Shown: piece after piece, positions 1 to 64,000 of the stretch
How the letters are laid out: each line of letters starts with the position of its first letter
Position numbering within the stretch: the stretch's first letter is position 1
Source: Chloroflexota bacterium
Lineage (GTDB): Bacteria; Chloroflexota; UBA11872; VXOZ01
DNA: 64,000 nt
Assembly: GCA_028874195.1 (NCBI GenBank)
Contig: JAPPLM010000028.1
Span: 1-64,000, forward strand
Direction of reading: 5' to 3'
Program-made: the position numbers and the translations under genes
Notes under the pieces: model-generated
What the model was told of the DNA's origin: nothing
The model's input: only the letters and a program-made list of their open reading frames with translations
Databases searched by the model: none

Positions 1-85
1 CCACGCCTGCTCTCATTTTATCTCCCTTTCCCTAAGATATAAGGGCGAACGTTACACGTCCAGGAAGGCAACTTCAGACTCCTCT

Positions 86-1105
86 TTAATCAAGACTCTG
101 ACTCAACCCGGCAAACGCTTCCAGTTTCGCGGCGGCTTGGCCGTTGTCGATGGCGGCGGCGGCCTGTGCCGCGCCATCTTTCCAATCGCTCGCTCTGCCG
201 CTGACCACGAGGCCGGCGGCGGCATTCATGACCACCACGTCTCGGCGCGGGCCCGGCTTGCCTGCCAGCACGTCACGCACGTATTGGGCGTTCATTTCTT
301 CCGATCTGCCCAAGACCTCATTCACCGGCGCTGCGTTGAGTCCAAAGTCAGCCGGTTCCAGGCGGTAGCCTCTCACGTCGTTGCCGTCCCATTCGGACAC
401 CAACGTAGGACCGCAAACTGAAATCTCATCAACTCCGTCCAACTCCCCATGCACAACAATTGCACGCTGCACACCGAGCATTCCGAGTACGCGGGCCATG
501 TCCTCCGCTGAATTGGGGTTGGCGACACCAAGCACTTGATAACTGGCCCGGGCAGGATTTGTCAGGGGACCGAGAATGTTGAAAATCGTGCGGATGCCAA
601 TTTCACGCCGCAGCGGCGCGGCGAATTTCATAGCAGGGTGAAAGCGTTGCGCAAACATGAAGCCCATTCCCACTTCTTCAATGCAGTGCGCTACCCCCTC
701 AGGGCCAAGGTCAATCTTGACGCCTAGCGCCTCCAAAACGTCCGCGCTGCCGCTCGTTCTCGTCATGGCACGGTTCCCATGCTTTGCTACGGACTGCCCG
801 GCAGCCGCCATGACGAAAGCAGTGGCGGTGGAAATGTTGAACGTGTCAACGCCCGTTCCACCGGTGCCGCATGTGTCGGCTACCGGTTGACTGACAGCAA
901 CCGGCAACGCTTTCTCGCGCATTACCTCGGCACACCCGGCGATCTCGTCGGCGGTCTCACCCTTGACCCGGAGCGCCGTGACAAACGCGCCGAATTGCGC
1001 CGGCGTGCAGGCCGCATCCATTATCTCGGTCATTACTTGGGCCGCTTCGTCACGAGTAAGCGATGCACCCTCAGTAGCTTTGATAGTCGCTTCAACAATC
1101 ATCAC
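86..1105 (-). CDS. trpD: Anthranilate phosphoribosyltransferase
   Basis: Transfers phosphoribose from PRPP to anthranilate in the second step of tryptophan synthesis, in the cytoplasm. The 339-residue length is normal for the family. The PRPP-binding glycine loop CGTGGTGVDTFNIST and the KHGNRAMTRTSGSADVLEALG block typical of TrpD are both present near residues 75-125. It is the last gene of a trpE-trpG-trpD run on the minus strand and its ATG overlaps the trpG stop by 4 bases, so translation is probably coupled. Expression should follow the tryptophan T-box upstream of trpE. The 85 bases beyond its stop show no feature; trpC may lie outside the window. Confidence 0.96.
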   Translation of the reverse strand: MMIVEATIKATEGASLTRDEAAQVMTEIMDAACTPAQFGAFVTALRVKGETADEIAGCAEVMREKALPVAVSQPVADTCGTGGTGVDTFNISTATAFVMAAAGQSVAKHGNRAMTRTSGSADVLEALGVKIDLGPEGVAHCIEEVGMGFMFAQRFHPAMKFAAPLRREIGIRTIFNILGPLTNPARASYQVLGVANPNSAEDMARVLGMLGVQRAIVVHGELDGVDEISVCGPTLVSEWDGNDVRGYRLEPADFGLNAAPVNEVLGRSEEMNAQYVRDVLAGKPGPRRDVVVMNAAAGLVVSGRASDWKDGAAQAAAAIDNGQAAAKLEAFAGLSQSLD

Positions 1106-1722
1106 TCTGCCCCCTTGTGCGCGGCTGCCGCTTGCGTTTCCTGTGTGCGATTCTGCTCGACGATATTGAGGAAGTTTTGGAGTAGCCGCTTGCCTTCCGT
1201 GGTCAGGATTGATTCTGGATGGAATTGGACGCCGTAAATCGAATGCTGCCTGTGCCGCACACTCATGATCGTGCCGTCATCTGCCCGTGCCGTCACGTCG
1301 AGAACCGACGGCATGCTCGCCGGATCGATAATCAGTGAATGGTAGCGTGTGGCCACGAATGGATTCTCTAATCCGGTGAATATGCCACTGTCTTGGTGAT
1401 GGATCAGTGAGGTCTTGCCGTGCATCAGAGTTTGAGCGCGAATTATGCTACCGCCAAACACCTGGCCGATACACTGGTGGCCGAGGCAGACGCCGAGCAA
1501 AGGAATCTTGCCCGCGGCCTGCGCGATGAGGTCATTGGAGATGCCGGCTTCGTTGGGCGTACACGGGCCAGGGGAGACGACGATCCCCGCAGGCCGGCTA
1601 GCCATGACTTCCTCGACTGTTGTCTTATCGTTGCGTGCCACTTCCATCTCGGCGCCGAGTTCACCCATGTACTGCACCAAGTTGTAGGTAAACGAATCGT
1701 AGTTATCCAGCATGAAGATCAC
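1102..1722 (-). CDS. trpG: Anthranilate synthase component II (glutamine amidotransferase)
   Basis: Class I glutamine amidotransferase that supplies ammonia to TrpE. The nucleophile lies in GVCLGHQCIGQVFGG and the catalytic His-Glu pair in YGVQFHPES. I place the start at a GTG (1722), giving 206 residues that begin MIFMLDNYDSF, because a strong GGAGGAG lies 7 bases upstream. An ATG nine bases further in (1713) would also work. The longer reading from 1746 has no comparable ribosome site. The gene overlaps the trpE end by 20 bases and the trpD start by 4. A dual role in folate synthesis as PabA is possible for this family, but the position indicates tryptophan. Confidence 0.95.
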   Translation of the reverse strand: MIFMLDNYDSFTYNLVQYMGELGAEMEVARNDKTTVEEVMASRPAGIVVSPGPCTPNEAGISNDLIAQAAGKIPLLGVCLGHQCIGQVFGGSIIRAQTLMHGKTSLIHHQDSGIFTGLENPFVATRYHSLIIDPASMPSVLDVTARADDGTIMSVRHRQHSIYGVQFHPESILTTEGKRLLQNFLNIVEQNRTQETQAAAAHKGAE

Positions 1723-3223
1723 GTTCCATCTCCTCCGCAACGTCAATCGCCCGCATCGTCGACGCGGCCTTGTTGCACACCTCTTGATACTCTTCTTCGG
1801 GATCGGAATCCGCCACGATGCCGCCGCCGGCCTGTATGTAGGCCGTGCCGTCTTGCACGGTCATGGTGCGTATAGTGATTGCCATGTCCATATTGCCGGA
1901 ATAGTCAAAGTACCCGACGGCCCCGCCGTAGGGCCCCCGCGTCGTGCCTTCGAGTTCGGAGATGATTTCCATGGCCCGCACCTTGGGAGCACCGGAGAGC
2001 GTGCCCGCCGGAAAACACGAGCGTAGCGCGTCGAACGCCGTCTTGTTCGGCATGAGTTCGCCTTCAACTTGAGAGACGATGTGCATAACGTGGGAGAACT
2101 CCTCCACCACCATCAGGGTTGGCACATGCACTGTGCCGGGGCGGCAGACACGTCCGAGGTCGTTGCGGCCGAGGTCTACGAGCATGATGTGTTCGGCGCG
2201 TTCTTTCTCGTTGGCGAGTAACTCCTCGGCAAGCGCGGCGTCTTCTTCCGGCGTGCTGCCGCGACGGCGCGTACCGGCAATGGGGCGGGTCGTGACGTGA
2301 GACCCTTCGACGCGCACAAGCATCTCAGGGGAAGCGCCGACAATCTGCATGTCTTCAAGATTCAGATAGTACATGTAGGGCGAGGGGTTGATCATGCGCA
2401 GCGCGCGGTAGACCGAGTAAGGGTGCACGCCCAGGGAGCGCGACCAGCGCAGCCCGAGCACGGCTTGAATGATGTCGCCCGCGGCGATGTATTCCTTGGC
2501 GGCCCGCACCATCTCGTGGTGCTCTGGCTCGGTCATGTTTGGCGTCGCCACGCCGGGATTTCCCGTGCCGCGCACTGTTGGTACGGTAGTTCGGAGCCTG
2601 GCATTAATGTCTTCAATCGCCGCAACTGCCACGTCATAGTTCTCAGCCACGTCCCCTTGGGGAGAGACATAAGCAATGATAGTAAGGCTGTGCTTGACGT
2701 GGTCGAACATAATGAGGTTATCGGTAAACATGAAGATCGCTTCCGGCACCGGCAGCGCATTCTCCGCCGGCAGCGGCACACGGGGTTCGAAATAGCGCAC
2801 GGTGTCGTAGCTCAGATAACCGACGGCTCCTCCCTGAAAGCGCGGGAGTCCGGGCATCACGGCGAGATTAGTCTTGGCGAGTTCCTCTTCCAGCAGTTTC
2901 AATGGACCGGCGTACGTGCGCGTTTCTCTCTCACCAATCTGCGTGAGAGTTGCCGTGCCCTCATCCATGCGAATGACCTTGGAAGAATTCGTGCCGATGA
3001 ACGAGTAGCGTCCGAGACTCTCGCTGCCTTGCACGCTCTCCAGCAAGAAAGAGTAGTCGCCTTGCGCGATCTTGAGATAAGCGGAGACCGGCGTTTCCAG
3101 ATCGGCGGGGATAGTGCGGGAAATGGGCACCGTCAGACCCTGCGCTGCCAGCGTGCGGACTACATTGAGGTCCGGCTGGATGCCCGCGAATACGGTGCCC
3201 GGCGTGGTTTGCAAAACTGCCAT
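1703..3223 (-). CDS. trpE: Anthranilate synthase component I
   Basis: Chorismate-utilising large subunit, 506 residues, that makes anthranilate with TrpG. The C-terminal chorismate-binding domain has the expected blocks: IAGTRRRGSTPEED, FPAGTLSGAPKVRAMEI and QAGGGIVADSDPEEEYQE. The N-terminal domain has the LLES motif (FLLESVQGSES, around residue 60) that in characterised TrpE proteins forms the tryptophan feedback site, so allosteric inhibition by tryptophan is likely. The gene opens the trpEGD operon. A T-box leader and a consensus promoter lie directly upstream, so it should be controlled by both uncharged tRNA-Trp and the amino acid itself. Confidence 0.96.
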   Translation of the reverse strand: MAVLQTTPGTVFAGIQPDLNVVRTLAAQGLTVPISRTIPADLETPVSAYLKIAQGDYSFLLESVQGSESLGRYSFIGTNSSKVIRMDEGTATLTQIGERETRTYAGPLKLLEEELAKTNLAVMPGLPRFQGGAVGYLSYDTVRYFEPRVPLPAENALPVPEAIFMFTDNLIMFDHVKHSLTIIAYVSPQGDVAENYDVAVAAIEDINARLRTTVPTVRGTGNPGVATPNMTEPEHHEMVRAAKEYIAAGDIIQAVLGLRWSRSLGVHPYSVYRALRMINPSPYMYYLNLEDMQIVGASPEMLVRVEGSHVTTRPIAGTRRRGSTPEEDAALAEELLANEKERAEHIMLVDLGRNDLGRVCRPGTVHVPTLMVVEEFSHVMHIVSQVEGELMPNKTAFDALRSCFPAGTLSGAPKVRAMEIISELEGTTRGPYGGAVGYFDYSGNMDMAITIRTMTVQDGTAYIQAGGGIVADSDPEEEYQEVCNKAASTMRAIDVAEEMERDLHAG

Positions 3224-3251
3224 CGTGTTTCCTTGTTCAAACCATGTTCTT

Positions 3252-3282
3252 AAAAGAAAAATCTCGTCCCCAAAGGGACGAG
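3252..3282 (-). terminator. T-box intrinsic terminator upstream of trpE
   Basis: On the minus strand an 8-bp perfect stem CTCGTCCC/GGGACGAG (3263-3282) with a short TTTG loop is followed by ATTTTTCTTTTA. This is a classic intrinsic terminator. Its 5' side overlaps the sequence after the T-box proper, so the antiterminator and the terminator are mutually exclusive. Confidence 0.9.
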
Positions 3283-3590
3283 AACACGTCTCGCGGTGCC
3301 ACCCTTATTGACTGCATGCGCAGCCCACTTCATTTACTCAAGCACTCCCCGCTTACGCGGTTGCATGCCTGCCCCAAAGTCTACGGTAGGGGTTCCGTTG
3401 ACGCCTACTCGACAAGTATTGCGACAGACACCGCCAGTGCGCGTCCGTCGCATAGTCACCTTTCAGGTCACAGCTCCCAGGCCCATTCCGCTGACCGCGC
3501 ACCGCCGGGATCCCACCACTCCCCGGCTCTCTGGAGGCCGCCTTGGCAGCGTACTCTTCCTGATCATCGCCTTTTCCGTATTCAATTGTA
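3263..3590 (-). promoter_or_regulatory. Tryptophan-specific T-box leader of trpEGD
   Basis: The invariant T-box AGGGTGGCACCGCG is present on the minus strand (3292-3305). About 280 bases upstream are the Stem I signatures: GGCGATGATCAGGAAGAGTA at the start (near 3550-3570), then AGAGAGCCGGGGAGTGGTGGGA. The 3' side of Stem I reads GAATGGGCCTGGGAGC, with UGG (3483-3485) at the specifier position, which matches tryptophan and the gene downstream. Uncharged tRNA-Trp should stabilise the antiterminator and allow read-through into trpE. The internal stems were read by eye and not folded. Confidence 0.92.
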
Positions 3591-3596
3591 AATCGT

Positions 3597-3625
3597 ATTC
3601 TACGGCAGCCTCAGCACGCTGTCAA
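3597..3625 (-). promoter_or_regulatory. Sigma-70 type promoter of the trp T-box operon
   Basis: TTGACA (3620-3625) and TAGAAT (3597-3602) are separated by exactly 17 bases on the minus strand, just upstream of the T-box Stem I. The -35 box overlaps the stop codon of the preceding deacetylase gene. Confidence 0.8.
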
Positions 3626-4593
3626 GGGCTGGAGAGTACAACGGTAGGGGTAGGCTCTACGACGATGGTGGGCGTTGGCTGTACTTGTGGTGGCGGATAC
3701 AAGAGCTCAGAGACTTTTACAATTTGATAGCCTTGCTCCCTGAGTTCAGTCAAGATATCTGGGAGCGCCTCCACAGTATGCCTGCTGCCGAGATGCGCGA
3801 GTATAATGACGCCATTCTGCAGACGGTCGCGGATGCGCTGCTTGATGAGGTCCGGTGTCGCGTCTCCGCGCCAATCGATGGTGTCGATAGTCCAGTAGAT
3901 ATTGTGGTACCCTTCGCGGGCCACGACATCTTGCGCATGGTAGGTACGCGCGCCGTAGGGGAAGCGAAACCAGGGCTTCGTGCTCACCCCCGCTACGTCC
4001 TTTATGATTTCTTCCGTGCGGGTGAGTTCCGCGCGGATGGAGTCATCGCTCAGCTTGGTAAACTCGGGGTGCCCGTACGAATGGTTGCCAATCTCGTGCC
4101 CGTCGCCGATCATCTCGATGACGAGTTCGGGGTGGCGTTCGGCGAACTGCCCGGTAATGAAGAACGTAATGCGCACCTCGTGCTCACGCAGTATCTCCAA
4201 TATTTCGGAAGTGTAGGCGGCAATAGCGCCGCCGTCGAGCGTGAACGCGACGGCAGGTATGTCCGGGCTGCCGCGCACGACCTCGCGGGCGAGAATCTCA
4301 TAGGGAAGCCCGCTGAGGTCCGGTGTGGGGTAGGGGGTTGCCGTGGGTACGGCAACTGTTGGCGCAGCACTCGCGGCGGGTATGGGCGCGGGCACAGATG
4401 GCGTCGGCACTGCCGTGGCAGGCGGAATGGTGCGCCCGAACGTCATCTGTTCAGAGCCCGTCTGAGCGCAGGCCGCCATGAGAAGTACACATAGGGCCGT
4501 CCCTTGCAGACCCGTTGGAATGGGAATCCGCGACAGCAAGGCGGAGCATGATTGAAAAGCGAAAGAGTTGGTTAGAAGCTCTCGAAGTGACAT
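3622..4593 (-). CDS. Polysaccharide deacetylase-like (NodB fold) lipoprotein
   Basis: Probable exported carbohydrate esterase family 4 protein that would remove acetyl groups from a glycan or peptidoglycan. The N-terminus has a hydrophobic stretch ending in LLMAAC, a lipobox, followed by a proline/threonine-rich linker, so the protein is likely tethered outside the membrane. NodB motifs present are HSYGH (metal-binding His pair), RFPYG and a terminal AHLGSRHT. The first motif reads TLDGG instead of TFDDG, so one of the two usual aspartates is absent. The start is uncertain: I use ATG 4593 (323 residues), but a TTG at 4647 stays in frame and neither has a good ribosome site. The stop overlaps the trp promoter. 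Confidence 0.8.
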   Translation of the reverse strand: MSLRELLTNSFAFQSCSALLSRIPIPTGLQGTALCVLLMAACAQTGSEQMTFGRTIPPATAVPTPSVPAPIPAASAAPTVAVPTATPYPTPDLSGLPYEILAREVVRGSPDIPAVAFTLDGGAIAAYTSEILEILREHEVRITFFITGQFAERHPELVIEMIGDGHEIGNHSYGHPEFTKLSDDSIRAELTRTEEIIKDVAGVSTKPWFRFPYGARTYHAQDVVAREGYHNIYWTIDTIDWRGDATPDLIKQRIRDRLQNGVIILAHLGSRHTVEALPDILTELREQGYQIVKVSELLYPPPQVQPTPTIVVEPTPTVVLSSP

Positions 4594-4830
4594 TCTTGAG
4601 GAATAGCGCGTGGGCGTATCACTGGAAGGTGCGGTAGAACACGGCAAGAACGAACAAATGGGTCAAAGGCAGCGACGCTGAGCAAGCATCTACTCTAGTG
4701 TAATGCTAGACTGATTCTACGCTCAAGAGGAGGGTTGCAGTTACGATTATACTACATGAAGTGACTCTTGGTTTGCGGCTTTCAGTCTGCCTCCGGATGG
4801 AGGACAACGAAATCGTGGATAGGGTAAGGC

Positions 4831-5490
4831 GTGGCTAAGAAGAATGCAATGAGCCGTGCGGCGCTGCTGAACGATCTGTACGAGGCAAAGATAACCGCCG
4901 TGGTGCGCACCAAGACCGCCGAGGAGGCGGTGGGGACCGCGCAGGCGCTGTATGCCGCGGGCATCCGGCTCGTTGAGATTACGTTTACGGTGCCGGACGC
5001 CGTAGCCGTGATAGAAGCGGTTGCGGCGGAGAAACCCGCCAATGGCCTGGTAGGCGCCGGCACGGTAACAACTAAGACCCAGGCGGGAGAGGCGCTGGCG
5101 GCCGGCGCGCAGTTCATCGTTGGGCCCGTAAACCGTCCCGCGCTCGTGGCGCAGGCGCAAGAGGCTGACGTGCCCTGCATCATGGCCGGTCTGACGCCCA
5201 CCGAGATCTTGGACGTTCATGAATCCGGGTCGGACATGGTAAAGGTCTTTCCCATCGATAGCGTCGGCGGGCCGAGCTACGTCAAGTCAGTGTTGGGACC
5301 GCTCCCCGGAATTCCCATCGTCGCCTCCGGCGGTATCGGCTTCGACAACTATCGCGCGTACTTGGAGGCAGGCGCGGCTAACGTGGCGCTGGGTTCCGGC
5401 CTCATGCCGCCATCGCTCATCGCGGCTGGTGACTATGACGGCCTTACCGCCTTTGCACGACGATTCGTAGAGGAGTTGGCGCTGGCGTGA
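4831..5490 (+). CDS. KDPG/KHG-type aldolase (2-keto-3-deoxy-6-phosphogluconate aldolase family)
   Basis: Class I aldolase of the Eda/DgaF family, 219 residues. It cleaves 2-keto-3-deoxy-6-phosphogluconate or a close relative to pyruvate and glyceraldehyde 3-phosphate. VEITFTVPD carries the glutamate that acts in catalysis, VGAGTV binds substrate, and the Schiff-base lysine sits in MVKVFPID. SGGI and VALGSGL form the phosphate site. The start is a GTG after AGGGTAAGG; an ATG at 4849 is the alternative. A PfkB-type sugar kinase follows 186 bases later and would supply the phosphorylated substrate. Which keto-deoxy sugar is used cannot be told from the sequence. Confidence 0.9.
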   Translation: MAKKNAMSRAALLNDLYEAKITAVVRTKTAEEAVGTAQALYAAGIRLVEITFTVPDAVAVIEAVAAEKPANGLVGAGTVTTKTQAGEALAAGAQFIVGPVNRPALVAQAQEADVPCIMAGLTPTEILDVHESGSDMVKVFPIDSVGGPSYVKSVLGPLPGIPIVASGGIGFDNYRAYLEAGAANVALGSGLMPPSLIAAGDYDGLTAFARRFVEELALA

Positions 5491-5547
5491 CCCTTACGCG
5501 GGCTATTGCGCCTACCGACCTACGACATGCTCCTCTCTACGAAGGCT

Positions 5548-5567
5548 CCCTCTCATCGCGGAGAGGG
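5548..5567. repeat. Short intergenic hairpin repeat
   Basis: CCCTCTC-ATCGCG-GAGAGGG is a 7-bp inverted repeat between the aldolase and kinase genes. It resembles the longer hairpin at 6651-6671 and may be the same dispersed family. Confidence 0.5.
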
Positions 5568-5676
5568 TTGGAGTGAGATAAACGTGTGCCAATTCCGCCT
5601 AATTCCAACTGTTTAGAGCGGATACGCAAAAGTCTCCTGATGACTACGCGAATTGGCGATCAGAGAAAGGTCGAAT

Positions 5677-6630
5677 ATGCCTGACATTCTCTCCCTCGGC
5701 GAGTGCATGGTGGAGTTCTTTGCGGAAGAGCCGCTGGCGGAAGCGAAGAACCTGCAAAAGGCCTTTGCCGGTGACGCCCTGAACTTGCTGGCGGCGGCTT
5801 CTCGGCTGGGAAGCACGTGCGGCTTTCTCTCGCGCGTTGGGGATGATCCCTTTCAGAATTACCTGCTTAATGGCTGGGAGAGCTTGGGTATCGACACGTC
5901 GCACGTAAAGCGCGTGCAAGGGCGCAACGGCATCTATTTCATCTCCATCTACGGGTACGGCGAACGTGACTTTACGTACTACCGGGCCGGTAGCGCGCCC
6001 AGCACCATGACCCCTGAGGACTTGGATCCCGATTACATCGCGCAGGCCAGAGTACTGCACATCAGCGGCATTGCCCAGGCCATTTCGGCGTCGGCGCGGG
6101 CGACCGCACTGGCGGCGGCGCGGATTGCGCATGAGGCGCACGTGTGCGTTTCGTTCGACCCCAATTTTCGGCCTGCACTGTGGTCGGCGGAGGAGGCGCG
6201 GGCCGCGGCGGAAGAGCTCCTGCCGCATGTGGACATCGCACTGCCCAGCGGGCCTGAGGAGTCACAGCAACTGTTCGGCTTGACGACTCCGCAGGAAACG
6301 GCAGACTACCTGCACGGATTTGGCGCGTATGCGGTAGTGGTCAAGCTGGGCGAAGCCGGCGTTTACGTGAGCGCAGAAGGGGGAACGGGAACGGTACCTG
6401 CGTTCACTGTCCCGCATGTGGTCGACACGACCGGCGCCGGTGACGCCTTCGACGGCGCGTTCTTGCACGGCCTCGTGCAGAACATGCCGCCACTGGACGC
6501 AGCGCGACTAGGCGTAGTCATGGCCGGCCTAAAGGTGCGAGGCCGGGGGGCGATTGCTAGTCTACCGGAGAAGAGCGAGGTGGAGGCTGCGCTCGCCGCC
6601 TGGGAACGGAAGTCGGACATGCTGGCTTGA
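5677..6630 (+). CDS. kdgK: PfkB-family sugar kinase, probable 2-keto-3-deoxygluconate kinase
   Basis: Ribokinase-like kinase of 317 residues that most likely phosphorylates 2-keto-3-deoxygluconate to feed the aldolase upstream. It begins with the substrate-side block LGECMVEFF and ends with the second PfkB signature DTTGAGDAFDGAF, which holds the catalytic aspartate and anion hole. YYRAGSAPSTM matches the sugar-binding strand seen in KdgK proteins. I start at ATG 5677 because AGAAAGG lies 7 bases upstream; the frame is open 24 bases further. Another hexose or ketose acid could be the true substrate. Confidence 0.87.
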   Translation: MPDILSLGECMVEFFAEEPLAEAKNLQKAFAGDALNLLAAASRLGSTCGFLSRVGDDPFQNYLLNGWESLGIDTSHVKRVQGRNGIYFISIYGYGERDFTYYRAGSAPSTMTPEDLDPDYIAQARVLHISGIAQAISASARATALAAARIAHEAHVCVSFDPNFRPALWSAEEARAAAEELLPHVDIALPSGPEESQQLFGLTTPQETADYLHGFGAYAVVVKLGEAGVYVSAEGGTGTVPAFTVPHVVDTTGAGDAFDGAFLHGLVQNMPPLDAARLGVVMAGLKVRGRGAIASLPEKSEVEAALAAWERKSDMLA

Positions 6631-6650
6631 CGGAATCCCCCTCACCCTAG

Positions 6651-6699
6651 CCCTCTCCCGCGGGGAGAGGGAACCGGAATTTGCGCGGGGGCTTGTCCC
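6651..6699. repeat. Intergenic hairpin plus shared repeat unit
   Basis: CCCTCTCCC-GCG-GGGAGAGGG (6651-6671) is a perfect 9-bp hairpin after the kinase gene. It is followed by GCGCGGGGGCTTGTCCC (6683-6699), whose exact reverse complement recurs at 23639-23655. The two together look like one dispersed intergenic repeat family. It may terminate transcription, but it has no T tract. Confidence 0.6.
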
Positions 6700-6779
6700 C
6701 CGCTTCTCTTTATCAAGGCTTGGACTGAATTTGACCCGCAATGCCCGCTATCTGCGGCCCAGCGCCGAGGGTCCAGCGT

Positions 6780-7439
6780 CTAGAGCAGCGGCAGGTCGGC
6801 GAGTGTGAGTGTCTGCCACCAGTGGCCGGCATCGAGTACCTGCAACATGAAGTGCGGCGAGCCGCGCGGCGCAATGACAAGCGTTGGGTCGAGCGGGGAA
6901 TGGCCCGGATTGCCAAAGACTTCCGCGCCGGCTTGCAATAGGTTGTCCAACGTTAGTGGTTGTTGGGCCGCCGCCACGAGCAACGGTTGTCCGAGGGCAA
7001 TAAGCGCGGCAGCGTCTACGCCGGGCCGGGGCGTACCCCGCACATGAGCGAAGTACTCCACGCCGTAAACGGTTTCCAGATCGCCGTACGGGTTGTCGGG
7101 CGGTCTGTATGCGGCGGCATAGAGCAGGGCGGGCGCCGGCACGTCTTCCACGTCAACCGCAAAGATGTCGCTCTTCACGTTGAGATAGTACGTCTCGCGG
7201 CTGGAAAAGAGCCGCACTTCGCAGCCGGTGTCGGCTGCGCCGTGTCGCTGGGCGGCGTCCTGCCAGGCTTCGCCCGGCGCGCACATGCCCCCAATTCCCC
7301 ACAGGGGTAAAGCTTTTGTGCCACCCTCCAACACTTGTGCGTAGCTAGAATCCGGCAAGGAGAAGAGCAACCTGTTCTGCCGTAGGCCGATAATGCCGGC
7401 AAAGCGTTGGTCTACCGCGCCAAAGTCGCGAAGTCGCAT
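6780..7439 (-). CDS. Nudix-like protein with a degenerate catalytic box
   Basis: A 219-residue soluble protein with no exact family match that I recognise. Residues near 48-75 contain GGMCAPGEAWQDAAQRH followed by ADTG. This has the spacing of a Nudix box (GG...GE...AA.R......TG), but the catalytic REUxEE core is replaced. If it is a Nudix fold, it should have lost metal-dependent pyrophosphatase activity and may bind a nucleotide or sugar nucleotide. It stands alone on the minus strand between the kinase gene and a repeat-rich gap. TTAAGG lies before the ATG. Confidence 0.6.
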   Translation of the reverse strand: MRLRDFGAVDQRFAGIIGLRQNRLLFSLPDSSYAQVLEGGTKALPLWGIGGMCAPGEAWQDAAQRHGAADTGCEVRLFSSRETYYLNVKSDIFAVDVEDVPAPALLYAAAYRPPDNPYGDLETVYGVEYFAHVRGTPRPGVDAAALIALGQPLLVAAAQQPLTLDNLLQAGAEVFGNPGHSPLDPTLVIAPRGSPHFMLQVLDAGHWWQTLTLADLPLL

Positions 7440-7871
7440 GGTTTTGGCCTTAAGGGATTCTGCCGACCTCTTTGATGCTTTGGGCTAGGCTGTGTGGGCA
7501 TTTTGCCGTCATTCCCGCGCAAGCTCGCCCCCGCACAGGGGCGCGGAATCCATCTTCACGCTGCGCCAGATTGTCCTTCTGTGAGGGGTAGCAAGTGATC
7601 TTACGCGCAAATATTGTCTTTGTCTAAGGCTTTTCCTGTCACTCCGACGAGCAAAGCAACAGTGAATCCCGCACAAACGCTTAAGATTCCGCGAACATTG
7701 TTCGACGCTTGCGCTCGTAATGACATTGAATGTCCACAGAATCTAGTTGGAAAGTCCGTTCGTGGTGAGTGGGCTTCGCAAAGCCCTTGTCGAACCATGA
7801 ACGGACTTTCCGATTCCGTGCTCAATGAGGTGGCTGACCGTGACTACGAAGACAGGTGGCTCGTTTCCAAG
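7440..7871. other. Gene-free gap with palindromic repeats
   Basis: This 430-base stretch has short frames on both strands but none with a ribosome site or family resemblance. It contains a CCGCGCAAGCTCGCCCCCGC-type repeat fragment near 7515 and the long palindrome listed at 7749-7811. Confidence 0.6.
7749..7811. repeat. 63-bp palindrome of the TTCGTGGTGAG/CTTGTCGAACCATGAA type
   Basis: Outer arms GGAAAGTCCGTTCGTGGT and ACCATGAACGGACTTTCC match at 17 of 18 positions and enclose an inner GGGCTT/AAGCCC hairpin. Related copies lie at 10103-10137 and in 60349-60465, so this is a dispersed palindromic intergenic repeat. Confidence 0.8.
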
Positions 7872-9068
7872 TTAGGCTGAAACCACTGCGCGGATACGGT
7901 CGGCTATGAGTTGCGGCTTGTCGCCGTCCAGATTGATTGGGTTGATTGAGACGCTGCCTTCCTGAGAGCCGTATTGACTCACGGCGATGGCCGGATCGTC
8001 ATCGAAAAGACGGTTTACCAAGTCAATGGCCGACACGCCGTGCACGGAATCGTCTAACGAGACGCGCAGTGTGGGGTAGGACTTGCCGTCGCGTCCAACT
8101 ATCTCGGTCGAAACACCGGCGGTACTACTTAGGTCCGCTGCAATTGCATCCAGGCGGCGGAGCCACTCGCTGCGCACGGCGGCGTGGTCGCGGCTGACGT
8201 ACTTCCTCACGGCAGCCAGCAGGCCGGCGATTTCCTCTTTGCCTACTTTCATGGGACGGCCGATGCCCTGGAGCGGTGGGCCGAGCAGGCGGCCGGTGCC
8301 CAGCAGTTGCTCGCGAAGCGTCCACGTCTCCACCATCACGTCCATGTCCTGATGCTGCAGCGCCACCGACTGGATAAGGTCTTCGCGGCCCACCAGGATG
8401 CCGGAGGCTTGCGGGCCTTGAATGGCTTTGCCACCGGAAAATGAGACGAGGTCGGCCCCTGTAGCGACATAGCCTTGCAGATTCTCGGCGGGCGGCAACC
8501 CACCGGCCGCGTCCACAATGACCGGCACATTGTGCTTGTGGGCGACGGCAACGGTTTCTTCCAAGCTCACGGCGCCTGCAACGGGCATGGCGACCCAGTG
8601 TACGGCAACCGTGCGATCGTTAATCGCAGTCTCAATATGCCACGGCTCGGTGTAGCCTCCGGTCGGGTGACCGATATGTCCGACCTCGACGAATTTCGCC
8701 CCCGCTGTGCGCAACGCATGGTCGTACGCATTCCGGTGAAGGCGTTGGATGATGACCTCGTTAGGTATGGCGTCGGTATCCGGCAGAAGGTTCATCTTGT
8801 GTATATCGAGGCCCGCAATACACGCGGCTGTGCCGACCAGCAAACCCGCTGCCGCGCCGGCGGTGACATAGCCGGCTTCCGCGCCGGTGACCTTAGCGAG
8901 GTAATCCCCTGCTGCCTGTTGTAGTTCTTCGATGCGCACGCTCCACTGCGCCGCCTCGCGCATGGCTTCGAGCACGTCATCTTCCATCGGCGTGCCGCCG
9001 AGGCGCGTCAGCGTGCCGGCGGCGTTTATTACGCGCTTTACACCAAGTTCTTGATAAAAGTCACCCAC
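7872..9068 (-). CDS. SelA-fold PLP-dependent enzyme (D-glucosaminate-6-phosphate ammonia-lyase-like)
   Basis: Fold-type I PLP enzyme, 398 residues, related to L-seryl-tRNA selenium transferase but shorter. It lacks the SelA N-terminal tRNA-binding part; the true selA lies at 51921-53327. The PLP lysine is in SFSGGKAIQGPQ, and VIVDAAGG carries the aspartate that contacts the cofactor nitrogen. Characterised members of this subfamily (DgaE) deaminate D-glucosaminate 6-phosphate to KDPG. A KDPG-type aldolase and a PfkB kinase lie 3 kb away, which supports an amino-sugar-acid role without proving it. The start is GTG after GGAAGGGAAG. It sits 44 bases after the creatininase-family gene and is probably co-transcribed. 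Confidence 0.82.
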   Translation of the reverse strand: MGDFYQELGVKRVINAAGTLTRLGGTPMEDDVLEAMREAAQWSVRIEELQQAAGDYLAKVTGAEAGYVTAGAAAGLLVGTAACIAGLDIHKMNLLPDTDAIPNEVIIQRLHRNAYDHALRTAGAKFVEVGHIGHPTGGYTEPWHIETAINDRTVAVHWVAMPVAGAVSLEETVAVAHKHNVPVIVDAAGGLPPAENLQGYVATGADLVSFSGGKAIQGPQASGILVGREDLIQSVALQHQDMDVMVETWTLREQLLGTGRLLGPPLQGIGRPMKVGKEEIAGLLAAVRKYVSRDHAAVRSEWLRRLDAIAADLSSTAGVSTEIVGRDGKSYPTLRVSLDDSVHGVSAIDLVNRLFDDDPAIAVSQYGSQEGSVSINPINLDGDKPQLIADRIRAVVSA

Positions 9069-9112
9069 AGTTTCTTCCCTTCCATTGATGCGGTGCTAGG
9101 TTTTTGGATCGA

Positions 9113-9961
9113 CTAACGAGGCGGCGTGGCGTCTGGTGAAAGCGGGCCGAGCGTTGCGTCGCTGCCGCGATCGAAATAGCCGCGCACGGGATAGTTGTGT
9201 AGCTCGTTGCAGGCTAAGATGAGACGTTCAACGGCCAGATTGAAGATTCTTTCGCCTTTCTCGGCGCTGGCCACAAAGGGATCGCCCATCACACCCTCGT
9301 CGGCTTCGCGGCGGCGCTCCGGCCACTTGGCGAACTTGCCGACTACAGGATCACTGAACCACGGCGCCAGACCGTTTGGCGTGCGCTTGTCCAGGTCCAC
9401 CATGTGTCCGCGCAGGTAGAGTTGCAGTGAGGTCTCCCACTCGCCGCCGTGGCCGATAGTGTCGTCGCTGTCGCCCCATTCCTTGAGTTCATCCTCCACC
9501 ATGTGGAAATACGTAATATGGAGCGACCAGATGTCTTCTTGCGCCAGCTTGACGGAGGTTGTCTGCGTGGGTGCCACGTTGCCGCCGTGGCCGTTGAGCA
9601 TGATCATACGCTCGAAGCCGTTCGCCTTGATGCTGCGGCAAACGTCGCAGAGCACCGCGATGTACGTTTCCAGCGTGACCGTAATCGTGCCGATGTGTCC
9701 CATGTTGAAGTGCGTGAAGCCCGTCCACACCGGCGGCGCCACGATGATGGGGTAGTCGTCGGTGCGTGTGGCCGCTTCTGCGGCAAGGTAGTAGGGGATG
9801 CTGATGTCTATGTCCGTGGGGCTATGCGGGCCGTGTTGCTCAATGGATCCTACGGGGATAATAACGACCGGGTCATGCTTCAAGGCTTCGTAGAGCTCGT
9901 GCCGCCACATTTCTTGCCAGAAGACTTTCTTGTTCGTGCCATTGTAGGATCTGGTGTACAT
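9113..9961 (-). CDS. Creatininase-family amidohydrolase
   Basis: Binuclear metal hydrolase of the creatinine amidohydrolase family, 282 residues from ATG 9961 (GGAAAGG 9 bases upstream). The frame is open 57 bases further, but without a ribosome site. Metal ligands are recognisable in VGSIEQHGPH (Glu and His), TDIDIS (Asp), LNGHGGN (His) and GGEWETS (Glu). Besides creatinine, the family acts on guanidino, inosose and cofactor-precursor amides or lactones, so the substrate is open. The gene lies just upstream of the SelA-like PLP gene and downstream of a Gfo/Idh dehydrogenase. This suggests a role in breaking down a cyclic or amidated sugar derivative. Confidence 0.87.
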   Translation of the reverse strand: MYTRSYNGTNKKVFWQEMWRHELYEALKHDPVVIIPVGSIEQHGPHSPTDIDISIPYYLAAEAATRTDDYPIIVAPPVWTGFTHFNMGHIGTITVTLETYIAVLCDVCRSIKANGFERMIMLNGHGGNVAPTQTTSVKLAQEDIWSLHITYFHMVEDELKEWGDSDDTIGHGGEWETSLQLYLRGHMVDLDKRTPNGLAPWFSDPVVGKFAKWPERRREADEGVMGDPFVASAEKGERIFNLAVERLILACNELHNYPVRGYFDRGSDATLGPLSPDATPPR

Positions 9962-10024
9962 CTTGCTGCCTTTCCAAAGTGCTGGAGATAGATTGGCGCT
10001 AACAGGGTACCATGCCATGCTACT

Positions 10025-10052
10025 GTAGGGGCACGATATATCGTGCCCCTAC
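10025..10052. repeat. Perfect 28-bp palindrome
   Basis: GTAGGGGCACGATA is directly followed by its exact reverse complement TATCGTGCCCCTAC. It lies upstream of the creatininase-family gene. Palindromes of this GTAGGGGCACG type are common intergenic repeats in other genomes. It could fold as a hairpin in RNA of either strand. Confidence 0.85.
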
Positions 10053-10102
10053 GCGCGGCAGTAAGCACGACTCGTCACTTCGCTGCCATTGACAATCCTC
10101 TC

Positions 10103-10137
10103 ACCGTTCGTGCTGAGCCTGTCGAAGCATGGACGGT
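10103..10137. repeat. Palindrome of the CGTTCGTGCTGAG/GTCGAAGCATGGACGG type
   Basis: Arms ACCGTTCGTGCT and AGCATGGACGGT match at 10 of 12 positions around AGCCTGTCGA. It belongs to the same dispersed family as 7749-7811 and 60349-60465. Confidence 0.75.
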
Positions 10138-10201
10138 GTGATTCGCTCCCTTCACCTAGGTTTGCCCGCAAAGGGTCATCCCTATGGGCGCTAATGTGCC
10201 G

Positions 10202-11338
10202 CTATGCAGGCGGGTCGACGTCCACCCATCCGCGTTCGTTAACCGACTTGCCGACGGCCTCCATGACTTCCTGCACGCGCAGGCCGTCAACGAAATCGGG
10301 ACTCATTGCCTCCCCGCTGCCCAGCGTTTCCAAGAAGTCTTTGACAATGTGAATAAACGCTTCCCCGTAGCCGATGCTGTGGGCAGCGGCCGGCCAGTAA
10401 CCGTGCATATAATCGTGCTGTACAGAGTCCGAAGCATGGATGGTGCGGAAACCCGTGAGCGGTCCCGGATCGTCACCGCAGTAATACTGTAACTCGTTCA
10501 AGCGCTCGAAGTAGAAACGGATCGATCCCTTGCTGCCGTTAACCTCGAAACCAAAGTTATTCTTGTTGCCCCGGGCCAGCTTAGTAACTTCCACAATGCC
10601 CTGGGCACCGTTGGCGAACTGCACGAGCACCTGCGCGCAGTCGTCCACGGTCACGGCGCCGCTGCCGCCATCTGGTGTGGGGCGTTCCTTGATGTACGTT
10701 GCGAAATTGCCGCAGACGCTGCTCACGTCGCCCATTAAGAAGCGCGCAATGTCGAGGACGTGCGAGCCAAGATCCCCGAAGACCCCAAATCCGGCGTACT
10801 CTTGTTGCATGCGCCAGCCGAGCGGTGTGGTCGGATCGGCAAAGCGCTCGGCAAGAAACCAGCCGCGAAAGTGGTAGATGTCGCCCAATTCGCCGTCTTC
10901 GATGAGCTTTCTTGCCAGCCGCACCGCCGGGTAACGCCTAAAATGGAAGCAAATGGTGTTGTGCACGCCGGCCTTTTCAACTGCTTTCACCATCGCGCGT
11001 GCCTGTGGGACGGTCACCGCCAGCGGCTTTTCGCAGATAACCTGCTTGCCGGCCTCCGCGGCGGCGATGGCGACGTCGGCGTGTAAATGGTTTGGGGTGG
11101 CAACGTCAACCAGATCGATGTCGTCGCGTGTGACGGCCTCTTGCCAGTCCGTCGACGACTCTTCCCAACCAAGGAGCGTGGCGGCTTCCGCCACCGCCGC
11201 CACGTCGCGCCCCGCTATGACTTTGAGCCGTGGCCGGTAAGGAACGGAAGGGAAGAAGAGGTTCACGTCACGATAGGCGTGCGTATGGGCTTTGCCCATG
11301 AAGCGATGGCCGACGAGGGCAACGTTTATATCTTGCAC
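10202..11338 (-). CDS. Gfo/Idh/MocA-family NAD(P)-dependent oxidoreductase
   Basis: Sugar or inositol dehydrogenase-like protein of 378 residues. The N-terminal Rossmann fold starts VALVGHRFMGKAHTHAY, and the catalytic EKP motif is intact (CEKPLAVT, near residue 98). The C-terminal domain has the family active-site helix GDLGSHVLDIARFL. The start is a GTG with GAGAAAGGA about 8 bases upstream. It heads a minus-strand group with the creatininase and SelA-like genes, though 240 bases with two palindromes separate it from them. Unlike the two Gfo/Idh paralogues at 22-25 kb, it keeps the catalytic lysine. Confidence 0.9.
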   Translation of the reverse strand: MQDINVALVGHRFMGKAHTHAYRDVNLFFPSVPYRPRLKVIAGRDVAAVAEAATLLGWEESSTDWQEAVTRDDIDLVDVATPNHLHADVAIAAAEAGKQVICEKPLAVTVPQARAMVKAVEKAGVHNTICFHFRRYPAVRLARKLIEDGELGDIYHFRGWFLAERFADPTTPLGWRMQQEYAGFGVFGDLGSHVLDIARFLMGDVSSVCGNFATYIKERPTPDGGSGAVTVDDCAQVLVQFANGAQGIVEVTKLARGNKNNFGFEVNGSKGSIRFYFERLNELQYYCGDDPGPLTGFRTIHASDSVQHDYMHGYWPAAAHSIGYGEAFIHIVKDFLETLGSGEAMSPDFVDGLRVQEVMEAVGKSVNERGWVDVDPPA

Positions 11339-11643
11339 AGGCGCATCCTTTCTCTATTTGTAGCGGCTTGTTTGATGCGGGAATGCGGCCGTGAGCGGAT
11401 GTCACATGCGCAGTCCTTGCGTTTGACTCAATGAGAGGTGCGAGATTGCGGCGATTGATACAAGTCCCGCCGCCCCACGGCACTGAGCGTAACCGACGAG
11501 ACGCCGAACGGTCAAGGCACAAAGTTTGCGGTGCGGCAACGCCTAGAACACAAGGATGTTGGGTATTTGCTTGTATGGCCTATCGTCGTATGGTCTAATG
11601 GATAAAGGTACTGACGTAACGCCTCATGCGAGGAGAAATCGTT
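11339..11643. other. Divergent intergenic region
   Basis: About 305 bases between the divergent Gfo/Idh gene and the 139-residue protein gene. I see no tRNA, terminator or convincing promoter here. A long minus-strand frame that starts within it runs against the real plus-strand gene and is judged a shadow. Confidence 0.4.
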
Positions 11644-12063
11644 ATGGCGAGTATCACCATCCAGTTGAGCGCGCCAAATCTCGAATTGGCATCCGTGCTT
11701 GCCGACGTGACCGGAGGCGTGCTGCATCAGAACGGGCCATGGCTTACGATTGAGGGCAAGAGGCTGGAGATAACGCGCTCCCGGGTAGAACAGGCGTGGG
11801 GAAGGCCAATAACCGAGGAGAAGTGGCGTTCGCTCACACAGAGCCGGCGCGGTCACGTGGTCGAGGCGACGAATCAGGTTATCGTGGTACAGGACCAGCC
11901 GGCCGCCCCACAAGCCGGACCCAGCGCCGGGCGGCCACGGACAGTTGCCCTGGATGACGCGTGGCTCATGGAACGGCTTGAGCAGGAAGCAAAGCGGCGC
12001 GGCGTCACAACGAATCAGCTTGCTGCCCAGGCCATCGAACGCTTTCTGCGCAACGCAGAGTAG
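11644..12063 (+). CDS. Small protein with a ribbon-helix-helix-like C-terminus
   Basis: A 139-residue hypothetical protein that starts MASITIQLSAPN at ATG 11644, with AGGAGA 8 bases upstream. The N-terminal 70 residues form an unrecognised alpha/beta-looking segment (LELASVLADVTGG, LTIEGKRLEITRSRVEQAWG). A flexible alanine/proline-rich linker follows, then a basic amphipathic segment DDAWLMERLEQEAKRRGVTT. That last part resembles the helical half of a ribbon-helix-helix domain or a plasmid-type DNA-binding tail. It could be a small transcription factor for the neighbouring hydrolase gene. I do not recognise a named family. Confidence 0.65.
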   Translation: MASITIQLSAPNLELASVLADVTGGVLHQNGPWLTIEGKRLEITRSRVEQAWGRPITEEKWRSLTQSRRGHVVEATNQVIVVQDQPAAPQAGPSAGRPRTVALDDAWLMERLEQEAKRRGVTTNQLAAQAIERFLRNAE

Positions 12064-12433
12064 AGTGAATAGCGCCCAACGAAGCGTGCGGCGCCGATAG
12101 GCGCGAGTCTTGATCCCGGCCCAATAGCTTGGCGAATAGCGTTGAGGAGTATGCGCGCTGAGACCGCCGGCAATTGCTACACTGCTCCACGACGCCCTGG
12201 AATCCGTTCTTGCCCTATCCTCAAGCCCGCTACGCCGGGTCCATAGTCGCGCCTGCTCAAGAGCGGCAATCTCTTGACGATTAGCCTCCTTTGGCCAATG
12301 CGCGACTGCGAATTCGGTACCTGGGTAACTTTTTCGCTCTAGGCGATTATATAAACGCAGGGCCAATAACGAAGTCTCACCCCCTTTGGACGGCACAATC
12401 CATCGAGCTGCCTTGGCAGGAAGGAGCCACTTG
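12064..12433. other. 370-base intergenic gap
   Basis: The gap lies between two plus-strand genes. It contains a TTGACG at 12276 and an AT-richer TATATAA near 12350, but they are too far apart to pair as a promoter. No RNA gene is recognised. The hydrolase gene probably has its own promoter here. Confidence 0.35.
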
Positions 12434-14623
12434 ATGTCGATAGAACCAGAGTTTGTTTCATCTAATGCGGTAGAGGCTGTGCGTTGGGACCAAGCGGCGC
12501 AACTTGAACGGTATCTCGATACGCTCGCTATTCAGGCGTATGCGTGGCGCCGAGCCAAGTGGCGGCGTGACTACGCGAGCCTACGGGCATACGCGGAATC
12601 AGTTGCGCCAAACCGCGAACACTGGCGGGCCATGCTGGGGATTTGGCCAACGGGGGACGAGCGCGTGCCGCTTGAACCGGAGCGGCACGTGGTAGCGGAA
12701 CGCGCGGACCATACCGTCTACGCGGTCACGTTTGGGACGTTTCCGAACGTCCGTTCCTTCGCCCACTTGCTCGTTCCGAAGCGCATGGCGGCCCCTGGCC
12801 CGGCGGTGATTTGCCAACATGGCATGGGCGGCACGCCGCATTCGATAGCCGGGCTGGTGGAAGAGGACGATGCGTACCATAAATTTGGACAGTGGTTGGC
12901 GGAGCGCGGCTACGTCGTGCTGGCTCCCCACTGCATCAATTTCATCGACTGGCGCAGCCGCCTGCACAATAAGGCCCTGCTCGTGGGACGCACCCTCATG
13001 GGACTGGAGACTTGGCGGGAGATGCGGGCGGTAGATCTGCTGGAGACGTTGCCTGAGGTCGATAGCGAACGCATCGGCTTTTACGGTCTTTCCCAGGGCG
13101 GCAAAATGGCGTTGTGGTTCCCGCCGTTGGAGCCGCGCATTCGCGCGACGGTTATCTCCGCCTTCTACAATGAGCGCACTAAGAAGCAGCTTGTTGCCTC
13201 GCCGCACTACCGGCCTTTCATCAATACAAGAGAACAATCCTACTTCGAGCCGGATTTTCTCACCGAGTTCTCGGACTACGATCTGGCTTCACTCATCTGC
13301 CCCCGTCCGGTGATGATCGAGCACGGTCAGAAAGATAGTTCCTACTACATCGAGACGGCACGCGAGGAGTTTTTCCCGCTAAAGGAGATCTACGAGCGCC
13401 TCGGAATCGGTGAGCGCTGCGAGTGGGGTGAGTTTGACGGGCCCCATGAGATTCACGGCGTAGAGTCCTTTACATTTCTCGACCGCTGGCTAAGCGATGG
13501 TGGGCCGCCTCATCGTCATGCTGCCCCCGTGGAAGAAGAGGAAACGCCTCCGCCGCCAGTGTTTGTCAACGATGCTGCAATCCAGGCAGTGCGCGATGAC
13601 ACAAACGGGCAGCACGATCGCTACTTGGATAATCTGGCGCAACAGGCATATGACGTGCGCGCCGACCGGTGGCAGCGCGACTACGAAAGCGTCGAGGCCT
13701 ATGGACAGTCCGTAGCCCGGAATCGCCAAGCATGGTTGGCCATGTTGGGCGGATTGCCGCCCGAAGAAGAGCACGTGCCGCTCAATCCTGTCCGCCACGT
13801 GGTGGCGGAGCGCTCCGACCACAGGGTGTACGCCGTTACCCTCGATGTGCTGCCCGGCGTGCAGCAGTTCGGCTACTTGCTCGTGCCGAATGGGATCACC
13901 GAGCCGCGCGCCGCCGTGGTTGTCCAGCATGGCCTGAACGGCGCAGTACAGACCGTGGCTGGGCTTCTCGATCAGGAAGACGCTTACCACCGCTACGGTC
14001 AACGTCTGGCGGAACGCGGATACTTCGTCTTCGCACCCCACTGCATCAACAACGTGACGCGGCGCGTGCGTTTACATAATAAGGCAATTGTATTGGGCAA
14101 ACGGCTGATGGGCCTGGAGATCTGGCGTGAAATGAAAGTGATCGACTATCTCCAAACACTGCCGGAGGTTGATCCGGGCCGCATCGGTTTCTACGGTCTC
14201 TCCCAAGGCGGCACCATGGCCCTGTGGTTGACGCCGCTGGAGCCGCGCATCCGGGCGGTGGTGGTCTCCGCCTACTTCAACGAGCGCACACGCAAGCTCA
14301 CTCGCGAATCCGATCACTACCGAGCGTACATTTCGAATAACGAGCACAACCAGTTTTATTCCGGCCAGTTGCTTGAGTTCTCCGATGCCGACCTCGGCTC
14401 GCTGATATGTCCCCGCCCGCTCTTCATCGAGCAGGGCACTGAGGATAGCGCCGTCTACTACAAGGATGCGGAAGTCGAATTCCAGCGCTTGCATGCGCAC
14501 TACGCGCAACTGGGACTAGGAGAGCGCTGCGTCTGGGGACTCTTTGAAGGCAAGCACGAGATTTACGGCAAGGAATCCTACCCGTTTCTCGACAGGTGGC
14601 TGGAGCACACGCCTACAGCCTAG
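12434..14623 (+). CDS. Tandem-duplicated alpha/beta hydrolase (two esterase domains in one chain)
   Basis: A single 729-residue chain made of two homologous alpha/beta hydrolase domains, about residues 1-357 and 375-729, offset by 370 residues. Each copy has the nucleophile elbow GFYGLSQGG (Ser220 and Ser590). Each also has an oxyanion block (QHGMGGTPH; QHGLNGAVQ), a downstream acid (EHGQKDSSYY; EQGTEDSAVYY) and a terminal histidine (GPHEIHG; GKHEIYG). Both triads therefore look intact. The fold is closest to dienelactone hydrolase and acetyl-xylan-esterase-like families. No signal peptide is visible, so the protein is cytoplasmic. I start at ATG 12434, which has AAGGAG upstream. Deacylation of a sugar or a lactone is the likely reaction. 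Confidence 0.85.
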   Translation: MSIEPEFVSSNAVEAVRWDQAAQLERYLDTLAIQAYAWRRAKWRRDYASLRAYAESVAPNREHWRAMLGIWPTGDERVPLEPERHVVAERADHTVYAVTFGTFPNVRSFAHLLVPKRMAAPGPAVICQHGMGGTPHSIAGLVEEDDAYHKFGQWLAERGYVVLAPHCINFIDWRSRLHNKALLVGRTLMGLETWREMRAVDLLETLPEVDSERIGFYGLSQGGKMALWFPPLEPRIRATVISAFYNERTKKQLVASPHYRPFINTREQSYFEPDFLTEFSDYDLASLICPRPVMIEHGQKDSSYYIETAREEFFPLKEIYERLGIGERCEWGEFDGPHEIHGVESFTFLDRWLSDGGPPHRHAAPVEEEETPPPPVFVNDAAIQAVRDDTNGQHDRYLDNLAQQAYDVRADRWQRDYESVEAYGQSVARNRQAWLAMLGGLPPEEEHVPLNPVRHVVAERSDHRVYAVTLDVLPGVQQFGYLLVPNGITEPRAAVVVQHGLNGAVQTVAGLLDQEDAYHRYGQRLAERGYFVFAPHCINNVTRRVRLHNKAIVLGKRLMGLEIWREMKVIDYLQTLPEVDPGRIGFYGLSQGGTMALWLTPLEPRIRAVVVSAYFNERTRKLTRESDHYRAYISNNEHNQFYSGQLLEFSDADLGSLICPRPLFIEQGTEDSAVYYKDAEVEFQRLHAHYAQLGLGERCVWGLFEGKHEIYGKESYPFLDRWLEHTPTA

Positions 14624-14723
14624 GGGACCACAAAGCCCGCCTACGCAACTCGCTTAGCGCGAGCGAGAGCTCCTGTTAGTGGTTCCGTAGTGCTCGGACA
14701 CTGGTCCGATGTCGCACAGGTAG

Positions 14724-15560
14724 TTAGCTGGAGAGGAACCCCACGGACTGCAGGTGTTCTACGCTGCGGACAACCCGCTCGTGGCGAAGTTCCAATGTCG
14801 GTTCGGGCTCGCCTTTGATGCCCTCGATTTCGAGGCTATACGGTCCGTAGAATCCCGCGTTGTTGGCAATCTCACCTATGCGCGCGAAGTCAACGGCGCC
14901 GCCGTCTCCCATGGCCGTGAAGTACCAGTCCCGGTAACCGCCGCGGCTGTCCTTCAGGTGCATGTGCACTACATATTCCATTACGGCCTCTAGATGCTCG
15001 TAGACGTTGGCGCCTTCGTTGTAGAAGAGGATGTTGCCGGTATCGAAGTTGATGCGGATGGCATCATGCTGCAAGGCCTGCATGGTGTCGAGGATGTTCT
15101 CGGCATTCTGCGTAATGCCGGGGTGGGTTTCCAGCGCAATGGTAAGCCCGTGACTGGCCGCCACGTCGCCAATGGCCCCCATCTTGTCAAAGAATTCTTT
15201 CCGGTCTTCTTCAGCCGGCTCGCCGCCTAAGCCGACAAAATACTTGGCGCCTATGAGCGCCGCTAAGCGCATCCGCTCTGCGATGCGCGCGAAGCCGTCG
15301 GGATCCATCAGGTTATCGGACCCGTTTGCGCTCATCACGGTGAGACCGTTCGCGTCGAGCTCTTTCTTAAGATTCTGAATCCCCTCATCACCCATCTTCT
15401 CGCTAGCAACGACATCCTCGGGAATTTCCAAAACACCGCCATGCGGCTTCATGGCGAGTTCCAGATGCGTGATGCCGGCCTGCGGCGCGAGGTCAATTGC
15501 CGCGCGCACGCCGTAGCGGCCGTAACAATTCGTGAAGACTTCCAGCAAGTTGCTCGGCAT
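14724..15560 (-). CDS. Xylose-isomerase-like sugar phosphate isomerase/epimerase
   Basis: TIM-barrel protein of 278 residues in the AP-endonuclease-2/xylose isomerase superfamily, which interconverts or epimerises keto-sugars and inosoles. Metal-site residues fit ALETHPG (Glu), INFDTGN (Asp), MHLKDSRGG (His/Asp) and LEIEGI (Glu). The start is supported by AAAGGAGCGG 4-5 bases before the ATG. It is transcribed toward the hydrolase gene. The sulfatase that follows upstream is on the same strand but 190 bases away. The substrate is unknown. Confidence 0.87.
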   Translation of the reverse strand: MPSNLLEVFTNCYGRYGVRAAIDLAPQAGITHLELAMKPHGGVLEIPEDVVASEKMGDEGIQNLKKELDANGLTVMSANGSDNLMDPDGFARIAERMRLAALIGAKYFVGLGGEPAEEDRKEFFDKMGAIGDVAASHGLTIALETHPGITQNAENILDTMQALQHDAIRINFDTGNILFYNEGANVYEHLEAVMEYVVHMHLKDSRGGYRDWYFTAMGDGGAVDFARIGEIANNAGFYGPYSLEIEGIKGEPEPTLELRHERVVRSVEHLQSVGFLSS

Positions 15561-15752
15561 GTTCCGCTCCTTTGCTCTCCCGTGCTAATGCTCAATTGCT
15601 CCGTGGTCTGACTAACAGTCTGTAGCCCTTCAGTCCCTTACCCTCCTCAGGTAACCGTCCCCTTGCGCCAGGCAGCTGAGCGCTCCACTCGCTCCTGGCC
15701 TCAGTGTGCTTGCAGCTATTGTAGCGTTGTAGCACCCAATGCGCTCTGCCGC

Positions 15753-17237
15753 CTAGTGGCGCACGTCGGCGTCACTGTATTCCGTGCGGAAACCGGCGTG
15801 ATTGGTCGCCGTGTTGCGGCGGTCGGCGGTCGTTTCGATCTGCGGTTCGCGCACAGGTAACCTACCGTCTTCCAAGTAGACCGAAGCTCTTAGTTGGTGC
15901 TTTTCGACCAACTCGCTTTGAAGCTCCTGCTTTTTGGCCTGATAGCGAGTCTCGTGGGCGAGATTGTGCAACTCTGCCGGATCTTCGGCGAGATCGAAGA
16001 GGTGTTCCGTGGGGCCTTCGGGATACCAGATGTACTTCCACTGCCCGTCTGTAATGGCCAGATAGACGCACGGGATGCGCTCCGCTTGCGGCCAGCGTGG
16101 CCCGCTCATACCTTCCAGGTGGCGTCGGGGACTCTCCAGTTCGCCCCGTGCCAGCGCGACCAGGTCCTGGCCGTCCGTATCGTCTGGCGGCTCACCGCCT
16201 GCCGCGGCAACCAGCGTTGGCAGGATATCGGCATGGGTGATTGGCGTTTCCACCAGCGTGCCATGGCGCCGGTCGTCCCAGCTCTGGGGCATGCGCACGA
16301 TGAACGGCACGTGGGAGGAGGGTTCGTAGAAGAACGTCTTGGCGCCGTTGCGGTGATCGCCGAGCATCTCGCCATGGTCGGAGGCGAACATGATGAAGGT
16401 GTCGTTGAATAGCCCGCAGTCCTCCAAGGCGCTGATGAGGCGACCGATGACATGGTCGATTTGCGTTATGAGGCCGTAGTATACTGCCCGCGCCGCGTGA
16501 ATTGCCTCGTCAGGAATAGAGTCGAACGCGCGCCGCTGCGCTTGCCGGTCAAACGAGATGGGGCAGTCCGCGTCGTCGCGCCACGTTCCGACGGCCGGTT
16601 CAGGAATCGGCGAATTCCGGTACATCGAGTAGTATGGCTCGGGCGCGTCGAGTGGCGGATGGGGTTTCGCGAAGGAGCACCAGAGAAAGAACGGCACCGT
16701 CGGATCGCGGCGCACAAGGATGTATTCCACGCACTGCTCGGCGATCCAGGACGTAAGTGTGAGGCTCTCCGGTACAGTAGCCAGAGTGGGATAGAGTTCG
16801 TTCTGGCCGATGCCATGGTGCATGGGTTGCTGTACATTGCCGGAGTGCCGCATGGCGCGATAGTAGTCATCGGGCAGGAGCATCTCTTCAAAGCCGTGGC
16901 GCACCCGTTGCGGCCCAAAGTGCATCTTTCCAATTGCCGCAGTTTGATAGCCAAGCGCGCGCAAATGAGTCGGGAGCGTTCCTTCCCTTCCCATCACATT
17001 CGAAGTCTGGTCGTTGTTAGCCACGCCGTGGGTGAAAACTTGTGTGCCCGTCATGATGCCGACCCGGGCGGGCACACAGAGCGGACAGTCTGCGTAAGCG
17101 CTCGTAAACTGCACGCCCTGGTAGCCCAGCAGGTCGATGTGAGGCGTGCGCAGGAACGGGGGTTTGGCGTCCCCGATTGTATCGAAGCGTTGCTGGTCTG
17201 TAGTAATGAGCAGGATGTTAGGCTTTACAGCGGACAT
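15753..17237 (-). CDS. Type I sulfatase
   Basis: Alkaline-phosphatase-fold sulfatase, 494 residues, that hydrolyses sulfate esters. LLITTDQQRFDTIG near the N-terminus supplies the first metal aspartates. The maturation motif C-x-P-x-R appears as LCVPARVGIMTG, with the cysteine to be turned into formylglycine by a separate activating enzyme. IGKMHFGP carries the lysine and histidine of the active site, and MFASDHGEMLGDH completes the metal site. There is no signal peptide, so it appears cytoplasmic and would act on an imported sulfated sugar. GAGGGG lies upstream of the ATG. A sugar-binding lipoprotein gene follows upstream on the same strand. Confidence 0.93.
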   Translation of the reverse strand: MSAVKPNILLITTDQQRFDTIGDAKPPFLRTPHIDLLGYQGVQFTSAYADCPLCVPARVGIMTGTQVFTHGVANNDQTSNVMGREGTLPTHLRALGYQTAAIGKMHFGPQRVRHGFEEMLLPDDYYRAMRHSGNVQQPMHHGIGQNELYPTLATVPESLTLTSWIAEQCVEYILVRRDPTVPFFLWCSFAKPHPPLDAPEPYYSMYRNSPIPEPAVGTWRDDADCPISFDRQAQRRAFDSIPDEAIHAARAVYYGLITQIDHVIGRLISALEDCGLFNDTFIMFASDHGEMLGDHRNGAKTFFYEPSSHVPFIVRMPQSWDDRRHGTLVETPITHADILPTLVAAAGGEPPDDTDGQDLVALARGELESPRRHLEGMSGPRWPQAERIPCVYLAITDGQWKYIWYPEGPTEHLFDLAEDPAELHNLAHETRYQAKKQELQSELVEKHQLRASVYLEDGRLPVREPQIETTADRRNTATNHAGFRTEYSDADVRH

Positions 17238-17449
17238 GCGATGCAGTCCCCTCTTCTACACAGTGTGGCGATGGCATTCACACATTTGGCTATTCCTACT
17301 TTACAGGATTCAGCCTCACAGTTTGTGGGCGCGCCGGTTCGCTAGCGAATTGGCGCACAGCCGTTGGGGCATTTGGAATAAAGACTGCGGGGCCGGCACT
17401 TGCCGACCCCGCTGCCTAGTCTCTACTTAGCTACTGGTTATCTCTCTCG

Positions 17450-18841
17450 CTACCCGCCACCGGAGAAGTACGCGGCCATCTCGTCGGTGATGAGTTTCTG
17501 GAACCAATCCGCGTACTCACGGGTGTCAATTTGACCCAGTTGATATTGTTCGCGATAGCGCGGACGCGCCTCATTGCGAATCTTCTCCCACGCGCTGTAC
17601 TTCAGCATGCCCCAGCCGTGCGGCCGCGTTTGCTGTGCCTGGAGGAAGTATGCTCTGGGATCGATGCCAAGCTGGTTGCGGAATACTTCCTGCGAGACCT
17701 CAGAGTATGCCGGATCCAGGAAAGGCGAGACAACGTGTCCGGCCGTGCGCGGGAAGCGACCGGCGTTCTCAGGCGTCATGAACCAGCGGAATACCGTCCA
17801 GACGGCGTCCTGGGTATCCTCGTTGCCAATTTGCAGGCCATGGTTTGAGATGCGCGCCGAGCGGCTGGGACCGTCGCCGTCATACGGCAGCGTGCCTGCT
17901 GCCCAATTGAAGTTCGTATCCTGATTGATGAATGAAACCTGCATGCCGATCTTGCCGGTCACGAAGGTATTCATGCGCTGGCCGCCCTTGAGCTCGTTGG
18001 CTTCGTCCGGGTTGGGCTGCGCATGGTACTTGACCTCGGTGATGTCCCGCCAGAATTCGAGCCCCTGAATTATGCCAGGCGAGTTGATGAAGGCAACCTT
18101 CTTATCGTCGTCCCACGGGCCTTGGCCGAAATACGTGCCGGTGGTCTCACCTGCCGCGTTCCCGCCGCCCAAGCTGCCGCCAAAGCCGAATTGCCCATCG
18201 CCGGTCAGCTTCTGGGCATAATCGAGGAACGTGTCCATGTTCCACCATTTGGCGTTTACGTCCACCGGCGGCTCTTGCAGTCCGGCCTCGGCGAACATGT
18301 CCTTGTTGTAGGCCATGGCATCGGAAGACGTGCTGATGGGCATGCCGCCTAGCACATCATCCAAGACCCACTCGAACAGGGAAGACTCAATGTACATCTC
18401 TGCCGGCACGAGCTTGTCGGCCTTGAAGAACTCGGTCAGATCAAGAATGGCGCCGGCTTGGTACATGCGGTCCCAGGTAAGCCAACCATTGTGCACAAAG
18501 TCGAACGATACGCCGCCGGCGTGGGCCGTCATGAACTTCTCATAGACTCCGCGCCAGCCGCCGGCCTGGCCGGCAACCTCTACCTGAATGTTGGCGTGCT
18601 GCGCATTAAAATCGTTGAAGATGGCGATTTCCTTCTCTTGGCGCGCCGGGCTCTCCGGCGACGCGTAGACGATGTTCACCACTTCCGCAGTTTCGGGTTT
18701 CGCCTCTTCCGCAGCGGCCTCATCCGCTGGCGCTGCTTCACCGGTCATCTGCACTTGCCCGCAGGCGGCAAATAGACCGGCGAATCCCAAGGTGGCGCCA
18801 GCACCCATCAGGCGTCTTCTCGTGACATTGTAGGTAGACAC
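17450..18841 (-). CDS. ABC-transporter sugar-binding lipoprotein with a twin-arginine-like leader
   Basis: Family 1 extracellular solute-binding protein, 463 residues. The N-terminus reads TRRRLMGAGATLGFAGLFAACG, which combines a twin-arginine motif with a lipobox, so it may be exported folded and then lipid-anchored. A low-complexity Ala/Glu linker follows, then the binding domain beginning VNIVYASPESPARQ. I choose the GTG at 18841 because AGGAGG lies 7 bases before it; the frame is open 21 bases further. No permease or ATPase lies beside it. The flanking sulfatase suggests sulfated sugars as ligand, with permeases encoded elsewhere. Confidence 0.88.
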   Translation of the reverse strand: MSTYNVTRRRLMGAGATLGFAGLFAACGQVQMTGEAAPADEAAAEEAKPETAEVVNIVYASPESPARQEKEIAIFNDFNAQHANIQVEVAGQAGGWRGVYEKFMTAHAGGVSFDFVHNGWLTWDRMYQAGAILDLTEFFKADKLVPAEMYIESSLFEWVLDDVLGGMPISTSSDAMAYNKDMFAEAGLQEPPVDVNAKWWNMDTFLDYAQKLTGDGQFGFGGSLGGGNAAGETTGTYFGQGPWDDDKKVAFINSPGIIQGLEFWRDITEVKYHAQPNPDEANELKGGQRMNTFVTGKIGMQVSFINQDTNFNWAAGTLPYDGDGPSRSARISNHGLQIGNEDTQDAVWTVFRWFMTPENAGRFPRTAGHVVSPFLDPAYSEVSQEVFRNQLGIDPRAYFLQAQQTRPHGWGMLKYSAWEKIRNEARPRYREQYQLGQIDTREYADWFQKLITDEMAAYFSGGG

Positions 18842-18896
18842 AACACTGCCTCCTCTGTGCACTTGAACTCTGAATACTCATCAGCGAAAACCAGGA

Positions 18897-18961
18897 TGAC
18901 ATACCCTCTCTCGCTGTTGCTGTCAGTGTATATTCCTGCTCTTTTGGTTGTCAAGGGTATG
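18897..18961 (-). promoter_or_regulatory. Promoter of the solute-binding protein gene, flanked by an inverted repeat
   Basis: On the minus strand TTGACA (18949-18954) and TATACA (18927-18932) are 16 bases apart. The 7-mer CATACCC (18900-18906) and its complement GGGTATG (18955-18961) bracket the promoter, which could be a pair of repressor half-sites. Confidence 0.65.
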
Positions 18962-19060
18962 TTGGCTCGCTACGCTCAATGGCGAGAATTTTCGGCTAGG
19001 CGGGAAGGAGCGACCCTTGCACTCTTTGCCAGTCCCAATGCAGAGGGTAGTCTACGTAGT

Positions 19061-20431
19061 TTAGCTCCTGCCCAAGTCGCCTTCGAGGAAGTCGACGAAC
19101 TGGCGAGCCGTGCGGCCGGAAAAACCGTTCTGTTGCTGGGCCCATGTAATTGCGCGGGCGCGCAGGGCCGCGGCATCAATTGGCAGGTCGCGAAGTGTGG
19201 CCAAGGCGGCGACAATATTCAGATACTGCGCTTGCGTAGGCGAAATGAACGCAATCCGGATACCGAAGCGGTCACTGAGCGAGAAGGTCTCTTGCAGCGT
19301 TTCTTTGGGATGGACTTCGCCTTCCATAATGCCTGCGCGGTCGGAGAAGTTCTCGCGAATTAGATGGCTGCGATTGGAGGTAGCGTATATGACGACGTTG
19401 CGAGGCTGGGCCGAGACGCTGCCTTCAAGAATGGCCTTTAGGGCTTTGTAGTCAGTCTCATGGGGCTCGAAAGAGAGGTCGTCCACGAAGACGACGAATG
19501 ATTGCGGCCTTTCACGAAGCAATTCTACTATGCGGGAAAAGTCGCCGAGATCATCTTTCGCTACTTCTATTAGGCGCAGGCCGCGACCGCCGTAACGATG
19601 GAGCAGCGCCTTGATCGAAGAAGATTTGCCCGTACCGCGATCGCCGCAGAGCAGGACGTTGTTCGCACGGTAACCCGCGAGCAAGTGCTCCGTATTTTGC
19701 ATCAGAAGCCCCCGCTGACGGTCGTCGCCGATGAGCTCTTCGAGACGAATGGGATCCGGGTGCGAAACACCCTGCAAGTTGCCGCCTTGCGGCCCATGAA
19801 TCCAACGAAACGCGTGGTAGCGAGCAAAGTCGCCGGTGCCGTACCTGTGGTAGTGGTCGGCTAGCGGCGCAACGGCTTCGCGCCAGTCTTGCAAAGTGAA
19901 AAGGGCATCATGGAATTCCGTTTGGGGTGTGTGGTTGGCAGAAGGATCCTGTGAGGCAAAGTCTTCCCATGCAAAGTACGGCAGCGCCTCGTGCCAGCCC
20001 TGCTGCTCCACAAACGATCGCCACACAGCAGCACTCAAAACGAAGTATTGCTGTAGGAGAGACAAATCCTGTCTTGCCAGCGTGATGAGAGCTTCGCTCA
20101 GGCCGCAGAGTCCGGTGGATTCTGCCCTGCGTGTGAAGGCATTTTCGGCCTCCCGGACACGAGTAAGGAGATACCCTTGCCAGGCATCCCCAGTGACGTC
20201 CTGTACTCCAAGTTCTACGAATTCAGCTAATTGACCGCTGAGCCGAGCCGCTGCTGCCACGAACTCAGCTCGAGATTCCCCTGCCGCTGCCTCGCGCAAC
20301 AACCTGCAAAAGCCTTGGCCGACGTCAGCGTCGAGCACGCCGGTGTAGAGCGAAAGGCGGTCCAGGCTCTCATAGGCTTTCTGGGCCTGCGCGGGGGTGA
20401 GGGACGTGTGTACGCGTAGTTCCATTCTCAT
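19061..20431 (-). CDS. DUF815-family AAA-type ATPase
   Basis: P-loop ATPase of the DUF815 family, about 456 residues. Walker A is CGDRGTGKSSS and Walker B is SFVVFVDDLSFE. Between them is LIEVAKDDLGDFSRIVELLR, and after them comes YATSNRSHLIRENFSDR, both typical of DUF815. The first 200 residues are an all-helical accessory region of the kind seen in these proteins. The cellular role of the family is not established. The start is uncertain: ATG 20431 or 20425 gives MRMELRVHTS, while the frame opens at 20488. It sits alone between the solute-binding and sulfatase genes. Confidence 0.87.
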   Translation of the reverse strand: MRMELRVHTSLTPAQAQKAYESLDRLSLYTGVLDADVGQGFCRLLREAAAGESRAEFVAAAARLSGQLAEFVELGVQDVTGDAWQGYLLTRVREAENAFTRRAESTGLCGLSEALITLARQDLSLLQQYFVLSAAVWRSFVEQQGWHEALPYFAWEDFASQDPSANHTPQTEFHDALFTLQDWREAVAPLADHYHRYGTGDFARYHAFRWIHGPQGGNLQGVSHPDPIRLEELIGDDRQRGLLMQNTEHLLAGYRANNVLLCGDRGTGKSSSIKALLHRYGGRGLRLIEVAKDDLGDFSRIVELLRERPQSFVVFVDDLSFEPHETDYKALKAILEGSVSAQPRNVVIYATSNRSHLIRENFSDRAGIMEGEVHPKETLQETFSLSDRFGIRIAFISPTQAQYLNIVAALATLRDLPIDAAALRARAITWAQQQNGFSGRTARQFVDFLEGDLGRS

Positions 20432-20562
20432 TGCATCGCCGAAGCTTAGCCTAGTATGCCAGTCTCTAGAATACCAAGGCTGCGGCACCTATTGCTCGCG
20501 CCGGCTTAGGTCTGAGGAGCGCTTTGCTTGATTCTCAGCCTGCCTCGAGTTTCCTGAACTCG

Positions 20563-21978
20563 CTAGGAGAGAGGCAGCCACTTCGACGCCCAGCGCCGCC
20601 AGGGATCTTGCGTCTCATTCATCCAGGCCATCAACCGGCGTTGCATCTCGTGACGAATGTCTTGGTACTCAGGGTCGTCGCAACGATTCTCCAATTCATG
20701 GGGGTCCCGTTCCAAGTCGTAGAGTTCATCGACGGCGTGCGGATTGTACACGTACTTGTAGTGCTGATAGCGAATCAAGCGCGATGAGAAGAGCCCGACT
20801 TCATCGCCATGAAACTCGCACCCCAATACTTCGCGCCAAGAATCGTCTTGCGGGTCGTGCCAAAGCGGCTGCAGCGCTGCACCGTCGAGATTGTCCGGCA
20901 CCGGCAGGTCGGCGGCCTGCAGTATCGTGGGCATGATGTCGATGAGGCTGGTGAACTTCGCGGTGGAGGCGCCGGCCGGAATCTGCTGTGGCCAGCGCAT
21001 GATCAAGGGAATATGGTAGACCTCCTGGTAGAGCAGGGGTCCTTTGTTGAATTGGCCGTGACCGCCGATAAAATCGCCGTGATCAGTATTGTATATGACC
21101 AGCGTTTCATCTCGAATGCCCAGGTCGTCGAGCGTTTGCAGTAGCTTGGCAAACAAATCATCGAGGTAGCTAATATAGCCAAAGTACTTGGCAACGGCCG
21201 GTTGCCAGTCCTCCCACGTGAAGTCCTGCACGCCGCGGTGGAACTTGTGTCGCAGATGGACCTGGGGTTTGTTTTCGAAGGTGTCATAGAAATTCGGCCA
21301 CGGTGGAATCTCGTCTGGGTCATAGAGTGAAGCCCACGGCTCCGGTACCACGTAGGGATGGTGCGGCCCGTTATAGTCGACGCGCAGGTAGAAGGGTTGT
21401 TGGTCTTGGTACTCCCGCAGTAGGCGCATGCCCTCTTCCGTGAAGTAGTACATCTGGTTGCCTTCTACCGGAAGCTGCTCGGTGCCGGAAATGATGAATT
21501 CATCGTTAGGGTAGTTGGCATAGAGCGCGTCCGGTGGGGTCGGTGGTTTCACGGGCAGGCCAAGTTGCCGCCGATAGTCGGCAATGCTCTCCGCGCCCAC
21601 GTCATGGAAGCCGCGCGACTTGGGTCCATGCGCGCGGCCGATGTGCCACTTGCCAACGTGTCCGAGCCGGTAACCGGCTTCGTTCAGGAGTTCACTGTAG
21701 GTGATTTCCTCGACAGGCAGCTCCTCTCGGATGGTTTCTCCCTGACTGCAGTTATTGTAGATGCCGTTATTATGGGGATAGCGTCCGGTTACCATGGATG
21801 CCCGCGCCGGCGAACAGATGCCGGCCGGCGTATAGGCTTCGCTATAGTTGATGCCTTCCTGCGCAAGGCGATCCAACGTTGGGGTCCGGCAGATGGGACT
21901 TCCATTCACGCCCACCATGTCAAACCGCATTTGGTCAACCATAATGTGCAGGATGTTGGGTCGGCGCGCGTCTGTCAT
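20563..21978 (-). CDS. Type I sulfatase (choline/arylsulfatase-like)
   Basis: Second sulfatase of the window, 471 residues. HIMVDQMRFDMVG gives the N-terminal metal aspartates, ICSPARASMVTGR is the C-x-P-x-R formylglycine site, and VGKWHIGRAHG and NTDHGDFIGGHG complete the active site. The YNGPHHPYVVPEP segment is usual in sulfatases acting on small sulfate esters and glycans. No signal peptide is visible, so it is likely cytoplasmic. GAGGTG precedes the ATG. The two Gfo/Idh genes lie upstream on the same strand and may act on the desulfated sugar. Confidence 0.93.
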   Translation of the reverse strand: MTDARRPNILHIMVDQMRFDMVGVNGSPICRTPTLDRLAQEGINYSEAYTPAGICSPARASMVTGRYPHNNGIYNNCSQGETIREELPVEEITYSELLNEAGYRLGHVGKWHIGRAHGPKSRGFHDVGAESIADYRRQLGLPVKPPTPPDALYANYPNDEFIISGTEQLPVEGNQMYYFTEEGMRLLREYQDQQPFYLRVDYNGPHHPYVVPEPWASLYDPDEIPPWPNFYDTFENKPQVHLRHKFHRGVQDFTWEDWQPAVAKYFGYISYLDDLFAKLLQTLDDLGIRDETLVIYNTDHGDFIGGHGQFNKGPLLYQEVYHIPLIMRWPQQIPAGASTAKFTSLIDIMPTILQAADLPVPDNLDGAALQPLWHDPQDDSWREVLGCEFHGDEVGLFSSRLIRYQHYKYVYNPHAVDELYDLERDPHELENRCDDPEYQDIRHEMQRRLMAWMNETQDPWRRWASKWLPLS

Positions 21979-22192
21979 GATTCACACCTCAATTCGATTT
22001 CCAATGACGTATCAAGTGCGTCCCCAAATGACCTTCAGGGAGCGACAATCGAGAATTAGGCGAAACAACGGTGGAAGCAGAATACTCCTAGAGCACTATT
22101 GGCCGAAATCGAACGCAGGTTGCAAACCTGCGCTACCTGACGTTAACACTTGAAATGAACCTCACCTCTGCTACCGCCATTCACCGCTAGCC

Positions 22193-23281
22193 TTAGCGGA
22201 ACTGCGGCACGTCGAGCCAGACGCCGCCCTGCATGGCTGCCTCGTGGGCGACGATGCCGGGCGCGGAGAATTCTACGGCACGTATGGCATCAATCGGGGC
22301 CTTCGTATTGTTGTCAATGGCGGCAATGAAGTCCTGCACCATAAAGTACTCAGAGGTGCCGTGGCCGCCGTGCAGGGCTTCCGGCGGCGCGTTGGCATCT
22401 ACCAAGGGGCAGTCAATCTCCTCTGCTCCGGACTGCTTGGACATGGTCTCAACATTGAAGTACCGTCCCTTGGATGCCCCTTCCTCAATGTGGCGTCCGC
22501 TCTCAATGAAGCCCTTGGTGCCGTACAGCGAGTAGTACACCGAGTGCGGGTGCCGATGCGCTACTTGGCTGCGTAGGATTTTAACGACGTTACCTCTTGC
22601 GGTTTGAAAGAGCCCTACCTCCATGTCCAGGTGGCCCAGCCCTTCTTCTTCGGGGTGCATGTTTCTGCCGGCAGACGCGCCGGTAGCCTTTACAATGCGA
22701 TCGTCCATGAGCATCAGCACCGGGCCCAGCGTATGCGCACAATACCAGATTGGCGCCCGGGGCAGCCGCCACTTGGGCGTGCCGGTTTCAGGATCACGCA
22801 GCAGGTCGGCAATCTCGTGGACATATTCACTTTCCGCATAAAACAGCGTGCCCAGCGAGCCCTGACTGATGAGCTTGCGCCACTGGCGTATGTAATGAAA
22901 GTAGCAATAGTTCTCTGCCATCATGTATACGTTGCCGGTGCGCTCTTGCGCGTCTATGACGGCAGCGCACTCGTCTAAGGTGTAGGCGACGGTCTGCTCG
23001 CAAAGCACATGCTTGCCGCTTTCCAGAGCCGCGATGGACTGCGAAGCGTGAAACTCGATGGGTGTCGCAATGACTACGATATCCAGCGGGGCATTTACAA
23101 AGTCGTCAAATGCCGTGAAAAGCCTGTTGTCGCTCAGATTATAGTCCGGGGCCATGTCGGCGAGGGTGCCTTCCTTCAGGTCGCAGAGGGCAGCTACTTC
23201 CACGCGGGGATGCGTGGACAACGCGCGCACTAGTCCTCCGCCGCGACGCAGACCAACAAAGCCAACCTGCAATTTGCCCAT
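22193..23281 (-). CDS. Gfo/Idh/MocA-family oxidoreductase, paralogue A (EKP lysine lost)
   Basis: 362 residues from ATG 23281, which has AAAGGA 6 bases upstream; the frame also offers an ATG 18 bases earlier. The Rossmann start VGFVGLRRGGGLVRAL and the C-terminal beta-sheet domain are intact. The usual catalytic motif EKP reads EQT (LCEQTVAYT), so the general-acid lysine is replaced by glutamine. The family active-site helix is also unusual (WYCAHTLGPVLMLMDD). It is about 80% identical by eye to the neighbour at 23748-24851, and their upstream regions match as well, so this is a recent local duplication. Reduced or altered chemistry is likely. A binding or sensing role is possible. Confidence 0.87.
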   Translation of the reverse strand: MGKLQVGFVGLRRGGGLVRALSTHPRVEVAALCDLKEGTLADMAPDYNLSDNRLFTAFDDFVNAPLDIVVIATPIEFHASQSIAALESGKHVLCEQTVAYTLDECAAVIDAQERTGNVYMMAENYCYFHYIRQWRKLISQGSLGTLFYAESEYVHEIADLLRDPETGTPKWRLPRAPIWYCAHTLGPVLMLMDDRIVKATGASAGRNMHPEEEGLGHLDMEVGLFQTARGNVVKILRSQVAHRHPHSVYYSLYGTKGFIESGRHIEEGASKGRYFNVETMSKQSGAEEIDCPLVDANAPPEALHGGHGTSEYFMVQDFIAAIDNNTKAPIDAIRAVEFSAPGIVAHEAAMQGGVWLDVPQFR

Positions 23282-23747
23282 ATGCATTCCTTTCGGCATT
23301 TACCCTAAATTAAACTCCATATTGGAATTGCAAGACTTGTGGATGGTTACAGTTTCTCATACCTCCACCAACCGCTTCCCTTTTCCGCTGCGCAGTTGAA
23401 CGCTGGTGCCGGTTCTGGCAAACACATCCAAAGCCCGGCCGGTCGCGAAATTCAGTTTTAATCGGTAGAGGAGCGTCGCACTATCGTAACGCCCCTCTTC
23501 TCTCGCGGGAGCGGGTTACGGACCTGCGCAACGTTGTCTTGGCGGGCGTGCAGGTGGAGTTTGAAAGACTGCTCTGTTTGCGACACCGTAGTTTGGGACT
23601 ATTGTAAACGCTCCCCTAACTCTCTCACAAAGGAGCGAGGGACAAGCCCCCGCGCTACTCTGATGCCAGACGCTGCGAACGCCCAATGCAATCCAAACCG
23701 TTAGTTAGTCTTTCGGCTCGCGGCAGGATAGATTCATATGTATTTCG
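23282..23747. other. Duplicated upstream region plus repeat fragments
   Basis: The first 160 bases (23282-23445) match the region upstream of paralogue B (24852-25020): both have TGGAATTGCAAGAC, an AACCGCTTCCCTTT block and a GCGCAGTTGAACGCTGG-like block. The remainder holds decayed CCCTCTC-type hairpins and the unit 23639-23655. I see no gene. Confidence 0.7.
23639..23655. repeat. 17-bp copy of the 6683-6699 repeat, opposite orientation
   Basis: GGGACAAGCCCCCGCGC is the exact reverse complement of 6683-6699. In both places it sits next to a CTCTC/GAGGG hairpin. Confidence 0.7.
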
Positions 23748-24851
23748 CTAGCGGAACTGCGGCACGTCGAGCCAGACGCCGCCTTGCATGGCAGCCTCGT
23801 GGGCGACAATGCCGGGGGCTGTGAACTCCACGGCGCGCACCGCGTCGATGGGGGCCTTTGTGTTGTTGTCGATGGCGGCAATGAAGTCCTGCACCAGGAA
23901 GTACTCAGACGTACCATGGCCGCCAAGAAGAGCCTCCGGCGGTGCGTCGGGGTCCACCAACGGGCAGTCAATCTCTTGCGCCCCGTTCTGTTTGGACATC
24001 GTATCTATATTAAAGTAACGTCCGGTTGAATAACGTCCGGCTGAAGCGCGGTTTGCAACGTAGCGACCGTTCTCGATGAACCCCTTGGTGCCGTAGAGCG
24101 AGGAAAAGGCCAACTGCGGATGCCGGAGCGCTACCTGGCTGCGCTGAATTTTGATGACGCCGCCCTTTGCGGCGTGAAAGAGCCCAACTTCCATATCCAG
24201 GTGGCCTAAGTCCTCTTCTTCCGGGAAGATATTGTTGCCGGCGGAGGCGCCAGTGGCTTTTACGATGCGGTCGTCCATGAGCGTGAGTAGCGGCCCCAGC
24301 GGGTGCGCGCAATACCAAATCGGCGGGCGCGTCAGCCGCCACTTGGGCCTGCCGGTGTCCGGGTCGCGCAGCAAGTGTGCGATCTCGTGAATGTAATCCG
24401 CTTCCGCATAGAAGAGCGTGCCGAGGTCTCCGCGCGCAATGAGCTTGCGCCACTCGCGGATATAGTGAAAATAGCAGTGATTCTCCACCATCATGTAGAC
24501 ATTGCCGGTACGCTCTTGGGCGGAAATAACCGCTTCACACTCGTCCAACGTGTAGGCTACGGTCTGTTCACAGAGGACGTGCTTGCCGCTCTCTAAGGCG
24601 GCAATAGTCTGCGCCGCGTGAAACTCGATGGGCGTGGCGATCACGACGATATCCAGCGCAGCATTAACGAATTCGTCGAATGCTGTGTAGAGCGCACTAT
24701 CAGGTAGGTTGAAGTCTCCGGCCATAGTGGCGAGAAGCTCTGCCTTTAGATCACAAAGAGCTGCAACTTCAACGCGGGGATGCGCTGCCATGGCGCGCAA
24801 GAGCGAGCCGCCCCGATGGAGGCCTACAAAGCCGACTTGCAATTTGCCCAT
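23748..24851 (-). CDS. Gfo/Idh/MocA-family oxidoreductase, paralogue B (EKP lysine lost)
   Basis: 367 residues from ATG 24851, with AAAGGA 6 bases upstream, the same arrangement as paralogue A. It also has EQT in place of EKP (LCEQTVAYT), so the substitution predates the duplication. The main difference from A is a five-residue insert at RYSTGRYFN, made by a small internal duplication of GRY. Both copies end GGVWLDVPQFR. Because the substitution has been kept through duplication and both frames stay open, the proteins are probably functional rather than decaying. Confidence 0.87.
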   Translation of the reverse strand: MGKLQVGFVGLHRGGSLLRAMAAHPRVEVAALCDLKAELLATMAGDFNLPDSALYTAFDEFVNAALDIVVIATPIEFHAAQTIAALESGKHVLCEQTVAYTLDECEAVISAQERTGNVYMMVENHCYFHYIREWRKLIARGDLGTLFYAEADYIHEIAHLLRDPDTGRPKWRLTRPPIWYCAHPLGPLLTLMDDRIVKATGASAGNNIFPEEEDLGHLDMEVGLFHAAKGGVIKIQRSQVALRHPQLAFSSLYGTKGFIENGRYVANRASAGRYSTGRYFNIDTMSKQNGAQEIDCPLVDPDAPPEALLGGHGTSEYFLVQDFIAAIDNNTKAPIDAVRAVEFTAPGIVAHEAAMQGGVWLDVPQFR

Positions 24852-25038
24852 GAGAAATCCTTTCGGCATCTACGCAAAATTGATCTTTAAAGTGGAATTG
24901 CAAGACATATGGATGGATTCAGATTCTCGTATCCCCAGCAACCGCTTCCCTTTCCCTTTCCCGTTGCGTAGTTGAATGCTGGAGTCGGTTCAGGCAACCA
25001 CAACCAATGCCAAACCGGTCGTGACGATCGGTTTAAAC

Positions 25039-25072
25039 GGACTAAGGGGCTCACACCTGAGCCCCTTAGTCC
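25039..25072 (-). terminator. Strong hairpin ending the molybdoenzyme operon
   Basis: GGACTAAGGGGCTCA and TGAGCCCCTTAGTCC form a perfect 15-bp stem with a 4-base loop, 28 bases beyond the stop of the molybdopterin subunit gene. The T tract on the minus side is weak (GTTTAAA), so efficiency is uncertain. It would also stop transcripts from the plus side. Confidence 0.75.
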
Positions 25073-25099
25073 TTGTTTCCCAATAGAATGAGGAATCCT

Positions 25100-27442
25100 T
25101 TAGGAAGGTCTCCCATTCGACCTACCGTTAGACCTGCCGTTCGCTTTGGCATCTCTGAGTGCCATGACAATGCGCTCAGGAGTCAGCGGCATATTATGCA
25201 GGGGAATGCTGAGGGCATCGCTGATTGCGCTCGTTATGGCGGCGCCCGGCGGAACGATGCTGGGCTCGCCGACGATGCGCGTGCCTTTCCAGCCGTAGGG
25301 ATTATGCTTCTCTACGATAACGGCATCCACGTCGGGCACGTCTGCCGCAGTAGGAAGCCGATAGTCGAGAAGACCGGGGTTGCGGACGCGGCCGTCTTCG
25401 TCGTAGACGATCTCCTCCAGCAAGGCGTAGCCGACGCCCTGAATGGTGCCGCCCTGGATCTGGCCCTTCACCGAGAGCGGGTTGATGGCGAAACCGGCGT
25501 CCTGTACACCTACCAAATTGAGGATGGTGACGAGGCCGGTCTCGGTATCAACTTCTACGTCAGCGATGGTTCCGGCGAATCCGGGATTGCCGCGTTCGGG
25601 CTTGCCGTGGCCAGTTCCGATGATCGGGCCGTTCGCGGAACCGACGGCCTCATCGGAAATGCGGCGGTAGGTGACATAACGATCCGGGTCGCTTTCGGCC
25701 CACATCTTGCCTTCATCAAATTCAATGTCGTCGGGGTCGGCGCCAAGGCGCTGTGCGGCAACCGACTTCATCTGGCGGAGCACGTCTTGCGCGGCGGCGG
25801 CGGCCGAAAGGCTCATGGTGTAGGTGACTTGACTGCCACCCGCCACGGGGCCAAACGGCGCTTCATTGGTATCGCCCAGGTGCACGCTTACGTATTCCAG
25901 CGGCACGCGGAGCTCTTCGGCCGCTACCTGAGCAATAGAGGTTGTATTGCCGGTGAGGTTGATGGTGCCGACGAGCACGCTGAACGAGCCGTCGGCCTCG
26001 AGTTTGATCGTAGCGGCAGAACCACCCGCGCCGCCGGACCAGCAGCCAATCGCTGCGCCTCGGCCGCGAGGCTTGCCATTGCTTCCCTGTACCAGGGGCG
26101 TGCCCCAAACGGGATGGTCCTTCATGGCTTCCAGCACCTCGACGGCGCCAACATCCGGCAGGGGCTGACCGTTCGGCCAGCGTTCGCCTTCGCTGATCGC
26201 GTTCTTAAGCCGAAAGTCGAGTGGGTCCATGCCGATGTCCTGGGCCACCCAGTTCATGACGTTTTCCACGGCGTGCGCGGAGTTGGGCGCGCCGGGCGCG
26301 CGATAGGCGCCCACGCTTACCTTATTGGTCAGGACCTCGAAGCCTTCCAATTCCATATTCGGGAAGACGTAGCAACTGCCCAGCAGCATGGTGGCCGTGG
26401 ACATGGGGGAACCGGGATACGCGCCGGTATCCATGACCACGCGTCCCTGCAGGGCCGTAATGGTACCGTCCCGCTTGGCGCCGATCTTCACGTCGATTAC
26501 GGAAGCCGGTGCCGGATTGGCAGCGACGAGCTCTTCGCTTCTACTCCACACGACCTTTACGGGCTTCCGCGCCTTCTTGGACAGTATTGCCGGAATCGGG
26601 GCGAGCAGCGTCATCTTGCCGCCAAAGCCGCCACCGATGGCTGTGCCTTGCACAATCACTTTGTGCGCTGGCAGCTTCAGCAAACGCGCCACCGTATCCC
26701 GCACGTAGAACTGCCCTTGCGAGGTAACCCACATCTTCAGATCGCCAGACGGCGAGTAATCGGCCAGCGCGGCATGGGGCTCCAAATAGGTCTGGTGCAC
26801 CATGGCTGCCGTGAAGCGGCCTTCTCGAATGACGTCAGCTTCGGCAAACCCTTCTTCGATATCGCCGCGCCCGAACTGCACCTGTGATGAGACATTGCCG
26901 GACTCTTCCAAGTCTTCGGCGGAAGACGCCACGGAAGAGTGAAAAGACATTTCAGTGCGGTCCACTTCACCGCCGTCGCCGTGGCGAATGACCGGCGAAT
27001 CCGGTTCCATTGCCCGCAGCGGATCCAGTACATGGGGCAAAGGCTCGTAGTCTACCTCGATGAGCTCTAGGGCCGCTTCCGCGTCTTCCATAGTGACGGC
27101 GGCCACGGCAGCCACCGCTTCGCCGAGGTAGAGCGCGGTTTCGCCGGCAAAGACGTTATGCGGACGAGAGGTCGGTTCCACTACGTCGTCGTCAAAGTCG
27201 GCAGCGGTTGCAACCGTCACTACGCCGGGCGCCTCCAGCGCCTTAGCGTAATCGATACTCCTGATGCGGGCGTGGGCGTATGGGCTGCGCAAGATTGCGC
27301 CCCATAGCATACCGGGTAGAGAGAAGTCCGCGCCAAACTTGGTGGCGCCTGTGACGTTCTCAATGCCGTCAAGCCGGCTCACCGGCTTGCTGGCAACGCG
27401 CAGTGCGGTCTTCTCTTGTGGGCGTTCGACCACCTTTGCCAT
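25100..27442 (-). CDS. Xanthine-dehydrogenase-family molybdopterin-binding large subunit
   Basis: 780-residue catalytic subunit of a xanthine oxidase-type hydroxylase that carries molybdopterin cytosine dinucleotide. Family blocks are RLDGIENVTGATKFGADF at the N-terminus, QGTAIGGGFGGKM, VGAYRAPGAPNSAHAVENV and, near the C-terminus, VGEPSIVPPGAAITSA with the expected catalytic glutamate. The loop AYRAPGAP is not the AYRCSFR of carbon-monoxide dehydrogenase, so CO oxidation is unlikely. A purine, aldehyde or N-heterocycle substrate is possible. The three subunit genes lie in the order FAD, Fe-S, Mo on the minus strand, and a strong hairpin follows. It ends in a repetitive NGRSNGRSNGR tail. Confidence 0.93.
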   Translation of the reverse strand: MAKVVERPQEKTALRVASKPVSRLDGIENVTGATKFGADFSLPGMLWGAILRSPYAHARIRSIDYAKALEAPGVVTVATAADFDDDVVEPTSRPHNVFAGETALYLGEAVAAVAAVTMEDAEAALELIEVDYEPLPHVLDPLRAMEPDSPVIRHGDGGEVDRTEMSFHSSVASSAEDLEESGNVSSQVQFGRGDIEEGFAEADVIREGRFTAAMVHQTYLEPHAALADYSPSGDLKMWVTSQGQFYVRDTVARLLKLPAHKVIVQGTAIGGGFGGKMTLLAPIPAILSKKARKPVKVVWSRSEELVAANPAPASVIDVKIGAKRDGTITALQGRVVMDTGAYPGSPMSTATMLLGSCYVFPNMELEGFEVLTNKVSVGAYRAPGAPNSAHAVENVMNWVAQDIGMDPLDFRLKNAISEGERWPNGQPLPDVGAVEVLEAMKDHPVWGTPLVQGSNGKPRGRGAAIGCWSGGAGGSAATIKLEADGSFSVLVGTINLTGNTTSIAQVAAEELRVPLEYVSVHLGDTNEAPFGPVAGGSQVTYTMSLSAAAAAQDVLRQMKSVAAQRLGADPDDIEFDEGKMWAESDPDRYVTYRRISDEAVGSANGPIIGTGHGKPERGNPGFAGTIADVEVDTETGLVTILNLVGVQDAGFAINPLSVKGQIQGGTIQGVGYALLEEIVYDEDGRVRNPGLLDYRLPTAADVPDVDAVIVEKHNPYGWKGTRIVGEPSIVPPGAAITSAISDALSIPLHNMPLTPERIVMALRDAKANGRSNGRSNGRPS

Positions 27443-27510
27443 GTTCTTTCCTCCTCGCGAAATCTTCGTCTACAGGTTAGGGAAAGCGCTTGGCCGCAAA
27501 GGGCCCAGCA

Positions 27511-28035
27511 CTATTCGCCTTCGGGTTCCGGCACGAGTTCCAGTGGCTCTGGCGCCACTTCAATGCGTTCAACTTTACCGTCAATGACCGAGTGCAGGGC
27601 AGTCACGATGGTCTCATAGCCTGTGCAGCGGCAGAGATTACCGGCGATGCCCATGCGCAACTCATCGTCAGTGGGATTGGGATTGTCGCGTAAGTACGCG
27701 GTGGCCATGACGACAAATCCGGGAGTGCAGATACCGCATTGGGTTGCGCCAGCGCTGACAAAAGCGGACTGGACCTCATTGAGCCTGTCATCGCTGACAA
27801 GGCCCTCCACCGTGGTGACCGCCGCACCTTCCGCTTCAACCGCCAGGGTTAGGCAAGAATGGTGCGGATCGCCGTCGATGAGGACGGTACACGCGCCGCA
27901 GTCGCCGGTACCGCACCCTTCTTTCGCGCCGGTAAGGCCCAAGTCCTCGCGGAGGAAGTCGAGCAGCCGCACTTGCGGCTCGACGATGCGCTTCACCGGT
28001 ATGCCATTCACCGTTAGTTGCAACGGGTAGTCCAT
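27511..28035 (-). CDS. Two-[2Fe-2S] small subunit of the molybdenum hydroxylase
   Basis: 174 residues from ATG 28035, with GGAGG upstream. The frame is open 108 bases further, but that would overlap the preceding gene. The plant-ferredoxin-like cluster is held by GCGTGDCGACTVLIDG and the following SCL. The C-terminal four-helix cluster is held by QCGICTPGFV and CRCTGY. This subunit passes electrons from the molybdenum centre to FAD. It lies between the FAD and molybdopterin subunit genes. Confidence 0.93.
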   Translation of the reverse strand: MDYPLQLTVNGIPVKRIVEPQVRLLDFLREDLGLTGAKEGCGTGDCGACTVLIDGDPHHSCLTLAVEAEGAAVTTVEGLVSDDRLNEVQSAFVSAGATQCGICTPGFVVMATAYLRDNPNPTDDELRMGIAGNLCRCTGYETIVTALHSVIDGKVERIEVAPEPLELVPEPEGE

Positions 28036-28081
28036 CGCTCTTGCTGCCTCCAGAAGTGTCTCAAAGCTGTAAGGTCTGTTT

Positions 28082-28960
28082 TCAAACTGCCGCTCTGGCC
28101 CGCTCGATAGCGGTGGCGAGCGCGCGCCGCGTATAGACGTCAACCATCATGCGGCGGTATTCGGCTGAAGCGCGCACATCGGAAATCGGGCGGGAATCAG
28201 CCGCGGCGGCCTCACCGGCGTTCGCCAGCGTTGTATCGTTGACCGGCTGACCGCGCAGTGCCTGCTCGGCGGTCGTCGCATGAGGCCAGGTCGGCGCCAC
28301 GGCGGAGAGCACAACGCTGGCATCCTTAATAGTAGCGAGGTCGTCTTCAAGTGTGACTTGGGCCGCAATCCCAACCACGGCAATATCCATCTCGCGCCGC
28401 GGCACGTGGCGCACGTAGCGCGTGCCCGTGTGGGCGGGCGCGGCCGGCACGTTGAAAGACTGAATCAATTCACCGGGTTCAAGGGCAAGTTGGCCGGGCC
28501 CCGTCATGAGGTCGCCCACGGGAACCTCGCGCGTACCCTTGGCGCCTACGAGGCAGGCCGTTGCATTCGCCGCAACCAGAGGCGGCGCCGCATCGGCGCT
28601 TGGGGCCGCATTGCCCACGTTGCCGCCGAGTGTGCCACGATTGCGGATCTGAATCGAACCGAGCAGTTCCGCACCTTCACTAATGAAGAAGGCGTGATTC
28701 TGGACGAGCGCACTGTGGTGCACCTCATTACCGGTAGCCATCGCGCCGATAGTCAGTGAGCCGTCAGCGTTTTGGCTGATACCTTTCAGTTCTGCAAGGT
28801 TGCGTAAGCTTACGATAAGGGGGACCCTACGGTCGCGCTCTCTCATCTGCACGATCAGGTCTGTGCCGCCGGCCAAGACCCGCGCCTCGTCGCCGCGGTC
28901 GGCCAGCAAAGCACAGGCTTCGAAGACTTGAGTTGGCGCAGCATAGTCAAAACGTCTCAC
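28082..28960 (-). CDS. FAD-binding medium subunit of the molybdenum hydroxylase
   Basis: 292 residues from a GTG at 28960, with GGAGG 11 bases before it; an ATG at 29032 opens the frame. Starting at RRFDYAAPTQVFEA matches the usual beginning of CoxM-type subunits. FAD is bound through VLAGGTDLIVQM and IRNRGTLGGNVGNAAPSAD, both clear. It is the first gene of the three-subunit operon and is divergent from glutamine synthetase across about 300 bases. Confidence 0.92.
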   Translation of the reverse strand: MRRFDYAAPTQVFEACALLADRGDEARVLAGGTDLIVQMRERDRRVPLIVSLRNLAELKGISQNADGSLTIGAMATGNEVHHSALVQNHAFFISEGAELLGSIQIRNRGTLGGNVGNAAPSADAAPPLVAANATACLVGAKGTREVPVGDLMTGPGQLALEPGELIQSFNVPAAPAHTGTRYVRHVPRREMDIAVVGIAAQVTLEDDLATIKDASVVLSAVAPTWPHATTAEQALRGQPVNDTTLANAGEAAAADSRPISDVRASAEYRRMMVDVYTRRALATAIERARAAV

Positions 28961-29258
28961 GCGTCGTGTTTCCTCCAGATTTAGTAGTCTTGTCGGGGGA
29001 TCAAGGAAATGCACTTTTGGGACCAGTTTCATTTACGTAGATACCATATCATAGTGCGTGTGCAGCGTAAACGAGTTTGTGCCTAGACTAAGCGATCCCT
29101 GCATCTTCATGGATTTTAGATGCGCGGTGCCAAAAGCAAGAAGCAACGGGGATATTGGCGAAATCTGCGGAGGCCTTGTATCATATTCTCTAGCTCAGTG
29201 TTATAGGTAGCGGTGAAAACTCACCGTTAAGACAGTCTTTTCGATTAGGAGGATAGAG
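28961..29258. other. Divergent regulatory region between the molybdenum hydroxylase and glnII
   Basis: About 300 bases serving both directions. On the plus strand a small hairpin CGGTGA-AAAC-TCACCG (29211-29226) lies 33 bases before the glnII start and could act in the leader or as an operator. A TTTACG/TATGGT pair with a 17-base gap is visible on the minus strand near 29050-29080 and is a weak promoter candidate. Confidence 0.4.
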
Positions 29259-30263
29259 ATGGGTTTCTACAAAGCGGAATACATTTGGGTGGACGGATCG
29301 GAACCGACATCCAAGCTGCGCTCAAAGGGAAAAATAGTTCCCGAGGGCGAAGAGCCACCAATTTGGGGCTTTGACGGTTCCAGCACGAATCAAGCGTCTG
29401 GGGATGACTCGGACTGTGTCTTGCGTCCGGTGTATTCCATTCCCGATCCCATCCGCGGCGGCAACAACATTCTTGTCATGTGTGAAGTGCTGTTGACAGA
29501 CCTATCCCCCCACCCTACAAACACCAGGGCTGCTTGCGCGGAAGCCGCCGCAAAATATGCGGACTTCGACATGTGGTTCGGCATTGAGCAAGAGTACACA
29601 TTTTTTGACGGCGCTACGCCTCTGGGATGGCCGGAGAACGGTTTCCCGGCGCCTCAGGGAGGGTATTACTGCGGCGTAGGCTCTGACGAAGTATTCGGTC
29701 GGCCGGTCGTAGAGGATCACATGGATGCGTGCTTGGATGCAGGCCTTGACATTTCCGGCATTAATGCAGAAGTCATGCCGGCCCAGTGGGAGTTTCAGAT
29801 TGGCCCGACCCGCGCACCCGAGGTTGCCGACCAGGTGTGGCTCGCCCGCTGGCTGCTCTACCGTATTGGTGAAAAATACGACGTGAGCGCACGCTTAGAC
29901 CCGAAGCCTGTTCTTGGCGACTGGAATGGCGCGGGCGCACACACGAACTTCTCCACCCGGCAGATGCGGGAAAACTATGACGCGTGTATTGCGGCCGCCG
30001 AAGCGCTGAAAAGCAATCATGATGAGCATATTGCCAACTACGGCGATCGCATTGAATTGCGCCTTACCGGCCTACATGAAACGTGCTCCTACAAGGAATT
30101 CCGCTATGGAGTCTCGGATAGAGGCGCTTCGGTGCGCATACCTTGGCAAGTAGACGTGGATCAGAAGGGCTACATAGAGGATCGGCGGCCGAACGCCAAT
30201 ATGGATCCGTATAAGGTCACGGGGTTGATCTTGAATACGGTCTGCGGCGCTGCGTCCGCATAG
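29259..30263 (+). CDS. glnII: Glutamine synthetase, type II (eukaryotic-like)
   Basis: Makes glutamine from glutamate, ammonia and ATP. The 334-residue length and motifs identify the short GSII class rather than the bacterial GSI: WGFDGSSTNQASG near residue 37, FGIEQEYTFF, GDWNGAGAHTNFST and DRGASVRIP. GSII lacks the adenylylation site of GSI, so control should be transcriptional. AGGAGGATAGAG lies directly before the ATG. A 14-bp palindrome follows the gene. GSII is common in eukaryotes and scattered in bacteria such as rhizobia and actinomycetes, so this copy may have been gained by transfer. Confidence 0.96.
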   Translation: MGFYKAEYIWVDGSEPTSKLRSKGKIVPEGEEPPIWGFDGSSTNQASGDDSDCVLRPVYSIPDPIRGGNNILVMCEVLLTDLSPHPTNTRAACAEAAAKYADFDMWFGIEQEYTFFDGATPLGWPENGFPAPQGGYYCGVGSDEVFGRPVVEDHMDACLDAGLDISGINAEVMPAQWEFQIGPTRAPEVADQVWLARWLLYRIGEKYDVSARLDPKPVLGDWNGAGAHTNFSTRQMRENYDACIAAAEALKSNHDEHIANYGDRIELRLTGLHETCSYKEFRYGVSDRGASVRIPWQVDVDQKGYIEDRRPNANMDPYKVTGLILNTVCGAASA

Positions 30264-30650
30264 AGTTCTCTGATATAGGGGCCTTGCTGTCGAAAGAGTT
30301 GGGCTGCGGCAGCGCATGTGCGCTGCCGCAGCATCATATCGTGCGAGTTCAATTGGGCTTAGACCGCATTCGGCCACTATGGCTGGCATTCAAGATAGTG
30401 GTAGTGCGCTTAGACACGCTAGCAGGAATGCAACGGGCGCAATACTGGGAGGCGGTTGCGGACCATTGGGTAATTCTCACAGCACCAAGCAAATCACGCA
30501 GCCGAATGCAGCTTGCCGCCAGGGGTGCATTGCGCAAAAGCTGCGACGATGTGTGCGCGAGATGCTGTGCTGCTCTTCTGTCGGCGCTGCGCCCTCTTGG
30601 TCGAGGTGACGTTGTAGGGCTTCCGGCATGCATAGGCTTGAGGTAAGCGT
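30264..30650. other. 390-base gap after glnII
   Basis: It opens with the long palindrome listed separately. The rest has only short frames without ribosome sites. Repeated TGCGC/GCGCA fragments suggest more structure. No RNA family is recognised. Confidence 0.4.
30303..30332 (+). terminator. 14-bp perfect hairpin downstream of glnII
   Basis: GCTGCGGCAGCGCA and TGCGCTGCCGCAGC are exact complements around TG, 40 bases after the glnII stop. No T tract follows, so it may stabilise the 3' end of the message rather than end it. Confidence 0.55.
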
Positions 30651-31010
30651 ATGCCCACCTATGAATATCAATGCCGCGACTGTAGCAAGCCGTCGACGCA
30701 TTTCTTCCGTAGCTTCTCCCAAGTGCAGGAACCAACGTGTCCGCACTGTTCCTCGTCAGACTTGGAACGCATGATTTCACGTGTGGCGGTGCACCGTACC
30801 GGGATTTCCCTTGAAGACCCTGCGTCTATGGATGGCTTTGATGAGAGCGACCCGCGCGCCCTCGGTCGGCTGGCGCGTGCAATGGGCGAGGAGTCCGGCG
30901 AGGAACTGCCCGGCGAGTATGAAGACATGGTGCGGGACTTAGAGTCGGGCAAGGTCCCTGACGACGACGCTTTTGCCGGCTCAAGCGAAACTGATGATTT
31001 GCCACTATGA
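30651..31010 (+). CDS. FmdB-family zinc-ribbon protein
   Basis: 119 residues. The N-terminal zinc ribbon MPTYEYQCRDCSKPSTHF...CPHCSSSDLERMISR has the two Cys pairs of the FmdB family (named from a formamidase/amidase regulator). After residue 50 the chain is acidic and low in complexity, as in many members. It is probably a small nucleic-acid or metal-binding regulator. A HAD phosphatase gene starts 9 bases later, so the two are co-transcribed. Confidence 0.88.
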   Translation: MPTYEYQCRDCSKPSTHFFRSFSQVQEPTCPHCSSSDLERMISRVAVHRTGISLEDPASMDGFDESDPRALGRLARAMGEESGEELPGEYEDMVRDLESGKVPDDDAFAGSSETDDLPL

Positions 31011-31019
31011 TGGAGCACA

Positions 31020-31907
31020 ATGACCCCAGCTAAATCAACTGCCAAGCCGGATGACATTCCGTACCGACTGATTGCCTTGGACGTTGACGGCACGCTCCTC
31101 GACGGGCAAGGCGGCGTCACTCCCGGTACAAAGGCGACGCTCCAGAGCCTGGCCGGGCGGGGTGTGCATGTGGCGCTGGCAACCGGCAGGCGCTACATCA
31201 TTGCGAATTTTCTGCCCGGGTTGCTTGAAATACCGCTCCACATGATCCTCAGCAATGGCGCCGTAATTAGGGACCATACTGGAGCGATTACGTACGAGAG
31301 CTATCTGCCCAGCGCCTGGGCCTGGCGCGCGGTGGAAGAGGCGCGCCGCCTTGGTCTGCAAGCGACTATCTATGAGAATGCGGCTGTCGGCGATCGCATG
31401 CTTTTCGACGGCGATTGGCGCGCCCACAGAGGACCGCAAGCCGCTCTCAAACGTCGTCCGGAACTCGAGGCGCTCTACGTTGACCTCGATACCGTTACCG
31501 ATTTGCCTGACCCGATTGAGATCGTGCACTGGGGTACCGACGAAGAAATGCAGAACCTGGCTGAAGCATTGCGAGCTACGGGCTTCGATTACACCTTGGT
31601 CTTTTGGCGCGGTCGTGAGTCCAGTTCCTTCGTGCGCGACGGGCAGAGTGCGCTCGAAATCTTAGGCCCAAATACATCGAAGGCTACGGCGCTCACGTGG
31701 CTCTGCGCGCACCTAGGCATTGATCCGGCGGAAGTAGTAGCGTTCGGTGACGATGTAAATGACGTTGAGATGCTGCAGTTTGCGGGACTGGGCGTGGCCG
31801 TAGGAAGCGCCACTCAGGCAGCCCGTGACGCTGCTGATGAATACACACACAACGATGACAGCGAAGCTGTGGCGCGCACACTTCGGCGTCTTTACTCAAT
31901 AGATTAA
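31020..31907 (+). CDS. HAD-superfamily Cof-type phosphatase
   Basis: 295-residue phosphatase of the Cof/YwpJ subfamily. The catalytic aspartates are in ALDVDGTLLDG (motif I), ALATGRR is motif II, a lysine in NTSKATALTWL is motif III, and AFGDDVNDVEML is motif IV. A C2-type cap lies in between. Members dephosphorylate sugar phosphates, flavin mononucleotide or pyridoxal phosphate, so the substrate cannot be named. GGAG lies before the ATG. Confidence 0.9.
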   Translation: MTPAKSTAKPDDIPYRLIALDVDGTLLDGQGGVTPGTKATLQSLAGRGVHVALATGRRYIIANFLPGLLEIPLHMILSNGAVIRDHTGAITYESYLPSAWAWRAVEEARRLGLQATIYENAAVGDRMLFDGDWRAHRGPQAALKRRPELEALYVDLDTVTDLPDPIEIVHWGTDEEMQNLAEALRATGFDYTLVFWRGRESSSFVRDGQSALEILGPNTSKATALTWLCAHLGIDPAEVVAFGDDVNDVEMLQFAGLGVAVGSATQAARDAADEYTHNDDSEAVARTLRRLYSID

Positions 31908-32101
31908 CCACCAGTTCTACGACGGTGGTCGATAGTTGTAGTAGCAATGACGTTCGCATGGAAGTCTCCTTGGGCGTTCGCTGTTGGCGCTGCCGGTCCG
32001 ATTAGCTTTTGTTGTCGTAGCGTCGCAGTATGAAAACCCACGCTGCCGGCCGATCACGAGAACAGGTGCATATAGATACCTTTCCAAAGGAGTATGAGGC
32101 T

Positions 32102-33097
32102 GTGGAACCGATACGTGTCGTGCAAATGGGTTTGGGGGCGGTAGGTTGCGGCATTGCGCAAACGGCAATGGGACGCGCCCAATTGCACATGGTCGGCGCG
32201 ATCGATGTGGACCCTGCTAAAGTTGGGCGAGATCTGGGGGAACTCCTGGGAGCGGAGGAGGCCCTGGGTGTTCCCATTAGCGCTTCGCTTGGCGACGTGC
32301 TGGATTCCCAGCCGGTTGACGTGGTCCTGCAGGCGACAGGCTCGCACATTCCGGACGTGGCGGATCAACTCACGGAGATTGCAAAGGCCGGCTGCAATGT
32401 TGTGAGTACCTGCGAAGAGTTGGCGTACCCTTGGTTGCGACATCCTGAACTCGCGCGCGAGATCGATGCCAAAGCCCGTGAGTGCGGAGTGACCATCCTG
32501 GGCACCGGCGTCAATCCCGGCTTCGTGATGGATACGCTCGTGCTCGTAGCCACGGCTGTGTGCGGCGACATCCGGCGCATTGTCTCTACACGGGTCGTGG
32601 CCGCGCGCGAGCGGCGCTTGGCGCTACAGCAAAAGATCGGTTCCGGCATGGAGGAGGCGGATTTCCGCCAACTCGCAGAACGGGGCGAAATTGGACACGT
32701 GGGATTGCGGGAGTCATTCTATTTGATTGCCGCCGGCCTGGGATGGGAGATTTCAGATGCCCAGGAGACTATTGAGCCGGTGCGCGCTGAGGAACGCATC
32801 GTAACCGAGAGTTTCGACATCGTTGCAGGGCAAGTGGCCGGCATTCACCAGACTATCCAGGGAACGAGCAAAGGTCGTGAACTCGCTTTGGACCTCACCA
32901 TGAGCATGGCGGCCAAGGCAAGCCAAGACAGCATTAAGATAGAAGCCAACCCGCCGATGCATTTAGAAGTGGTAGGCGGCACCCACGGCGATCAAGCGAC
33001 GTGGTCCATGGTCGCCAACATGGTCCCGCGTGTAGCGGCTGCCCCGGCCGGGTTGCTGACGATGCTAGACGTGGGCTTGCCCCGCGCAATTGGATAG
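32102..33097 (+). CDS. DapB-like / 2,4-diaminopentanoate dehydrogenase-like oxidoreductase
   Basis: 331 residues from a GTG at 32102 with AAAGGAG 9 bases upstream; an ATG 72 bases earlier has none. The Rossmann motif VVQMGLGAVGCGIAQTA opens the protein. GSHIPDVADQL, STCEELAYPWL and GTGVNPGFVMDTL match the family that contains dihydrodipicolinate reductase-like proteins and clostridial 2,4-diaminopentanoate dehydrogenase (Ord). At 331 residues it is longer than DapB (about 270), which favours the Ord-like group. It probably reduces or oxidises an amino acid derivative with NAD(P). The gene ends 9 bases before a nuclease gene. Confidence 0.82.
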   Translation: MEPIRVVQMGLGAVGCGIAQTAMGRAQLHMVGAIDVDPAKVGRDLGELLGAEEALGVPISASLGDVLDSQPVDVVLQATGSHIPDVADQLTEIAKAGCNVVSTCEELAYPWLRHPELAREIDAKARECGVTILGTGVNPGFVMDTLVLVATAVCGDIRRIVSTRVVAARERRLALQQKIGSGMEEADFRQLAERGEIGHVGLRESFYLIAAGLGWEISDAQETIEPVRAEERIVTESFDIVAGQVAGIHQTIQGTSKGRELALDLTMSMAAKASQDSIKIEANPPMHLEVVGGTHGDQATWSMVANMVPRVAAAPAGLLTMLDVGLPRAIG

Positions 33098-33106
33098 GTT
33101 GTTACG

Positions 33107-33964
33107 ATGGCACGTCCGCTGCGCCGACTCTCGCCAAGCAGTACCCGCGCCTACGAGCGGTGCCCCCAAATGTACCACCTGCGGTACAACGAACGGGTCC
33201 GCGTGCCGAGCACGGCGGCGCAACTCCTCGGTAGCGCGGTGCATACGGTTATCGAGATGTTCTATAAGGAGAAGCGAGACGGTAAGGCTCTCGATGTGGA
33301 AGCCGCGTTTGATGTTCTCGATGACGCGCTGGACGCCACCCTGCACGAATTGGACGAGGAAGGACGCGCGGAAGTAGAAGAACTGCGCGAACTGGGCTAC
33401 GACCTGGTCGAGTACTATCTGGATGAAGTGGCGCCGCACATTCGGCCTCATCTGATCGAAGAGCGGTTTTCCTTTAATGTGCCCGGCGTGGACGTGCCGA
33501 TGGTTGGCTACGTTGACCTGGTCGACCAGGACGGCACGGTTATCGACCACAAGACCGCCGCTTCACCCTTTCCCGCGGATTATCTGGCGCACGACATCCA
33601 ATTGCTCACCTACAGCCTCGGCTACAACGCCCTCCGTTTGGGCGCGCGCCAGCGGCCGGGGCAACTGCCCCTGGCCACTATGCTCCCACCAGTTCGCCTC
33701 GACGTGATGGTCAAAGGCGAGGAGATTACCTACCAGCGGCTCGACTTTCGTTACGAGCAGGAGCACCTCGAGCAATACGTGGAGCGGGTGAACGCCGTAG
33801 CCGCAGGTATACGCACCGCAGACTTCCGTCCGTTCTGGCAAATCCGGGAGCCGGACCCGGATGTTTGCCACTACTGCGATTTCAATAGCGTCTGTACGTA
33901 CCGGCTGCCTGCATCCTCCGACGAACCCGCCGAGGGTGGGGAGTCAGATTCGGCAACCCCATAG
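33107..33964 (+). CDS. RecB/Cas4-like PD-(D/E)XK nuclease with a likely Fe-S cluster
   Basis: 285-residue stand-alone exonuclease-like protein. The N-terminus SPSSTRAYERCPQMYHLRY is the usual start of the PDDEXK_1 family. GYVDLVDQDGTVIDHKTA holds the nuclease core (Asp, Asp-His-Lys), and HDIQLLTYSLGY has the following glutamine and tyrosine. Four cysteines, one near residue 19 and CHYCDFNSVC at the end, have the spacing of the Cas4/AddB iron-sulfur cluster. No helicase or Cas gene lies nearby, so it is not part of a CRISPR system here. A general DNA repair role is likely. Confidence 0.87.
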   Translation: MARPLRRLSPSSTRAYERCPQMYHLRYNERVRVPSTAAQLLGSAVHTVIEMFYKEKRDGKALDVEAAFDVLDDALDATLHELDEEGRAEVEELRELGYDLVEYYLDEVAPHIRPHLIEERFSFNVPGVDVPMVGYVDLVDQDGTVIDHKTAASPFPADYLAHDIQLLTYSLGYNALRLGARQRPGQLPLATMLPPVRLDVMVKGEEITYQRLDFRYEQEHLEQYVERVNAVAAGIRTADFRPFWQIREPDPDVCHYCDFNSVCTYRLPASSDEPAEGGESDSATP

Positions 33965-34971
33965 GCGCAGTGGCTCACCTCCCCACTTGGATACCGCCCG
34001 CGCTGGGGCGCCGGCACTGGTCAACTGTAACTTTTGTACTACGTCGTCGAGAGCAACTTGTCGCGGTCGCATGGTACTCGTTTCAACTGCCGAGTACGTT
34101 GGTTCTGTTCACTGCGAATCTTAGAACCAGATAAGAATTGCAAGCTGGAATCTTGCCATGCGCACATGCGTTAAGTAATATGTGGCTAAGGTGCGTGCGG
34201 TGTGCAAGTCGCGCTTCGAGTGTCGCGGTACACTGCAATTCATGGGGGAAACTGCGAATCGGTTCAGGCAACGCTTTGCCTGTCGCTGCGCTGAAGGCCC
34301 GGGATGCCGAGAGTATCTCCTTTGCAAAGCCGAAGCGCGTGAATGTATCTTAATTATTTAAGATAGCGAGAGATTCGCAGCGAAAGCGGTTTTTCGCGTA
34401 CCGGTCGGACGCGGTATTGGATTCGACATAAGGTGCCCGGCGCTATGCCTTCTTTGCAGCTACACGCAGGGAGTCAGCGTGCATTGCCACACTCGCTGCG
34501 CAAGCGTCTGCGGGGCTTGAGCGGCCGGCTGCCCGGATATGCCGTAGTACTCGGGACTGTGCTGCGACGTCGAACCATGCCGACGGCGTATACCCAGGTC
34601 TTAGCGGAAGAGGCTGGTTTTGGGCGCATGCCGCTGCGGGTACCCGGGAGCAGGTTGCCGGGCTTCCGCCGACTGGGTTGGGTGGCAATTGCGGGTATCG
34701 TCTTGCACGTCCTGCTGCGCCAGAGAAGCACCGGCTCCCGAACGAACGCGCACAGGGGAGCGGGTCTCAGCGCTAGCGGGCTGCGCGATGATGCCGGGAC
34801 GCTGCTCGCGTTGGCCCGCTGGGTGTTCTTGGGGTTAGCCGGCAGGCGAACGCGACTGCGCTCTGAGGCGTAAATACAAAGCACCGGCGCAGTGATGCTC
34901 TGGCGCATCGTTGTGTATACTGCCCTAGGGACACACCAAGCCGGGGCTGTTGAATTGGGGGAATACCACAC
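33965..34971. other. 1-kb gene-poor region
   Basis: The largest gene-free stretch of the window. It includes a hairpin at 34346-34365. A 146-codon plus-strand frame (34433-34873) has Arg/Leu-rich, low-information translation and no ribosome site, so I do not call it. A GGTATTGGATTCGACAT sequence near 34410 looks like the start of a tmRNA, but no T-loop or matching 3' acceptor arm follows. The region could hold an unrecognised RNA. Confidence 0.5.
34346..34365. repeat. AT-rich perfect hairpin
   Basis: TATCTTAA-TTAT-TTAAGATA has 8-bp arms and stands out as AT-rich within GC-rich flanks in a gene-poor region. Confidence 0.6.
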
Positions 34972-35970
34972 GTGGCTATTACAGAGGAACGTCTCGGCCA
35001 GGAGATCTGGGCGGACCTGCAGAGCAACGTGCAGGAGCGCATCCACGGCGCGCTCTTGATGCTGAGCGAGCGCGAAAAGCAAATTGCGCTCATTGATTTG
35101 GAGCGAATGGTTGCCACGCCAAATCAGTATAGTGTAACGGAGCGTATTTCCGTAGGAAAGGCACTTTCATTTCTTGGCGACCCGCGCATTCGCACCCTCG
35201 AACCCATGCTGGCTCGTGTTCCGCGTGGCGCGTTTACCATGGGTACTGTCAGCGACGCGGTAGATCAGATACTGGAGGAGGTTGACACCGGCGCCGACGA
35301 CGCAGAAGCGCTGCATCAAACGGCACGAGGCGCCGTATTAATGGAAACGCCGGAGCGGACGATTGAACTCCCCGCATTCTTAATTGGCAGGTTTCTTGTC
35401 ACGAATATCGAATTCCACCCCTTTGTGCTCTCCGGCGGCGCTCCTCCCCGCGACTACTGGGATGGCACAACCATCGATCCCTGGATCCAGAACCAGCCGG
35501 TACAGGGTGTGACGTGGGAAGAAGCGGTCGGATATTGCGATTGGCTGGCAAATGAAACGGGCCGTCCCTTCCGGTTGCCTACTGAGGAGGAATGGGAGAA
35601 AGCGGCGCGCGGCACGGACGGAAGGAAGTTTCCCTGGGGAGATACTTTTGGTTACACGTGCGCCAATGTGTGGGAGGGCGGCGTAGCGGCCGCCACACCT
35701 GTGGGGGTCTACCCAGATGGGGTCAGCCCGTACTGGGTACTGGACATGGCTGGGAACGTCGCGGAGTGGACGGCTTCCTTTATAGGTACGTATCCCGGTT
35801 CCGCAGGTAGTGAGTTGATCTCGTCGCAGGTAGAAGAGTACGGCCGTTACCGGGTGGTGCGCGGCGGCTGCTGGCGGGACCCAAAATACAAGGCAAGGTG
35901 CGCGAGTAGGGGGAATCCCGTGGGGCACCACACGCAAGCGATTGGGTTCCGCGTTGCGCTAGACGCCTAA
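34972..35970 (+). CDS. FGE/SUMF1-fold (EgtB/PvdO-like) protein lacking the FGE cysteines
   Basis: 332 residues from a GTG start. The first 100 residues are helical. The rest is a formylglycine-generating-enzyme fold: PVQGVTWEEAVGYCDWLANE, RLPTEEEWEKAARG, DMAGNVAEWT and RVVRGGCW. In true sulfatase-activating FGE the end of the fold has two catalytic cysteines in a GGSFLCxxxYCxRYR block. Here the block reads GGCW, then RCASRG, so that pair is missing. It is therefore unlikely to activate the two sulfatases of this window despite the shared annotation. A structural, lectin-like or nonheme-iron function is more likely. Confidence 0.83.
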   Translation: MAITEERLGQEIWADLQSNVQERIHGALLMLSEREKQIALIDLERMVATPNQYSVTERISVGKALSFLGDPRIRTLEPMLARVPRGAFTMGTVSDAVDQILEEVDTGADDAEALHQTARGAVLMETPERTIELPAFLIGRFLVTNIEFHPFVLSGGAPPRDYWDGTTIDPWIQNQPVQGVTWEEAVGYCDWLANETGRPFRLPTEEEWEKAARGTDGRKFPWGDTFGYTCANVWEGGVAAATPVGVYPDGVSPYWVLDMAGNVAEWTASFIGTYPGSAGSELISSQVEEYGRYRVVRGGCWRDPKYKARCASRGNPVGHHTQAIGFRVALDA

Positions 35971-36024
35971 GTCTAGGATAAAGAAGGCCCTTTGCCGAAA
36001 TCGCCAATAGGTAATCGCGATTAC

Positions 36025-36054
36025 TTGACGCTGGAGAAAATCGTGTGCTAGGGT
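36025..36054 (+). promoter_or_regulatory. Candidate promoter of the seven-gene glycan operon
   Basis: TTGACG (36025-36030) and TAGGGT (36049-36054) are 18 bases apart. They lie 120 bases before the first gene of the operon. The -10 box is imperfect. Confidence 0.5.
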
Positions 36055-36120
36055 ACACTGTAATATGGTGCGTGGGGTGGCTGGGTTTTTTGACAGTGGT
36101 GGAACAGGAATGAAATTCGG

Positions 36121-36140
36121 GAGCCACGTGCTCGTGGCTC
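36121..36140 (+). promoter_or_regulatory. Leader hairpin before the seven-gene operon
   Basis: GAGCCACG-TGCT-CGTGGCTC is a perfect 8-bp stem between the candidate promoter and the first ribosome site, 35 bases before the ATG. It could be an operator, a leader stabiliser or a remnant terminator; there is no T tract. Confidence 0.5.
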
Positions 36141-36175
36141 GCGGCAAATCGCTCTTAGCGTGAAGGTGGAAATTG

Positions 36176-39100
36176 ATGAATATTCTCGAGAGAACATTTA
36201 CTAGCCTTCAGGCAGCAGGCGGAAAGTTCGGCGTGCTGCGCAACATGCGTGTGTGGTCTATCTGGATCAACATCGGTCTGGCTGTGATGCTGCTCACAAT
36301 TTCCATTCCCACCGCCACGTCTGCTGCCGTGTATGCGCAGCAAAACACCCAGAACAAAGATGCGGAAGAAGAGGATGCGGAAGAGGAGAAGAAGGGAACC
36401 TTTATTACGCACGCCACCGGCGTGGTTGAAGTAAAGCTCGAAGACAATTATGCCGAAACACTCCAGACGTATGCCAAGAATGGTTACAAGTGGGTTGAGA
36501 ACGTCGAGGTCCCAATCGACCACACGAATATCATTCGGTTCCGTGGTCACGAACCGGAATTTCTCAGTGAACTCGGCGGCAGGACCGGCGAAATCATCAA
36601 CTGGCAGGAAGAGACCGAGTGGATGGAGTGGAAGGTCAATGTACCCAAGACCGGTCTCTACAATATCGAACTTGAATACTATCCCTTGCCCGGTAAGCGC
36701 GCCTCCATTCAGCGGCGTATCCAAATAGACGGAGAGTTTCCGTTCCAGGAAGCGCGGCGCGTGGTCTTTGTCCGCTTCTGGCAAGACAAGGGTCTGCCGA
36801 CTACCGATAACCAAGGCAACGATAGACGCCCCGGCCAGCGCGAGAATCCACGGTGGGAGACAGTGCGCATCGTCGATGGCGATGGTATGTATCCCTGGCC
36901 TTTTGACTTCTACCTGACCGAAGGCGAGCACGTGATCCGCCTCATCACGGTGCGCGAACCGATCGCGATTCGCAGCTTGCGCCTGGTTTCGCCGTCACGG
37001 CCGCCTACGTATGCGGAAGTTTACGCAATGTATCAGGAGAAGGGCTATAAGAATGCGAGCGAGACCCTCATCCGTCACCAGGCTGAGCTTCCCGTGGAGC
37101 GAACGGAAGCCACTATCCGCATGGAGTACACTTCCGGCCCGTTGGTTGATCCGTATTCTGCCGGCTACGTGCGGTTGAATGCGTACGGCTCTTATCGCTG
37201 GCGCCGCGCCTTGCAAGCAGCCACTTGGGAATTCGAAGTGCCGGAGGACGGTCTCTATAAGATTGCTTGGCGGCGCTGGCAAGCGTACGCAAGCTTCTTG
37301 CCTTCCGCGCGGCGGATTCTCATTGACGGTAAAGTCCCGTTCCAGGAGCTCAATAACTTCCTATTTACGCCTGACAAAGATAGAGATTGGCGTATTGTGT
37401 CCTTTGGTGATAAATCCGGTGAGGGTGAGCCTTACCTCTTCTATCTGACGAAGGGCAAACATACCCTCACGATGGAGGTCACCGTAGGCCCCTCCGCGGA
37501 GACTATTCGCGCCATCAACAAGGTGGTGACCGACCTGTCGATCATGGTGCGCGAGATTACGATGATTACGGGCGTCAATCCTGACCCGTACATGGAGTTC
37601 GATCTCACGTCGCGAATTCCGACATTGGTGCCGCGCTTGGTCGCCAACTATGAGTTGCTCGAAGAGCAAGTAGACCATATGACCATGGTCAACAACGGCG
37701 TGAAGCCGAACGTGGCCAACGTGCTGCAAGAAGTGGCGTTTCAGTTGCAAGACATGGCCCGTGACCCGGAGAGCATGTCCCGCCGCTTGAGCGACCTGAG
37801 CGCTAGTCAAGGCCGCCTCTCACAGTGGCTGCTCTACCTGCGCGAGCACCCGCTCTGGCTCGACTACTTGCTGATCAGCAATCCCGAGATGGAGCTTGGG
37901 GTCGGCAAGGCGAGCATCTTCTTGAAGGCGTGGGCCGGGTTCATGAACTTCCTGAGTTCGTTCGTCCGCAATTACTACGGCGTCGGCTCGATTTACGGCG
38001 ACGATGACAATACCATCACCGTTTGGGTGGCCCGCGGCCGTGAGTGGGGCATGATCATGAAGGACATGACAGAGGATGATTTCACCCCCGCCAGCGGTAT
38101 AGCCGTGAACCTGCAGGTGTTCCCACCGGCGCAGCTTAGCGCGGGTTCGGTGAACGTGTTGCTCCTGTCAGTGGCGAGTGGCGTGACCCCGGATGTCGCA
38201 ACCGGTGTGTTGCCCGACGTGCCGGTGGAGTTTGCTATTCGTAACGGCGTAGCCAATATGAATAAGTTCGTGGATTATCAGGAGGTGACGACGCGATTCC
38301 GACCCGGGGCGCTGCTGCCCTTCCGTTGGGAGGGCGGAGACTACGCAATACCGGAAACGCAGGACTTCTTGATGATGTTCTACCGCACAGACATCTTCAC
38401 TGAATTGGGCCTGACTCCGCCTGATACCTGGCAAGACTTGTACAACATGATCTGGCTGCTTCAGCAGCGCGGAATGGACTTCTTCTTCCCGCCGGTAGGC
38501 GTGTCCGCGGGTGGCGGCATTTACGGCTTGGCTGAGTCTCTTGTGCCGGGGTTCCTGCCTTTCCTCTACCAGAACGGCGGAGACTTCTATACGGATAGAG
38601 GACTGAGCGCCCTTGACTCGCCGGAAGCCTTGGCCGGATTCCGTGAGTGGACGGAGCTCTATACCAATTACAAGATCACGCAGCAAGCCGACTTCTACAA
38701 CCGTATGCGCACGGGAGAGATGCCGATTGGTGTATCGGGCTTCTTTACGTATATTCTCTTATCCGTTGCGGCCCCGGAGCTTGAGGGCCGCTGGGAAATG
38801 CTGCCGCTGCCCGGTAAACGCCGTCCGGACGGACAGGTAGACCGTACCTCAGGCGGCTATGGTCAAGCCGTTGTGATCATGGATAATTCAGATAAACAAG
38901 AAATGGCTTGGGAGTGGTCGAAATGGTGGACGTCTACGCGGGCCCAGGCGCGCTTCGGTGAAGAGCTCGAGGCCTTGATCGGCACGGAGGCGCGCTGGAA
39001 TACGGCCAACGTCAAAGCCCTAAACCAGCTCCCCTTCCCGCAAAAGGATATCGAAGCTATCCAGGAGCAGTGGCGCTGGTTCAAGGAGCAGCCGGTTACG

Positions 39101-39283
39101 TTGGGTGGCTACTTCACGCCGCGTCACATCATCAATGCCTGGAATCGCGTAGTGCTGCAAGGGTGGAACGCGCGTGAAGCCCTGGAAGAAGCAGTGAAGC
39201 AAATTGACCGCGAACTCATCCGCAAGCGTGAGGAGTTCGGATTGCCGGTTGATCTCACGAAGACGAAAGGAGGTCTGGAATAA
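36176..39283 (+). CDS. Giant solute-binding protein fused to two carbohydrate-binding-like modules
   Basis: 1035 residues, more than twice the usual length of a family 1 solute-binding protein. Order seen: signal/membrane segment about 24-50, an acidic linker (DAEEEDAEEEKK), module A about 75-275, module B about 290-425, a helical segment about 430-600, then the binding domain from TITVWVARGREW to the end. The two modules share the pattern V.VP..GLY.I......RR...IDG..PFQE, typical of beta-sandwich sugar-binding modules. The protein is probably held outside the membrane and both captures and presents a glycan. GAAGGTGG precedes ATG 36176. The stop overlaps the next start by one base. Confidence 0.87.
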   Translation: MNILERTFTSLQAAGGKFGVLRNMRVWSIWINIGLAVMLLTISIPTATSAAVYAQQNTQNKDAEEEDAEEEKKGTFITHATGVVEVKLEDNYAETLQTYAKNGYKWVENVEVPIDHTNIIRFRGHEPEFLSELGGRTGEIINWQEETEWMEWKVNVPKTGLYNIELEYYPLPGKRASIQRRIQIDGEFPFQEARRVVFVRFWQDKGLPTTDNQGNDRRPGQRENPRWETVRIVDGDGMYPWPFDFYLTEGEHVIRLITVREPIAIRSLRLVSPSRPPTYAEVYAMYQEKGYKNASETLIRHQAELPVERTEATIRMEYTSGPLVDPYSAGYVRLNAYGSYRWRRALQAATWEFEVPEDGLYKIAWRRWQAYASFLPSARRILIDGKVPFQELNNFLFTPDKDRDWRIVSFGDKSGEGEPYLFYLTKGKHTLTMEVTVGPSAETIRAINKVVTDLSIMVREITMITGVNPDPYMEFDLTSRIPTLVPRLVANYELLEEQVDHMTMVNNGVKPNVANVLQEVAFQLQDMARDPESMSRRLSDLSASQGRLSQWLLYLREHPLWLDYLLISNPEMELGVGKASIFLKAWAGFMNFLSSFVRNYYGVGSIYGDDDNTITVWVARGREWGMIMKDMTEDDFTPASGIAVNLQVFPPAQLSAGSVNVLLLSVASGVTPDVATGVLPDVPVEFAIRNGVANMNKFVDYQEVTTRFRPGALLPFRWEGGDYAIPETQDFLMMFYRTDIFTELGLTPPDTWQDLYNMIWLLQQRGMDFFFPPVGVSAGGGIYGLAESLVPGFLPFLYQNGGDFYTDRGLSALDSPEALAGFREWTELYTNYKITQQADFYNRMRTGEMPIGVSGFFTYILLSVAAPELEGRWEMLPLPGKRRPDGQVDRTSGGYGQAVVIMDNSDKQEMAWEWSKWWTSTRAQARFGEELEALIGTEARWNTANVKALNQLPFPQKDIEAIQEQWRWFKEQPVTLGGYFTPRHIINAWNRVVLQGWNAREALEEAVKQIDRELIRKREEFGLPVDLTKTKGGLE

Positions 39284-40248
39284 TGGCCGAAGCCAAGAGT
39301 AGCGGCCCGGGCGCGGAGGTCACGACCCAACCGCGAGCGGTGGCAGAGCCGAAGACCGGCCTGCAACGGCTCCTCGCGCAGTATGGTGTGTCGTATGCTT
39401 TCCTGCTGCCCTACATGATCTTCTTCTTCGCCTTCTTGATCATCCCCGTAGGGGTGGCCATCTGGCTGAGCTTTACCTACTTCAATATGCTGGAGCCGCC
39501 CCGCGTGATTGGCTGGTCCAATTATCGCTTGTTGTTCCTCGAGGATGACATCTTCGTCTTGTCCATCCGGAACACGCTCTTCTTTGCTTTCATCACAGGA
39601 CCGGTCAGCCTCACCGCATCCTTCCTCCTTGCCTGGTTCATTAACCAAATCCGGGTGCGTACCATTTACGCTTTGGCGTTCTACGCACCTTCGCTGACCA
39701 GCGCCATTGCTATGGCGGTTGTCTGGCGCATTGTCTTTTCCGGCGACCGCTACGGCTACATGAACTACTTCTTGATGCGCATGGGCTTCATCCAGGAACC
39801 GTTCCTGTGGCTCATCGACCAGCGGACTATGTTGCCGGTGGTCATGTTCGTCATGTTATGGATGAGTATGGGCAACAACTTCCTCGTGTTCCTTGCCGGC
39901 CTGCAGACCGTCAATACGGAACTCTATGAGGCCGGGAAGGTAGACGGAATCGCGCATCCCCTCCAGGAGATGTGGTACATTACCCTGCCATCCATGAAGC
40001 CACAGATGCTCTTTGGCGTTATCAACGCGGTGGTGCTGATGTTTTCTGCGGGCTTTGAGATTTCGCTCTCGCTGGCGGGTCTTCCCAGTCCGCTGTACGC
40101 GGCGCATATGATCCTGTCGCACCTGTATGACTACGCATTTATCCGGTTTGAAATGGGTTATGCGGCTGCAATTGCCGTTATACTCTTCATCATTACCTTT
40201 GGTATAGGGCAAGGCGCCTTGCGTCTGCTCTCCACCAAGGATGAATAG
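39283..40248 (+). CDS. Sugar ABC permease, MalF type (pair 1)
   Basis: 321-residue inner-membrane permease with six predicted spans. After a 30-residue cytoplasmic tail the first span is YAFLLPYMIFFFAFLIIPVG. The loop that docks with the ATPase is EAGKVDGIAHPLQEMWYITL, a clear EAA motif of the CUT1 sugar family. AAAGGAGG lies upstream and the ATG overlaps the stop of the solute-binding protein gene (TAATG), so the two are translationally coupled. It should pair with the next permease. No ATPase gene exists in the operon. Confidence 0.92.
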   Translation: MAEAKSSGPGAEVTTQPRAVAEPKTGLQRLLAQYGVSYAFLLPYMIFFFAFLIIPVGVAIWLSFTYFNMLEPPRVIGWSNYRLLFLEDDIFVLSIRNTLFFAFITGPVSLTASFLLAWFINQIRVRTIYALAFYAPSLTSAIAMAVVWRIVFSGDRYGYMNYFLMRMGFIQEPFLWLIDQRTMLPVVMFVMLWMSMGNNFLVFLAGLQTVNTELYEAGKVDGIAHPLQEMWYITLPSMKPQMLFGVINAVVLMFSAGFEISLSLAGLPSPLYAAHMILSHLYDYAFIRFEMGYAAAIAVILFIITFGIGQGALRLLSTKDE

Positions 40249-40269
40249 CCAAGGAAGGGGAAACGGTAG

Positions 40270-41130
40270 ATGATTATTCGAGTTGGCAAATTCAAGATTA
40301 CAAGCGGTGAGTTTACGACCATCGCGGCCTTGACCATTCTTGCCGCGTTCATGTCATTGCCGCTGATCTTCGTCGTGTCGCATGCTCTCAAACCAATTGA
40401 CGAGCTCTTCCTCTTTCCGCCGCGCTTCATCGTGCGGAATCCTACGTTGCGCAATTTCCAGGACCTCTTGATTGCGACGTATTCTCTCAACGTGCCGTTC
40501 ATTCGGTACATTTTCAATAGTGTCTTCGTGGCCTTTTGCACGGTGCTTGGCGGCGTGTTGCTGGCGAGCTTGGCTGCCTACCCCTTGGCAAAGCATAATT
40601 TTCCCGGGCGCCATGCCATGTTCATCGTTGTCATCGCGGCGCTCATGTTTACCCCGCAAGTGACGGCGATCCCGCGGTATCTGGTGGTCTACCAGCTCGG
40701 TATCATCGATACCTACTTCGCGCTGGTGCTCCCCAATTTGGCCATCCCGTATGCGCTCTTCTTGATGAAGCAGTTCATGGAGCAAATACCGGCGGCACTC
40801 ATTGAATCGGCTAAGATAGACGGGGCGACAGAGTGGACGGTGTTCTGGCGTGTCGTCATGCCTTTGGTGACGCCGGCATGGGCCACGCTGGTAATCATCA
40901 TCTTCGTTGGTACGTGGAACGACATCTGGGCGCCTTTGGTATTTACCCGGACGGAATCGATGCGGACTTTGCCAATCGCACTCCAGACGTTGATCAGCCA
41001 AGGTTCCGTGGCCCGGCAAGGAGCGTATGCGGCCGCGACGTTTATCATGATTACTCCCCCAGTGGTACTGTTTACGTTGGTACAGCGGCGCGTGATTGCA
41101 ACGATGGCGCACTCAGGCATTAAGGCCTGA
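40270..41130 (+). CDS. Sugar ABC permease, MalG type (pair 1)
   Basis: 286-residue permease with six predicted spans, partner of the preceding MalF-type protein. The EAA loop is ESAKIDGATEWTVFWRVVMP, followed by the usual proline and the span ATLVIIIFVGTWNDIW. AAGGAAGGGG lies before the ATG. A 49-base gap separates it from the NHL/Yip1 gene. It belongs to the CUT1 oligosaccharide family and needs an external, probably shared, ATPase of the MsmK type. Confidence 0.92.
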   Translation: MIIRVGKFKITSGEFTTIAALTILAAFMSLPLIFVVSHALKPIDELFLFPPRFIVRNPTLRNFQDLLIATYSLNVPFIRYIFNSVFVAFCTVLGGVLLASLAAYPLAKHNFPGRHAMFIVVIAALMFTPQVTAIPRYLVVYQLGIIDTYFALVLPNLAIPYALFLMKQFMEQIPAALIESAKIDGATEWTVFWRVVMPLVTPAWATLVIIIFVGTWNDIWAPLVFTRTESMRTLPIALQTLISQGSVARQGAYAAATFIMITPPVVLFTLVQRRVIATMAHSGIKA

Positions 41131-41179
41131 CGGCATAGCGGTGCGGGATTGAACGAGCAGTGGTTAAGGGATTGAAAAA

Positions 41180-43288
41180 ATGCTAGGAAACAAGGGATCA
41201 AGACTTAAGGCAGTGCTGGCGTTGCTGGCGGCGCTTTGGCTCATCTTGACGTCCGCCGGTACGGCGTTTGCTTTGGAGCTTGATCCAAAGCTGTCTTATA
41301 CGATCGATCCCCGCAAGCAGCGCGTGCCTTCACCGCTCCCGTATATATTTGAGAAAGAGATCAACGGCATACACTTGCCGACCGGCGCCTTCAAGGAGCC
41401 TTCAGACTTGTTCCTCGACCACGAGGAGAACCTGTGGTTGGCTGACACCGGGAACGATCGGATACTCAAGTTCTCTCAGGAAGGCGAGTATCTTATGGAA
41501 GTCAGCAACTTGAGCAAGCCCGAGGGCATCTATGTCGATCCGGATGGAAACATATTTGTTGCGGATACTGGCAATAACCGCATTCTCCGACTGGATCCCG
41601 AGGGAAATTTCGTTGACGAGTTCTTCAAGCCCGAAACAACCCTTATCCCTATCGACCATACGTTTGCGCCTAGCAAGCTGGTGGTGGATCGCAGCGGACG
41701 CATCTACACGTTGGAGGCTGGGAGCAACCTCGGCATTATCGTGCTGGACGGCGAGGGTAACTTCCGCGGTTTCTTTGGGGCTACGCGTCTGGACTTTAGC
41801 CTGCGCCGGCTGATTGTGAGCATGTTTGCGACGCAGGAACAGCGGCGCAAGATATTCCTGCCCCAGCCTACGCCGCACTCAAATCTGTACCTATCCGATG
41901 ATGGCTTCCTTTACACCGTAGTGGCGACTGCGGTCAAAGACCAGCTTCAGAAGCTGAGTCCGGTCGGGGTGAACGTCTATCCCCACTCAACTTCCGTCGC
42001 GATTTACATGCGATTCTTCAAGGAAGACTCGCTGAAGTTCTATGGGGAGCGTGAAGGAGCCGGTCGGCGGACCCAATTCCCACGCTTCTCCGATGTCAAT
42101 GTCAATGACGCGGGCATTATTACGGTCGTGGATGCCAACTCGGCAAAAGTCTATCAGTACGACCAGGATGGTGAGCCGCTTTTGGCATTTGGCGGCAGAG
42201 GAGTGCAGCAGGGCCAACTGGGGTACCCGACGAGTGTGGTGACGGACGAAGCAGGATCCTTGTATATCCTGGATGCGATCCGCAACAACATTCAGGTGTA
42301 CCGGCCCACGCTCTTTGCCAGACTGGTGCATTCGGCGAGCAAGTTCTACTGGGACGGCAGGTATGATGAGGCTGCTAACCTTTGGCAGCAAGTTCTCAAG
42401 CTCGATGCGAACATGTACCTGGCGCACAGTGCGCTCGGCAAGGCGCTCTACAGACAGGAGCGCTATCAGGACGCGATGGTCGAGTACTTCAGGGGCTACG
42501 ATAAGACCGAGTACGCGAAGGCCTACTCTGAGGCGCGGTATCTGTGGATGCGCGCAAACTTCGGACTTTTCATGCTCTACGTGCTCTTGGGAATCGGCGC
42601 AATCATAGTGATTCCCCGAGGCACGCGCCGCATTTTCGAATTGGGCTTCCAGCGGGGCATCCTCAAGCAGCAGAGTACGTGGTACAAGGTATATCGCCAG
42701 GCGGTTGGCGTCTTGCGTGATCCAATGGAAACCTTCTGGGCATTGCGGGAAGATTCCACGTGGTGGACGGTGTGGACGATGCTTGGTCTCGCTATCATTG
42801 TGCGCATGCTTACGCTCAATACGGTGAGCTTCCACTACTCGTCTATAGATCCCGAAGATATCAACTTTGTGCTTGAAGTCTCGCGGATTCTTGTGCCGTT
42901 CCTGGTCTGGGTGATAGCGAATTACGGCGTGAGCGCAATTTTCTACGGTGAGGGTTCACCGAAAGTGGTGGCAGCAACGACCGCTTACTGCTTGCAGCCG
43001 TATATCATTATCGCCTTGCCGTTGGCCTTGGTTTCGAACGTGCTTACGGGGGATGAGAGTGCGTTGTATGGCTTTGCAAACACTGCCATGTACTGGTGGA
43101 TGGGCGTGCTTCTCTACCTGCAGGTGAAGGTTGTGCACGACTTCGAGTTCAAGCGCGCCGCGGGTGTGAGCTTCCTCAACATATTGGGAATGGTTGCGAT
43201 ATTCGGCATTTCCGCCCTTAGCTATTTCATGTCGTCGCGGGTGATCCGCTTCCTCTGGGAGGTTGTTTATGAAGTTGTCACTCGCTAG
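41180..43288 (+). CDS. Secreted NHL beta-propeller - TPR - Yip1 membrane protein
   Basis: 702 residues with an unusual architecture. A signal segment (about 8-31) is followed by at least five NHL-type blades, for example PEGIYVDPDGNIFVADTGNN, spanning about residues 60-375. A TPR-like helical pair (LVHSASKFYWDGRYDEAANL) spans about 385-445. Then comes a membrane span near 464-485 and a Yip1-like multi-span domain from about 500 to the end. The propeller should face outward and the Yip1 part stay in the membrane. It lies inside the transporter operon. It probably organises the complex or binds glycan, but no function is established. The DUF5696 gene overlaps its last 20 bases. Confidence 0.87.
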   Translation: MLGNKGSRLKAVLALLAALWLILTSAGTAFALELDPKLSYTIDPRKQRVPSPLPYIFEKEINGIHLPTGAFKEPSDLFLDHEENLWLADTGNDRILKFSQEGEYLMEVSNLSKPEGIYVDPDGNIFVADTGNNRILRLDPEGNFVDEFFKPETTLIPIDHTFAPSKLVVDRSGRIYTLEAGSNLGIIVLDGEGNFRGFFGATRLDFSLRRLIVSMFATQEQRRKIFLPQPTPHSNLYLSDDGFLYTVVATAVKDQLQKLSPVGVNVYPHSTSVAIYMRFFKEDSLKFYGEREGAGRRTQFPRFSDVNVNDAGIITVVDANSAKVYQYDQDGEPLLAFGGRGVQQGQLGYPTSVVTDEAGSLYILDAIRNNIQVYRPTLFARLVHSASKFYWDGRYDEAANLWQQVLKLDANMYLAHSALGKALYRQERYQDAMVEYFRGYDKTEYAKAYSEARYLWMRANFGLFMLYVLLGIGAIIVIPRGTRRIFELGFQRGILKQQSTWYKVYRQAVGVLRDPMETFWALREDSTWWTVWTMLGLAIIVRMLTLNTVSFHYSSIDPEDINFVLEVSRILVPFLVWVIANYGVSAIFYGEGSPKVVAATTAYCLQPYIIIALPLALVSNVLTGDESALYGFANTAMYWWMGVLLYLQVKVVHDFEFKRAAGVSFLNILGMVAIFGISALSYFMSSRVIRFLWEVVYEVVTR

Positions 43289-45719
43289 AGGGTGGCGTTT
43301 CGCACGGTTCTTTGTGCCGCTGATCCTATTTTTGACTGTACTGCCGATTGCGCCGGTTATGGCTGCGCCAGCCTACGACCCGGCGAAGGATTTGGGACCG
43401 GAATTTGAGCAAGTCAGCCAGGTCGAGCACCTTTCGCTCTTTCTGAATAAAGCGAACTCACAACTGGCCGTATTCGATGATCGTGAGAACGGACGTCTTT
43501 GGCGGAGTTCTCCAATTCTCGAAAACCCCGAAGCTGTCTCGGATTCCATTAAGGCGCGCCTGAATTCGGTGGTTATTGTCGAGTACACCGACAAAGTGCG
43601 CACCCAGACCCGTGTAGCCGATATCATTTCAGACCAGCCGAATATGACCTTCACTCCCATTGACGGCGGGATTCGGGTGGATTATCTGTTCGAAGAGTTG
43701 AATATCGGCTTTACCATCGACTTTTGGCTGGAAGACGACCGTCTGGTCGTTGCTGTTGCTGAGGATAGCGTGCGGGAGACTGAAGAGCGTCTCTTGGTGA
43801 CCTTGGATATCTTGCCGTTTCTCGGCGCCGCAACCAACGAGGAGAAGGGTTATCTCTTCGTGCCGGACGGACCGGGAGCAATCGTGCATTTCCGGCCTGA
43901 GCAACCTGAATATCGGCATAACTTCCTGGCAGAGGTCTACGGTCCTGCGCTCTTCTCGTTTGAACCCGAGCAGCAGCAGGGGCCCATACCGGTGCCGGTC
44001 TTTGGTTTAGTGCGCGGGAATTCGGCGTTTACGGGCATAGTCACTAAGGGTGACATGGACGTGAACATCAGCGCGGCGCTAAGCTACACCGCATTAGGCT
44101 ACAACCGTATTTCCGGCCAGTTCATCTTCCGGCGTAAGGCGCCCTTCCCCCTGCGGCGTGCGTCATTTGTGACGAGGTTTGAGCAGGAGCGTGTTGAGGG
44201 AGACCGCGAACTCAAGTATGCGTTCTTGCGCGGCTATGACGCTACGTACGTCGGCATGGCAAAGACGTATCGTGAGTACCTCATGAATGAGCGCGGTTTA
44301 CAAAGGCTGGAAGAGGCGAATCCATTCTTGCATCTCCGCATCTTCATGGCTATGCAGCGCCAAGCGTTTCCGCGCGATCAGTTCATCACCATGACGACGT
44401 TTGATGAAGCCCTGGATATGCTCAAAACACTCAAGGATGAGCGGGGGCTGGACAACTTGCGCGTTACGCTGGTGGGCTGGAGTCAGGACGGGTATGACTG
44501 GTCGTTGCCCAAGCGCTTGCCGCCGGAAGGCAAGATCGGCGGCGACGAGGGACTGCGCGCGGTTTCAAATTACGCCAATGCCAATGAAATCCCCCTTTAC
44601 CTCGAGGACAACTATCTGTTTGGCTTCAGGAATATCGACTCTTTCTTCCGCTTCAATCCGCTGACGGACGTAATTCGCGGGGCAAACCGGTTGCCAATTA
44701 CGACCAACTACGTGGGTTTCAAGCGCAAGGAGGACGAACCGCACACCGAGGTACAGCTCCTGCGACCGGAGATTGCCCGTGATCGCTATGCGGCTAACGA
44801 TATTGCAAAGATGAAAGACTATGGGGTTTCCGGCGTAGAGTTTCGTTTCTTCGGCAAGGTGGCGCTCAACCACTACCCAATTCTCTTTTCCGGAAGGTCG
44901 GGATTCACGACTGGACTCAGGATGCTTGGGTTGATTGCGATCATAGGGATTGGTCTCTATATTGTCTTGATCGGGACACGGCGAGCCGGTGATGCGATTC
45001 TCGGCCAACTTATAGGTGGTCCGTTGTGGCGGCCGATTGCCACTGCCGCGCTCCTGGTTGTGCTGGCGGGAGGCTTATTCATTGAAATCCGCAACTTCCA
45101 GCAACCGGTCGATACTGAGCAAGGTGGGGTCAAACTAAGCCGCCAAGAGTTTGTAGACGTGTGGAAAGACATCGTTGAGATTAGCAAGGAAGAAACGGGT
45201 ACGGCCGTCATCCAGGGCGCGAATGCCTACATGCTTGATACCGCCGACTTCTTTACACGCGTTCCTCTGGACCGCTATAACTATGTGTTCAGCGAGGAGA
45301 CGGTCCCCTTCTTCCCATTGGCAGTGCACGGGTTGGTGCGCTACACGGGTGATGAGAGTAATCTGCGCAGCGATCGCGATGAGTTCTTGCGTGCCATCGA
45401 GTATGGCGCCTTGCCCACGTTCGAGTTGACGGCTAGCCCCAGCGTTCTCCTTACCCGAACCCAGTACAATCGTCTCTACTCTTCACGGTTCGCTGATTGG
45501 GAGCCGCAGATTGTCGATGAATACGAACTCTTCATCAGACAGTTGGGCTATACGGTAAATCAGCTCATGGAAGACCATAGACAGATCACAGAGGGGGTCT
45601 ATGAGACCGTGTATGAGGACGGAACGCGGGTTATTGTGAACTACAATACGCGTCGCTTTACCGACGGCGACACCACGGTCGAGGGCCAGAACTATCTCAT
45701 TATTCCGCCGCGGAGGTAA
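43269..45719 (+). CDS. DUF5696 glycosidase-like protein with a membrane hairpin inserted in its barrel
   Basis: 816 residues from ATG 43269, with GGGAGG 6 bases upstream; a TTG at 43263 is the alternative. A signal peptide ends near PVMAAPAYD. Residues about 30-330 look like a beta-rich sandwich domain. A TIM-barrel-like DUF5696 domain follows, with VTLVGWSQDGYDW, PLYLEDNYLFGF and GVEFRFFGKVALNHYP. After HYP (about 537) comes an 85-residue insert with two hydrophobic spans (about 552-572 and 590-607). The barrel resumes at LSRQEFVDVW with GANAYMLDTADFF and LAVHGLVRYTG. Both barrel halves would thus lie outside, pinned to the membrane. It is probably a glycan-cleaving or glycan-binding enzyme; the substrate is unknown. 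Confidence 0.82.
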   Translation: MKLSLARGWRFARFFVPLILFLTVLPIAPVMAAPAYDPAKDLGPEFEQVSQVEHLSLFLNKANSQLAVFDDRENGRLWRSSPILENPEAVSDSIKARLNSVVIVEYTDKVRTQTRVADIISDQPNMTFTPIDGGIRVDYLFEELNIGFTIDFWLEDDRLVVAVAEDSVRETEERLLVTLDILPFLGAATNEEKGYLFVPDGPGAIVHFRPEQPEYRHNFLAEVYGPALFSFEPEQQQGPIPVPVFGLVRGNSAFTGIVTKGDMDVNISAALSYTALGYNRISGQFIFRRKAPFPLRRASFVTRFEQERVEGDRELKYAFLRGYDATYVGMAKTYREYLMNERGLQRLEEANPFLHLRIFMAMQRQAFPRDQFITMTTFDEALDMLKTLKDERGLDNLRVTLVGWSQDGYDWSLPKRLPPEGKIGGDEGLRAVSNYANANEIPLYLEDNYLFGFRNIDSFFRFNPLTDVIRGANRLPITTNYVGFKRKEDEPHTEVQLLRPEIARDRYAANDIAKMKDYGVSGVEFRFFGKVALNHYPILFSGRSGFTTGLRMLGLIAIIGIGLYIVLIGTRRAGDAILGQLIGGPLWRPIATAALLVVLAGGLFIEIRNFQQPVDTEQGGVKLSRQEFVDVWKDIVEISKEETGTAVIQGANAYMLDTADFFTRVPLDRYNYVFSEETVPFFPLAVHGLVRYTGDESNLRSDRDEFLRAIEYGALPTFELTASPSVLLTRTQYNRLYSSRFADWEPQIVDEYELFIRQLGYTVNQLMEDHRQITEGVYETVYEDGTRVIVNYNTRRFTDGDTTVEGQNYLIIPPRR

Positions 45720-45725
45720 CTCGCC

Positions 45726-46700
45726 ATGCAATTCGAAGATAACTTTTTCTGGGTGGCCGTGCTAACAGGGCTAGCCTTCGTGGTCCCGGCGTGCATCTTG
45801 TCGATCCGCGTAATACTGTCGGCGGTGGGAGTGCGCCTGACCTACAAGTTTCAACGTGCTATGGATGGGTACTTCTACATCAGCACGTGGGTCGTGGGAT
45901 TTCTGATCTTCCTCGCCTGGCCGTTGTTTCAGTCGCTTTACGTTAGCTTCCACAACGTCAAGATTACGAGTTCCGAACTTAAACTAACATTCATAGGCTG
46001 GGAAAACTACGCGGAACCTTTCCTGGAAGACATTCACTTCCTGCCCCTGTTTACCAAGACGGTTGCAAACCTCCTTTCGGACCTGCCTATCATCCTGGTC
46101 TTTTCGCTCTTCGTTTCAATCCTGGTGGTACAAGAGATGCCGGGACGCGGTGTGTTCCGCATGCTCCTCTTCATGCCGGTAGTGATCGGTTCGGCGATTG
46201 TTATTCGCCGTCTCTTTGGTGAGGGTGTGAGCACGGAAGCCATCGGAGTAAGCGTGCAGACGCTGAGTGAGGTTGTGTTCACGTACTTGCAAGGCACGAT
46301 AGCGGATTGGGTGCTTGACCTGGTGAACCGCGTTACCTTGGTGCTCTGGCGTACCGGCGTGCAGATCCTCATCTTTGTGGCGGGACTGCATAGTGTTCCA
46401 ATCACGATGCGTGAGGCGGCAAAGACCGACGGCGCCTCCGGCTGGCAGATCTTCTGGCGGATTACACTGCCGATGCTTTCACCGGTGATTTTGGTCAACG
46501 TTGTGTATACGATTGTGGACTCGTTCACGGATCCATTCAATGAGGTGCTCACATACATCCAGACTGTGGGTTTGACCCGAGACTTTCGGCTTGGCTATGC
46601 GGCGGCTTTGGGCTGGATGTACTTCGCCTCGATTTTCCTCTTCATGGCGCTCGCCTTGCTGATTTCAAGCCGCTTTGTATTCTACGCTGGTGAACGGTAG
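45726..46700 (+). CDS. Sugar ABC permease, MalF type (pair 2)
   Basis: 324-residue permease with an extra N-terminal span (FFWVAVLTGLAFVVPACIL) before the usual set. The EAA loop is EAAKTDGASGWQIFWRITLP. It starts 6 bases after the DUF5696 stop behind GGAGG. Its sequence differs clearly from the pair 1 MalF protein, so this is not a recent copy. Together with the next gene it forms a second permease pair in the same operon. Confidence 0.92.
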   Translation: MQFEDNFFWVAVLTGLAFVVPACILSIRVILSAVGVRLTYKFQRAMDGYFYISTWVVGFLIFLAWPLFQSLYVSFHNVKITSSELKLTFIGWENYAEPFLEDIHFLPLFTKTVANLLSDLPIILVFSLFVSILVVQEMPGRGVFRMLLFMPVVIGSAIVIRRLFGEGVSTEAIGVSVQTLSEVVFTYLQGTIADWVLDLVNRVTLVLWRTGVQILIFVAGLHSVPITMREAAKTDGASGWQIFWRITLPMLSPVILVNVVYTIVDSFTDPFNEVLTYIQTVGLTRDFRLGYAAALGWMYFASIFLFMALALLISSRFVFYAGER

Positions 46701-46713
46701 GGAGAACCCGGGC

Positions 46714-47652
46714 ATGGCTGATTCAGTATTCGTCATTCGGCAGCGCACAGGTGTACTGGGAGCACTGACGTCGCGCAAGTGGTGGGAAATGCTCTTCCTG
46801 CGCATTGCCACCTATATCATCTTGATCAATGTCTGCTTCGTCTTTCTCTTCCCGGTTATTTACATGTTCTCAACGTCGCTCAAGACAGTTGCGGACCTGG
46901 CTGACCTTACCGTTCTGTGGATACCGCGCACGTTCTTTTGGCGGAATTATGAGCTTGCCATAAGCGGCATGCTCTACTGGCAGGCAGCGCGCAATAGTAT
47001 CATCATCTCGTTTGGTTCCGGTGTTTTACAGACCGTAGCCTGCTCATTTGTGGCCTATGGCTTCGCCCGCATCCCGTTTCCGGGACGCGATGTTCTCTTC
47101 TTGCTGGTTCTTTTCACTTTCCTGGTGCCGCCGCAGACCATTATCGTGCCTCTCTTCATTCTCTACCGAAACCTTGGGTTCATGGACACGTACTTCCCCT
47201 TCCTGATCCCAGCGCTCTTCGGACATGGCCTCAGAGGCGCGCTCTTTATCCTGGTGTTCCGACAGTTCTTTAGAAACCTGCCGTATGAGTTGGAGGATGC
47301 GGCTCGTATTGACGGAGCCGGACCCTTCAGTGTCTACTGGCGGATCATGCTGCCCTTGGCAACACCGGCCATTATCGTTGTCTTCCTCTTTTCTCTCGTT
47401 TGGCACTGGAATGACTTCTTCGAGCCGACGATCTATCTCTTCGACCAGAATAACTTCACCCTGCCGTTACGTCTCTCCATTCTGAGCGCGGCGTTGTTGC
47501 AGATGCTGGCCGGCCAAGGCGCGGGGGATGAGTTTAACGAGGCCGTAATTATGGCCGCGTCATTCCTTGTGATCATGCCGCCACTAATCATCTATCTCTT
47601 TACCCAGCGCTACTTTGTGGAGAGTGTGGATCGGACAGGCCTTGTTGAATAG
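46714..47652 (+). CDS. Sugar ABC permease, MalG type (pair 2)
   Basis: 312 residues from ATG 46714, with AGGGAG upstream; the frame is open 39 bases earlier, inside the preceding gene. Six spans are predicted. The EAA loop is EDAARIDGAGPFSVYWRIML, followed by FLFSLVWHWNDFF. It is the last gene of the seven-gene operon. The second pair may use the same giant binding protein, or a different product of the same glycan. Confidence 0.92.
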   Translation: MADSVFVIRQRTGVLGALTSRKWWEMLFLRIATYIILINVCFVFLFPVIYMFSTSLKTVADLADLTVLWIPRTFFWRNYELAISGMLYWQAARNSIIISFGSGVLQTVACSFVAYGFARIPFPGRDVLFLLVLFTFLVPPQTIIVPLFILYRNLGFMDTYFPFLIPALFGHGLRGALFILVFRQFFRNLPYELEDAARIDGAGPFSVYWRIMLPLATPAIIVVFLFSLVWHWNDFFEPTIYLFDQNNFTLPLRLSILSAALLQMLAGQGAGDEFNEAVIMAASFLVIMPPLIIYLFTQRYFVESVDRTGLVE

Positions 47653-47987
47653 CCGATAGGCGCTTTGCGTCTCTCGCTTGCGTGCGGCAGCAGCTTTGGG
47701 CTTGTTTGACCTCTCTTAGATGTGAGTTGAGCCCTTTCATTGGGGATGCAGGCTTGTGTTCCTGCCGGGTTTCGCTTGGTATAGCAGTAGTGAGTGCAAC
47801 TTTTGGTTTGACTGCTGGGAAACATTCCCGCCTCGGCACTTGAGATTGCGCGATTTGCGGATAGCAGTGAGTTGCACTCTAGAGGCCTGTTGTCTGTCTA
47901 TTCTGAGCGCCCCGGGAATTAATTGGCCCGCTAGGCTTGGCTGCCAAACGGCAAAAATCGCTTGTGTGACCGCGTAGATCGAGTTGG
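47653..47987. other. 335-base gap with a long-range inverted repeat
   Basis: GAGTGCAACT (47792-47801) and its exact complement AGTTGCACTC (47870-47879) lie 68 bases apart. Each is preceded by ATAGCAGT within 12 bases, so part of the unit is also a direct repeat. There is no T-rich terminator and no gene. It separates the glycan operon from the carboxypeptidase gene. Confidence 0.55.
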
Positions 47988-48980
47988 ATGGGATCGTACA
48001 GGTATCAACCGCCCTCGCCACCTTCACGCAGACGACCTGCGTTTCGTGTGTGGATTATTGCTATGGTGGTGGCAGTAGGGGGCGCTGCCCTGCTGACGCG
48101 CCTTACCCCAGAGCCGTCAGGCCCGATAATTTCAGTGGTAGAAAATGCGCCAGTGCCTGCTGCGAAGATCGTCGCCACTATTTCCCCTCCGAGACCCCAC
48201 TTCTCCTATGTCTGGCTGGAAGAGAACCCGTCGCCTGCGCTCGAAAACTTCACGGCCAAGTCTGCTATCCTTGTGGATCTTGCCACCAAGACAGTGTTCT
48301 ATGCACGAAATGAGCACGAACAGCGGGCCCCAGCGAGCACAACGAAGATACTCACCGCTGTCATCGCTTTGGAAAATGGCGAGCTTAGCCAAAAAGTGTT
48401 GGTTTCCGATCGCGCGGCAAGCGCGGAGCCGAATGTCATGGGATTAAAGGCCGGCGAAGTTGTGCCCCTGAACATACTGCTCTACGGTATGATGCTTGAT
48501 TCCGGGAACGACGCGGCGATCGCTGTTGCTGAAGGGACACTGGGCTACGACCAGTTTGTCCAGGCAATGAACGCGAAGGTGGTCGAGCTCGGATTGCTGA
48601 ACACGAAGTTTAGCAATCCAACCGGATATGATGAAGACACCCTGCCGCACTATTCATCAGCGCATGACCTGGCTGTGCTGGCGAAGTATGCGCTGGAGCA
48701 GTCGCCTGAAATTGTAAACTACGCCAGCGAAAAACGCATCCAATTCACCGCTACGGACGAGCATGGCTGGTACGGGCCGTGGAATCTAAACAGCTTGCTG
48801 TGGACGTATTCAGGTACGTACGGTCTCAAGCCGGGCTGGACTCCTGACGCTGAATTCTGCTTGGTTGCGGTTGCGGAACGAGATGGACGTCACTTGCTGG
48901 CAGTAGTGCTAGGTTCCAGCCAGCACTTCACGGATGCGGCTGTCCTGCTGGACTATGGTTTCGCGCAGGTGGTTTCCTAA
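47988..48980 (+). CDS. D-alanyl-D-alanine carboxypeptidase (peptidase S11)
   Basis: 330-residue low-molecular-weight penicillin-binding protein that trims peptidoglycan stem peptides. A membrane anchor (VWIIAMVVAVGGAALL) lies near residue 22, with the catalytic domain outside. Motifs are ASTTK (SxxK, the nucleophile) and MMLDSGNDAA (SxN). The third motif, usually KTG, reads KPG in YGLKPGWTPD. The fold and the other two motifs are intact, so activity may be altered rather than lost. It is a separate transcription unit after the glycan operon. Confidence 0.9.
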   Translation: MGSYRYQPPSPPSRRRPAFRVWIIAMVVAVGGAALLTRLTPEPSGPIISVVENAPVPAAKIVATISPPRPHFSYVWLEENPSPALENFTAKSAILVDLATKTVFYARNEHEQRAPASTTKILTAVIALENGELSQKVLVSDRAASAEPNVMGLKAGEVVPLNILLYGMMLDSGNDAAIAVAEGTLGYDQFVQAMNAKVVELGLLNTKFSNPTGYDEDTLPHYSSAHDLAVLAKYALEQSPEIVNYASEKRIQFTATDEHGWYGPWNLNSLLWTYSGTYGLKPGWTPDAEFCLVAVAERDGRHLLAVVLGSSQHFTDAAVLLDYGFAQVVS

Positions 48981-49072
48981 GATAAGAGGGGAGCGGGGCA
49001 GCCTGGCGCCTTGGACGTGCGTAGCGGAAAAGCGCCTGAGAAAAACCAGCCGCTCTTTCTGATCGGGGACCC

Positions 49073-50140
49073 CTAGGGAGCGCCGTCTTCTTCCGAAACG
49101 TGGATGCGGATGCTGCCGCCGCTGCTGCGCAGTTGAAGCTTGGCCGTACCGTCGCCTAAGGCGCCGCTATACTGACCGGTGCCGTACCGGTTCCGCGCTT
49201 CCCCCGAGGCTCCTGGGAGATTCACGTCAACACCGCCACCTGCGGCCGCAGCCTCAATGGAGACTGCCGAAGCCGCATTGAGCACGAGCATTACTCCGCC
49301 GCCGGCGCTCTCGACGTGATGGTCGCCCTCTTGGAGTAGAGCATGGTTGATGTTCACACCGCCGCCGGCAGCTTTCACATCAAGTGTTTTCACTTCACCA
49401 TGAAGAGAGACCGGTCCACCAGCGGAGGAAGCGACAAGTGCGGGGACGTTACCCGATACGCCGATGGCTCCGCCCGCGGACTCCAGATTGAGTGCTCCGC
49501 TAACCTCGCTCAGTTGAAGTGTCCCGCCTGAGATCGAGACTTCCAACGGCGAGGTGAGGTTGTGGCCTGACATGCTGCCACCTATGACTTTACACGCCAA
49601 GGACTGCACGGCAGGCAGGCGCAGGGAGACATTCGGCACACTGGCCCAGACAGCATTGGCGTAAACGAAAAGCACATAGGTGTCGTCCAGCTTGAGCACA
49701 GACCACTCCCAATCGTGGCCTTCCCGGTCGAAGCTGACGTGTGCGTCGCCGGGAGCTTCCTCGACAGTGAGCGAGCTGCCCTCAACGTCAACTTCCATGC
49801 GCGCATCAGGCGGAATGGCGAAGGATTGGTCGTGTAGATCCACAGGCGTGTAGCCTTGCTCTTCGCGCTGCCGTTTCCGTTTGAGGCCGCGCAAAGGCAT
49901 ACGGATGTTCCCTCTTGGCAGGTCTGTCACCGCGCGCGAGATGCGGTCCTCGACCTTAGAGATAGTCTCACCGAGGGAGCGTTCAATTTCCTCCCACCAG
50001 TTACTTTCCAGAAACGACGAAACTTTACGGTCGGTGTTCTTGCTGCCGTTTCTGATTGCGCCAAGCAGGCGTTCCGCGTCTTCTACCGAGATTTTGCCTT
50101 CGCGCAGCATTTCAAGTATCAGACGTTCTTCTGCGCCCAT
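49073..50140 (-). CDS. SHOCT-like/DUF4097-type bactofilin-like beta-helix protein
   Basis: 355 residues from ATG 50140, with GGGAG 7 bases upstream; the frame is open 180 bases further but overlaps the upstream gene. The N-terminus EERLILEMLREGKISVEDAERLLGAI is the short helical SHOCT-like element found in YvlB and related envelope-stress proteins. After a linker, residues 140-350 are repetitive beta-helix-like sequence with recurring AGGGV and SAGGPVSLHG turns, as in DUF4097 proteins. No membrane segment is visible. It is co-transcribed with the DUF2089 regulator gene 4 bases upstream. Confidence 0.82.
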   Translation of the reverse strand: MGAEERLILEMLREGKISVEDAERLLGAIRNGSKNTDRKVSSFLESNWWEEIERSLGETISKVEDRISRAVTDLPRGNIRMPLRGLKRKRQREEQGYTPVDLHDQSFAIPPDARMEVDVEGSSLTVEEAPGDAHVSFDREGHDWEWSVLKLDDTYVLFVYANAVWASVPNVSLRLPAVQSLACKVIGGSMSGHNLTSPLEVSISGGTLQLSEVSGALNLESAGGAIGVSGNVPALVASSAGGPVSLHGEVKTLDVKAAGGGVNINHALLQEGDHHVESAGGGVMLVLNAASAVSIEAAAAGGGVDVNLPGASGEARNRYGTGQYSGALGDGTAKLQLRSSGGSIRIHVSEEDGAP

Positions 50141-50144
50141 TTTG

Positions 50145-50546
50145 CTACTCCCTGTTTGCCAGGCGGCGTAAGGCTTCTTCAACGCCGAGTTCACCACTCT
50201 CCACTTCCTGAAGGGTGCTGAGACGCTCGGCTTGTAGGGCAGCTTCGCCTGAGGCCGGTTCGTGGCCAAGTTGGCTGATGATCTCCTCCAGGCGCGCGCG
50301 CACAGTGGGGTAAGAGACACCCAGCTCCTTTTGCACCTCGCTCATGTTGCCGCGAGCGACAAGGAAAATCTCTACGAAGCGTTGCTGTTCCGAGGAGAGA
50401 CGGTTGAACGGATTGAGGTGAAACTCCCCCTCCAGAGCGACATTGCACGACGAACAACGCAAGCGCTGTACGGTGAGTTCACTCGTGCATACGGGGCAGC
50501 GCCCAAGCACTTCCGGCGACTGGGAACTACCCAAGATGTTCCGCAT
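50145..50546 (-). CDS. DUF2089-family zinc-ribbon/helix-turn-helix regulator
   Basis: 133 residues. A two-pair zinc ribbon (GRCPVCTSELTV, LRCSSCNVALEG) is followed by a helix-turn-helix region (VARGNMSEVQKELGVSYPTV, RARLEEI). A C-terminal helix (LSTLQEVESGELGVEEALRR) resembles the SHOCT-like start of the next protein. DUF2089 proteins are thought to be transcription regulators, often paired with such beta-helix proteins. GGGGAGGC lies before the ATG. A consensus promoter lies 50 bases upstream. Confidence 0.87.
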   Translation of the reverse strand: MRNILGSSQSPEVLGRCPVCTSELTVQRLRCSSCNVALEGEFHLNPFNRLSSEQQRFVEIFLVARGNMSEVQKELGVSYPTVRARLEEIISQLGHEPASGEAALQAERLSTLQEVESGELGVEEALRRLANRE

Positions 50547-50596
50547 GGCATGCCTCCCCGTGTACAGTTAAGGTATTCTAATCTTCATCTTTAGAA

Positions 50597-50625
50597 AATA
50601 TAGCAGAACATACAGAAATTGTCAA
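50597..50625 (-). promoter_or_regulatory. Consensus sigma-70 promoter of the DUF2089 operon
   Basis: TTGACA (50620-50625) and TATATT (50597-50602) are 17 bases apart on the minus strand, within an AT-rich island. This is one of the best promoters in the window. Confidence 0.88.
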
Positions 50626-50736
50626 CAGAATGAGGAGAAGATAAGAAAAAATGTATAACGTGATTGTGTACACACACCCCTTGCTCAAGGAATTGCGTTG
50701 ACTATCGCGGCGAAAGCGCGAATGCGGGACCTTGAC

Positions 50737-51735
50737 CTAACCGCCAATCTGGGACATGGTGCGGTTGGCGCGCTGGAAGAATTCGCCCTCGTTGATGCGG
50801 TGCTTGAGTTCCTTTTGCCAGATAGCGGCACGGATGATGTGCTCAAGCTCCTCGTCGGTAGCGCCATCGCGCAGGGGTAGGCGCAGGTCGGTCTCGCGTA
50901 CGGAGAAGAGGCAGGTGCGCAACATGCCCTCAGCCGTGAGGCGAATGCGGTTGCACGTGGCGCAGAATGGCTCACTCACGGGATTGATGAAGCCAACCTC
51001 ACCATTGCCGTCGGCGAACCGATAGACGCGTGAGGTCGAAGCGGGGTCGGTGGGGATGGGTACAAGCGGGACAGGCATCGCCTCGTTAATCATATCCAGG
51101 ATTTCACGTCCCGTGAGCACGTTCTCTTCCCGCCAGATGCCGTCCGCGTCCAGCGGCATGAACTCGATGAAGCGCACCACGTAGGGCTTGCGGCGCGCCA
51201 ACTCAGCGAACGCCACCACCTCCCGTTCCGTGAAACCGCGAATTCCTACGCAGTTTAGCTTGATGGGGCTAATTGCAGGGTACTCTTCGAGCTCCTCAAG
51301 GCCTTCCATCACCGCGTTGAGCGCGTTTCTGCGCGTGATATAGGCGAAGTGCTCCGGCACAAGACTATCCAGACTCACGTTGATGCGCGTAAGCCCCGCC
51401 TCGGCCAGGGGCTTGGCCAGCGCTTTGAGACGGAAGCCGTTGGTCGTGATCGAGAGGCTCTCCAAGTCATCGATCATGTGCAAGCGGCTGATGAGGTAGG
51501 GGAGGTCTTTGCGCACCGTTGGCTCGCCGCCGGTGATGCGAATGTCACGAATGCCAAGGCGGACAAAAAGTCGGGCAAGCCGCTCGACCTCTTCGTACGT
51601 TAAGATTTCATCACGCGGCACCCACTGCATCATCTCTTCGGGCATGCAGTAGCGGCAACGGAAGTTGCAGCGGTCTGTGATTGAGATGCGCAGGTTTTCG
51701 ATCTGCCGACCGAAGCTGTCGATCAGCGGCTGCAT
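50737..51735 (-). CDS. moaA: GTP 3',8-cyclase MoaA (molybdopterin synthesis)
   Basis: Radical-SAM enzyme of 332 residues that converts GTP to the 3',8-cyclised intermediate of molybdenum cofactor synthesis. The radical-SAM cluster is CNFRCRYC near residue 23. The C-terminal GTP-side cluster is in CATCNRIRLTAEGMLRTC, and the chain ends with the conserved Gly-Gly. It supplies the cofactor needed by the xanthine-dehydrogenase-type enzyme at 25-29 kb. The mRNA leader appears structured. Confidence 0.95.
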   Translation of the reverse strand: MQPLIDSFGRQIENLRISITDRCNFRCRYCMPEEMMQWVPRDEILTYEEVERLARLFVRLGIRDIRITGGEPTVRKDLPYLISRLHMIDDLESLSITTNGFRLKALAKPLAEAGLTRINVSLDSLVPEHFAYITRRNALNAVMEGLEELEEYPAISPIKLNCVGIRGFTEREVVAFAELARRKPYVVRFIEFMPLDADGIWREENVLTGREILDMINEAMPVPLVPIPTDPASTSRVYRFADGNGEVGFINPVSEPFCATCNRIRLTAEGMLRTCLFSVRETDLRLPLRDGATDEELEHIIRAAIWQKELKHRINEGEFFQRANRTMSQIGG

Positions 51736-51920
51736 TCAGTCTTACCTCTTAGTGACTGGCTGTCCCGTAGGCATGCGCACAATACACCGGCATGAGGAGG
51801 GTCCCTGTTTACTTGGCACTCCTGCGGAGGTTGGACCGGCCCAACGCATCCTACGTTTTGGCCGCGCCAACCCCGGTGCGGGCACCCCACCTGATTCTCA
51901 TTATAGCGCAGCAACGGCGC
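51736..51920 (-). promoter_or_regulatory. Structured leader of moaA, possible molybdenum-cofactor riboswitch
   Basis: On the minus strand GGTTGG...CCAACC with an inner CGGCC/GGGCCG pairing gives a 44-base hairpin (51829-51872), and GGGGTGC/GCACC lies just upstream. Many moaA genes carry the moco RNA motif in this position. I did not match its conserved core and give this as a candidate only. Confidence 0.4.
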
Positions 51921-53327
51921 TCACGTTGAGAGCGTTGTCAAGGCGTGCGTAACGGCCTTGTCTTGTTCAGGCAAGACAGTGCGCGGATCTAGTACGACTG
52001 CATTTTCTTCGATGCGTACGACAAGGGGCGGACTGGACGTACGCAGTTGCTTGGCAAGCCGGTCCGATGACCGCGCGGCTGATGAGAACCGTAGCACCCA
52101 CGTTGGCAGAGTCTCTCCAGGGAGCGCCCCGCCGCCAATTGCCGACTCACCGGATACGACGTCAGTCCTCAGCAGGTGACCGTGCGCAGTAGTGATTGCG
52201 CGTTGCCAAGCGCGCGCTCGCCGCTTCAGCCGTTCCGGTCGCGCAGCGATCATTTGCCAGACCGGCACGTGGGAGAGCGCTTCTTGTTTGCGATAGTGAG
52301 CCAGCGTCGCCTCCAGACCGGCAACGGTCGCTTTGTCGAGTCGCAGGGCACGCGCGAGCGGATGCCGCTTCATGCCGTCAATGAGGTTGCTTTGGCCTAC
52401 AATCAATCCTGCCTGCGGGCCGCCGAGCAGCTTGTCTCCGGAGAAACTCACCACGGCACAGCCGGCGGCAATCGTCTCTTGCACCGTTGGCTCCTGATGG
52501 AGGCCAAAAGCCGCTGTGTCTAGCAGTGAGCCGCTGCCGAGGTCGTAGATGACGGGAATGCCGTGTTGCCGGGCCTCTGCGACGAGCGCGGTCAAGTCCG
52601 GCTCGTGGGTAAAGCCGACAACCCTGAAATTACTCGAATGTACGCGTAAGACGGCGGCGGTCGCCGGCGTGATCGCTTGGATGAAGTCTTCTACGTACGT
52701 GCGGTTGGTTGTGCCGACTTCCACCAGGCGCGCGCCGCTTTGGGCGAGGACATCGGGAATGCGAAAGCCGCCGCCGATTTCGACGGCTTCGCCACGAGAG
52801 ATAATGACCTCTTTGCCGGCGGCAATGGCGCTCAGCGCGAGGAAGATTGCGGCGGCGTTGTTATTGACCGCCAGCGCGTCTTGGGCGCCGCTCAAGGCCG
52901 TTAGCACGTTAACGAGATGCGTATATCGGGAACCCCGCGCGCCGGCAGCGAGATCGAACTCCAGATTGCTATAGCCGGCGCTGACTGACTCCATTGCCTG
53001 GATCGCGGCCTGGCTCAAGGGAGCGCGCCCCAGATTCGTGTGCAGGATTACACCGGTGGCATTGATCACGGGGCGGAGAGAGGGAAGAAAGCGGCGCACA
53101 GCAGCGCTTTGCATGCTCTGGGCAAGCTCGTCGAGCGAGGGCGCATCTTTGCCCGTGGTGATCTCTGCGCGGGCCGCAGCCAGCACATCTCGCGCCAATT
53201 CGACCTGCATGTGGTGGGGAAGGTCGAGATTCAGGGACTGAACTGCCGGCGCAAGGAGCAAGCGGTCTACACTGGGTAGCTGGCGGAGGCTATCCCTACG
53301 CGCCGTACTTGGCGAGCTTTTGCGCAT
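51921..53327 (-). CDS. selA: L-seryl-tRNA(Sec) selenium transferase
   Basis: PLP enzyme that converts Ser-tRNA(Sec) to Sec-tRNA(Sec). I start at ATG 53327, giving 468 residues, the normal SelA length. The N-terminus SLRQLPSVDRLL is characteristic. PLP motifs are GVILHTNLGRAPLS and SFSGDKLLGGPQAG with the Schiff-base lysine. The open frame extends 186 bases further into the apgM gene without a good start. With ATG 53327 the gene overlaps the apgM end by 32 bases. Its presence implies that selenoproteins are made somewhere in this genome; I recognise none in the window. Confidence 0.94.
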   Translation of the reverse strand: MRKSSPSTARRDSLRQLPSVDRLLLAPAVQSLNLDLPHHMQVELARDVLAAARAEITTGKDAPSLDELAQSMQSAAVRRFLPSLRPVINATGVILHTNLGRAPLSQAAIQAMESVSAGYSNLEFDLAAGARGSRYTHLVNVLTALSGAQDALAVNNNAAAIFLALSAIAAGKEVIISRGEAVEIGGGFRIPDVLAQSGARLVEVGTTNRTYVEDFIQAITPATAAVLRVHSSNFRVVGFTHEPDLTALVAEARQHGIPVIYDLGSGSLLDTAAFGLHQEPTVQETIAAGCAVVSFSGDKLLGGPQAGLIVGQSNLIDGMKRHPLARALRLDKATVAGLEATLAHYRKQEALSHVPVWQMIAARPERLKRRARAWQRAITTAHGHLLRTDVVSGESAIGGGALPGETLPTWVLRFSSAARSSDRLAKQLRTSSPPLVVRIEENAVVLDPRTVLPEQDKAVTHALTTLST

Positions 53328-54501
53328 GGCCCATAGACAGAAGCATCGCATCTTGCGCGGGGAAGCGACCCAGGCTGCCCCGGACAAGCGCGCGTTCCGT
53401 AAACTCCGAGATTTCGTCGCTGATGCACGTTGTACTGTAGAGAGCGAATGGCACAGGATGCCAAGAGTGTCCACTGAGAGCCGAGGGGGAGGAGTGGTCT
53501 CCTGTGATAACAAAGACTTCCGGTTGCAGGCGGAGCAAGGCAGGGATCAGGCTGTCGATCTCCTCCAGCACCTGCACCTTGCGGTTGAAGTCACCGTCTT
53601 CGCCTGCGGTATCGGTGGCTTTGACATGAAAGTAGAAGAAGTCGTGCTCTTCCCAGTTTTGCTGCAGGGTTTCAAACTCGTCCCAAATGGTGTCTCCGGT
53701 CTCGATCACCTCCATGCCGACAAGCTTTGCAAGGCCGCGGTACATAGGGTAGCTAGCGATCGCAGCCGGGGAAAGCTTATAGATTTGCGGCAGCGTAGGA
53801 ATATCAGGCAGGCTTGCCGCGCCGCGCAGCAGGAGCGCATTGGCGGGTTCTTGTCCTTGTAGCACCGAAGAGGCTTCGGCGAGGAAGCCGTTCATTATCT
53901 GCGCCATAGGAACTGCGTCCTCTTGCGTCGGCTTGGCGGAGAGAGGGGGTACGCCAGTGCGCTGTGGATCCGTATCCGTCACGAAATCAGAGAGACCCTC
54001 GCCGCGGAATACCACCAAGGCGCGATGCCCAGACTCGGTCTCGACGAAGATTTCAACTTCAGGCAAATGGATGTGCCGCAGAAGCGCGCAGAGTTCGCGG
54101 TTTATCTCGGTAGCGAGCCGGCCGGCGCGACGGTCGGTGATATTGCCGCTCCCGTCAACGGTGGCAAAGTTCGCGCGAAAGCATACGTCGTTGGGACTGA
54201 TCGGAAAGTCGATCCCAAGCGCGGAGAGTATGCCTCTCCCTATGTCAAACTTAATCGGGTCGTAGCCAAAGAGCGCCAAGTGCGATGGGCCGCTGCCCGG
54301 CGTAATACCTGGCGCGATAGGGTCGGTAACGCCGCAAATCGAGAGTCCCGCAAAGCGATCCAGATTGGGAATGCGCGCAGTTTCAAGCTCAGACTGGCCG
54401 ACTTCCGGGTGGGGCATGCCCCCGAGACCGTCTAAAACGAGAAAGAGAATCTTGGATGGCGTCTGCTCTGACAGGTCTTGAATGAGGTCAAGGGATACCA
54501 C
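53296..54501 (-). CDS. apgM: 2,3-bisphosphoglycerate-independent phosphoglycerate mutase, archaeal type
   Basis: 401-residue enzyme of glycolysis that interconverts 3- and 2-phosphoglycerate, in the ApgM class of the alkaline-phosphatase superfamily. ILFLVLDGLGGMPHPE holds the first metal aspartate, and PGSGPSHLALFGYDP the phosphoserine region. HVKATDTAGEDGD and ITGDHSSPSALSGHSWHPVP form the metal site. ApgM is common in archaea and in Chloroflexota-like bacteria. It overlaps selA at its 3' end and probably forms an operon with it. Confidence 0.94.
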   Translation of the reverse strand: MVSLDLIQDLSEQTPSKILFLVLDGLGGMPHPEVGQSELETARIPNLDRFAGLSICGVTDPIAPGITPGSGPSHLALFGYDPIKFDIGRGILSALGIDFPISPNDVCFRANFATVDGSGNITDRRAGRLATEINRELCALLRHIHLPEVEIFVETESGHRALVVFRGEGLSDFVTDTDPQRTGVPPLSAKPTQEDAVPMAQIMNGFLAEASSVLQGQEPANALLLRGAASLPDIPTLPQIYKLSPAAIASYPMYRGLAKLVGMEVIETGDTIWDEFETLQQNWEEHDFFYFHVKATDTAGEDGDFNRKVQVLEEIDSLIPALLRLQPEVFVITGDHSSPSALSGHSWHPVPFALYSTTCISDEISEFTERALVRGSLGRFPAQDAMLLSMGHAQKLAKYGA

Positions 54502-54843
54502 CGGTTCTTCCTACCTACCGTGCTGCGATGCTTCAACGGTCATGCTATCAGGTAGGGACAGCGCTGTCTACGATGGTTTCTGCTTGCCTTGAAAGTGCGG
54601 ATACAGACGCGCTGTGGGACGTGCCAGCGAGGCTCATTTCGCGTCTTCGGCAGCGGTCGCAGTGAGAGCATCGGCTGAATTCGCTGGGCGCCATTACTTC
54701 TGCTCTGAACCGGCGGTGACAGAACGCCTCCCAGCGCCAACTGAAAGCGCGGGGAGACGTGATTGTTACAGGTCAAGTGCTTCGGGTTCTTACAATAGAA
54801 AACGGCACTCACCCAGGCGGGCCACGAATGAGGTGAGTCTATG
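54502..54843. other. 340-base gap between apgM and the peroxiredoxin gene
   Basis: The gap must hold the apgM-selA promoter on the minus strand. Several GC-rich inverted fragments are visible around 54700-54740, but no clear terminator and no gene. Confidence 0.4.
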
Positions 54844-55317
54844 TTAGCTGGAGCACTGCTGCAGCGCGGCGAAATTGCTTTCCTCATCGCGTGGATCAAG
54901 CGGCTCGTTGACTGTTTTGCCTTGGATGACGCCGTCCTTATCGATGATGAACGTGCCGCGGGTGGCAACGCCCAACGGATCGAAGAAGACACCGTACTGC
55001 TGGGCAACGGCGCCGTGAGGCCAGAAATCGGCAAGGAATGTGGCGGGAAAGCTGTTTGCCTCTTTGTACTGCTTGAGCGTCCACTTTGTATCTGTAGACA
55101 CGCCAATGACCGCCGCGTCACTGGCGTCGTAACGACTCGCGTTCGCAGTCAAGCCGCGAAACTCGCCGTCGCAAATGCTGCTGAACGCGCCGACGTAGAA
55201 GACGAGCACTACATTCTGCTTGCCGCGGTAATCGGACAAGCTGACTTTGTCGCCTTCCTGGTTTTCCAAGGTAAAGTCCGGCGCTTCTTGGCCTACTTCC
55301 GTTCCAACCGTTGCCAT
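54844..55317 (-). CDS. Peroxiredoxin (AhpC/TSA family, AhpE/BCP-like)
   Basis: 157-residue thiol peroxidase. DFTLENQEGDKVSLSDYRGK opens the thioredoxin-like fold and the peroxidatic cysteine is in FYVGAFSSICDGEF. The family PxxxTxxC motif is changed: the proline is valine and the threonine is serine. A second cysteine lies three residues from the C-terminus (LQQCSS) and could act as resolving residue. I start at ATG 55317 because GAGGAGG lies 8 bases upstream; the frame is open 114 bases further. The active cysteine is encoded by TGC, not by a selenocysteine TGA. Confidence 0.9.
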   Translation of the reverse strand: MATVGTEVGQEAPDFTLENQEGDKVSLSDYRGKQNVVLVFYVGAFSSICDGEFRGLTANASRYDASDAAVIGVSTDTKWTLKQYKEANSFPATFLADFWPHGAVAQQYGVFFDPLGVATRGTFIIDKDGVIQGKTVNEPLDPRDEESNFAALQQCSS

Positions 55318-55497
55318 GAATATAGCCTCCTCGGTGTGTGACCGTGTAATCTCGCGTTCAATAGTCCATCTTAGAACGAAAGGCGGTTTGTGACAACCGG
55401 ATCGTACACACTCGAGGAGATTCAGCCTCACGCGAGGGTGTTGCCACGTCTTGGAACCTGGATGAAGCGGAGAACCTTCAGACTGTTTTTGGCGAGA

Positions 55498-57729
55498 CTA
55501 GCCGGAAAAGTCGACGAAAACAGGACTAGACCACGCCATCTCCATGTCGGTCTGAATGACGCGCACCCAGTACGCATTGACGCCCGGCTCGGGTGTCGAA
55601 TCGATGAACGTGAACGTGCTGCTCATTGGCCCAGCTTCCTGAGGTGCGTGGGAAACTGTGACCTTGCGGTCGAGTGGACCGATAGTAAACTCTTTACAGC
55701 CAGTGGCTAGGTCACGTACCGGGATGCGAGCGGCGAGAGACTCCGCGGGAGCGTGTGCCAGCAATTGCGGCCCGGAAGCGCCGTATGCGCCGAAACTCGG
55801 GCGGCTGATGAGCGACGTATTGATGGCAAGGTCGAGGGTGGCGTTCTCGCTATCGTCGAGGGTCAGCACAATCCCGCTGCGGTAGCCACACGTAACAGAG
55901 TGCCATTTCAGACTGTGGTCCGTGACAGCCAAGAGATGGGAGCGGGGACTATCGAAGCGGATCGTGTCCGCCGCCTTCAGCGTGCCGTCCGTGAGGGCTG
56001 CCGTGCCGTTCCACACAACGCCGGAGTAGCTCGACTTGCGGCTCGCTCCTTGCCAAAGGATACGCACGCGCTGCGGGTCAGAAAGAGACTCTATTGGGTG
56101 ATCGTAGATTTTCTCCAGGCCGCGATAAAGCTCTAGGCTTTCGAGCGGGGCCGTGCCGGTAACGGAAACCTTAATGCTTGGCGGTGCAGACGTGGTATAC
56201 GCCGCGCCCAACGGATAGCCGTCCGCGTCGACATGCAGGATTATCCTGGCGCCGGTGGTCGCATAACAGCGGCGCGCCTGCAGCGCCTCGTAGAAGGCTT
56301 CCAGCGTGAGGTTAGCGGCGTAGATGCCGGTGAGCCCGGCTTGGGCATAGCGTCGCGGCTGGAAGCCGGGTGCGTCTATGCCGGGTCTGCCGGTGTGGCT
56401 GTCGCTGCCGCCGACGAAGCCAACGGTGTAGCGGTTGTGCAGTGCTTCTTCAAGAAACCACTCGAACGTGCCGTGGGTCGAAGTGATTTCGATAGCGGGT
56501 TCAAGGGACGGTTCATGGTAGGACAAGTCCGCGTGCGCACCGCCGACGTGGGGCGTAATGAGCACGTCGCTGTGGCGATAGGCCGCGTAAAGGTCACGCA
56601 CGTGGGTGAGATCGGTAGCGATGTCCGATTTGTCGGCAACCTGCGCGTGGCTGTTGCGCCGAATTGGCTGATTGTGGCGGCGAAAGTAGACGTTGTGGTG
56701 TCCGCCGCGCGCCGTTTCCGGCGACCACTCGAATCCCGGCAAGGGGACGAAGCGTCCGGGTGCGGAAAAGGCGGCCTCAGCCTCTTGCTGCAAGCGCCAG
56801 TCTTCCGCGGAAACCATGTGGTCGTTGCGTTGGTAGCCGACAAAGTCCAGAGCGGCGACGTCGCGGGCAAAGCGAAAGAAACCGGGTATCTTCTCTGCCA
56901 AGGCGACTTGGCCGCCGTGAGGATCGGCCCAGTAGAGATTGTATTTGGGCGTACCCGCCGTGGCACGTAGAGGATTGCTGCGCGCAGAGAGTCCGCGCTG
57001 AGCGTCCTCTATATGAATCATATGCGTGCCTGTGCTCAGTGCGACACACCCTTCCACGGCCTTGACGCCGTGGTCGCTGCGTTGGAAAGTCAGCGTTGGA
57101 CCAACCTCCGGCATCCGCACGCCATGTGCGCTGCATGTGACTGAGCCCTCGTAATCATCTGAAGGGTTTCCCCACCTATCTTCGGCACGGATGAGGAGGC
57201 GAAACGGTTTACCCACGGCCACCGTTGACGGCACGACGGCCACAAGCTTCTCGGCTTTCCCGCCCACTATGGTCAGGTACGGCGAGTGGGGCAATGTGGT
57301 GAAATAGCCGTCGCCCTTGGCATCGACGGCTACCCAGAAGTACCGCTTTGCCTCGAGGAAGGTCTGAGCGCGTGACCCCGGGCCGCCTCCATCCTGATTA
57401 CCATAGGTCACCACGACCGTCTCTCGGGGCCTCAGGGCGCGTCCGCGTACACGCAGACGAACTGACTTGATTTCTTCCACCAACACGTCAAGGAACACGC
57501 CGGGAGGGCCGTCCACGGTCATGTATTCAGCCTGGGAAGGGTCAGTCAACTGCGGCATACCCCAGTCCGTATCCGATTCCGTGAAGATTCTGATTGCGCC
57601 TCCCACAGCGACACCGCTGGCGCCGACCGTGTATGCGAGCCGCCACGTACCATAGGCCCCGGCAATTGCACGGCCGGCCGGACTGAGAGATGCGGTTCCG
57701 AACTGCTCCTGCGCTTCAACACCGGACAT
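55498..57729 (-). CDS. DUF3604 protein with a degenerate PHP-like site
   Basis: 743 residues from ATG 57729 (AGGAGCG upstream at a long spacing); the frame opens at 57894. A beta-rich N-terminal part (residues 30-310) is followed by a PHP-like region. DUF3604 proteins usually read GDLHGHT at the first metal motif; here it is YWADPHGGQ, so a key histidine is missing. Later motifs fit the family: FVGYQRNDHM, GFEWSPETARGGHHNVYF, TPHVGGAHADLSYH and GGSDSHTGRPG. The C-terminal part is again beta-rich. No signal peptide is seen. Hydrolysis of a phospho- or sulfo-sugar has been suggested for relatives, but the function is not known. Confidence 0.78.
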   Translation of the reverse strand: MSGVEAQEQFGTASLSPAGRAIAGAYGTWRLAYTVGASGVAVGGAIRIFTESDTDWGMPQLTDPSQAEYMTVDGPPGVFLDVLVEEIKSVRLRVRGRALRPRETVVVTYGNQDGGGPGSRAQTFLEAKRYFWVAVDAKGDGYFTTLPHSPYLTIVGGKAEKLVAVVPSTVAVGKPFRLLIRAEDRWGNPSDDYEGSVTCSAHGVRMPEVGPTLTFQRSDHGVKAVEGCVALSTGTHMIHIEDAQRGLSARSNPLRATAGTPKYNLYWADPHGGQVALAEKIPGFFRFARDVAALDFVGYQRNDHMVSAEDWRLQQEAEAAFSAPGRFVPLPGFEWSPETARGGHHNVYFRRHNQPIRRNSHAQVADKSDIATDLTHVRDLYAAYRHSDVLITPHVGGAHADLSYHEPSLEPAIEITSTHGTFEWFLEEALHNRYTVGFVGGSDSHTGRPGIDAPGFQPRRYAQAGLTGIYAANLTLEAFYEALQARRCYATTGARIILHVDADGYPLGAAYTTSAPPSIKVSVTGTAPLESLELYRGLEKIYDHPIESLSDPQRVRILWQGASRKSSYSGVVWNGTAALTDGTLKAADTIRFDSPRSHLLAVTDHSLKWHSVTCGYRSGIVLTLDDSENATLDLAINTSLISRPSFGAYGASGPQLLAHAPAESLAARIPVRDLATGCKEFTIGPLDRKVTVSHAPQEAGPMSSTFTFIDSTPEPGVNAYWVRVIQTDMEMAWSSPVFVDFSG

Positions 57730-58253
57730 TGCCGTACGCTCGCTCCTATTTCTGCTCAGGTCTGCATGGGAGATGGTTGCTCTGGTTGAATCGCCAGTTG
57801 ATCTCAGAGCGGAAAACCTATCGTCGGTCGTAGTGTACAACGGATCACACACCGGTGTCAGAGGAGTCGCAAGCCGCTGAGCGTGAGGATTCATGTCCTG
57901 GTCGCATGGAGCGGCAACACAGGCTAAGAAAGGTGTTTTCTTGAAACCTTGCGGTATCTCTAGCGGCTTGCGCCGCGGTTTTGTAGTCTGCGCTACTGCA
58001 AAAAGGCTGCGCGACCGTTTATTGTGCTTAATAAGGGTGTGGAAGAAGAATGTGGCGCCGTCGTGGCCGTGCGCTTAGTCCCGTCACATGCTGTTGCGCC
58101 AGGCCTCATAGTTGGATACGGAGGCTGAGCGGGATGGCGTCATTTGAAGAATCGGTAGGTGTTGGCTAGACTGAGAATTAGGCGGAGCAACAGCACATAC
58201 AGGTGTCACGAGGCTGTTGTGAGCGTTGCAGGGCAGTCATGAAGGGAGCCGGT
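57730..58253. other. 520-base divergent intergenic region
   Basis: It lies between the DUF3604 gene and the glycosidase-like gene, which point away from each other, so both promoters should be here. GAGAATTAGGCG (58173-58184) also occurs at 22051-22062. No RNA gene or further ORF is convincing. Confidence 0.4.
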
Positions 58254-60305
58254 ATGGCCCGTGAGATGCCGTGGTACGATCAGTTCATTCGCTTTGGACA
58301 GGTGGTGCTCCATGAAGCTGATCCACCACACGTAGATATCGATTGGTGGCAAGAGCGGTGGCGTGAGAATGGGTTTGGCGGTGTCGCACTGAGTGCGGGT
58401 GGCGTTCTCGCCTTCTATCCCACGGAGGTACCGTTTCATCGCCGCAGCCGCTGGCTCGGCGAACGGGATGTCTTTGGGGAAATGGTGGAGGCGGCAAAGA
58501 AGCAAGACCTTGTCGTGCTTGCGCGCATTGACCCCAGCCTGGGCCACGAGGACCTCTATTATGCCCATGCCGACTGGTTCATGGTGGACCACAGTGGCAG
58601 TCCCCGTAGTGATAACGGTCTCTATTACACCTGCATTAACTCGCCGTATTATCGGGAATACTTGCCTGCGATAGTCCGCGAGATTGCTGAAAAATATCCT
58701 GTGGATGGCTTCCTCGGTCACAACTGGCAAGGCCATCGGGAGATCTGCTATTGCACCTCCTGCGAGAAGCGCTATGCGCGGGAAGCGGAGATGCGGCTTC
58801 CTCCTCCGATAAGTGCGTCAGCGAATGCTGAAGAGGAACGGGCGCACAGGAGTTGGCAACGCTGGCGCCGAGAAGTGGATGAAGAACTATGGAGCTTCTT
58901 GGATCGGGTGACGAAGGAAGCGCGGGCCAATACCTTGTGGGTTGGTGATACGACACAGGGGCGAGTGGCCTCGCTCGCTGAGTTCGTGGTCGGCCAGCAT
59001 GAGGGCGGTCATGGGGGCAATCCGCTTTGGACTGCGGGGTTGGTCAGCCGCAAAACGAGGGGTGTTGCCGGCGGAGGCAAAGCGGCCTACGTTACGATCA
59101 ATGCGGGTAGTGGTGCTGCAGGGGCAATTCCCCCGGCAACGACCCCGGTTACGTTAGCGGAAATCCTGGCGCATGGCGCTTGGCCGTGGACCAGCATTGC
59201 GGCGGTGCCGCGTGACCGGAGAGTCTTCAAGGAAATGGCTCCGGTCCTTGCCTGGCAGAGTCAGCAGCAACAGCTCCTCGGGGGGCGCGTGCCGGGCGCT
59301 ACGGTGGGAGTTGTCTATGCCGACAGTGACGATGCCAATGCAATCAGCGGCTTCAATAGTCACGTAATGGGCGCATGCTTGGCCTTGCTGCGGGCGCGCA
59401 TCCCCTTTGACCTCGTGGAGTTGGAACGCATTCAAGCCGGAGCACTGCAGGACTATCAAGTAATCGTGTTGCCGAACATCAGTGAGCTCTCAGACGGCCA
59501 TTGTCAGCAGATTCGGAGCGCCGTCAGCAGCGGCCGCAGCCTCGTGGCAACGTTCGAAACCTCGCGACGAGACACGTCTGGAGAATATCGCACCGACTTT
59601 GGGCTGGGGGACGTATTCGGCGTTTCTGCCACCGGGAACGCGCCACTCGGAAGCCTGGAAAACGCCCAGTATCAAATTGGCGGCGATCATCCGATCGTCC
59701 AGCCCTTCGCTGATACAATCGTCTTGCCGGCGGCCGCGCGGCTGAGCCTGGTGCAACCGTTGACGAGGACAGATACTCCCTTGGTCCTGGTACCACCCGC
59801 ACCCGCTGAACCGGCCGAATTTGCTTTATCAGAGCTTCCCGCGATATCCCGGCCGGTCATTTTCGCGCGCGAACAGGAGCAGAGCCGCATAGTTTACTTC
59901 CCTGGGGACATAGACCACGCCATTTGGCAGCAGAACGAGATAGATCTCGCCGGTCTGCTTGCAAGTGCGGTGCGTTGGGCCCATGGCAGTGAATTGCCGG
60001 TAACCGTGGAAGGGCCGGGCCTCGTAGACATTGGCGTGCATATCTTTGGCAATATGCTCCAGGTCCACTTGGTAAACTTGACCAGCGCGGACGCGTGGCG
60101 GGGTACAGTCGATGAAGTGGTGACTGTGGGCGCCCAGGAACTGCGGGTCGTGTTGCAGCCCGGCAATGCCGTGCAAGAGGCGCAGCTCCTGGTAAGTGGC
60201 GCCAGCGCCGAATACAGCGTGAGCGACAACGTGCTGAAAGTGACAGTGCCCCAACTTGGCACCCACGAGCTTGTGACTGTCCGTTTTGTGGCGGAAGCCG
60301 GTTAG
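58254..60305 (+). CDS. GHL6-like putative glycosidase with a beta-galactosidase-type accessory domain
   Basis: 683 residues from ATG 58254, with AAGGGAG 5 bases upstream. The N-terminal 260 residues are a TIM-barrel of the hypothetical glycosyl hydrolase 6 type. They contain the repeated aromatic patches, NSPYYREYLPAIVREIAEKY and the cysteine knot CYCTSCEKRYAREA that marks this family. A class I amidotransferase-like domain, as in beta-galactosidase trimerisation regions (GVVYADSDDANAISGF, QVIVLPNISELSDGH), follows from about 360. The C-terminus is beta-rich. No signal peptide is present, so it acts inside the cell, probably on an imported oligosaccharide. Confidence 0.78.
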   Translation: MAREMPWYDQFIRFGQVVLHEADPPHVDIDWWQERWRENGFGGVALSAGGVLAFYPTEVPFHRRSRWLGERDVFGEMVEAAKKQDLVVLARIDPSLGHEDLYYAHADWFMVDHSGSPRSDNGLYYTCINSPYYREYLPAIVREIAEKYPVDGFLGHNWQGHREICYCTSCEKRYAREAEMRLPPPISASANAEEERAHRSWQRWRREVDEELWSFLDRVTKEARANTLWVGDTTQGRVASLAEFVVGQHEGGHGGNPLWTAGLVSRKTRGVAGGGKAAYVTINAGSGAAGAIPPATTPVTLAEILAHGAWPWTSIAAVPRDRRVFKEMAPVLAWQSQQQQLLGGRVPGATVGVVYADSDDANAISGFNSHVMGACLALLRARIPFDLVELERIQAGALQDYQVIVLPNISELSDGHCQQIRSAVSSGRSLVATFETSRRDTSGEYRTDFGLGDVFGVSATGNAPLGSLENAQYQIGGDHPIVQPFADTIVLPAAARLSLVQPLTRTDTPLVLVPPAPAEPAEFALSELPAISRPVIFAREQEQSRIVYFPGDIDHAIWQQNEIDLAGLLASAVRWAHGSELPVTVEGPGLVDIGVHIFGNMLQVHLVNLTSADAWRGTVDEVVTVGAQELRVVLQPGNAVQEAQLLVSGASAEYSVSDNVLKVTVPQLGTHELVTVRFVAEAG

Positions 60306-60668
60306 CCGGCTTAGAACCTGTTTCCAATTTTCTTGTCTGGGCGCGTAACGTTCGCCCTGAGCTTGTCGAAGGGTGAATGGGACCGTGAAAAGTTGGCGAA
60401 TCGCCGTTCGTACTTCGACAGGGGCTTCGCGCAGCCTGCTTCGCGCAGCCCTCAGCACGAACGGCTTTCATCGGCTATGCAGACTTCATCTCGAAAGAAC
60501 GTAAACAGGCTCTTAGAACCGATAAGCGGCTGATAATCATGCTTGCGTGAAGAGACCCGCGTATCGCTCAGGTAGGGGAGGGACGCGGCCATCGGCTCCT
60601 CAGACATCGACTCCCCAGGCGGAGGGGATGGCACTCGGCAGGAACAGGGTCAGCACTCGTCTCACGTT
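60306..60668. other. Repeat-filled gap before trkH
   Basis: It contains two members of the TTCG...CGAA palindrome family (60349-60465) and little else. The promoter for the potassium-uptake genes should be here, but I cannot point to it. Confidence 0.5.
60349..60465. repeat. Two adjacent TTCG/CGAA-type palindromes
   Basis: CGTTCGCCCTGAG...AAGGGTGAATGG (60349-60380) and GCCGTTCGT...ACGAACGGC (60403-60465) are related to 7749-7811 and 10103-10137. The second has 9-bp outer arms around a GCGCAG-rich inner repeat. Confidence 0.75.
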
Positions 60669-62033
60669 GTGCTGGTGACGCCACCGCCTAATCCTAAAGG
60701 CTACGAGCGACGGCGCAAGTCTGGATCTTCCTTTGTCCTTGCGGGCGGTTTTGCAGCCCTCATTGCATTGGGAACGTTCTTTCTCATGCTGCCAGTGGCT
60801 ACGGCGCCTGGCAACACTACCTCTTTGGTCGATGCGCTCTTCACCGCCACGTCGGCTGTATGCGTGACCGGCTTGGTCGTGGTGGATACCGCGGAGCACT
60901 GGACAACCTTCGGCCACGTTGTCATTCTTGCGCTCATTCAGCTTGGCGGCTTTGGCTTCATGACCAGCTCGATCTTGTTGTTCATGCTGCTCGGACAACG
61001 GATTCGGCTGCGTCAGCAAGTCCTTATGCGCGAGGCGCTCAACCTATCGGGAATTGGCGGCATCGTCGGTATAACGCGCAATATTGCCATCTGGACCATC
61101 CTTGTGGAGGCCCTAGGCATTTTGGCGCTTTCCCTCTACTTTGCGCAAAACAACGATCCCTCCAGGGCATTTTGGCTGGGGTTGTTTCACGGCATATCGG
61201 CATTCAACAATGCTGGCTTCGACCTCATGGGCAGCTTTTCCAGCCTGACGAACTTTCGCAGGGAGGAGTTTCTCCTCATTGTGATTGGGGCACTGGTTGT
61301 GCTTGGCAGCACAGGCTACGTGCTGTTCCAGGATGTGGGGAAGTCACGGCGCTGGGTACGCTTCAGCCTCGAAACCAAGCTGATTTTGATCGTGACCGGC
61401 GCGTTGTGGCTCATCGGAGGCTTGGCGTTCTTCTGGCGCGAGCGTACCAATCCGCTCACGTTGGCCGGGGAAGTGTGGCACGTTCAACTGGTTGACACCT
61501 TCTTCCATAGCATTGCCGCCCGCACGGCCGGCTTCGTGACAATTCCGGTCGGTAACATGACTGAGGATACGACCTTCCTGACAATGGTACTGATGCTTAT
61601 CGGCGGCGCGCCGGGATCGACGGCTGGAGGTATTAAGGTAACTACGTTTGCCGTTCTCGTCGTGACGATTTTAGCGGTGATGCGCGGGCGGATGCGAACT
61701 ACGATCTTGCGTCGGAAGATTCCGCAAGAAGTGGTATTCCGCTCACTTGCCATTATCTCATTGGCTGTCTTGCTGCTCATTGCGGTAAGTTGGCTGCTCG
61801 CTGACTTCGAGCCATTTGGGTTTCTTCCCGTGCTCTTCGAAGCCGCGTCGGCGCTGGGCACTGTAGGCATGTCGTATGGCATTACACCGCAGTTGCATGA
61901 CGCAAGCCGTCTGGTCCTCGTCATTGCCATGTTCATAGGGCGCCTCGGCCCCCTTACCCTAATACTGCTGCTTGCGCAGAAACACTATCGTGACCACTTA
62001 GAGTATCCTAGTGAAACGGTGCGCGTGGGATAG
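60669..62033 (+). CDS. TrkH/KtrB-family potassium uptake channel subunit
   Basis: 454-residue membrane channel for potassium uptake with eight or more spans in four repeats. The filter regions are visible: SAVCVTGLVVVD, SAFNNAGFDL, ARTAGFVTIP and SALGTVGMS, each with the expected glycine. The start is a GTG at 60669, or one at 60675, without a strong ribosome site. The gating subunit gene follows 10 bases after the stop. Length and filter match KtrB as well as TrkH. Confidence 0.9.
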   Translation: MLVTPPPNPKGYERRRKSGSSFVLAGGFAALIALGTFFLMLPVATAPGNTTSLVDALFTATSAVCVTGLVVVDTAEHWTTFGHVVILALIQLGGFGFMTSSILLFMLLGQRIRLRQQVLMREALNLSGIGGIVGITRNIAIWTILVEALGILALSLYFAQNNDPSRAFWLGLFHGISAFNNAGFDLMGSFSSLTNFRREEFLLIVIGALVVLGSTGYVLFQDVGKSRRWVRFSLETKLILIVTGALWLIGGLAFFWRERTNPLTLAGEVWHVQLVDTFFHSIAARTAGFVTIPVGNMTEDTTFLTMVLMLIGGAPGSTAGGIKVTTFAVLVVTILAVMRGRMRTTILRRKIPQEVVFRSLAIISLAVLLLIAVSWLLADFEPFGFLPVLFEAASALGTVGMSYGITPQLHDASRLVLVIAMFIGRLGPLTLILLLAQKHYRDHLEYPSETVRVG

Positions 62034-62043
62034 GAGTGAGAAC

Positions 62044-62712
62044 ATGCCGACTTTGTCGAAGACGTCGAAACAGCAGATTGCCGTCATTGGATTGGGACGC
62101 TTTGGCTCAAGCGCCGCAATACAGCTTGCCAGCTTGGGTTACGATGTGTTGGGTGTAGACAAGAATGCGGACCTCGTGGAGAACATGTCCGACGAGCTGA
62201 CGCATGTGGTACGCGCTGATACCTCCAATGAAGGCGCGTTGGAAGAGCTTGGCATTCGCAACTTCGACGTGGTCGTAGTCGGCATCAGCTCGGATGTGCA
62301 GAGCAGTATTGTCACGACGCTCATTCTCAAGCATCTTGACGTGCCGTATGTCATAGCGAAAGCGCGCGACGAATTGCATGGTGAGATTCTGGATAGGATC
62401 GGTGCGGACAAGGTGGTTTATCCGGAACATGAAGCCGGGCTGCGCATCTCCCATACGTTTATTTCACATGCCATACTCGACTATGTGGAGGTTGTTCCAG
62501 GCTACGGCGTGAGCAAGATCCGCGTGCCCGATCGCTTTGTGGGCCGGTCTTTGCAGGTACTCGGCCTTGACGAAGAGAGCGGACTGCGCGTGCTGATGAT
62601 TGGGCGCAATAAGAGTGTTATATACGATCCCTATCCCAGCGAGCGCTTGCAAGATGGTGACGTCTTGATGCTGGTAGGCGAAGACCGCTACCTCAGTGAA
62701 ATGGAGTTGTAA
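62044..62712 (+). CDS. TrkA/KtrA-family RCK regulatory subunit
   Basis: 222 residues from ATG 62044 (GGAGTGAG upstream). The N-terminal Rossmann-type RCK domain has IAVIGLGRFGSSAAIQL and GVDKNADLVENM for nucleotide binding. The C-terminal TrkA_C domain (VSKIRVPDRFVGRSLQVLGL) follows. It forms a ring below the channel encoded just upstream and gates it in response to nucleotides. Confidence 0.93.
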   Translation: MPTLSKTSKQQIAVIGLGRFGSSAAIQLASLGYDVLGVDKNADLVENMSDELTHVVRADTSNEGALEELGIRNFDVVVVGISSDVQSSIVTTLILKHLDVPYVIAKARDELHGEILDRIGADKVVYPEHEAGLRISHTFISHAILDYVEVVPGYGVSKIRVPDRFVGRSLQVLGLDEESGLRVLMIGRNKSVIYDPYPSERLQDGDVLMLVGEDRYLSEMEL

Positions 62713-63262
62713 GGCCAGGCCCTTGGCGGCGCTCGTGCTCTGCGAGTCACTCATGGTGGTACGGAAAACCTACGTGTGGAAGCGTGGCGAGGTTTTCCAC
62801 TAGTAAGGTGTCCTGCACCTCTTCAATCAGGTTGTGATGACACTTGTGGAGAGAAAGTGGCGTCCTATGCTTGACAAGCGCAACGCTATATGGTTAATTG
62901 GTAATTAGAGAGGGCGGGAGCCCTCGAAACGGCACGAAAGGAGGGAGGTGAGCCATGAGAGGTTTGCGCTTGCCGCTCGATAATCCGAGAGTGCTGTATT
63001 GTGTTTGGCAAGTGGACAATTAACCCTCCATCCGCGAGACAGCACGGAGGATAGATGCGGGTGGAGGGCAAAAGACAGGGCGTCGGGTTTCGCCTCTCGA
63101 CCGGTAGTATTGGTTGCACGTGTATGTCGGGCAGCCGAACTGATACCAGTGCCCAGGGTTAGGGCGATGAAAAAGGCGGAATTACGGCCCGACCCAGAAA
63201 TGGAAGCGAACGCACCTCGGCCATGCCGGGGTGCGTTCTTGATTGCGTAGTGAGAGTTTGAC
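62713..63262. other. 550-base region with a small ORF and RNA-like structure
   Basis: It has one short frame with a very strong ribosome site (listed separately) and a hairpin GAACGCACC...GGTGCGTTC (63210-63241) with weak T richness after it. Purine-rich and GC-rich blocks alternate in a way that looks structured. It may be a leader or small RNA ahead of the DUF971 gene. Confidence 0.5.
62955..63023 (+). CDS. Candidate 22-residue small ORF with a strong ribosome site
   Basis: ATG at 62955 follows AAAGGAGGGAGG (62937-62949) and encodes MRGLRLPLDNPRVLYCVWQV plus Asp-Asn before TAA. The ribosome site is stronger than those of most real genes here. There is no homologue that I recognise. It could be a leader peptide controlling the downstream DUF971 gene, or simply purine-rich RNA. 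Confidence 0.4.
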   Translation: MRGLRLPLDNPRVLYCVWQVDN

Positions 63263-63595
63263 ATGAGGGACATGCGGGCACGCACGCCAGCCGTAATCAC
63301 ACGCGGTGAGGAAGACCGCGCGCTTGTGATTACATGGCGCGATGGACACGTCAGCCGCTACGACTGGGACGATCTGCGTCGTTTGTGTCCTTGTGCGCTC
63401 TGCGCCGGTGAGATGGATATACCCGGCTCGATGCATGCCGGTGTGATCCTCACAGCGGCGCAGACGTTCCTGGAGTCCATCGAGCAGGTGGGCAGCTATG
63501 CGATTCGCTTTCAATGGGAAGACGGCCACAACACGGGCATTTACACCTTCGACGGACTGCGCGAGGGGTGTCCGTGTTGCGCAGAATCAGAGTAG
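63263..63595 (+). CDS. DUF971-family protein
   Basis: 110-residue protein of the DUF971 (gamma-butyrobetaine hydroxylase N-terminal-like) family. The hallmark is GHVSRYDWDDLRRLCPCALC, followed by YAIRFQWEDGHNTGIYTFD. It carries two cysteine clusters, CPCALC and CPCC near the C-terminus. DUF971 proteins are often linked to iron-sulfur assembly proteins of the Mrp/ApbC type. The start follows GTGAGAG. Confidence 0.87.
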   Translation: MRDMRARTPAVITRGEEDRALVITWRDGHVSRYDWDDLRRLCPCALCAGEMDIPGSMHAGVILTAAQTFLESIEQVGSYAIRFQWEDGHNTGIYTFDGLREGCPCCAESE

Positions 63596-63701
63596 TGTGG
63601 TGCAGGTTTGAGGTTCTGCGCGGTGTGGGGAGACTTTCGCGGTGGCGGCTTGGTGTAGCCGAGAGGCATTTCGCTACGCCGAGTTTTTACTGCCGATTGG
63701 C

Positions 63702-64000
63702 CTAGGCATCGAGGTAGAGCGTTGCGCTTGGACAGAGCTCTTGCAAAGGACACTCGCCGCACGCCGGCTTGCGGGCGGTGCAAAGGGCGCGGCCGTGGTG
63801 GATGAGCAGATGTCCAATATCTATCCAATCGGACTGGGGTACGACTTCCATGAGGTCGCGCTCGATCTTGGTGGGGTCCTTTTGGCGGGTTAGTTTGAGG
63901 CGCTGGGACAGGCGCGAGACGTGCGTATCGACTACGATCCCGTCGGCAATCTGGAAAGCCACGCCGAGCACGACGTTCGCGGTCTTGCGTGCCACGCCGG
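63702..64000 (-). CDS. nth: Endonuclease III, C-terminal part (gene cut by the window end)
   Basis: DNA glycosylase/lyase that removes oxidised pyrimidines. Only the last 99 or so codons are inside the window. They include the end of the helix-hairpin-helix with the catalytic lysine (GVARKTANVVL), the catalytic aspartate in VDTHVSRL, and the iron-sulfur cluster cysteines C-x6-C-x2-C-x5-C in CTARKPACGECPLQELC. The true start lies beyond position 64000. Confidence 0.93.
   Translation of the reverse strand, partial: GVARKTANVVLGVAFQIADGIVVDTHVSRLSQRLKLTRQKDPTKIERDLMEVVPQSDWIDIGHLLIHHGRALCTARKPACGECPLQELCPSATLYLDA

Follow-up and report, generated by a model that had tools for sequence, protein, structure and literature searches.

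A conserved seven-gene block with two CUT1 permease pairs as a candidate shared import hub for orphan solute-binding proteins in Chloroflexota

Organization of the seven-gene block

The window, a stretch of 64,000 nucleotides from a 3.5-Mb Chloroflexota metagenome-assembled genome (G000; 98.3% complete, 3.6% contamination), contains seven co-directional plus-strand genes, A to G, at 36176-47652 (Table 1). Gene models are open reading frames and domain calls are Pfam matches. The preliminary description of this block is confirmed in its layout: all seven ORFs are present, A and B overlap by 1 base, the next two junctions are gaps of 21 (B/C) and 49 bases (C/D), D and E overlap by 20 bases, and gaps of 6 (E/F) and 13 bases (F/G) complete the series. 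The starts of E (at the 20-base overlap) and of G (after the gap of 13) are both ATG codons. Promoter and terminator scans returned nothing beyond the level of shuffled sequence.

Protein A is a giant solute-binding protein (SBP) with a signal peptide that lacks a lipobox. Its N-terminal part is β-sandwich-like and its SBP domain spans approximately residues 635-947; matches to the CBM_35 and golvesin-like Pfam families are weak and fall below cut-off. B, C, F and G form two MalF/MalG pairs, score 357-404 bits with MalF/MalG HMMs and all retain the EAA coupling loop, and F carries an additional hydrophobic segment at its N-terminus. The block thus contains two of the parts of a CUT1 importer, MalF/MalG pairs with EAA loops and an SBP_bac_1-type protein (A). 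The third part, an ATPase, is missing from the block, as had been noted, and the two OB_MalK proteins of G000 are encoded on other contigs. This supports the description of the locus as coding for two CUT1 permease pairs, B/C and F/G, that have diverged from each other and may form either two transporters or one four-permease assembly, with an ATPase gene elsewhere.

Table 1. Coordinates of the block, its parts and the candidate partner genes. Positions are those of the window unless a contig is given.
Feature	Location	Strand	Basis or remark
A, giant solute-binding protein	36176..39283	+	Pfam SBP_bac_1
B, MalF-type permease, pair 1	39283..40248	+	BPD_transp_1; EAA loop
C, MalG-type permease, pair 1	40270..41130	+	BPD_transp_1; EAA loop
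D, NHL propeller, TPR and Yip1 membrane domain	41180..43288	+	Pfam
E, DUF5696, GH129-superfamily barrel	43269..45719	+	Pfam DUF5696, 511.6 bits
Two hydrophobic helices inserted in E	44916..45065	+	genus-specific among copies compared
F, MalF-type permease, pair 2	45726..46700	+	BPD_transp_1; EAA loop
G, MalG-type permease, pair 2	46714..47652	+	BPD_transp_1; EAA loop
Orphan SBP, proposed hub user	17450..18862	-	between sulfatase genes
MalK-type ATPase gene	G000:C60:90484-91599		intact motifs, OB_MalK
MalK-type ATPase gene, diverged	C26:30341-31558		intact motifs, OB_MalK

Conservation and surroundings of the block

Conservation was assessed by tblastn with the window proteins on loci retrieved from 61 related genomes and from plasmid and chromid records of Paenibacillus and Butyrivibrio. 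DUF5696 genes occur in 16 of the 61 genomes, 15 of them above the family cut-off. Wherever the block is complete, the order A-B-C-D-E-F-G is unchanged: five genomes of the genus have it, as do families f2 and f5 of the class and one genome (G053) from a different family elsewhere in the phylum. Some copies are interrupted by contig ends. Identity to the f2 and f5 proteins is highest for the permeases (B and C, ~57-61%; F, 45-53%; G, 64-66%), followed by A (45-49%), D (29-43%) and E (31-39%), and the values for G053 are mostly lower. D is split into two neighbouring genes in Butyrivibrio as well as in some of the other families, one for the propeller/TPR part and one for the Yip1 part.

A further copy of the block stands on a replicon of Paenibacillus cellulosilyticus, where the gene immediately 5' of A encodes a UgpC-type ATPase. 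Another is carried by a plasmid of Butyrivibrio fibrisolvens and has a GH43 gene upstream. Each record has two lone SBP genes 3' of the block. In Paenibacillus these two lie interspersed with four genes for LLM flavin-dependent oxidoreductases (L048:21288-30511). Co-conservation, the check proposed with the preliminary description, is strong, with seven genes in one order in several Chloroflexota families and two Bacillota records; recurrence across families and phyla shows that the block is not a chance arrangement.

The two permease pairs are only ~20-30% identical to each other (B versus F, C versus G). Across phyla each permease is closer to its own counterpart, at ~38-49% for B and C and ~31-42% for F and G, indicating that the pairs were already distinct before these copies of the block diverged.

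In other Chloroflexota families the neighbours of the block are mostly housekeeping genes and include no CAZymes. A formylglycine-generating-enzyme (FGE)-like gene upstream (34972-35970 in the window) and a D-Ala-D-Ala carboxypeptidase gene downstream adjoin the block in the genus only. Further upstream on the minus strand, 15753-23299 holds in a row two sulfatases, an orphan SBP, a DUF815 AAA protein and a Gfo/Idh/MocA dehydrogenase; together with the FGE-like gene, this row is a possible sulfated-glycan locus.

The DUF5696 protein is related to GH129 enzymes

Protein E is homologous to the GH129 catalytic domain. A PDB profile search matches it to 5OPQ (3,6-anhydro-D-galactosidase; E-value 4.8e-33) and 5WZN (NagBb; 1.6e-23). 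The catalytic residues of NagBb we take to be D435, the nucleophile and the Asp of a YLDVFT motif, and E478, the acid/base. Unlike these enzymes, the E proteins of the block have no conserved acidic residue at the nucleophile position or in the acid/base region in HMM and MAFFT alignments. The two helices inserted in E lie in the loop that follows the strand on which GH129 enzymes bear the nucleophile. Judged by alignment alone, E has the domain but no conserved catalytic Asp and Glu, and is probably a binding or scaffold part rather than an enzyme; the trimming activity earlier proposed for the complex is thus unlikely. AlphaFold models of E and D, built from four near-identical sequences, reached mean pLDDT values of 31 and 46, too low for a fold search.

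A paralogue encoded at L041:8539-10743, adjoining an SBP and Gfo/Idh/MocA dehydrogenases, matches both the DUF5696 and the GH129 Pfam models. It retains a YLDT motif close to where GH129 enzymes have the nucleophile and is possibly an active relative.

Binding proteins outnumber CUT1 permeases

The G000 genome has 82 SBP_bac_1 matches and 18 BPD_transp_1 matches. When the whole genome is queried with MalG, strong matches are obtained for C and G only; F matches weakly, and one further match reaches 22 bits. Local scans covered the DNA around the SBPs (81 of the 82 SBP ORFs were placed) and several further permeases, and individual inspection extended to about 16 of the 18 PF00528 places. With the MalF/MalG HMMs, no gene around the SBPs or among most of the other permeases approaches the scores of the window permeases, and two further permeases that adjoin SBPs reach 35-50 bits. 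By these genome-wide and local searches, no CUT1 permease other than B, C, F and G is found in the assembled genome.

Position gives the same picture. A same-strand CUT1-like permease lies within 4 kb of none of the 82 SBPs in G000 and none of 29 in G012, which also bears the block. In the block-lacking control G021 such a permease lies within 4 kb of 20 of 22 SBPs, showing that the proximity method works.

The orphan SBPs have features of exported lipoproteins. A twin-arginine motif is present in 73 of 80 G000 SBPs (L114-L166), and in 66 of the 80 this Tat motif is followed by a lipobox, a combination seen in 6 of 359 control ORFs. This difference suggests that the proteins are probably membrane-anchored, Tat-exported lipoprotein receptors. 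The RR and Cys columns are likewise present in the SBPs of G012 and G021. Comparison of alignment columns between orphan and permease-linked SBPs revealed no clear docking signature common to the orphans beyond a single proline. The nearest genes encode sulfatases, Gfo/Idh/MocA dehydrogenases, aminotransferases and AXE1-type esterases; the 125 neighbours scanned include three permeases and two histidine kinases.

The excess of SBPs accompanies the block

First-look counts of SBP and permease candidates were made in all 61 genomes, and searches of eight genomes, a scale at which all or nearly all candidates could be scored, showed that confirmed match numbers track the candidate numbers. The SBP:permease ratio has a median of 1.48 in genomes with the block versus 0.30 in those without it (p=2e-6). 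Kinship among the genomes weakens such p-values, and the fairer test is that at family level (four families versus sixteen), which gives p=8e-4. Six genomes of the genus share the same ratio, and one of them has a contig of 1.29 Mb. In G026, 232 SBP_bac_1 candidates are accompanied by 36 permease candidates.

The association has exceptions in both directions. G022 has 243 SBP_bac_1 candidates and 48 permease candidates (ratio 5.1); only a weak DUF5696 paralogue, and not the block, was detected in this 89%-complete MAG. The block was also not detected in G005 (ratio 4.9; 69% complete, same genus) or G041 (ratio 1.0; 66% complete). Genus g5 of family f3 and family f17 lack the block yet show a moderate excess of SBPs (0.6-0.86). 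Conversely, genera g2 and g4 of f2 have the block and only a modest excess (0.55-0.78), and may hold ordinary CUT1 systems in addition.

Stand-alone MalK-type ATPases

Only two proteins in the whole G000 genome bear an OB_MalK domain. Both are encoded by stand-alone genes and have intact motifs (Table 1). One gene lies near a GH4 gene; the other, the diverged copy, overlaps a gene for a DUF624 (YesL-like) membrane protein at G000:C26:29626-31558 (L044). The case for this C26 ATPase as the specific partner of the block is weakened by the occurrence of its relatives throughout the class, even in genomes that lack the block.

A proposed shared import hub for orphan binding proteins

We propose that the block encodes a shared ABC import hub for many orphan lipoprotein SBPs, and assign this reading, in which docking and transport are inferred, a probability of about 0.7. 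It is the simplest account of three features of G000: some 80 lipoprotein receptors without permeases of their own, a single locus that could supply a CUT1 translocator, and MalK-type ATPases that stand alone. The SBP side of the pattern recurs in 29 of the SBPs of G012. In the proposed mechanism, lipid-anchored SBPs encoded elsewhere, beside diverse catabolic genes, would bind a range of ligands, of which sugars, glycan fragments and derivatives of these are the most likely. The loaded SBPs would then dock on the permeases encoded by the block, and B/C and F/G would be powered by the C60 ATPase and possibly by that on C26. A, D and E would be constant extracytoplasmic or membrane accessories, and likely act as a platform for docking or assembly.

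The preliminary description instead saw a surface complex dedicated to the binding, trimming and import of one glycan. In such a system A would capture the glycan, E would trim it and the permeases would import it, and the orphan SBPs would be unrelated to the block. Carbohydrate-type folds in A and E, the GH43 gene upstream in Butyrivibrio, and the sulfatases and FGE-like gene near the block in the genus speak for such a system. We nevertheless consider it unlikely and single-glycan import unsupported, because some 80 SBPs would then have no CUT1 permease to work with, none having been found beyond the four of the block, and because E lacks the conserved GH129 acids and the block has housekeeping genes, not CAZymes, as neighbours in other Chloroflexota families.

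Still less probable is that the orphan SBPs serve as surface sensors, scavengers or adhesins and that the block forms a conserved machine of the cell envelope that is independent of them. The housekeeping surroundings of the block in other families, the lack of a common docking signature and the two histidine kinases among the SBP neighbours are compatible with this idea. However, it is catabolic enzymes rather than kinases that adjoin the SBPs, the SBPs are ordinary SBP_bac_1 lipoproteins, their excess accompanies the block across families, and the permeases retain their EAA loops. An assembly artefact, in which permease genes are missing from draft MAGs as repeated genes can collapse and SBPs merely appear orphan, is already nearly refuted, as the loss would have to occur mid-contig beside SBPs, in 82 of 82 and 29 of 29 cases but in few of the 22 in G021, which is likewise a draft, and with the same ratio in six genomes of the genus, including that with the 1.29-Mb contig.

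Relationship to known import systems

Sharing of components is known among ABC importers. The multitask ATPase MsmX is common to several CUT1 (MalFGK2-type) importers (PMC7658222, PMC5730181). Like these systems, the block combines an SBP and MalF/MalG permeases with EAA loops with a candidate ATPase that is encoded apart and could be shared. It differs in that a single locus holds two permease pairs, diverged from each other, together with three constant accessories, and in that the permeases themselves, not the ATPase alone, are apparently common to dozens of SBPs.

Importers that recruit orphan SBPs are closer to the proposed hub. The DppBCDF translocator serves DppA1-A5 (PMC4206461), the Cbc system likewise recruits several orphan SBPs, and importers of this kind are the subject of ‘Homes for the orphans’ (Thomas 2010, as cited in PMC8938411). 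In these cases, as proposed for the block, surplus permease-less SBPs converge on one translocator. The examples that we found involve few SBPs and one substrate class, whereas the numbers here are 82 matches (G000), 104 matches (G012) and 232 candidates (G026). We know of no orphan-SBP importer with an accessory set comparable to A, D and E. Group II ECF transporters, in which one energised module serves many interchangeable substrate-capturing subunits (PMC7755397), offer a functional analogy only; their S-components are membrane proteins, the folds are different, and we do not claim homology.

Literature searches on DUF5696, on YIP1/NHL proteins plus transporters and on shared permeases found no account of such a cluster. 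ATPases shared between importers, and translocators used by a small number of SBPs, are known, but sharing on this scale, the arrangement in two permease pairs and the fixed accessory set appear to be undescribed.

Implications

The odds slightly favour a broader scenario in which a universal docking hub, serving ~80 to 230 different Tat-exported lipoprotein receptors, has taken the place of dedicated sugar importers in this lineage, such that access to a new nutrient would require a receptor gene alone. If the hub proposal is correct, the substrate of an ABC importer could no longer be read from its own operon in such lineages, and dozens of Chloroflexota orphan SBPs would gain a partner. How one permease accepts many receptors would become a testable question. 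The proposal would, moreover, point to a function for DUF5696 and for bacterial NHL/Yip1 proteins, both of which are part of the Bacillota copies of the block as well.
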